From a virus: a stretch of 24,902 nucleotides of DNA. Made by a program: the position numbers and the translations under genes. Below, piece by piece: positions 1 through 24,902 of this stretch (its first letter is position 1; each line of letters begins with the position of its first letter). Below the pieces are notes generated by a model. That model saw nothing but the letters and a program-made list of their open reading frames with translations. It ran no database searches and had not been told where the DNA came from. The stretch is from the IMG/VR virus record IMGVR_UViG_3300037237_000040, positions 1 to 24,902 of that record. One strand, written 5' to 3'.

Positions 1-1
1 C

Positions 2-3000
2 ACGACTGGCGAGTATCTCGCGGGCTTTAATGCTAATATCTACAAGTCTACAAATGCCGGAGTGAATTGGTCTACATTCTCGACCGGCTTGCCAGCAGGC
101 GAACAGGCCAGCGACAAGCAGATAGCAATCAGCCCTTGGGATGACAGCTATTACACGGCTACCGACCCCACTTCTTCTGGGCAGCATGAACTTTGGGTTT
201 ATCCAAAATCCTCAAGCGGAGGAAATCCTGCCTTGACGGTTTCAACGGCTGGATCTGGATCTGGCACTATCAGCGGTACAAACTGCGCCAACGGAACCTA
301 TACGAGCGGTACCAACATCGGAGCTTGCACTGCAACCCCAGCAGGAGGGTCTACTTTCACGGGATGGTCGGGAACACTCGGCTGCACAGGAACTGGGACT
401 TGCTCAGGGACAATCACAGCCAGTTCCACTATCATTGCCACATTCTCATCCAGCGGCGCTGCTCTCACAGTTTCAACGGCTGGGTCTGGGTCAGGATCAA
501 TCAGCGGCACAAATTGCACCAGTGGCACTTACACCAGCGGTACCGTCATTGGTAGCTGCACAGCAACACCGGCAGGAGGGTCCACGTTTGCGGGCTGGAG
601 TGGAACTCTTGGTTGCACGGGAACCGGAGGCTGCTCTGGAACCCTCACAACCGCCTCTACGATCATTGCAACATTCTCGGCATCTGGCACGGTTGCCATC
701 ACAGCCAATGTGCCAGCTTACCCCTTTGGTGTGCTTCCCGGATCGCAGCGTACCATCAATGCCAACATCACCATCAGCGGTAACCAATGCACGATTGCGA
801 CAGGTAGCTGCCTTGTCAACTGGACGGCTTCAGGCACAGGCGGAACGAGCGCCACATTCACCGATCCTACACACAACGCCGTGTCTTCAATCTCTGGCGG
901 TCTACCCGTGATGCAGGTCAATATCGGCTCAACAGCCGGAACCGCGACAATCACCCCGGCACCGGGTCACGCTGGCCCGTATACCTTCACATCAACCGGC
1001 GTGGTGACGGTCACAGCTACCAGTGTCGATGATCCCACCAAGTCGGCCACTTACACATTTAACGTGGGTCAGAATTCGACGGCCATGCTCCCCAACGGGC
1101 AGAACTCGGTTATCGTGGCCCCGGCCTACCAGCAGGCGTTTCAGAATCAGCCCATGAGCCTGCAATCGTGGGTGGTGGGCTGCGTGGATGAGACAGGCAC
1201 ATGGTCAATCACTTCTCAACCGGGCGGCGGAAACGGAACTCTGTCCGACACCACGTATCGTGACACAGTATTCACGGCCAGCGTGACCGGGCGCTATGTC
1301 ATCAAGTATGCAGACAACTGCAACAGTGGATCAAACACCGCGATTGTCTACGTCAGCCCCAACGCGATGCCCTCATGGGCTACAGCGGGAAATAGCGAGC
1401 AAACCGAGCCGCGCGAGTGCTATGTTGATCCTGCTCTTACGGGTCCAGATTACGAGATTGGAGCAGGGAAAGCGTACACAACTATTTCTAGTGTTCCTGC
1501 GATCTCAGCCGTTGTACCGGGAACGATCTACCGGCTCTGGAACACGGACTTGACCGGATCGAACCCAAGCACATTCTATGAGTATTTCCAGATTCAGCAG
1601 AGCGGTACAGCTACTCAGCCTATCATTTTCTGTGGGAAGTCTGACTCGGCTGGCAACCTGCCTATCATGGATGGGAACAATGCAACAGCACAATCCGACT
1701 TGTCAACCGGCGCGGCTGCTGGGTACGGAATCTTTACACTCTGGATGGCGCAGCCGCACTACGGATACTGGCAGGACGCGATTACTCCAACAGAGAATGC
1801 AGGTAACTCCGTCATGGCCCCGGCATACGTGCTGCTCACCGGGCTGCATGTCAAAGACGCTGGACCGACATTCAACTATATTCCTCCCGGTGGTGGTGCT
1901 CCCACGGCATGGGTTGCCGGTGCTTCGGGCTTCAATCTTCGTTCTGGAATCTATGTGGACTTCGACGGCAACGATATTGACAACAACAGCAACGGAACTT
2001 TCTTGGCTGAGAACTCGGATAATTCAGGCTTCGTAGTCAACACGACTAACGTCACCATCAGAGGCAACCATATCCATAATTCAGGCGTGGCTGGAAGCCC
2101 CACTTACCATCAACTCTATGTTCAGTGTTTCTACTGCTTGCTCGAAGGGAACCTGATCGACAACTACAATCCAACGGCATCAGGTTCAATGCTCAAGTGG
2201 CGCGGCATTGAAGGCATCATTCGCTACAACAACATCCAGACAGGTGCGCAGCGTGTTGTGGATATGGTAGAAGTGCAAGATGCCGCAGGATATGTAGCTT
2301 TTGAGTATTATCTCGGCTCCATTGCTTTGTACGCAAACGGAGATTCGCTGGGTCCGAATTTGACGTGGTATCAGGAGAGTAAACAAAAGGACTTCGTTTA
2401 CGGCAACATGCTCTGGGGAGCTTCGTCGCTCGATCAGGTTCATTATGCTGAGGATAATATCGGCGACATGACTGACCGCAACGGCTTCTTGTACTTCTGG
2501 AACAACACATTGGATAACGCCGCCGTCGCATTTGCTATCGGTGAGAACAATGACGGCTACAATCCGTATCTCACGTCCCACGTCAATGCCATGAACAGCA
2601 TCTTCTGGTCAACGCGAGTTTCTAACGGTTCGAATCTGAATGCGACTATACAGATGGGCGATTACGAGAGCCTCATCCTCACAGCGCAGACAAACCTGCT
2701 CACCACGCTGCCATTTAGTTACAGCTACATCGCCAACCCAATTCCCATAGCCGGAACGATCAGCTATTCAAGTGGTACGGCTTATGGTTGGCCTATCGGA
2801 TGCGATCTGACTTGTCTGTGGCCGCTCACAGATCCAATGAATACTCACATCTACGGTTTAACGAATCCAAATTTCCTCAACACGGCCACGCAGCCCTACA
2901 ACGGAACGACCATGATCCCGCAATCTGGCTCAGCGGCCATCGGAGCCAGTTCCGCCCTTACGGGTTTGTCTGCGCAACTCCCGGTAAGATACGCCTTTAA

Positions 3001-4783
3001 CACTTCAAACAGCCAACTCAAAGCCAGAACACGTACTGGATTCGGGGGTGATGTGGGAGCGCAGGACGGAAGCGGCTCTGTTTCCTACTCGCTCACAGCA
3101 GCAACCGCTGGCACAGGATCAGGTACGAATAGCGGGTCAAACTGTCCCGGATCTGGACTAGCTTCAGGTACTGTTTTCTCCTGCACAGCAACCGCAAGCA
3201 CGGGGTCATCCTTCACCTCGTTCTCCAGCAGCCCATCTTGCGGCGGAAGTGCTTCAGGCAACGTCTATTCAGGCACGATGCCAGCCAGCAATTGCACTGT
3301 GACGGCATCGTTCAGCCTTAACAGTTACACCCTGACCACAACGACTTCAGGAACCGGCACGGGAAGCAACAGCGGCTGCTCTGGGTCACAAAATTATGGA
3401 GCTTCGTTTACATGCACAGCTACCGCTAGTGGTGGTTCGGTATTTGTAGCGTGGACGAGCAGCCCGTCATGCGGTGGAACTCCGAGCGGTACTACTTATT
3501 CGGGCACGATGCCAAATAATGCTTGCACAGTCAACGCGCAGTTCAATCTGGCGTCCACGTTCAATCTGACGGCCAACACAGGCGGCACAGGTAGCGGCAC
3601 CAATAGCGGTTCGAATTGCCCCGCAACTGGGATCGCGGCAGGAACTGCGTTCTCATGCACGGCAACAGCGAGCGCTGGATCTACGTTCACTTTGTTCTCA
3701 AGCTCGCCATCTTGCGGAGGCAGCGCGAGTGGGAATGTTTATTCAGGAACGATGCCCTCGATAAACTGCGTAGTTACGGCTTCGTTCTCAATCAACAGTT
3801 ACACGGTGACAACCTCAACCGCTGGCACCGGAACGGGTACCGTAGGCGGTTGCTCGGGATCGCATGTTTACGCCACATCGGTTAGCTGCTTGGCAACGGC
3901 GGCAGGCACATCAACCTTTGCAAGCTGGTCAGGTACCTGCCCATTCACGGCAACCGGCACGACGTTCGCAGGCAATATGCCAGCAAACAACTGCACGGCG
4001 ATTGCGACGTTCACAATCAACAGCTACACGCTGAGCACGACAACCAGCGGGACAGGATCAGGGTCTATCTCAGGGTGCGCTGGGTCTCACAACTATGGGG
4101 CTTCTTATACCTGCACAGCAAACCCCGCAGGAGGATCGACCTTCACAGCATGGACAAGTTCTCCATCTTGCGGAGGAACGCCTAGCGGATCGACGTACTC
4201 AGGAACGATGCCAGCAAACGTTTGTACAGTGAATGCGCAGTTCACCTTGACAGTATCACCAACCTACTCCTGCTCCACAACGACTATCGGCACAGGATCA
4301 GGCACGTTGAGCGGAACGAACTGCCCCGGAAGCGGTTTGTCAACTGGGGCAAGCTATTCGGCAACGGCAACCGCGAGCACAGGCAGCACCTTCACGAGCA
4401 TTACCGCCTGCCCCGGAACGATAACGGGCAATGTGTGCGCCGGGACCATCGCCAGCAGCAATATCACCATCACCGCATCATTCAGTTTGAACAGCTACGC
4501 TCTTACGACTTCGACGGCTGGCACGGGAACGGGAACGCTCAACGGTTGCGGTGGGTCCACTCCGTACAACTCGGCGGTAACTTGCTCATATACTGCTACG
4601 GGAGGTTCGACGTTTGGTGGATGGTCTGGCACCTGTCCGTTCACGGTAAGTGGAGCAACCTTCGTCGGAAACATGCCTGCGAATGCTTGCACGGTCATTG
4701 CCACTTTCAACTCAAGCTCACCTCCATCGCCGGTCACGATTACCGGCTCGGTCAAGATCACTGGAACGGTTACAATTCAATGA
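2..4783 (+). CDS. Giant secreted/fibre-like repeat protein, 5'-truncated by the window edge
   Basis: The frame is open from base 2, so the GTG at 62 is probably not the true start. The residues before and around it (YKSTNAGVNW) form an Asp-box of the sialidase/BNR beta-propeller type, so a propeller probably lies upstream. In order, the visible part has two InlB-B-like repeats (about 231-684), two Ig-like beta-rich segments (about 690-1360), a right-handed parallel beta-helix typical of pectate-lyase-fold proteins (about 1438-3020, with strand-turn units such as VTIRGNHIHNSG and LLEGNLIDNYNP), and seven further four-cysteine repeats (about 3085-4718). It ends with a short VTITGSVKITGTVTIQ tail. 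Beta-helices of this kind bind or cleave polysaccharide in phage tailspikes and in secreted bacterial enzymes. No catalytic residues could be assigned. It could be a tailspike or a surface adhesin encoded by a prophage; the cysteines favour an extracytoplasmic setting. Confidence 0.8.
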   Translation, partial: TTGEYLAGFNANIYKSTNAGVNWSTFSTGLPAGEQASDKQIAISPWDDSYYTATDPTSSGQHELWVYPKSSSGGNPALTVSTAGSGSGTISGTNCANGTYTSGTNIGACTATPAGGSTFTGWSGTLGCTGTGTCSGTITASSTIIATFSSSGAALTVSTAGSGSGSISGTNCTSGTYTSGTVIGSCTATPAGGSTFAGWSGTLGCTGTGGCSGTLTTASTIIATFSASGTVAITANVPAYPFGVLPGSQRTINANITISGNQCTIATGSCLVNWTASGTGGTSATFTDPTHNAVSSISGGLPVMQVNIGSTAGTATITPAPGHAGPYTFTSTGVVTVTATSVDDPTKSATYTFNVGQNSTAMLPNGQNSVIVAPAYQQAFQNQPMSLQSWVVGCVDETGTWSITSQPGGGNGTLSDTTYRDTVFTASVTGRYVIKYADNCNSGSNTAIVYVSPNAMPSWATAGNSEQTEPRECYVDPALTGPDYEIGAGKAYTTISSVPAISAVVPGTIYRLWNTDLTGSNPSTFYEYFQIQQSGTATQPIIFCGKSDSAGNLPIMDGNNATAQSDLSTGAAAGYGIFTLWMAQPHYGYWQDAITPTENAGNSVMAPAYVLLTGLHVKDAGPTFNYIPPGGGAPTAWVAGASGFNLRSGIYVDFDGNDIDNNSNGTFLAENSDNSGFVVNTTNVTIRGNHIHNSGVAGSPTYHQLYVQCFYCLLEGNLIDNYNPTASGSMLKWRGIEGIIRYNNIQTGAQRVVDMVEVQDAAGYVAFEYYLGSIALYANGDSLGPNLTWYQESKQKDFVYGNMLWGASSLDQVHYAEDNIGDMTDRNGFLYFWNNTLDNAAVAFAIGENNDGYNPYLTSHVNAMNSIFWSTRVSNGSNLNATIQMGDYESLILTAQTNLLTTLPFSYSYIANPIPIAGTISYSSGTAYGWPIGCDLTCLWPLTDPMNTHIYGLTNPNFLNTATQPYNGTTMIPQSGSAAIGASSALTGLSAQLPVRYAFNTSNSQLKARTRTGFGGDVGAQDGSGSVSYSLTAATAGTGSGTNSGSNCPGSGLASGTVFSCTATASTGSSFTSFSSSPSCGGSASGNVYSGTMPASNCTVTASFSLNSYTLTTTTSGTGTGSNSGCSGSQNYGASFTCTATASGGSVFVAWTSSPSCGGTPSGTTYSGTMPNNACTVNAQFNLASTFNLTANTGGTGSGTNSGSNCPATGIAAGTAFSCTATASAGSTFTLFSSSPSCGGSASGNVYSGTMPSINCVVTASFSINSYTVTTSTAGTGTGTVGGCSGSHVYATSVSCLATAAGTSTFASWSGTCPFTATGTTFAGNMPANNCTAIATFTINSYTLSTTTSGTGSGSISGCAGSHNYGASYTCTANPAGGSTFTAWTSSPSCGGTPSGSTYSGTMPANVCTVNAQFTLTVSPTYSCSTTTIGTGSGTLSGTNCPGSGLSTGASYSATATASTGSTFTSITACPGTITGNVCAGTIASSNITITASFSLNSYALTTSTAGTGTGTLNGCGGSTPYNSAVTCSYTATGGSTFGGWSGTCPFTVSGATFVGNMPANACTVIATFNSSSPPSPVTITGSVKITGTVTIQ
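231..684 (+). repeat. Two N-terminal InlB-B-like protein repeats
   Basis: Two tandem units of about 75 residues begin LTVSTAGSGSG at about 234 and 465. Both run through GTNC, GTYTSGT, CTATPAGGSTF, a Trp-Ser-Gly turn and a closing IIATF strand. The consensus matches the divergent InlB B-repeat family of small beta domains in secreted proteins. Each copy carries four cysteines at equivalent places. Confidence 0.75.
3085..4718 (+). repeat. Seven C-terminal four-cysteine repeats in mosaic order
   Basis: Seven consecutive units of about 75-80 residues each open with a Y-x-L/V-T-T strand and a G-T-G-S/T-G turn, and close with a C-T-V-x-A-x-F strand. They fall into sub-types by their middle part. 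Units 1 and 3 share FSSSPSCGGSASGNVYSG. Units 2 and 5 share WTSSPSCGGTPSG. Units 4 and 7 share WSGTCPFT. Unit 6 is an outlier whose cysteines are shifted. The order is therefore A-B-A-C-B-D-C. Confidence 0.75.
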
Positions 4784-4791
4784 GGATACCC

Positions 4792-5688
4792 ATGAAGACA
4801 ATCGCAGGGCTATTTCTGTTCGCCGCACTCGCTGGAGCACAGACGCCAGCCGCATCCACTGCGACCGTGACCGGCACCCTCGCTGGGACGCTGACTGTAG
4901 CGGGAACGGGCGTCAGTGGAAGTATGCCGGTCTCCGGAACAGTGGCGATTACATATCCAACCGGCACTACATCCCCCACGACAACTGCGACCGTTACTGG
5001 AACTCTTTCGGGGGCGCTGGCTCTAACTGGAACAGGTCTCGGCGGGAGTATGCAGGTTACTGGTCCGGTTACGATAACCTACCCGACTGGGAATACGCCT
5101 CCACCGCCTCCAACCTGTTCTCCATTCACAGATCCGCTCACTGGAGCTTCTGGGACAGCCCTCAATCCCGTAAACTGGACACAACCAACCGGCTTTAATG
5201 TTGGCGGCGGCACAGCGGTTCAAAATTCTGGAGTCGCTCAAGCAAATGCTAAATATCGTGGCGGCGGGGCGATCCTCACATCCTGCCCATCGTCGCTGAC
5301 GCCTTATGTGCAATTTGTGGTGAGCGCGGTTGATGGTCTTGGTGCTATTCAGGGATTGCTTTTAACCACCACCACAGGCAACGGCTACTCAATCAGCCTC
5401 AACAATTCCGGCGTCAACAACAGCATCAGCAAATGTACAGCCGGGAAGTGTACCTACCTCGGTCCAGCCACTTGCAGCGCAGCCTTTGCTGCAACAAACA
5501 CCTTCAAAACTTCGGCGGTGATTGTGTCAGGGAACTCGATTGCTATCTCGGTATGGCGGAACGGCGTTCTGTGCGGAACCGTGAATGACACTGCTTCGCC
5601 GTACACTACAGGCTTTAGCGGCTTTGCGATCTACGCCAATGGTTCAGCGACCGGCGATCAGATTTCTCAACCTCAACTGGTGAACTAA
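4792..5688 (+). CDS. Secreted protein with duplicated N-terminal repeat
   Basis: This is a 298-aa protein of unknown function. The ATG at 4792 is chosen because TGAGGA (4781-4786) sits just upstream and a classical signal peptide follows directly (MKTIAGLFLFAALAGAQ). An in-frame ATG at 4780 overlaps the previous stop but would place four extra residues before the signal peptide. After the signal come two 42-residue repeats (TATVTGTL...ITYPTG), a PPPPP linker, and a beta-rich C-terminal region (about residues 110-298) opening with F-x-D-P-L and ending with a G-F-S-G-F-A-I-Y strand. That layout recalls concanavalin/LamG-type sugar-binding sandwiches, but the match is by eye only. Four cysteines in the C-terminal part could form disulfides. 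It is translationally close to the giant gene upstream and overlaps the lipoprotein gene downstream. Confidence 0.7.
   Translation: MKTIAGLFLFAALAGAQTPAASTATVTGTLAGTLTVAGTGVSGSMPVSGTVAITYPTGTTSPTTTATVTGTLSGALALTGTGLGGSMQVTGPVTITYPTGNTPPPPPTCSPFTDPLTGASGTALNPVNWTQPTGFNVGGGTAVQNSGVAQANAKYRGGGAILTSCPSSLTPYVQFVVSAVDGLGAIQGLLLTTTTGNGYSISLNNSGVNNSISKCTAGKCTYLGPATCSAAFAATNTFKTSAVIVSGNSIAISVWRNGVLCGTVNDTASPYTTGFSGFAIYANGSATGDQISQPQLVN
4861..5113 (+). repeat. Two 126-base tandem repeats inside the secreted protein gene
   Basis: GCGACCGTGACCGGC at 4861 recurs as GCGACCGTTACTGG at 4987, a spacing of exactly 126 bases or 42 codons. The peptide is well conserved (TATVTGTLAG against TATVTGTLSG; GTVAITYPTG against GPVTITYPTG), while the DNA differs mainly at third positions. 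Confidence 0.7.
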
Positions 5689-5882
5689 TGCGTTCAGTAC
5701 CTCTACTCTTCGTGGTGTTGCTACTTGCTGGCTGTATTTCGCAGCCGCCAGTTCCAGACGTTCCGGTAGATGCACCATTGACGCCAGCGCCACCGCTCCC
5801 GCCTCCCGTTACGGCTCCGACACCGCCGCTACCTCCAGCACCTACACCAGTGCCGGTAACCCCGGTTGCAGCGGTGAAATAA
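5688..5882 (+). CDS. Small proline-rich lipoprotein
   Basis: This is a 64-aa protein with a type II signal peptide: basic MRS, a hydrophobic stretch, then lipobox L-A-G-C with the acylated cysteine at residue 16. The mature part is almost only Pro, Val, Ala and Thr and would be an extended, unfolded stalk on the outer surface of a membrane. The residue after Cys is Ile, not Asp, which in enterobacteria would permit sorting to the outer membrane. Its ATG overlaps the previous stop (TAATG), and its own stop overlaps the next ATG in the same way, so it is translationally coupled on both sides. Function is unknown. An outer-membrane spanin-like or phage-exclusion role is possible but not shown. 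Confidence 0.7.
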   Translation: MRSVPLLFVVLLLAGCISQPPVPDVPVDAPLTPAPPLPPPVTAPTPPLPPAPTPVPVTPVAAVK

Positions 5883-8080
5883 TGAAGAGAGTTCTTCTAT
5901 TTTCGGTGTTTCTGCTTACGGGATGTCCGAGTCCCGCGCCAGCACCAGTGCCAGTTCCACCGCCGATTCCTACGCCAGTCACGCCAACGCCGATTCCGGT
6001 GCCAGTCATCCCTGTACCTGTCCCCGTGCCAGTGCCGGTTCCACCACCGGCCATCACATATCAATGGGGTGTGATCGGTGACACCTCGCTTTCGTGGACT
6101 GCTCCAAATAGCTGGGATACTCAATCTGTTCTACCCGTAGACATAGCCATTGCGAACGGGATCGCGTACACCGCGAACGCTTACTCGGAAGGCGGCAAGA
6201 ACGCCTCCAGCTTCGCGCTTGCATCTCCGCAGCAGCCGACCGCGCTGATGTCACCGGGATACCTTGACGAAGATCAGTACGTGGCTACTGATGGCATCAA
6301 CGTGTACTTCGATCAGGTCAGCGATGCACCGGGTTGGAATACAAGCGTGCCGTGGGTCATGGCGTGGAATATCGCGGCGAACGCCTATTACACCTTTCCG
6401 AATGGCGTTAAGCCGACAAATGGAAGCAACTCTACGAGTGTGATCGACCAAGGTAATGCGTCCAACGGAATCGCTGTGCAGAAGACCGGCAACATCCTCG
6501 CGGTGAGTCACACGGCTGCAAATCAGATTGTCCTTTTCGATAAGACTACCGGCGCAACTCTCCAGATCGAAAGCATCCCCTCACCGGGCCGATTGGCATT
6601 CGAGCCGGATGGAAGTCTCTGGGCGATTTCAGGCGCGACGGTGGTAAACATCTCAGGTGTGGGTGGCTCAAATAAGATCGTCACGACACTTACTCCCTTA
6701 GTCGCACCCCTCACCGTGGCCGTGGACCCCGTGACCTCCAACGTCCTTGTAGCCGATGGCGGCTCATCTCAGCAGGTAAAGACTTTCAACGAAAATGGAG
6801 TGCTGCTCTCAACTTATGGCGACCTTGGCGGCTATACGGACTGCTCTCCGACAGTCACGAAAACGCGCCTGTGGCTCGATAACACGGCTGGGATGGGATA
6901 CACCAAGCAAACCCTCTTGGCTGTTGCTCCCGATTCCTCCTACTGGGTTGGCGATCCCGGCAACGCGCGAATCCTCCACATCTCTTCGACTGGTAAGTAC
7001 ATCGAAGAAATCAGCTTCTTGAGGTATCTCTACTATGTCGCAATCGACCATACAAACCCTACTCGCGTTTTTGCAGACGCACTCGAATTTGCGGTCAATT
7101 ATAGCGTCCCCATTGTTCCCGGCGACGGCGGTGCCGGTTCTTGGTCTCTTGCACGAAATTGGGCAGCGTGTGTTCCGGCCAGCTATACAGGACAATTCGG
7201 ATTCAGATTCGCCCAAGTCCAGACGCTCCCCAATGGGCTGACCTACGGTTTGCTTTATAACTACGTCGCGGCAACCAACCAAGCCTACAACGAACTCGTG
7301 CAGTTTCCGGCAACAGGGCCTTTGGTGCGTAGTGGACAATTTCTTTCGCCTACTGGGTGGAAATTCCAATTCTTCGATCACAGTGGGAACCTAGCTTGGT
7401 GGAGCTTTATACCGGCTTCACCAGCAACTTCTACTACAGCGGCAATTCCGGCCACGCAAACGGCTTACTCGGCTCCGCTCACCGGCTACGATGCGAACTC
7501 CTTGCCGACATACGGGCCTGCAACAGTTGTGGCTTCCGTGCCGAACACTGGCGTCACGACCACGCCGAACGGCTACGCTGGATGGGGACAGACGTTTCCG
7601 CCGATTGCTACTACGGGCGGCTATTATCCGACCTACCAGACAGCCATTTCGACGCCGGGGCAGGATCACCACCTTGGCGCTGTGCTTGCTGGAGGGTCAA
7701 ACTGGTCATGGACGGGTGCGCCGGGTGCGCTATTGACAGCGCCAGATGGCCTTGGCACCTTCACTGATATTCAGCCGTTTGGCGGACACGGCGGCATCGC
7801 AGCGGCCTCTGAAGGCAAATACGTCCTTCAAGGCTACGATGGCCAATGGGGGACATACGCGAGCCAGTGGTTCCTCTATGGTGAAACTGGCAACTTTATC
7901 AGTCAGTTTGGTCATGGCTTCACACTGCCAGCACCGGCTGATGGATCGGAGTATCCTTCTGCGGCAGGCAATATCTGGACGATGGCGACGGCATTAGCCG
8001 GGAACTGCATTTATCTCATCAACTCAGACGAGGGCTACCACCCCGGCGTACATGTAACTAAAATATGCAACTTGCCGTAG
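5882..8080 (+). CDS. Lipoprotein with proline stalk and NHL-like beta-propeller
   Basis: This is a 732-aa protein. Residues 1-15 form a lipoprotein signal ending L-T-G-C (Cys15). Residues about 17-57 are a Pro-Val-rich stalk of P-V/I-P repeats. The rest is beta-rich, with NHL/SMP-30-like blades: LAFEPDGSLWAIS near residue 236, VAVDPVTSNVLVADGG near 279 and VAPDSSYWVGDPGNARI near 346. Such propellers mostly bind ligands or proteins; no enzyme signature was seen. The start overlaps the preceding lipoprotein stop (TAATG), so the two lipoproteins are probably made together. The residue after Cys15 is Pro. It may be a surface receptor-like or shielding protein expressed from a prophage, or an acquired host gene; the sequence does not decide between these. 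Confidence 0.7.
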   Translation: MKRVLLFSVFLLTGCPSPAPAPVPVPPPIPTPVTPTPIPVPVIPVPVPVPVPVPPPAITYQWGVIGDTSLSWTAPNSWDTQSVLPVDIAIANGIAYTANAYSEGGKNASSFALASPQQPTALMSPGYLDEDQYVATDGINVYFDQVSDAPGWNTSVPWVMAWNIAANAYYTFPNGVKPTNGSNSTSVIDQGNASNGIAVQKTGNILAVSHTAANQIVLFDKTTGATLQIESIPSPGRLAFEPDGSLWAISGATVVNISGVGGSNKIVTTLTPLVAPLTVAVDPVTSNVLVADGGSSQQVKTFNENGVLLSTYGDLGGYTDCSPTVTKTRLWLDNTAGMGYTKQTLLAVAPDSSYWVGDPGNARILHISSTGKYIEEISFLRYLYYVAIDHTNPTRVFADALEFAVNYSVPIVPGDGGAGSWSLARNWAACVPASYTGQFGFRFAQVQTLPNGLTYGLLYNYVAATNQAYNELVQFPATGPLVRSGQFLSPTGWKFQFFDHSGNLAWWSFIPASPATSTTAAIPATQTAYSAPLTGYDANSLPTYGPATVVASVPNTGVTTTPNGYAGWGQTFPPIATTGGYYPTYQTAISTPGQDHHLGAVLAGGSNWSWTGAPGALLTAPDGLGTFTDIQPFGGHGGIAAASEGKYVLQGYDGQWGTYASQWFLYGETGNFISQFGHGFTLPAPADGSEYPSAAGNIWTMATALAGNCIYLINSDEGYHPGVHVTKICNLP

Positions 8081-8085
8081 CAGGA

Positions 8086-8122
8086 CTGACGGGCTAGTAA
8101 TGGGCCAGCCGAAAGGCGTCAG
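8086..8122 (+). ncRNA. Possible structured intercistronic RNA element
   Basis: In the 63-base gap between two genes, CTGAC (8086-8090) pairs with GTCAG (8118-8122). Inside it, GGC (8092-8094) can pair with GCC (8104-8106), and GCC-GAAA-GGC (8108-8117) forms a GNRA tetraloop hairpin, giving a small three-way junction. No T-run follows, so it is not a classic terminator. It could protect mRNA ends or be chance pairing. Confidence 0.25.
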
Positions 8123-8143
8123 ATCACGAGGTAAGAGGATGAA

Positions 8144-8527
8144 ATGCCACCAAGAAAAACGGTTTTTCAGGATGATTGCGATGAATCAATGCGGGAATTG
8201 AAGGTTCAGGTTGCCGGATTGGAGAAGTGGATGAACGAATCCAATATCGAGCTAAGGGTTGTGAAAGAGGGCGTAGCCAACTTCCGCGAATTCCAACAAG
8301 ATGCACGAGACTTCTTCACTCAGTCCCGTACTCGCGACATCGAACGTGAGAAGCAGACCAACAAACGCGATCAGGAGATCAAGGATACGCTTACGTCACA
8401 CCAAACTATGGCTGAAAACAAAGACAAGAGAAGAACATTTCTTCTTACAGCTTTTGGTATTTTTCTTTCTGCGGTTACCGTTTTTCTTGCCATCATGGAG
8501 TTCATTCGCTATAGTAAAGGGCACTAA
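8144..8527 (+). CDS. Coiled-coil protein with C-terminal membrane anchor, possible lysis accessory
   Basis: This is a 127-aa protein. Residues about 13-95 are charged and heptad-like, predicted coiled coil. Residues 98-121 form a single transmembrane helix followed by a short basic tail (RYSKGH). AAGAGGA at 8133-8139 is a good ribosome-binding site for the ATG at 8144. The layout (coiled coil, then one C-terminal helix) resembles XhlA/haemolysin-type proteins that accompany phage holins, although those are usually shorter. Its place at the head of the block holding the holin and endolysin candidates fits a lysis accessory or antiholin role, which is inference. The stop overlaps the ATG of a tiny ORF. 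Confidence 0.6.
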   Translation: MPPRKTVFQDDCDESMRELKVQVAGLEKWMNESNIELRVVKEGVANFREFQQDARDFFTQSRTRDIEREKQTNKRDQEIKDTLTSHQTMAENKDKRRTFLLTAFGIFLSAVTVFLAIMEFIRYSKGH

Positions 8528-8586
8528 TGCCGCAGCCGCCCAAAATCGGCTATCCAATTGGTGCCGTGGTCGCAGACGACTTCTAG
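8527..8586 (+). CDS. Tiny ORF (19 aa), coupled to the upstream stop
   Basis: ATG at 8527 overlaps the TAA of the coiled-coil gene as TAATG, the same coupling used by real genes in this window. The peptide MPQPPKIGYPIGAVVADDF ends at TAG 8584-8586. It occupies most of a gap that would otherwise be non-coding. No homologue is recognised, and an ORF this short can arise by chance. Confidence 0.25.
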   Translation: MPQPPKIGYPIGAVVADDF

Positions 8587-8623
8587 TAGTATCATCGAAT
8601 CAAACATCCGGGAAGGAGTACCA

Positions 8624-8818
8624 ATGAGCAAACCTCAGCCAGAGGAGCCTAGCAGCCCACCAATCGAACCTTTCCCTAAGCCGCAGCCCGAGCCAGCCAC
8701 AGAGAATCCCAAGGGCCAGCCCAAAGGAGCCACGCTGCACAATCCCCGGCGTGACCATGAGCCTACACTTGAGGAAGTGTCGGATTACCAAGAAAAGGCG
8801 AAGAGGGGAGCAAACTAA
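8624..8818 (+). CDS. Small proline-rich hydrophilic protein, unknown
   Basis: This is a 64-aa protein starting at ATG 8624, with a strong ribosome-binding site GGAAGGAG at 8611-8618. The first half is Pro/Glu/Lys-rich (PEEPSSPPIEPFPKPQPEP) and probably disordered. The end is charged (EEVSDYQEKAKRG). There is no signal peptide or membrane segment. Function not recognised; it lies inside the lysis block. Confidence 0.6.
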   Translation: MSKPQPEEPSSPPIEPFPKPQPEPATENPKGQPKGATLHNPRRDHEPTLEEVSDYQEKAKRGAN

Positions 8819-8820
8819 TC

Positions 8821-9300
8821 ATGAACACACCAAAGCATTACCAGAAATTACAATCCGAGGCAAAGCATCACAATGAAGAGTCGCCATACTTTCCGGGGAC
8901 TAACGTGCCGATGGGCTTGCCTGAGCACAAAGAGGAATGCACAGATCGCCCGCAACAGATAGGGTGGGGTCAAGTAAAGAAAAACTTCAAACCAGTGGAA
9001 GGTTGGGTAGATTCTTATATCCAAATGTGCGGACCGGGAGAAGGGGCATTTCCCGTATGGACATCTCAGCATGTGCCTCTGCCTTGCGTTCACTTTGGTG
9101 ATCTTGAGGTAGGCGAGCATTTTATCTGGGGCGACAAGGAACACGTTAAATTGCCGGAAATTGGTTCGGGTCCTTTGCAGTTTGGGTCTACACACCATTT
9201 TGGATTCGTCAACTGCATTCAGGTTGGAACCCTCCAGCTTTGCGGCATGGGGCCTTTAGTGGAAGTAACAAGAATCGCAGAAGTGCAACAGGCAGCATAG
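8821..9300 (+). CDS. Unknown 159-aa protein
   Basis: The ATG at 8821 lies two bases after the previous stop, with GGGGAG upstream at about 8805-8810. The protein is rich in His, Gly and Cys (five Cys) and has no membrane segment. The second half starts with HFGDLEVGEHFIWGD and VKLPEIG, which recalls small phage domains of the F-x-D-L-x-V-G-E-x-F type that form a compact beta fold, but no function is known for them. It sits between the proline-rich protein and the holin candidate. Confidence 0.6.
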   Translation: MNTPKHYQKLQSEAKHHNEESPYFPGTNVPMGLPEHKEECTDRPQQIGWGQVKKNFKPVEGWVDSYIQMCGPGEGAFPVWTSQHVPLPCVHFGDLEVGEHFIWGDKEHVKLPEIGSGPLQFGSTHHFGFVNCIQVGTLQLCGMGPLVEVTRIAEVQQAA

Positions 9301-9310
9301 AGAGGACACA

Positions 9311-9625
9311 ATGCAAAGCTGGCCACAGCCCTTCTGGGCAATCCTGATCGCAATGATGGGGTTCTCCCTCGCCATCGTTGTGCTGATGAATCAGAGTAAC
9401 GACCAAATCAAAGTAGCAGTTCTTGCCGTCGCTAGTTCGCTCGTCTCAGGCGCTCTCGGAGCCTTCGCGGGTGCGGCTCACAGTCAAGCCAACAGTAGCA
9501 CCACCGCGACCGGCCCCAACACCACCATCAATCAGCCCACTCCAGTTGCGCCACAGGTCAACGGGGTACCGATCCAAGTCCCTATTCAGGCGGTAGAACC
9601 GCCGCAGCCGAAACAAGGAGCATAG
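9311..9625 (+). CDS. Holin candidate with two transmembrane helices
   Basis: This is a 104-aa protein. Residues 8-26 and 34-54 are two hydrophobic helices joined by a short polar loop (NQSNDQIK), followed by a long polar, Pro/Thr/Gln-rich tail. AGAGGA at 9301-9306 is the ribosome-binding site. Two-helix small proteins close to a lysozyme-like gene are typical of class II holins, which permeabilise the inner membrane and release or activate the endolysin. The charged tail common to holins is replaced here by a neutral proline-rich one. Assignment rests on topology and position only. Confidence 0.6.
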   Translation: MQSWPQPFWAILIAMMGFSLAIVVLMNQSNDQIKVAVLAVASSLVSGALGAFAGAAHSQANSSTTATGPNTTINQPTPVAPQVNGVPIQVPIQAVEPPQPKQGA

Positions 9626-10078
9626 ATGAAACTCAGAGACAAAAACGCACTGCACTTTTTTCTAATAGCAGCAGCTTTCATAGTGATGTTCACACCGGAT
9701 ATAGTGGGATGCGCGACAGCTACCACTCCAGCCGTTCCGTTGGCACCGGGGTACATCAATTCAGCCGATCAAACGATGGGACAGATCCTCTCGGGAGCGA
9801 GGGGCTTTTACAGCACAGTCCAGTGCGAAACTCAGGGGTTGAACTGGTCGCAGGCAACAAATCTGTGCGTAGCGGACCCGAATATCACAACCCCGCTAGT
9901 TCTGAGCACGACGACGAAGGCAGTCTTCAACGACTTCGGAGTAAGCCTGAACGCGACGAATCAAGTTTACTTGGCCTACCATGCCGGGACAGCAACACAG
10001 GCAGCAGCGCAGGCAGCGGTGACCGCATTACAAGCCAAGCAGAACGCATTGCCAATAGTATCGGGGGTTACCCAGTGA
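9626..10078 (+). CDS. Possible lipoprotein of the lysis block
   Basis: This is a 150-aa protein whose ATG directly follows the previous TAG, with AAGGAG at 9615-9620. A hydrophobic N-terminus (residues 9-23) precedes I-V-G-C at 26-29, which fits a lipobox, but Pro24 and Asp25 just before it are unusual, so plain membrane anchoring is an alternative. The mature part is Ala/Thr-rich with two further cysteines and a helical Ala/Gln-rich end (TQAAAQAAVTALQAKQ). Its position beside holin and endolysin candidates would suit an outer-membrane spanin, but no i-spanin partner is obvious. Confidence 0.55.
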   Translation: MKLRDKNALHFFLIAAAFIVMFTPDIVGCATATTPAVPLAPGYINSADQTMGQILSGARGFYSTVQCETQGLNWSQATNLCVADPNITTPLVLSTTTKAVFNDFGVSLNATNQVYLAYHAGTATQAAAQAAVTALQAKQNALPIVSGVTQ

Positions 10079-10464
10079 GCACAATTCCTGTACCAGCGCC
10101 CTCTACCGGCTTCGATTGGAAGTCACTGATAAACGTGGTCGAACTTGCAGGTAATACTGCGCTCACGTTCTTGATTCCGGGTGGTGCAGCAGTGGCAGCT
10201 TTGGCCGCATCGCTTGAGAATGCTATCAACCCGCTCTTGCAAAGCATCGGCACTAAACCTTCAGTGGCGACCGAAATTCTGACCGTCTACGCGACCATCA
10301 TCGGCATCCTGACTACGCTCAAAGCTCAGCCGGGATTACCAGCCACCGAACTTGCCACCATTGATGCGTATATGATTTCAGCGCAGAACGGAACGGCTAC
10401 CTACATTCAGGCGCAGAGCGGCTACAACCCGGCAAATTACACGCCGGTCACACCAATCGTTTAG
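10075..10464 (+). CDS. Unknown 129-aa protein with hydrophobic segments
   Basis: The start is the GTG at 10075, overlapping the previous stop as GTGA, with a G-run at about 10062-10066 as weak ribosome-binding site. Reading further upstream in this frame only shadows the preceding gene. After MSTIPVPAPSTGFDW come hydrophobic stretches (about residues 17-48 and 68-83) interrupted by P-G-G, then a polar end. It may be membrane-associated. Translational coupling between the lipoprotein and endolysin genes suggests a lysis role, but no family is recognised. Confidence 0.6.
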   Translation: MSTIPVPAPSTGFDWKSLINVVELAGNTALTFLIPGGAAVAALAASLENAINPLLQSIGTKPSVATEILTVYATIIGILTTLKAQPGLPATELATIDAYMISAQNGTATYIQAQSGYNPANYTPVTPIV

Positions 10465-10471
10465 GAGCACC

Positions 10472-10894
10472 ATGCCATTGACAGTTCTTGTAGCGATGTC
10501 TAAAGTTGAGGGTTTCGGGGAGCCGGGAGAGATCCCAACCGTAGCCAACAACCCTCTTGACCTTATCTACTGCGACGAATCTATTCACTTCGGTGCTACA
10601 GGACAGCACCTTCACGCCAACGGGACTCCTTCAGGATTTGCCCAGTTCGCAAGCGTGGATGATCCCACAACAGGAGGCTGGCAGGCAGGACGGCGCTGGC
10701 TGTCTGTACCGGCACATTTCGATGCAAACAGGAACCTTATCGGCGGTTACATGGGAGCAACCATCTCACAAGCCATCAACCGCTTCGCTCCCGGCTCGCA
10801 GAAAGGCAACAACCCACTGGCTTATGTTACGGCTGTTTGCGAAAAAACAGGGTTGACTCCACAAACGATCCTCACGCCAACAAATTTAGGGTAG
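10472..10894 (+). CDS. Lysozyme/transglycosylase-like endolysin
   Basis: This is a 140-aa protein with TTAGGAGCACC (10462-10472) providing the ribosome-binding site. The sequence follows a lysozyme-like pattern used by small phage endolysins: an early helix carrying the presumed catalytic Glu (A-M-S-K-V-E-G, Glu13), an N-N-P motif (26-28), G-F-A-Q-F (about 55-59), a GW-x-A-x-R-R-W-L helix, then a G-A-T-I-x-Q-A-I-N-R-F-A-P helix and N-P-L-A-Y-V-x-x-V-C-x-x-T-G-L. Enzymes of this type cut the glycan strands of peptidoglycan. There is no signal peptide, so it should depend on a holin. It is the last gene before the terminator at 10933. Confidence 0.7.
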   Translation: MPLTVLVAMSKVEGFGEPGEIPTVANNPLDLIYCDESIHFGATGQHLHANGTPSGFAQFASVDDPTTGGWQAGRRWLSVPAHFDANRNLIGGYMGATISQAINRFAPGSQKGNNPLAYVTAVCEKTGLTPQTILTPTNLG

Positions 10895-10932
10895 TATAGT
10901 TTGTAAAGTGAATCACGAGTCCATCGGGAGAG

Positions 10933-10957
10933 GGGCAGGCTTAGGCTTGCCCTTTTT
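10933..10957 (+). terminator. Intrinsic terminator after the endolysin gene
   Basis: GGGCAGGC (10933-10940) pairs with GGCTTGCC-type sequence at 10945-10952 around a TTAG loop, an 8-bp stem with one G-U pair, followed directly by five T. It separates the lysis block from the HNH gene. Confidence 0.8.
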
Positions 10958-10974
10958 GCGTGTAGGAGGTTGAT

Positions 10975-11601
10975 GTGCCGACTGAGAGCAATGTTGTAGA
11001 GATCGGACGTAGACACAAATCTCCACCCGACTGGACTGGTCAGGTGTTCGGTAGGCTCACGGTCATAAAATTTTCTGGTGTGGATAGGCATGGCCAAAGA
11101 ATGTGGCTGTGCAAGTGTGCTTGTGGAAAAGAAACAACACGGCCAGCAGGAACCCTAAAAAGCGGCAATACAAAAAGTTGTGGATGTCTTCATTTTGAAC
11201 TTCTTAAGGTTCCAAAAGGTAAGCATCCAGAGTGGGGAGTTGGTTATGGCATCGGCGCTAGGAACACCATAATCTCCTGCTATAAGAAGAGGGCGAAAGA
11301 CGGCGGTAGAGTGTGGAATCTAACTACAGATCAGGCTGAATCTATTTTTCGAGGGAACTGCCATTATTGCGGGAAGGAACCGTCGCACAAGTCTGCGAGC
11401 AAAAAGATGAATGGTGGATATGTTTACAACGGAATTGATCGCATCGACAACTCCAAAGGATACGAAAATGGCAATGTTGTTTCGTGTTGTAGGCGATGCA
11501 ATATGGCCAAGAACGACATGCCGTATGAAGAATTTGTAAACTGGATTGAGCGCGTCCATTCTCGTCTAGTTGAACAAGTTGAGAGGAAATGTGCCAGTTG
11601 A
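10975..11601 (+). CDS. HNH homing-type endonuclease
   Basis: This is a 208-aa protein starting with GTG at 10975, with AGGAGG at 10964-10969. The N-terminal part (about 22-72) is the phage DNA-binding module GQVFGRLTVI ... CKCACG ... SCGCL, with Cys46/48/50/69/71 likely holding zinc. The C-terminal HNH nuclease has Cys129/Cys132 (C-H-Y-C), the I-D-R-I-D core (154-158), Asn167, C-C-R-R-C (171-175) and Asn180. Such enzymes cut DNA and spread themselves as free-standing homing genes. The gene is A/T-richer than its neighbours (bases 11161-11220 hold 22 G/C of 60), lies just after a terminator, and overlaps the next gene by 11 bases. All of this fits insertion into the late region. Confidence 0.9.
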   Translation: MPTESNVVEIGRRHKSPPDWTGQVFGRLTVIKFSGVDRHGQRMWLCKCACGKETTRPAGTLKSGNTKSCGCLHFELLKVPKGKHPEWGVGYGIGARNTIISCYKKRAKDGGRVWNLTTDQAESIFRGNCHYCGKEPSHKSASKKMNGGYVYNGIDRIDNSKGYENGNVVSCCRRCNMAKNDMPYEEFVNWIERVHSRLVEQVERKCAS

Positions 11602-11767
11602 CACCTTCAAATCCGAAGAAGCCTATCGAAAGTGGAACGCATACAGGCACACTCACGATATAAAGGCTCCGCATCTCAAGAAAGTTTGCATCAAAGGAAA
11701 AGGTTGTCACAAAGTCAAGCATGGCAAACAAAAGACACAGAAACGGGTAGCGGGAAAACGAGGCTAA
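11591..11767 (+). CDS. Small basic protein with KRVAGKRG tail
   Basis: This is a 58-aa protein. GTG at 11591 is preferred because GAGAGG (11581-11586) precedes it; an in-frame ATG at 11570 would give seven more residues inside the HNH gene. The N-terminal part has a conserved-looking FKSEEAYRKWNAYRHTH helix, then a C-x-K-G-K-G-C segment, and the last 20 residues are mostly Lys/Gly/Gln ending QKRVAGKRG. It may bind DNA or be a virion component. Its tail resembles those of three other proteins here. Confidence 0.65.
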   Translation: MPVDTFKSEEAYRKWNAYRHTHDIKAPHLKKVCIKGKGCHKVKHGKQKTQKRVAGKRG

Positions 11768-11768
11768 T

Positions 11769-12035
11769 ATGGCACAGGATTACGGAGCGGCACAACCGAT
11801 TGCTGATGTATTCAAGAAGGTCTATAGGGCAGTAAGCGGGACTGCTGATGCCATACCAACCCCCGAGAAGAAGGCCGATACATCGTGGCACGACGACGAA
11901 GTGAAGAAGGCTAACGAGTCGTTTAAGGCCGCTGCGGAGAAGCGTAAGGTTGGCGGCGCGGAAGGAAAAACAGGAACAACGCAAAAAAAGACAGGGGCAA
12001 AAAAGACGCTAAAGAGAGTTGCAGGAACAAAGTAA
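11769..12035 (+). CDS. Small lysine/alanine-rich protein with KRVAGTK tail
   Basis: This is an 88-aa protein starting one base after the previous stop, with ACGAGG at 11759-11764. The N-terminal third (IADVFKKVYRAVSGT) is helical, the middle is charged (WHDDEVKKANESFKAA), and the end is a histone-tail-like run of Lys, Gly and Thr closing with KKTLKRVAGTK. No known domain. The clustering with two other basic proteins suggests nucleic-acid binding or packaging inside the virion, which is inference. Confidence 0.65.
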   Translation: MAQDYGAAQPIADVFKKVYRAVSGTADAIPTPEKKADTSWHDDEVKKANESFKAAAEKRKVGGAEGKTGTTQKKTGAKKTLKRVAGTK

Positions 12036-12054
12036 CGACACAAGGAGAACAATC

Positions 12055-12201
12055 ATGTTTGGTGAAATCGATTCGAGTGAGCAGGAAGACGTTAAGCCAG
12101 CCAAGAAACACCATAAGGTAGCATCTGGCGGCAAGAAAAAGGCCAAGAAACATCACAGCAAGAAAAAGCACGCGCACAAGAAGATCGCATCGAAGGGCTG
12201 A
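12055..12201 (+). CDS. Very small His/Lys-rich protein with KKIASKG tail
   Basis: This is a 48-aa protein starting at ATG 12055 with AAGGAG at 12042-12047; the longer frame from 12019 lies inside the previous gene and lacks a site. An acidic start (MFGEIDSSEQEDV) is followed by Lys/His blocks (KKHHKVASGGKKKAKKHH...) and the end HKKIASKG. Strongly basic, probably unstructured, possibly DNA-binding. Function not recognised. Confidence 0.6.
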   Translation: MFGEIDSSEQEDVKPAKKHHKVASGGKKKAKKHHSKKKHAHKKIASKG

Positions 12202-12221
12202 AAAAGAGTTAGACTGGGTGC

Positions 12222-13538
12222 ATGGCAGGAATATTTCAATGGTTGACGCTCACACAGGCTAAAACGCAGCTTGCGCAGCGGCTCAATGACCCTACGTTCC
12301 AATTTTGGACGCAAGCGGAATTGACGATTTACATCTCACAGGCATTGAGAATGTTCAATTCTTTGACTTGGACTTGGAGACAAGATTTCCAGTACAACGA
12401 CCCTATCAACCTCTGGAACTCTCTGGGATTGCTTTCTGGATCGCCACGGCAGAGGACATTATTTGACACTTACTGCTATACAGAAATGCAGTACATGCTG
12501 TTGGAGCCGCCGTCTGGCCAAACGTGGACTGGAACCAACCAGTTCAACATCAGCGTTTTTTCTCAGGCTCTTCAGCGCCGCAGGGATGAAATGTTGCAAC
12601 TGAGCAACTGCAATCAAAGCCTAATGGCTGGGGTCGCATTGACGCCGGGGACGATCAGGACTGAACTACCAGACTCTGTGATTGACGTGGAGCGCGTCAG
12701 GTACATTCCAGCCATAGGAAGCCCTAACACGCTCTCTAGAGATGATACGGTCGCACAGGAGTTCTACGAAGCTCCTCTTTACCAGCTTCAATTCGGAACA
12801 CCTCAAACATTCTCGCTATCGTCTGAACCGCCTCTGTCGTGGCAGGTAGACGTTCCTCCCGCTCAACCCGGAACTTACGAAGCCATCGTGCTGCAATCAG
12901 GAGCGCCGTTTAATCCGCCTACGCCGACGCTGATTGGCATCCCAGATGATTTTGTTTTTGTGTTGGAATTTGGCGCTTTAGCAGATTTGCTTGGCCAAGA
13001 GTCAGAGTCAACCGACCATGAGCGTGCAGATTATTGCATGAAGAGGTATCAGGAAGGTCTCGAACTGATGCTTAAAACTCCGTGGATCGGTCTCGGAAAA
13101 GTAAATGGAGTGGCTGTCAGTATTGATTCTATCTTCTCTTTGGATCAGTATGATGTTAACTGGGATTCAAACCCAAGTGGCTTTGGACCTGTACTGGTAG
13201 CTGGAGGCGTTGACAATATCGCCGCACCTTTGGCGCAGGGCATAGGCGTAACCGTATTAGGCAATGCCCCAATATTGGATAGCACTGGTACGTATGTCCA
13301 GATAAGCCGCCCTATGGCCGACACCATGTTTGATTTAGCTCAGGCGAGAGCGGCGTTCAAGCAGGGCGGAGGCGAATTCAAGGCAGTAGTGGAACTTGAG
13401 AAGAGAGCATTCCAAGCATGTGAAGCTGAAAGAGTACGCCTAAAGAGCCAAGGGGCTTTCTCGGATTTCTTCGATGAGCGCGGAAGACAACAGGAACGAG
13501 ATATGAACCGCTTCAATGCCGCCAATAAAGGAAAATGA
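12222..13538 (+). CDS. Probable neck/adaptor-type virion protein
   Basis: This is a 438-aa protein. The N-terminus (about 8-55) is helical with the pattern TLTQAKTQLAQRLND-x-x-F-W-T-x-A-E-L-x-x-Y-I-x-x-A-L-R, ending in a Trp-rich stretch (SLTWTWRQDF). This recalls head-tail adaptor or neck proteins of phages with short tails. The middle is beta-rich, and the C-terminal 70 residues are helical and charged (AQARAAFKQGG ... DERGRQQERDMNRFN). No strong ribosome-binding site precedes ATG 12222, unlike its neighbours. It directly precedes the nozzle-like gene, an order seen in podovirus-type tails. The exact family is not identified. Confidence 0.55.
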   Translation: MAGIFQWLTLTQAKTQLAQRLNDPTFQFWTQAELTIYISQALRMFNSLTWTWRQDFQYNDPINLWNSLGLLSGSPRQRTLFDTYCYTEMQYMLLEPPSGQTWTGTNQFNISVFSQALQRRRDEMLQLSNCNQSLMAGVALTPGTIRTELPDSVIDVERVRYIPAIGSPNTLSRDDTVAQEFYEAPLYQLQFGTPQTFSLSSEPPLSWQVDVPPAQPGTYEAIVLQSGAPFNPPTPTLIGIPDDFVFVLEFGALADLLGQESESTDHERADYCMKRYQEGLELMLKTPWIGLGKVNGVAVSIDSIFSLDQYDVNWDSNPSGFGPVLVAGGVDNIAAPLAQGIGVTVLGNAPILDSTGTYVQISRPMADTMFDLAQARAAFKQGGGEFKAVVELEKRAFQACEAERVRLKSQGAFSDFFDERGRQQERDMNRFNAANKGK

Positions 13539-13555
13539 TGTAAACTAAGGGCATC

Positions 13556-13581
13556 TTATCGCTATCCGGGAGAGGCGATGG
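13556..13581 (+). promoter_or_regulatory. Leader hairpin with CCGGGAGAG loop upstream of the nozzle-like gene
   Basis: In the 57-base gap before ATG 13596, TTATCGC (13556-13562) pairs with GCGATGG (13575-13581), two pairs being G-U, leaving the 12-base loop TATCCGGGAGAG. A -10-like TAAACT lies upstream at 13541-13546, but no good -35 is visible. The ribosome-binding site GAAGG follows at 13585-13589. It could be a leader structure controlling translation or part of a late promoter. Confidence 0.3.
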
Positions 13582-13595
13582 AGCGAAGGTAAAGT

Positions 13596-16500
13596 ATGGC
13601 TCTCGGACCGTTCGACTTCAAGGGTTTCAGCGTCACTGACCCAATCAATCGCCTGAAATCAGGGGTTCTGACTCTGGCTGTCAACATCCGGGCTTACGCC
13701 CGTGGTGGAATCACCTTTCGCAACCTTCTTACAGCAGCTATTTATACACTTGGGGCGGCGGTACACAGCATAAGGCGCTTGAATGACACGACGCCCGCAG
13801 GCCCAAGTTCTGGATACTCCATAATCAACGGAGCAAGTACAACGTTATCTCTTTGGAACTCCGTAAGCGGGGTTCTTAACGTTGCCACGGGACTCAGCGG
13901 CAATCCAATCTCAATCGTTCCTTTTCGTCCGAATGCTTCAGTTCGGACTGAGGGCTACATCGGAGATTCTGCGCCACAGGGAAGCGTCACCCTAAATACT
14001 CAATATCTTGGTCTAAACAAGTTTGGACCGGCAGGTACGCCTGTAAACTTCGTTTCCAATGGCATGATGAAGGTTTCGAGTACCGGAATTTGCTGGAAAT
14101 CTGGCATAAAGGAGCCGCAGCTTGCTCCTGTGATCTCAACGCAGAGTTCAGTCATTCCTTTCGGTGTTGGAGGAATTGGTAACCTGCTTGCAACAGCAAT
14201 TCCGTGGTCAAATTATCTCGGCATGAACTCTGGCTACGATTACGGCGAAACCAGTGGGTACCCTGATCCAACTCCAGACGGAACAGCCCCCTTTGTCGTA
14301 GATGTACTGAACGCCTCTTTTGTCACCATCACACTCTCAGGGATGGCGAACATTAACGGCAATGCTGCCACAGTACCGACTACTCTTGGTCCTTCTACAA
14401 CCGCAACAACCAGCCCCGGCCACTACGTCATGGAGATGAGGACTGGCACAACTCCTCCTCCCACAGCTACTGTAGTCATTGGAGCGTTCACGGATGGGAA
14501 TGGAAATGTCATTCCGGCAGGCGTGGCACCGCTCTACATCCCATCAGTAGTCGATGTGGGCGCAGTCAATGGGGTGCTGCTTGGAATCACCGTCCCATAC
14601 GGTGCGGTTTCCTTCCAAATAGGAATCAACACCATTGGCAACAATATTCCACCCGGATTTGCTGGCAACTCAGGCGCGTTTAATCTGAGCGGAACTGTGA
14701 CAACCAATGCTCTCCCATCAGTGGTGTCGATCTTGGGAAAGCTCACGCTTTCCTATTGGGGCGATTCTCCTACAAGTGGCGCGGTATCAGAATATATATG
14801 GAAGAATCCTGACGATCCCGGTGGTAGCGGCGTGCCTCGATCACTTTCAACGGCGGTCGGGACTGCTACAGGAAACTCATTTATTTTTGACGCATCTTTT
14901 GGCGCTGCCGCCGTTCCGCCACAACTAACAGGGATTCCCGGTTTGCCCGGAACCGACATGATTACTGGGATTAGCGATGTCACTGTCGCTATGCTGTGGG
15001 CGCAGCTTACCCCTGAGAGCGTCGTGTCGGGGAGTCTGCCTGTATTCGCTTCTCCAATCACCGTTCCAGCCCCACAGAACACCAACAACACCACATACGG
15101 AAACTTCAATTTCTGCCTTACGGGTAACCTATACTTCCCATCTGGGGGAAATTTTACCCTCGTTCTTGGCAACAAAGACGACTTGATTTGGGGTATCGGC
15201 GGAGGAGTGACGCTAGTTTCCGCAACTGGAGAGTTGTATCAGTACAATACCGGCGTTGTTCCGACTACGTTAACGTCATCAACTGCCCAGACGCCGACAC
15301 TCTCTGATGATGGTCAGACGATCACTGTGGCGAACGGCTATCCGTTACTTCCAAGGGCATATTGGAAGGCTGGAGATGGTGGCAAGATTCAGCAAACTAC
15401 AGTGGTGGTAAGTGTGCCAGCGGCGGGCATTTATCCCATTGAAATAGATTATGATTTCTGGTATCACTCGGGACGCATTTTACTCTTGATGGCGACACCT
15501 TACGCCGGTGCTGTCACTACCGATAATCCTATAAGCATCATTCCTCCTCTTCCATCGAATGTCAGGCAGGACACTCAGTATCGTTACGTCTACAGGTCTT
15601 CGGCCACTGGAGCACTATCTAACCCATCTCCTGAATCAGCAGCAGAAACTATCCCTGTCGCGGCAAACACGATCACATCCCTTTGGTCCAACGACCCTCA
15701 AGTGGATGTGGTTGACTACTACCGCATCGACTCAGTTGTTGGCAGCTTTACGTATGTTGCCACAGGACCAAACGACGATCTAGGCACAGTGGTTGGAACC
15801 AACACATCGATTAGTGATTCGCTCACTGATACAGAACTTGGCAGTCAACTTCTTGAGTACGACAACTTTGAGCCGTTCCCTTCAATCGACCTTCCGCAAA
15901 AAGGAATTGTCAACGTATCTGGAGGTGTCATTACTTGGGTTTCTGGTGGAGCGATAGGAGGGGCAGCAACAGGATTTAATATACGTTGGCTGGCAGGAAC
16001 TGAGATTCTTATCGGCTCTCCTACGTCCCTTGTCTACACGTTCATTGCGCGTCCTACGTCTGGCATAAGCGTAACGATTCCAAATGTTCCTGATGGAACG
16101 AACTTGGCTTATGAAATACCAGAGCCAATTCTAGCTGCACAGCCGTTGCCGTACATGTGGGGTCCGACAGACAACATCAACTTTGCTTTTGCGGTTGGAG
16201 ATCCACTCAGGCCGGGAACGCTTTACTGGTGCAAGGGATCGAACTTAGATTCCGCTCCTGATACGAATCAGCAGGACGTGACTGACCCATCCGAAGCACT
16301 TGTGAACGGAGCGATTGCTGGTGGACTTGGCGTGCTGTTCTCGATTAAGCGTGGTTGGCTAATTTTGCCAAGTTTCGCCAATTCTACTGCAACCGCCACA
16401 GGAACTACTGGATCAACTTGGACATTACAGGAATCCTCAATTACCAGAGGACTGTACATCCCACGTTGCGTGTGCGTGTCTGGTGGAGGACTGATCTTTT

Positions 16501-17258
16501 TCCGCGTCGATGATGGAGTTCACATTTCCGTCTATGGATCAGCGTCAAAGTCAATCACAGACGATACTCTTTATCCACTCTTTACTCATGAGGACGAGGA
16601 TTCTTCTGGGAATCAGCCACAGCCGGTCACGAGAGAAGGCGTAACGGTTTACCCGCCTGACGACACGCTTCCACAGCTTCAACGATTCTCCTTCAGTAAT
16701 GGTTACATGTACTATGACTACCAAGGAACCGATGGCAACCCACACACGCTAGTCTTCGATGAGGCAGCGATGGGATGGGTTGTGGATGCATCAAGTCCAC
16801 CAGCAACAATCCACGCATCGAATGAAGGTCAAAGCCAGCAAGGGGTATTGGTCGGATGCTCGGACGGCTCGGTACGCCAGCTAGCAAGTTCTGGAACAGA
16901 AGCAATCACAGGCATTGCAATGACTCCCGCGATAGGAGGACGTGGTTACAACCACACAGGAATGATGGTCTGCGAGTACAGTTCAACCAGTGCCGTCACT
17001 CTCAATATCTTGCCTGCCGACGAAGGAAACGGAAGCTATGGTCCTCCCACAATCACATTGCCTGCAACTGGAGGAACGCTGACTAAATACTGGTTTAGGC
17101 CGGGAGCGAACAAGTACAAACTCGCTTGGTTCAAGTTCTCAAGCACTGTTTCGTTTGTATTGAATTTTCAAGGCTGCATCGCATACCAAAAAAGCTGGGG
17201 CGATTCTGGTCAGTACGCACCAATTCCAATCTTCGGTGGAGCGGGAGGAGAGGGATGA
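13596..17258 (+). CDS. Large tail protein, nozzle/hub-like
   Basis: This is a 1220-aa protein with no signal peptide. The N-terminus (about 14-65) reads D-P-I-N-R-L-K-S-G-V ... VNIRAYARGG ... AVHSIRRLND, a pattern seen at the start of large beta-propeller tail proteins of podoviruses (packaged-DNA stabilisation or tail nozzle proteins). The centre is beta-rich, with a segment YVYRSSATGALSNPSP at about 661-676 common in such proteins. Near the end come HTLVFDEAAMGWVVD and GVLVGCSDGSVRQL (about 1050-1097), typical closing propeller strands. A role as the distal tail tube or hub follows from this and from its position between adaptor and fibre genes; it is not proven. GAAGG upstream serves as ribosome-binding site. 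Its stop overlaps the next ATG (ATGA). Confidence 0.6.
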   Translation: MALGPFDFKGFSVTDPINRLKSGVLTLAVNIRAYARGGITFRNLLTAAIYTLGAAVHSIRRLNDTTPAGPSSGYSIINGASTTLSLWNSVSGVLNVATGLSGNPISIVPFRPNASVRTEGYIGDSAPQGSVTLNTQYLGLNKFGPAGTPVNFVSNGMMKVSSTGICWKSGIKEPQLAPVISTQSSVIPFGVGGIGNLLATAIPWSNYLGMNSGYDYGETSGYPDPTPDGTAPFVVDVLNASFVTITLSGMANINGNAATVPTTLGPSTTATTSPGHYVMEMRTGTTPPPTATVVIGAFTDGNGNVIPAGVAPLYIPSVVDVGAVNGVLLGITVPYGAVSFQIGINTIGNNIPPGFAGNSGAFNLSGTVTTNALPSVVSILGKLTLSYWGDSPTSGAVSEYIWKNPDDPGGSGVPRSLSTAVGTATGNSFIFDASFGAAAVPPQLTGIPGLPGTDMITGISDVTVAMLWAQLTPESVVSGSLPVFASPITVPAPQNTNNTTYGNFNFCLTGNLYFPSGGNFTLVLGNKDDLIWGIGGGVTLVSATGELYQYNTGVVPTTLTSSTAQTPTLSDDGQTITVANGYPLLPRAYWKAGDGGKIQQTTVVVSVPAAGIYPIEIDYDFWYHSGRILLLMATPYAGAVTTDNPISIIPPLPSNVRQDTQYRYVYRSSATGALSNPSPESAAETIPVAANTITSLWSNDPQVDVVDYYRIDSVVGSFTYVATGPNDDLGTVVGTNTSISDSLTDTELGSQLLEYDNFEPFPSIDLPQKGIVNVSGGVITWVSGGAIGGAATGFNIRWLAGTEILIGSPTSLVYTFIARPTSGISVTIPNVPDGTNLAYEIPEPILAAQPLPYMWGPTDNINFAFAVGDPLRPGTLYWCKGSNLDSAPDTNQQDVTDPSEALVNGAIAGGLGVLFSIKRGWLILPSFANSTATATGTTGSTWTLQESSITRGLYIPRCVCVSGGGLIFFRVDDGVHISVYGSASKSITDDTLYPLFTHEDEDSSGNQPQPVTREGVTVYPPDDTLPQLQRFSFSNGYMYYDYQGTDGNPHTLVFDEAAMGWVVDASSPPATIHASNEGQSQQGVLVGCSDGSVRQLASSGTEAITGIAMTPAIGGRGYNHTGMMVCEYSSTSAVTLNILPADEGNGSYGPPTITLPATGGTLTKYWFRPGANKYKLAWFKFSSTVSFVLNFQGCIAYQKSWGDSGQYAPIPIFGGAGGEG

Positions 17259-17368
17259 AAAACCCAGTAACGCCAAGACGATGCTCACGTTGCGGAACGA
17301 TAGGGCATCAACCGTTTCCAGACAAACTGTGCCCTTCATGCACTAAGTGGCAGGAGAAGCAGAAGTGA
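17255..17368 (+). CDS. 37-aa zinc-ribbon protein
   Basis: ATG at 17255 overlaps the preceding stop and is served by a strong GGGAGGAGAGGG site inside the upstream gene. The peptide has two CxxC pairs (Cys10/13 and Cys26/29) separated by 12 residues, the usual spacing of a small zinc ribbon, with basic flanks (TPRR, KWQEKQK). The next gene overlaps its stop (GTGA). Zinc ribbons bind nucleic acid or protein; what this one does in a tail operon is unknown. Confidence 0.7.
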   Translation: MKNPVTPRRCSRCGTIGHQPFPDKLCPSCTKWQEKQK

Positions 17369-18042
17369 GCACAACTCCAACAATTGTCAATCGTTTTCCA
17401 TTTGAGCCTCATATCGCTGATATGCCGCCTCAGCAGCAGTACGTCATTCGCAATTTATGGAATGCTGTGTTTGATGCGCAGAGTGCAATACCGATCTTAA
17501 AGACCCAAATCGACGCGAACAAAAGTGCAATTTCAACGACAAACGAAACCGTAAATAACAACTCAAGCAGCGAAACAATCATCCAAGTGGTCGGAAGCGA
17601 CTATGGGACGGTAAACAACCAAACAGGAAACACGGTCTACGCTACAGCCCAGAGTGATGCGGGTGGGTTTGTCATCCTGTCTGACGCATCTCCTATCGCG
17701 GTAACCCTAACGGCGGCTCCGGTGATTACCATTCCTTGGGCGTGCTCATTTCTCAACTTGGGAGCAGGGACGGCAACGCTCACACCTGCGAGTGGAACAA
17801 TTTCCTATTATGGGCATATTGCTGCGGCATCCATGCCAATTATTCAAGGGTTTTATTCCATAGTTGCATTCGATGGAACTAATTTTTGGGCGGATTCTCT
17901 CCCAATCGCTACCTCTTTGACATTTGGAGCAGTGAAACCTGATAATTCAACCATCACTATAGCGGGAGGGGTTATAAGCGCTGTTGGGGGCGGAGGTTCT
18001 GCGCTGGACTTTTCACAGGGTTTCATGCTGATGGGCGGATAA
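17365..18042 (+). CDS. Short tail-fibre-like protein
   Basis: This is a 225-aa protein. GTG at 17365 is chosen for its GTGA overlap and the AGGAGAAG site at 17352-17359; an in-frame GTG at 17347 would leave no good site. The N-terminus has F-P-F-E-P-H-I-A-D-M and a helical segment (residues about 25-60), a possible trimeric coiled coil. It then continues with Gly/Thr/Ser-rich beta strands (AVTLTAAPVITIPW, ATLTPASGTISYYG, FDGTNFWADSLP), and ends in a glycine-rich stretch and LDFSQGFMLMGG. This fits a fibre or fibre-attachment protein. No family assigned. Confidence 0.6.
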   Translation: MSTTPTIVNRFPFEPHIADMPPQQQYVIRNLWNAVFDAQSAIPILKTQIDANKSAISTTNETVNNNSSSETIIQVVGSDYGTVNNQTGNTVYATAQSDAGGFVILSDASPIAVTLTAAPVITIPWACSFLNLGAGTATLTPASGTISYYGHIAAASMPIIQGFYSIVAFDGTNFWADSLPIATSLTFGAVKPDNSTITIAGGVISAVGGGGSALDFSQGFMLMGG

Positions 18043-18043
18043 G

Positions 18044-18370
18044 ATGCCAGCAACGATTCGAGTCCTCGCGCAGTTGTATCCAGCGGCAGGAGTAGAAACC
18101 GCCCTCTATACCTGCGCGACGACTTCAGTAGTGATTTCGACGTTGATGGTTGCTAATACAGCCGGGACAACAGACACAATCACCGTCCGTATCTGTATAG
18201 CAAATGCTGCGGATACCCCAAGTCAGCTTATTTTTAGTGGCACATCTGTAAGCCCAAATGGTGTACTAAGTTTGACTGCTGGCCTTACCTTAGCGAGCAC
18301 TGATGTCATTAAAGTGACTTCGGTCAATGGGACGTGTGCTTTCCAAGTATTCGGGCAGGAGAACAGCTAA
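18044..18370 (+). CDS. Small beta-sandwich virion protein
   Basis: This is a 108-aa protein starting one base after the previous stop. The pattern I-R-V-L-A-Q-L-Y-P-A-A ... L-Y-T ... VVISTLMVANTAGTTDTITVRICIA ... LTAGLTLASTDVIKV ... FQVFGQE is one seen in many small phage proteins carried among fibre genes, probably a decoration or fibre-associated beta sandwich. No enzymatic residues. Its stop overlaps the ATG of the long fibre gene (TAATG). Confidence 0.65.
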   Translation: MPATIRVLAQLYPAAGVETALYTCATTSVVISTLMVANTAGTTDTITVRICIANAADTPSQLIFSGTSVSPNGVLSLTAGLTLASTDVIKVTSVNGTCAFQVFGQENS

Positions 18371-21300
18371 TGGCTCTTGAAGCATATCCCGTATTTACCT
18401 CCTCGGTGGCCGTCAACGCCAACGCTGTTCAGGCGAGCGGTCTTGCCACGTCTACAGGGACTATTGCCTTTTCAGGTTCGAACATCACCATCAGTACCGC
18501 ACCCGGTGTGATTTCGTTTATTGGTGCTGCTGGAGGCGCTGCTTTCAGCCTGAACGCATCGACAGCAAGCGTCTCGCTAGTGGCTGGGGCAAACATCACC
18601 CTAAGCAGCAACGCGAGCACAATTACGATTGCTGGTCCAACCGTTCCAGCGGCTACCAACTTCAGTTTGAATGCCACTTCTTCAAGTGCGTCAATCTCTG
18701 CCGGGGCGGGAATCGGAATTGGGCAGGCTGCAAGCACGATTACGATTTCAGCTTCTAACCAGACTTCCAGCCTGAGCTACGTCGCCGCTTTTGGAACCGC
18801 CGCTGCGACCAGCACGGGTACCATCGTTCTCGTCGCTGGTGCAAATATCACACTGAATACGGGAGCCAGCAGCATTACAATCATTGGCCCTGCTGCGGCT
18901 GGAGCAACCAATTTTAGTTTGAATGGATCATCGAGTAGCGTGTCTCTAGTCACGGGCGCGGGGATTTCCTTTGCCAGCGGCGCAAGCAGCATCACGATTC
19001 AGGCGACAAACAATTCCACAGTTCTAAGTTCGCTGCAGATTTCTTCAGGCAACACCGCTGGAGTGACTACCAACATCACATCTGGCGGGATAACGCTTGT
19101 TGGCGGAAACAATATCACGCTTTCTCAGTCTCTTCAGGTCATCACTATTTCAGGGCCTGCAGTTCCAGCAGCAACCAATTTTTCGCTGAATGGTTCGTCA
19201 TCAAGTGTGTCTCTGGTGACTGGGGCTGGAATTAGCTTTGTTTCGAACGCAAGCACTATCACAATCTCCGCTCTAAATCAGACCTCGACCCTGAGCTACG
19301 TTCAGTCACTAAATGGCTCATCGGGGATTATGTCCGTCTCGGCTGGAGCGGGAATCGGAATCGGCAACGCGGGAAATACGATTACCGTTTCCGCATCAAG
19401 CTACTCGACACTTGTCTCGATCACCACTGCGGTAGGCGGCGCAACTTCAGGCACCGCAAACACGGCATCATCTTCTGCCTTTGGATTGGTTGCCGGGAAC
19501 AACATCACCCTCAGCCAACTGTCAACAAATCCATCCGTGACGATCATTGGCCCAGCAGTCCCAGCGGCGACCAACTTTGTCCTCAATGGCACTTCTTCCA
19601 GCGCTTCGATTTCGGCTGGCGCGGGAATTGGTATCGGGCAAGCCGGAAGTACCATCACAATCTCTGCATCGGTTCAGACATTTTCACAATCCCTTACTGC
19701 CATTGGAAATACGACAAGCAGTTCGGCAGGAACATTCTCTGGGCTGTTGAACTTCTCGGGTGCCGGTATCGCATCTGTTGGCGTGGGTGCAGGCAGTGTT
19801 ACGATCTCCGTTCCGGCACCCCCGACAGCCACAAACTTCAGCTTGAACGGATCAAGCTCCAGCGTCTCGCTGGTTGCAAGCAACGGCATTGCCTTCAACT
19901 CCGGTGCAAGCAGCATCAGCATGTCTTACTCAGGGACTTCGAACTTCACGGGGTTCAGTTTTAGCGGAAACACAACGACAGCGGCAGGAAGTAGCGCGAC
20001 AGCATTTAGTGGTAATAGCATCCTTCTCAGCGTAGCTGGGATTCTGTCTATGTCGGGGACCACGAATGCCAGCGGTGGAACTGTGACGCTCTCGGTCCCA
20101 TCTCCTGCTGCAACAAATGTCGTTACCAGCCTCAATGGATCAAACGGTAGCATATCGATCTCGGCAGGCGCTGGGATTGGCATAGGGAATGCTGCTTCAA
20201 CGATCACCATTTCAGCCAGCAATCAGACAAGCAGCCTCAGTTATGTTGCGGCATTGGGCACGGGTGCGGCGACTTCGACGGGCACCATCGTACTGGCAGC
20301 AGGAGCTAATATCTCTTTGGCTACCGCTGCAAGCACGATCAGCATTTCGGCTTCGAACCAGACAAGTTCTCTCGCCTATGTGTCGTCACTCAACGGCTCC
20401 AGCGGTTTGATGTCCATCTCAGCCGGGGCAAATATTGGGATTGGCAACGCGGCAAACACGGTTACCATCTCTGCGTCCAGCTATTCGACGCTCGTTTCAA
20501 TCTCAAGTGCCGCAGGGGGAGCTACACTCGGCACGGCAAACACAGCTTCCTCGTCCGCATTCCCATTCCTTGCTGGATCGAACATTACCCTCAGCCAGAA
20601 CTCGACTTCTCCAGCCATCACGATCATCGGGCCAACTCCGGGCGCTGGCGCTTCGGTGCTCACGACTATTACTTCAACATTGGGAGGCGCAACTTCTGGA
20701 ACGGTCAATACGGCCTCTTCAAGCGCGTTTGCTTTGGTGGCAGGCAGCAATATCACCCTGAGCCAAAATTCCACAAGTCCGAACATCACGATTCAGGGCG
20801 CATCAGGCGCAGCGGCGACTATCAGCCTTGTCCAGAATTATCCTCTGAATCAGGCGGGAGGCGAGGTAGTTTCCGCCACAGGCACAGTTAGCGCTATCGG
20901 TAGCTCCCTGCTGCTGCAGAGGCTCTATGTTCCAGCCTTGCTAAACCTTACTGAAGTTGATCTGGCGTTGGGAATCACTTTCCCTTCGTCAAGTCAGGGT
21001 GCTGGCACACTTAGCCAGTCGTTCATTCTGTACTCCATCGTAGGCGGCACGGCGCTTTCTTCCGTTCTGAGCATTTCAGGAACTTCGGCATGGACAACAG
21101 GACTCACAACCGTAATCGGTTCTATCTCTTTGACTGAATTTCAAGGTGGCTGGTCTGCGGCGCAGATTCACCCAATGACCTTCGCATCGACTTCCATTGC
21201 GGCGGGCGAGTATGTGGTTGGACACTTGCTCAACTTTGCTCAGGTGTCGAGCACATGGACTGTCGCGCTTTACGGTGCTATGGAGAGTCTTGCTCAATCC

Positions 21301-21963
21301 ACTTCGATCACCGCTTTCACAGCCTCTCCAACGGCGGCTAACGCACTGTCTTCTGGTGGTTTGGCTGGTGGGTCTGTACACACAGCTTCTTCGTCTTCTT
21401 CGCTTACGGCATGGTCTGCCGCACCGACAGGCATGAGCGCAATGTCGTCCAGCGGCCTAGTAGCCTTCGGTTCATCGAAGTCTTTCATCACCGCAGCCAA
21501 TTCAACAACAGGTTTGTTCCTTGGCGCATCAGCGGGCAGTGTCAGCGTTTCTGGGCTGGGGTCGGCGGCTACCACAGTATCCCTAGTCACCACGGCTGGC
21601 TCGTTCCATTCCGCTTCCGGTTCTGGCGCTGTCATGAGTAACGCGGGCACCGCCGCTTTCGCTGGGTTCTTGGGCAGCGGTGGTTTGTCCGCTGGATCAT
21701 TCCATACCGCTACCGGATCTGTTGCGGCCATCAGCAATGCGGGAACGGCACAAATCAATCCGCTCTACCCAACGATCCCAAGTTTCGTTTATATTGGAAC
21801 TGGATCGTCTACGGGCGCAAATGCCGCTTTACCCAGTTGCTTCATTGCGGGAATCATGAGCACAGGAGCAGCCCCGGCCTCTATTGCGCTGTCTACGACG
21901 GCCCTGACGTTCAGCGGTACAGCCGTGAACGCGCAGCCGTGGATGGCGATGATAGGAAGCTAA
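18370..21963 (+). CDS. Long repetitive tail fibre
   Basis: This is a 1197-aa protein built almost only of Ser, Ala, Thr, Gly, Ile and Val. ATG at 18370 overlaps the upstream stop (TAATG); the earlier in-frame ATG at 18334 lies within the previous gene. Residues about 50-815 are repeated fibre units with the core SLNGSSSSVSLVxGxGI ... STITISA, often joined by PAATN. The C-terminal third differs: a beta-rich block (NLTEVDLALGITFPSSSQGAG to AGEYVVGHLLNFAQ), Gly/Ser-rich spacers with recurring GS(F/V)HTA, and a final globular-looking region (LYPTIPSFVYIGTG ... PWMAMIGS) that may bind the receptor. It is probably trimeric, extending from the phage tail to the host surface. It contains no cysteine until near the end. 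Confidence 0.75.
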   Translation: MALEAYPVFTSSVAVNANAVQASGLATSTGTIAFSGSNITISTAPGVISFIGAAGGAAFSLNASTASVSLVAGANITLSSNASTITIAGPTVPAATNFSLNATSSSASISAGAGIGIGQAASTITISASNQTSSLSYVAAFGTAAATSTGTIVLVAGANITLNTGASSITIIGPAAAGATNFSLNGSSSSVSLVTGAGISFASGASSITIQATNNSTVLSSLQISSGNTAGVTTNITSGGITLVGGNNITLSQSLQVITISGPAVPAATNFSLNGSSSSVSLVTGAGISFVSNASTITISALNQTSTLSYVQSLNGSSGIMSVSAGAGIGIGNAGNTITVSASSYSTLVSITTAVGGATSGTANTASSSAFGLVAGNNITLSQLSTNPSVTIIGPAVPAATNFVLNGTSSSASISAGAGIGIGQAGSTITISASVQTFSQSLTAIGNTTSSSAGTFSGLLNFSGAGIASVGVGAGSVTISVPAPPTATNFSLNGSSSSVSLVASNGIAFNSGASSISMSYSGTSNFTGFSFSGNTTTAAGSSATAFSGNSILLSVAGILSMSGTTNASGGTVTLSVPSPAATNVVTSLNGSNGSISISAGAGIGIGNAASTITISASNQTSSLSYVAALGTGAATSTGTIVLAAGANISLATAASTISISASNQTSSLAYVSSLNGSSGLMSISAGANIGIGNAANTVTISASSYSTLVSISSAAGGATLGTANTASSSAFPFLAGSNITLSQNSTSPAITIIGPTPGAGASVLTTITSTLGGATSGTVNTASSSAFALVAGSNITLSQNSTSPNITIQGASGAAATISLVQNYPLNQAGGEVVSATGTVSAIGSSLLLQRLYVPALLNLTEVDLALGITFPSSSQGAGTLSQSFILYSIVGGTALSSVLSISGTSAWTTGLTTVIGSISLTEFQGGWSAAQIHPMTFASTSIAAGEYVVGHLLNFAQVSSTWTVALYGAMESLAQSTSITAFTASPTAANALSSGGLAGGSVHTASSSSSLTAWSAAPTGMSAMSSSGLVAFGSSKSFITAANSTTGLFLGASAGSVSVSGLGSAATTVSLVTTAGSFHSASGSGAVMSNAGTAAFAGFLGSGGLSAGSFHTATGSVAAISNAGTAQINPLYPTIPSFVYIGTGSSTGANAALPSCFIAGIMSTGAAPASIALSTTALTFSGTAVNAQPWMAMIGS
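18523..20810 (+). repeat. Degenerate protein-level repeats in the fibre gene
   Basis: About eight units of irregular length, roughly 250-400 bases, begin near 18541, 18661, 18911, 19179, 19576, 19838, 20127 and 20387. Each starts with an S-L-N-G/A-S/T-S strand. The unit ISAGAGIGIGNAASTITISA recurs with small changes near 18690, 19340, 19610, 20158 and 20415. DNA copies differ widely at synonymous positions. Confidence 0.7.
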
Positions 21964-22602
21964 ATGGCGAATGTCACCTTCAACAACACGAACTCTCCAA
22001 CCACCGTAGCAGCGTCTTCTCTCAGCCACGCTTATTCAGTCACCGCAGGACAGTCGAATCTATGCGCGTTTGCTGTTTTGCTTTTCGCTGGTACGACCCC
22101 CTCCATCACATCCGTAACTTATGGTGGGGCGGCAATGACCTCTTGTGGGGCGGCTTTCACCCAATCAGGTGCTGTCTTCTATCTCCAAGCGTTCTATTTG
22201 CCGAATCCACTCACAGGTTCAAATACTTTGGCAGTTACCGGATCTGCTGGAGTAGCCGAAATCTATGCAAATGTGGTGTCTTTTTACAACGTCAACCAGA
22301 CAACTCCCGTAAGACCCGCCACCTACACCACAGGGAGTACAGCAACCGGGAGCATAACTAACTCCATCCCCTCAGCAACAACAGACATCACTATTGGGGT
22401 AGTTGGAGATACGTCAGGCGCATTATCCACAAATCAGACGATTGACGGAGGAACCGGAGTCACTGCTAATAGTGACCACTGCACCACACCGGCCAGCACA
22501 ATCACTGATACATGGTCTGGTGGTACAGGAGGCAACTTGACGGCTATCGGATTCTCAGTTCAACCTTTTGTTCCGCCTCCAATCTTTATGATAGCGAGAT
22601 GA
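21964..22602 (+). CDS. Beta-sandwich tail/adhesion protein
   Basis: This is a 212-aa protein whose ATG directly follows the fibre stop. It carries the pattern SVTYGGAAMTSCG ... FYLQAFYLPNPLTGSNTLAVT ... ANVVSFYNVNQTTPV, found in many secreted and phage adhesion-type beta sandwiches. A second half of similar strands follows (ATTDITIGVVGD ... GGNLTAIGFSVQ). Three cysteines. No signal peptide, which fits a virion rather than a secreted protein. It may cap or decorate the fibre. The stop overlaps the glycosyltransferase start (ATGA). Confidence 0.6.
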   Translation: MANVTFNNTNSPTTVAASSLSHAYSVTAGQSNLCAFAVLLFAGTTPSITSVTYGGAAMTSCGAAFTQSGAVFYLQAFYLPNPLTGSNTLAVTGSAGVAEIYANVVSFYNVNQTTPVRPATYTTGSTATGSITNSIPSATTDITIGVVGDTSGALSTNQTIDGGTGVTANSDHCTTPASTITDTWSGGTGGNLTAIGFSVQPFVPPPIFMIAR

Positions 22603-23315
22603 GAAAATTTGCGCTCAAATCCGATGTGGAAGTAGGATTCCACAATAAAAACCTCGACCAGTCCATTCAACGGCTGCATCGCGGTGAGACTTACAAGAAT
22701 CTCTCGACTGTGTGGATCACAGTGACGCGGGGGACGCTTAAATGCAAGGTTGTGTCGAACTGGATGTCCATGATGAAGCCGATGAATCAGCCATTTTTCG
22801 GACCTATATTCATTGAGAATGAAGAGGTGGGAGTTGGATACCAGAAGGCATTCGATATGGTGCTCGATCATCACGAACTGAGCAAGTGGAAGTATATCCT
22901 CACAGTAGAAGAGGACAATCTCCCGCCCCAAGATGGGCTGATGAAACTTTACGAATCCATCAAGGGATACGATTGCGTAGGCGGTCTCTACTGGACGAAG
23001 GGTGAAAACGGCCAGCCAATGATTTATGGTGATCCGTCTGTCATGCCACGCAACTTCGTTCCCCAAGTTCCAAAACCGGATACCGTACAACATTGCAATG
23101 GGCTGGGTATGGGATTTAATCTGTGGCGTATCGAGTCTTTCAAGACTAAACTGAAAGACATGCCAAAGCCGTGGTTCAAGACCGTGCAGGAAATAGGAAA
23201 AGGCTTCACTCAGGACTTAGCGTTCTTCCATGAGGCGGCGGGTTACGGTTATAAGGTGGCTTGCGATACGAAGGTAAAAGTAGGCCATCTGGCCGATGAT
23301 GGGATGGTTTGGTAA
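22599..23315 (+). CDS. GT-A-type glycosyltransferase
   Basis: This is a 238-aa protein starting at ATG 22599 (ATGA overlap). The layout is that of family-2-like transferases: an early strand (TVWITVTRG, 37-45), F-I-E-N-E-E (71-76), a helix, then strand YILTVEEDN with E-E-D-N at 104-107 in the place of the metal-binding DxD motif, P-P-x-D-G-L-M-K-L, V-G-G-L-Y-W (128-132), a G-L-G-M-G-F-N-L-W acceptor-side segment (168-176), Q-D-L-A-F-F (205-210) and a late V-G-H (228-230). It would move a sugar from a nucleotide donor, in the cytoplasm. Position right after the fibre genes suggests glycosylation of a virion protein or host glycan change; the acceptor is unknown. Confidence 0.75.
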   Translation: MRKFALKSDVEVGFHNKNLDQSIQRLHRGETYKNLSTVWITVTRGTLKCKVVSNWMSMMKPMNQPFFGPIFIENEEVGVGYQKAFDMVLDHHELSKWKYILTVEEDNLPPQDGLMKLYESIKGYDCVGGLYWTKGENGQPMIYGDPSVMPRNFVPQVPKPDTVQHCNGLGMGFNLWRIESFKTKLKDMPKPWFKTVQEIGKGFTQDLAFFHEAAGYGYKVACDTKVKVGHLADDGMVW

Positions 23316-23786
23316 ATGAAAAAGAAAAAGCTGGAAACGGTAACTTTGCTGGACTTGGCGACTACATCCTTCGACCTCAACAAGACTTGGCCCTATGCTT
23401 CTGGTTCTGTGAAGGAAATCGTCTGTAATCACAAGCTGGAATACATCCCCGCAAAACTGCGTTACGGCTTCATGGAAGAGGCGTGGCGGGTTTTGGAAGT
23501 AGGCGGGAAGATGACCGTGGTGGTCTGCTACTGGAGTTCACCAAGGGCCATCCAAGACCCAGCGCTCGAATGGCCTCCGATGTGCGAGCAGTCGTTTCTT
23601 TTCTTCAATAGAGGCTGGCGTGAAGGGCAGAATTTGTCAAAGATCAAGTGCGACTTCGACTTCGGATATGGGTACCAAGTGGACCCCGAAACAGCTTCTC
23701 GAAGCACGGAAAGTCAGGCATTCTGGATCAAACACTACATCAATACGGCAGCGGATTTACAGATTACGTTGACCAAGAGAGCATAG
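23316..23786 (+). CDS. Methyltransferase-like protein lacking the SAM-binding start
   Basis: This is a 156-aa protein whose ATG follows the glycosyltransferase stop directly. Residues about 10-75 match the second half of a class I SAM methyltransferase core (type 11): D-x-N-K-T-W-P-Y-A-S-G-S-V-K-E-I, H-K-L-E-Y-I, then F-M-E-E-A-W-R-V-L-E-V-G-G-K-M. After that come S-P-R-A-I-Q-D-P and S-F-L-F-F-N-R-G-W. The glycine-rich motif I that binds SAM should come before this and is absent; the protein starts only nine residues ahead of LLDL. No in-frame extension exists upstream beyond the preceding gene's stop. It could be a short family member, a pseudo-enzyme, or a partner subunit. Pairing with the glycosyltransferase suggests methylated-sugar modification. 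Confidence 0.6.
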   Translation: MKKKKLETVTLLDLATTSFDLNKTWPYASGSVKEIVCNHKLEYIPAKLRYGFMEEAWRVLEVGGKMTVVVCYWSSPRAIQDPALEWPPMCEQSFLFFNRGWREGQNLSKIKCDFDFGYGYQVDPETASRSTESQAFWIKHYINTAADLQITLTKRA

Positions 23787-23799
23787 AGAAAGAGAACTA

Positions 23800-23827
23800 T
23801 TGCACTATCTGTCTTTTGCGGTACAAT
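23800..23827 (+). promoter_or_regulatory. Probable sigma70-type promoter
   Basis: TTGCAC (23800-23805) and TACAAT (23822-23827) are separated by 16 bases, close to the sigma70 consensus, in one of the longest gene-free gaps here (119 bases). It would drive the genes from 23905 onward. Confidence 0.5.
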
Positions 23828-23904
23828 GATGGATGTTGGTATGGCGACCGGGAGCTAGTCATACTTCTATTGGATGCTGTTTATTCCAAGGAGGTTACAC
23901 TCTC

Positions 23905-24417
23905 ATGGGAGGCTTCTTCAGCGCCTTATTTGCAGGAAAAAACGACGTGCTGAACAACACTATCGGCTCGATGGCCCAAATCGCAGGGTATGGGACTCAG
24001 ACCGGGGAGTCTAACGTTACGGCTGGCAGCGATTTTAATAAAGCAATCCTCGGTGGCGATGCGACGAAGACAACGCAAGCCATCGCTCCTGTGCTCAACG
24101 CAGCCAAGACCTCGAACCAACAAACTCAGAAGTCAAATACAGAGATGGGAACGCGCTCAGGCGGGACCGCTGCGACGAATGCGGCGTCGAGCGACAAGCT
24201 CCACTCTGACACAACAAACCTCATTGGGAGCCTAACAGGTAAGGCAGCGGATACTCTGTTGAGTTCTGGGAGTGGCCTGTTGAGTCTAGGCGCAGACTCA
24301 ACTAATAGTGAAGCTGCGCTTAGCCAACAACGCTACCAAAACTGGAGCGACAGTATCTTCGGAAAAGGTATTACAACAGCGGCTGCTACGGGAGAAGCGG
24401 ACCTTTTGGGTGCATAA
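23905..24417 (+). CDS. Ala/Ser/Gly-rich protein, possible internal virion protein
   Basis: This is a 170-aa protein. ATG at 23905 has a strong AAGGAGG site at 23888-23894; the longer in-frame reading from 23833 runs through the promoter region. The start MGGFFSALFAG is hydrophobic. The body is helical and polar (NKAILGGDATKTTQAIAPVLNAAKT, then MGTRSGGTAATNAASSDK), and the end has QQRYQNWSDSIFGKGITT. This composition, and a position downstream of tail genes, resembles ejected or internal virion proteins of short-tailed phages, but no family is firmly recognised. Confidence 0.55.
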   Translation: MGGFFSALFAGKNDVLNNTIGSMAQIAGYGTQTGESNVTAGSDFNKAILGGDATKTTQAIAPVLNAAKTSNQQTQKSNTEMGTRSGGTAATNAASSDKLHSDTTNLIGSLTGKAADTLLSSGSGLLSLGADSTNSEAALSQQRYQNWSDSIFGKGITTAAATGEADLLGA

Positions 24418-24426
24418 AAAGGAGAC

Positions 24427-24780
24427 GGAATGGCAAACGATGACGCATGGCAAGCTGGAATAGATATTGCGGCCCAAAGGCAAGGTAAACAAGGTCAACA
24501 GGGCCAAGGAAAAGAGCAGAAGCAGAAGCTCTCCAAACCTGTGGGCCAAGTCACCACATCTGATGGCCAGACCCTCACCCCATCTGCACCGATGAAGCTG
24601 AGCAACTATCACAAGGGCGGCAAGGTAAAGAAGACAGGCCCAGCCAATCTTCGCAAGGGCGAGATCGTAATGACCGCCAAGCAGCAACAGAAGGCTGGTT
24701 TGAAAAAAGGCAAGAAGAAGGCCAGTGCCAAGAAGCGTGTTGCATCCAAGGGGTAAGGAATGGCAAACGATCAAGCATGG
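24427..24780 (+). repeat. Direct repeat at the starts of two tandem paralogues
   Basis: Bases 24427-24450 and 24757-24780 are identical at 22 of 24 positions. They cover the last bases before the start codon and the first seven codons (GGAATGGCAAACGAT, three variable bases, GCATGG). It marks a recent duplication or gene conversion of the 5' end. Confidence 0.7.
24430..24756 (+). CDS. Basic protein with KGGKVKKTGPA motif and KKRVASKG tail
   Basis: This is a 108-aa protein with AAAAAGGAGACGGA before ATG 24430. The N-terminus MANDDAWQAGIDIAAQRQ is shared with the next gene. A Gln/Lys-rich linker follows, then YHKGGKVKKTGPANLRKGE with IVMTAKQQQKAG. This H-x-G-G-x-V-x-K-T-G-x-A-x-L-x-x-G-E pattern appears at the ends of assorted phage structural proteins. 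The last 25 residues are Lys-rich and end AKKRVASKG. It is probably a virion or assembly protein; function unknown. Confidence 0.65.
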   Translation: MANDDAWQAGIDIAAQRQGKQGQQGQGKEQKQKLSKPVGQVTTSDGQTLTPSAPMKLSNYHKGGKVKKTGPANLRKGEIVMTAKQQQKAGLKKGKKKASAKKRVASKG

Positions 24781-24902
24781 GCGGAGGGATGGCAGTTAGG
24801 CAAAGAACGTTCTGACGTTCGCCACGCCCATAAGCAGATGATGTCCGATGCTCAGTTTCAAGATAAGCATGACGAAATTCAGGGCATGATCGACAATCTT
24901 GG
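24760..24902 (+). CDS. Second MAND-type protein, cut by the window end
   Basis: ATG at 24760 is three bases after the previous stop, with TAAGGA as a close site. The 47 visible codons begin MANDQAWAEGWQLGKERSD and continue with a charged helix (RHAHKQMMSDAQFQDKHDE). The first residues match those of the upstream protein (MAND-x-AW-x-x-G), but the sequences then diverge. The rest lies outside the window. Function unknown. Confidence 0.6.
   Translation, partial: MANDQAWAEGWQLGKERSDVRHAHKQMMSDAQFQDKHDEIQGMIDNL

Follow-up and report, generated by a model that had tools for sequence, protein, structure and literature searches.

A predicted Sec-exported protein block with a stalked propeller lipoprotein beside the lysis genes of a soil phage of Acidobacteriota

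The first four genes (A, B, C and D) of a soil phage of Acidobacteriota are part of a larger and variable block of predicted exported proteins, which by gene order is placed in the interval between the tail-fibre and lysis genes in phages of Acidobacteriota. The window referred to below is the whole stretch of DNA analysed, 24,902 nt of the IMG/VR record IMGVR_UViG_3300037237_000040. Export of the block proteins is well supported by their predicted signal peptides, and the block suggests that the phage may remodel the surface of the infected cell. Our preferred reading, to which we give about an even chance, is that A-B-C-D is a Sec-exported phage block aimed at the host EPS, with the core of A and the head of D acquired from the host. 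No description of such a block was found in the literature searched, with most subscription papers outside it.

Gene order and signal peptides in the window and its relatives

All genes of the window are carried by a single strand, and the GC content of D (0.559) is similar to that of A, B and Q. A TAATG overlap of stop TAA and start ATG is present at both the B/C (5688) and C/D (5882) junctions, and a 63-base gap separates the end of D from the lysis-type genes (Table 1). The initial annotation had described here a secreted protein followed by two lipobox proteins with TAATG joins, all of which we found in place; the B-C-D run is thus real, but it starts earlier than proposed, since A also belongs to it. 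A fibre-like set without signal peptides is located downstream of the adaptor, at positions 13596-22602, and its gene R matches minor tail protein PHROGs. No tRNA gene was detected in the window, and promoter and terminator scans of the window stayed at chance level.

Table 1. Predicted features of the exported block and of the neighbouring lysis and adaptor genes, in positions of the window.
Feature	Positions	Strand	Description
A	2..4783	+	Large secreted protein, N-terminus cut by contig end; C-terminal 1593 aa present
B	4792..5688	+	Secreted protein, 298 aa; ATG at 4792
Sec signal peptide of B	4792..4839	+	MKTIAGLFLFAALAGA, followed by Q
C	5688..5882	+	64-aa lipoprotein, nearly all signal peptide, acylated Cys and Pro-rich chain
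Lipobox of C	5724..5735	+	L-A-G-C, Ile at +2
D	5882..8080	+	732-aa lipoprotein: lipid anchor, Pro/Val stalk and tandem beta-propeller head
Lipobox of D	5915..5926	+	L-T-G-C, Pro at +2
Pro/Val stalk of D	5927..6052	+	Residues 16-57
Head of D	6053..8077	+	Residues 58-732; 4 Cys; homology to phage/Terriglobia proteins from YxWxGVIGxTS onward
E	8144..8527	+	127 aa, XhlA-like form with coiled coil and C-terminal TM helix; opens the lysis group
G	9311..9625	+	Small TM protein, holin-like; Phage_holin_7_1 E 0.029, weak
J	10472..10894	+	Endolysin-type protein; phrog_873 1.3e-7
M	12222..13538	+	Virion adaptor-type protein; related to Tunturi_1 gp30 'structural protein'

Phage relatives were found by using the adaptor M as query, which detected 24 loci in IMG/VR, one contig from an Acidobacteriaceae MAG, as binned (L032), and, at 27%, Tunturi_1 and Tunturi_2, cultured phages of Tunturiibacter psychrotolerans (PMC11924767). 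Large proteins that start with signal peptides fill the stretch ahead of the lysis genes and adaptor in these relatives. Genes coding for 150 aa or more were scored with our own heuristic signal-peptide rule, not SignalP. Signal peptides were called for 38 of the 87 that lie upstream of the adaptor and for 1 of the 95 that lie downstream (p 7.6e-14 by Fisher's test, related genes being treated as independent). On a set partly overlapping the former, 247 proteins yielded 52 direct calls by our rule, whereas after shuffling of the N-termini the calls averaged 12.8 and never exceeded 19; unannotated gene starts were set by a simple rule and near-duplicate loci were only partly thinned. The median number of Cys per 100 aa was 1.82 in mature signal-bearing proteins and 0.71 in the other proteins (p 4e-6, related genes again being treated as independent), as expected for folding outside the cytoplasm. 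In the cultured phage Tunturi_1, gp12, gp13, gp14, gp16 and gp17 are signal-positive by our rule; gp15 was not called, yet has a hydrophobic N-terminus, and the capsid and adaptor proteins are negative. About nine signal-bearing genes stand in a row in G362. A pattern search for a short domain, GYCNLGAAQAxTSGLxSSNY, gave 11 cases, in each of which the domain follows a signal peptide.

Architecture of the four proteins

The copy of A in L046 is complete (1526 aa), begins with the signal peptide MRKTILFLLALFAPLAHAV and is 80% identical over the core; by comparison with it, about 300 residues are missing from the N-terminus of A. The core (residues 227-1010) is homologous to Terriglobia EPS-locus proteins, and A contains 46 Cys and nine InlB B-type repeats (Flg_new_2 5.6e-53, nine stretches). 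A PDB search with the A profile gave no match, and because the AF2 model of the core had a pLDDT of 28, far too low for a fold, none is claimed for A. In B, the signal peptide is followed by two short TVTGTL/MPVSGT beta repeats, and the L046 copy (about 72% identity) has the signal peptide MKILAGLFLFAAIAHA, also followed by Q. The remainder of B could possibly be a concanavalin/GH16-like jelly roll, which is a weak candidate. A glucanase match (E 0.015) is not significant and too weak to be used for a GH16 identity; likewise, the only matches of B in Terriglobia genomes were marginal (E about 1e-3) and were disregarded, one of them lying in a broken frame. B gave no match when searched against phage records.

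Sequence inspection of C and D found the features of bacterial lipoproteins processed by SPase II, namely a K/R n-region, a hydrophobic core and a lipobox Cys, which are likewise present in the L073 and host G228 proteins discussed below. In C, LLLAGC is followed by 48 residues, with 44% Pro across the first 45; in D, FLLTGC is followed by the 42-residue Pro/Val stalk, with 49% Pro across the first 45. The Pro-rich stalk that the initial annotation placed after the acylated Cys of both lipoproteins is therefore confirmed, and its propeller in the second one is also borne out by profile and model. Pfam gave nothing above cut-off for D, NHL itself being below cut-off, and a profile of six D-head relatives matched NHL propellers in PDB with E 4.5e-22. 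The AF2 model of the head, for which eight sequences from the window and the retrieved viral loci were used, is all beta (pLDDT 73.5, pTM 0.80), and its best PDB matches are tandem propellers (2ymu, 4ci8 and 1nr0; TM-score up to 0.46 by query length). As modelled, the head is an NHL-type tandem beta-propeller. Foldseek with this model returned generic propellers only, with no lyase or lectin. No catalytic family could be assigned to A, B or D, D had no CAZyme-type match, and none of the PHROG tail families was matched by A, B, C or D.

Host relatives and recurrence in other phages

Of 349 Terriglobia genomes, three contain the D head over its full length, with two copies in G228 (47% and 36%) and 32% in both G303 and G255; the best host relative, in G228, is itself a lipoprotein (47%, or 44% by blastp). 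Matches below the top four in the 349 genomes are mostly single-propeller or low-complexity and were not counted as homologues. The A core was found in full length in about 15 of the 349 genomes (best 54%). In G228, an A relative and both D relatives are present within about 13 kb, in a locus that also encodes O-antigen ligase, acyltransferase and glycosyltransferase-like genes, and the D relative of G303 and G255 adjoins a flippase-like gene, acyltransferases and glycosyltransferase-like genes. Host A relatives are mostly located in XrtA/exosortase EPS loci, with exosortase, EpsI and XrtA-type chain-length, export and sugar-transferase genes as neighbours; an exception is the A homologue of G104 (54%), which is not in an EPS locus. 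In the trees, the phage A falls inside host sequences (96/96) and the host lipoprotein stands beside the phage D trio (91/93). Since the trees are midpoint-rooted, the direction of gene transfer is one that we infer; capture of the A core and D head from host EPS loci would be the simplest reading and is well supported by these comparisons.

The initial annotation would have seen its cassette reading refuted by a consistent finding of the genes of positions 1-8080 in bacterial chromosomes without the phage genes, with an attachment site near 8080. The outcome is mixed: a small number of Terriglobia chromosomes do carry homologues of A and D, scattered and within polysaccharide loci, but at no more than 54% and 47% identity, and closer copies are carried by other phages (A 80%, D 73%). 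This distribution fits capture by phages, not a host segment in the contig.

The block is modular. In L046/G362 (63.6 kb), which has no adaptor homologue, A and B are present in the same order with 71-80% identity, and B directly precedes a small TM protein gene of the type of E, C and D both being missing, so that C and D are an accessory insert that separates B from the lysis genes. L080, whose tail module is different, carries a signal-bearing A core at a similar place. The D head recurs with 73% identity in L071 and L072, where it is part of a multidomain protein with a signal peptide and the neighbouring tail genes are Tunturi_3-like (the reading frame of L071 is broken near 2900-2966, and that of L072 is open through the same point), and with 67% in L073, where the protein is a Pro-stalked lipoprotein and the neighbours are T4-type baseplate genes. 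This L073 protein has ACPSPAPIPVPIPPP as its lipobox and shares with A an InlB repeat; it also has a second PVVP stalk. More distant heads (27-32%) are present in L074-L077 and in L028/ctkAd229, in the latter without signal peptide. Since no D was found in the fetched loci of the closest relatives of the window, D is dispensable for the phage group. An exact peptide-word search of viral contigs gave no relatives of D, which were later found by a profile including host sequences, and a pattern search of GTDB contigs, with poor patterns, also gave none. The initial annotation's idea of a phage-borne display cassette of anchor, stalk and head gains from this recurrence, because the same head, lipobox and Pro stalk are combined in L073, an unrelated T4-like myovirus contig, and because proteins with Sec signals fill the same place in the relatives and in the cultured Tunturi_1.

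Proposed role, alternatives and likeness to known systems

Under the preferred reading of a block aimed at host EPS, the four genes would be made together, probably late, and the overlaps seen at C and D would couple their translation. The products would exit the cytoplasm via Sec, and C and D would be acylated and most likely sorted to the outer membrane, because neither has Asp at +2 (E. coli rule). The Pro stalk, seen in the architecture of D, would keep the tandem-propeller head off the membrane, and the head may bind or remodel the host's own EPS or its surface partner, as the lipoprotein relative of the host polysaccharide locus presumably does. The EPS of the infected cell would thereby be masked or loosened, and the phage could benefit from fewer new virions lost to the producer cell, debris and slime, in a combination of superinfection block and release.

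The tail-to-lysis interval of several Acidobacteriota-linked tailed-phage lineages is full of signal-bearing proteins, and at least two modules of the block appear to come from host EPS loci. A wider generalization is possible, though we hold it tentatively: such phages, and some others, may have a general 'secretome' for control of the EPS coat, or an assembly route with spikes maturing outside the cytoplasm, in either case as a modular Sec-exported block of large spike-like and host-derived proteins, with some proteins lipid-anchored on stalks, that is swapped between unrelated tailed-phage lineages. Since a cultured pair with the block is available, Tunturi_1 on Tunturiibacter psychrotolerans, the choice between EPS management and exported spikes is directly testable.

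Signal peptides are not expected in phage tail-fibre proteins. In one survey their absence was taken as support for phage origin, and phage DGR target proteins were reported without them (PMC6199706); 3 of 5 rumen phages had none, and the others one or two (PMC5723332). The main rival of the preferred reading, which we consider unlikely, is that the signal-bearing proteins are spikes or fibres that are exported, disulfide-folded in the periplasm and joined to the virion at or after lysis, with C and D as membrane-anchored companions. The block occupies the usual place of fibre genes; the annotation of Tunturi_1 calls gp14 a tail spike and gp17 a virion structural protein; in L071 the D head belongs to a protein with a signal peptide whose gene is closely followed by Tunturi_3-like tail genes; and a signal-bearing block protein of L025 matches a PHROG tail spike (8.7e-24) and virion structural families, so that the block may serve the virion. 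However, the window has its second, signal-free fibre-like set, the tail-fibre genes of Tunturi_3 lack signal peptides, and a lipid anchor would make no sense on a free virion.

Rather improbable, in our judgement, is a narrower receptor block, in which D (and C) would act on a protein receptor like T5 Llp or TP-J34 Ltp, polysaccharide not being involved. Phage lipoproteins with such a role are known (PMC9586334; TP-J34 Ltp, as cited in PMC11437467), and a lipoprotein and WD40/TolB-like secreted genes of Thermus phages have been proposed to act alike. The known examples are small, though, and Llp acts from the periplasm on FhuA, whereas the D head exceeds them tenfold in size and has relatives among host EPS-locus proteins; of the two lipoproteins, only C (64 aa) would fit the small size of superinfection-exclusion lipoproteins, and D (732 aa) does not. 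D is in a presumably late, lysis-proximal block, while such genes are usually early or lysogenic.

We think it very unlikely that C is an Rz1-like o-spanin and the C-D pair part of the lysis machinery. C has the size and composition of an o-spanin, as a short lipoprotein rich in Pro, and its gene lies directly before the lysis genes; PHROG spanin models also score weakly, with E 0.027 for C (Rz-like) and 0.039 for the signal peptide of D. But no i-spanin-like partner with N-terminal TM and periplasmic coiled coil was seen beside C, the TM helix of E being C-terminal, L046 lacks C and D at the same junction, and a 732-aa propeller is foreign to known spanins. The other suggestion of the initial annotation, that these are host genes with a phage/host boundary near 8080, can hardly be upheld despite the chromosomal homologues of A and D, because their closer homologues are in phages, the order of exported block, lysis genes and adaptor recurs in the relatives and in the complete genome of Tunturi_1, the contig is a virus record throughout with no tRNA in the window, all genes are on one strand, and the GC content of D is like that of A, B and Q.

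Among known systems, classical tail spikes and EPS depolymerases resemble the block in genome position and in the spike-type domains of some block proteins, and differ in having no signal peptide and in that A, B and D have no catalytic family. T5 Llp and TP-J34 Ltp (PMC9586334, PMC11437467) are, like D, phage-encoded and lipid-anchored, and their action at the cell surface is either presumed or demonstrated; they are small, with no stalk or propeller and not in a multi-gene exported block. A signal-bearing WD40 protein has been reported in a Thermus phage (PMC11437467), and the variable region of Thermus phages IN93/Tsatsa, likened here by description and not by sequence, carries a lipoprotein or signal-bearing WD40 (TolB-like) protein with proposed superinfection exclusion, but lies beside integrase/repressor genes and not in the tail-lysis interval. 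The 'nhL' protein of podovirus ctkAd229 (MW202691) and L028 shares the head with D (32% over 540 residues), unlike D has no signal peptide or lipobox and has a FlgD-type N-terminal part, and is encoded after a fibre-like gene. The Terriglobia lipoprotein beside the polysaccharide locus (G228; L042 12165-14945) has a lipobox and a homologous head (44-47% over about 700 residues), and differs from D in being chromosomal and in its longer linker with a FlgD-type Ig domain in place of a plain Pro/Val stalk; a further Ig-like stretch was noticed by eye in this linker. The lipoprotein of the T4-like contig L073 differs from D in the InlB B-type repeat and second PVVP stalk between anchor and head, in its unrelated phage type and in being cut by the contig end, and is like D in its lipobox region (CPSPAP), Pro stalk and head (67%).

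Signal-bearing and lipobox-like proteins of the block and lysis groups

The variable block of signal-peptide-bearing genes, which lies upstream of the lysis genes and the adaptor in phage relatives of the window, contains proteins with a conserved two-Cys domain near their start (GYCNLGAAQAxTSGLxSSNYxQGxIPxCTVTVYLTGT). In each of the 11 such proteins identified, which come from loci L017, L018, L019, L007, L011, L013, L021, and L027, the signal peptide leads straight into this domain. Additional small proteins, signal-bearing or lipobox-like and in some cases with a Pro-rich stretch after the Cys, are recurrent in the block of the relatives (Table).

The lysis groups of relatives include a protein of approximately 180–200 aa with an N-terminal RR motif and a signal closing in a lipobox-like GC (MNRRxF...GC), a form resembling that of Tat lipoproteins. 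In the window, the gene at 9626-10078 starts with a GC lipobox-like motif without RR.

Table. Coordinates of signal-bearing or lipobox-like proteins in loci of relatives
Protein	Locus	Position
Small signal-bearing/lipobox-like, block	L002	8115-8681
Same	L004	4366-4902
Same	L008	2685-3155
Same	L020	1372-1881
Same	L080	8506-9039
RR/GC, lysis group	L002	6783-7316
Same	L004	6634-7242
Same	L009	7461-8000
Same	L017	8433-8972
Same	L018	8691-9233
Same	L020	5719-6258

Other genes of the window

An HNH/endonuclease VII-type gene (10975-11601) has the lysis genes on one side and the adaptor on the other, and a glycosyltransferase-like and a methyltransferase-like gene (22590-23786) come after the minor tail protein gene.

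Comparison with other phages

In phage locus L071, the reading frame of the protein carrying the beta-propeller head of lipoprotein D (1620-6408) is broken in two by a frameshift near 2900-2966, which is absent in L072, another locus with this head. Signal peptides are absent from the tail-fibre genes of Tunturi_3 (L029 13298-29886), and therefore the signal-peptide trait is not common to all phages of Tunturiibacter psychrotolerans, the host shared with Tunturi_1. Some relatives (G003, G008, G002, and G009) are linear contigs of 121–143 kb with a single adaptor gene each, about twice the size of Tunturi_1.
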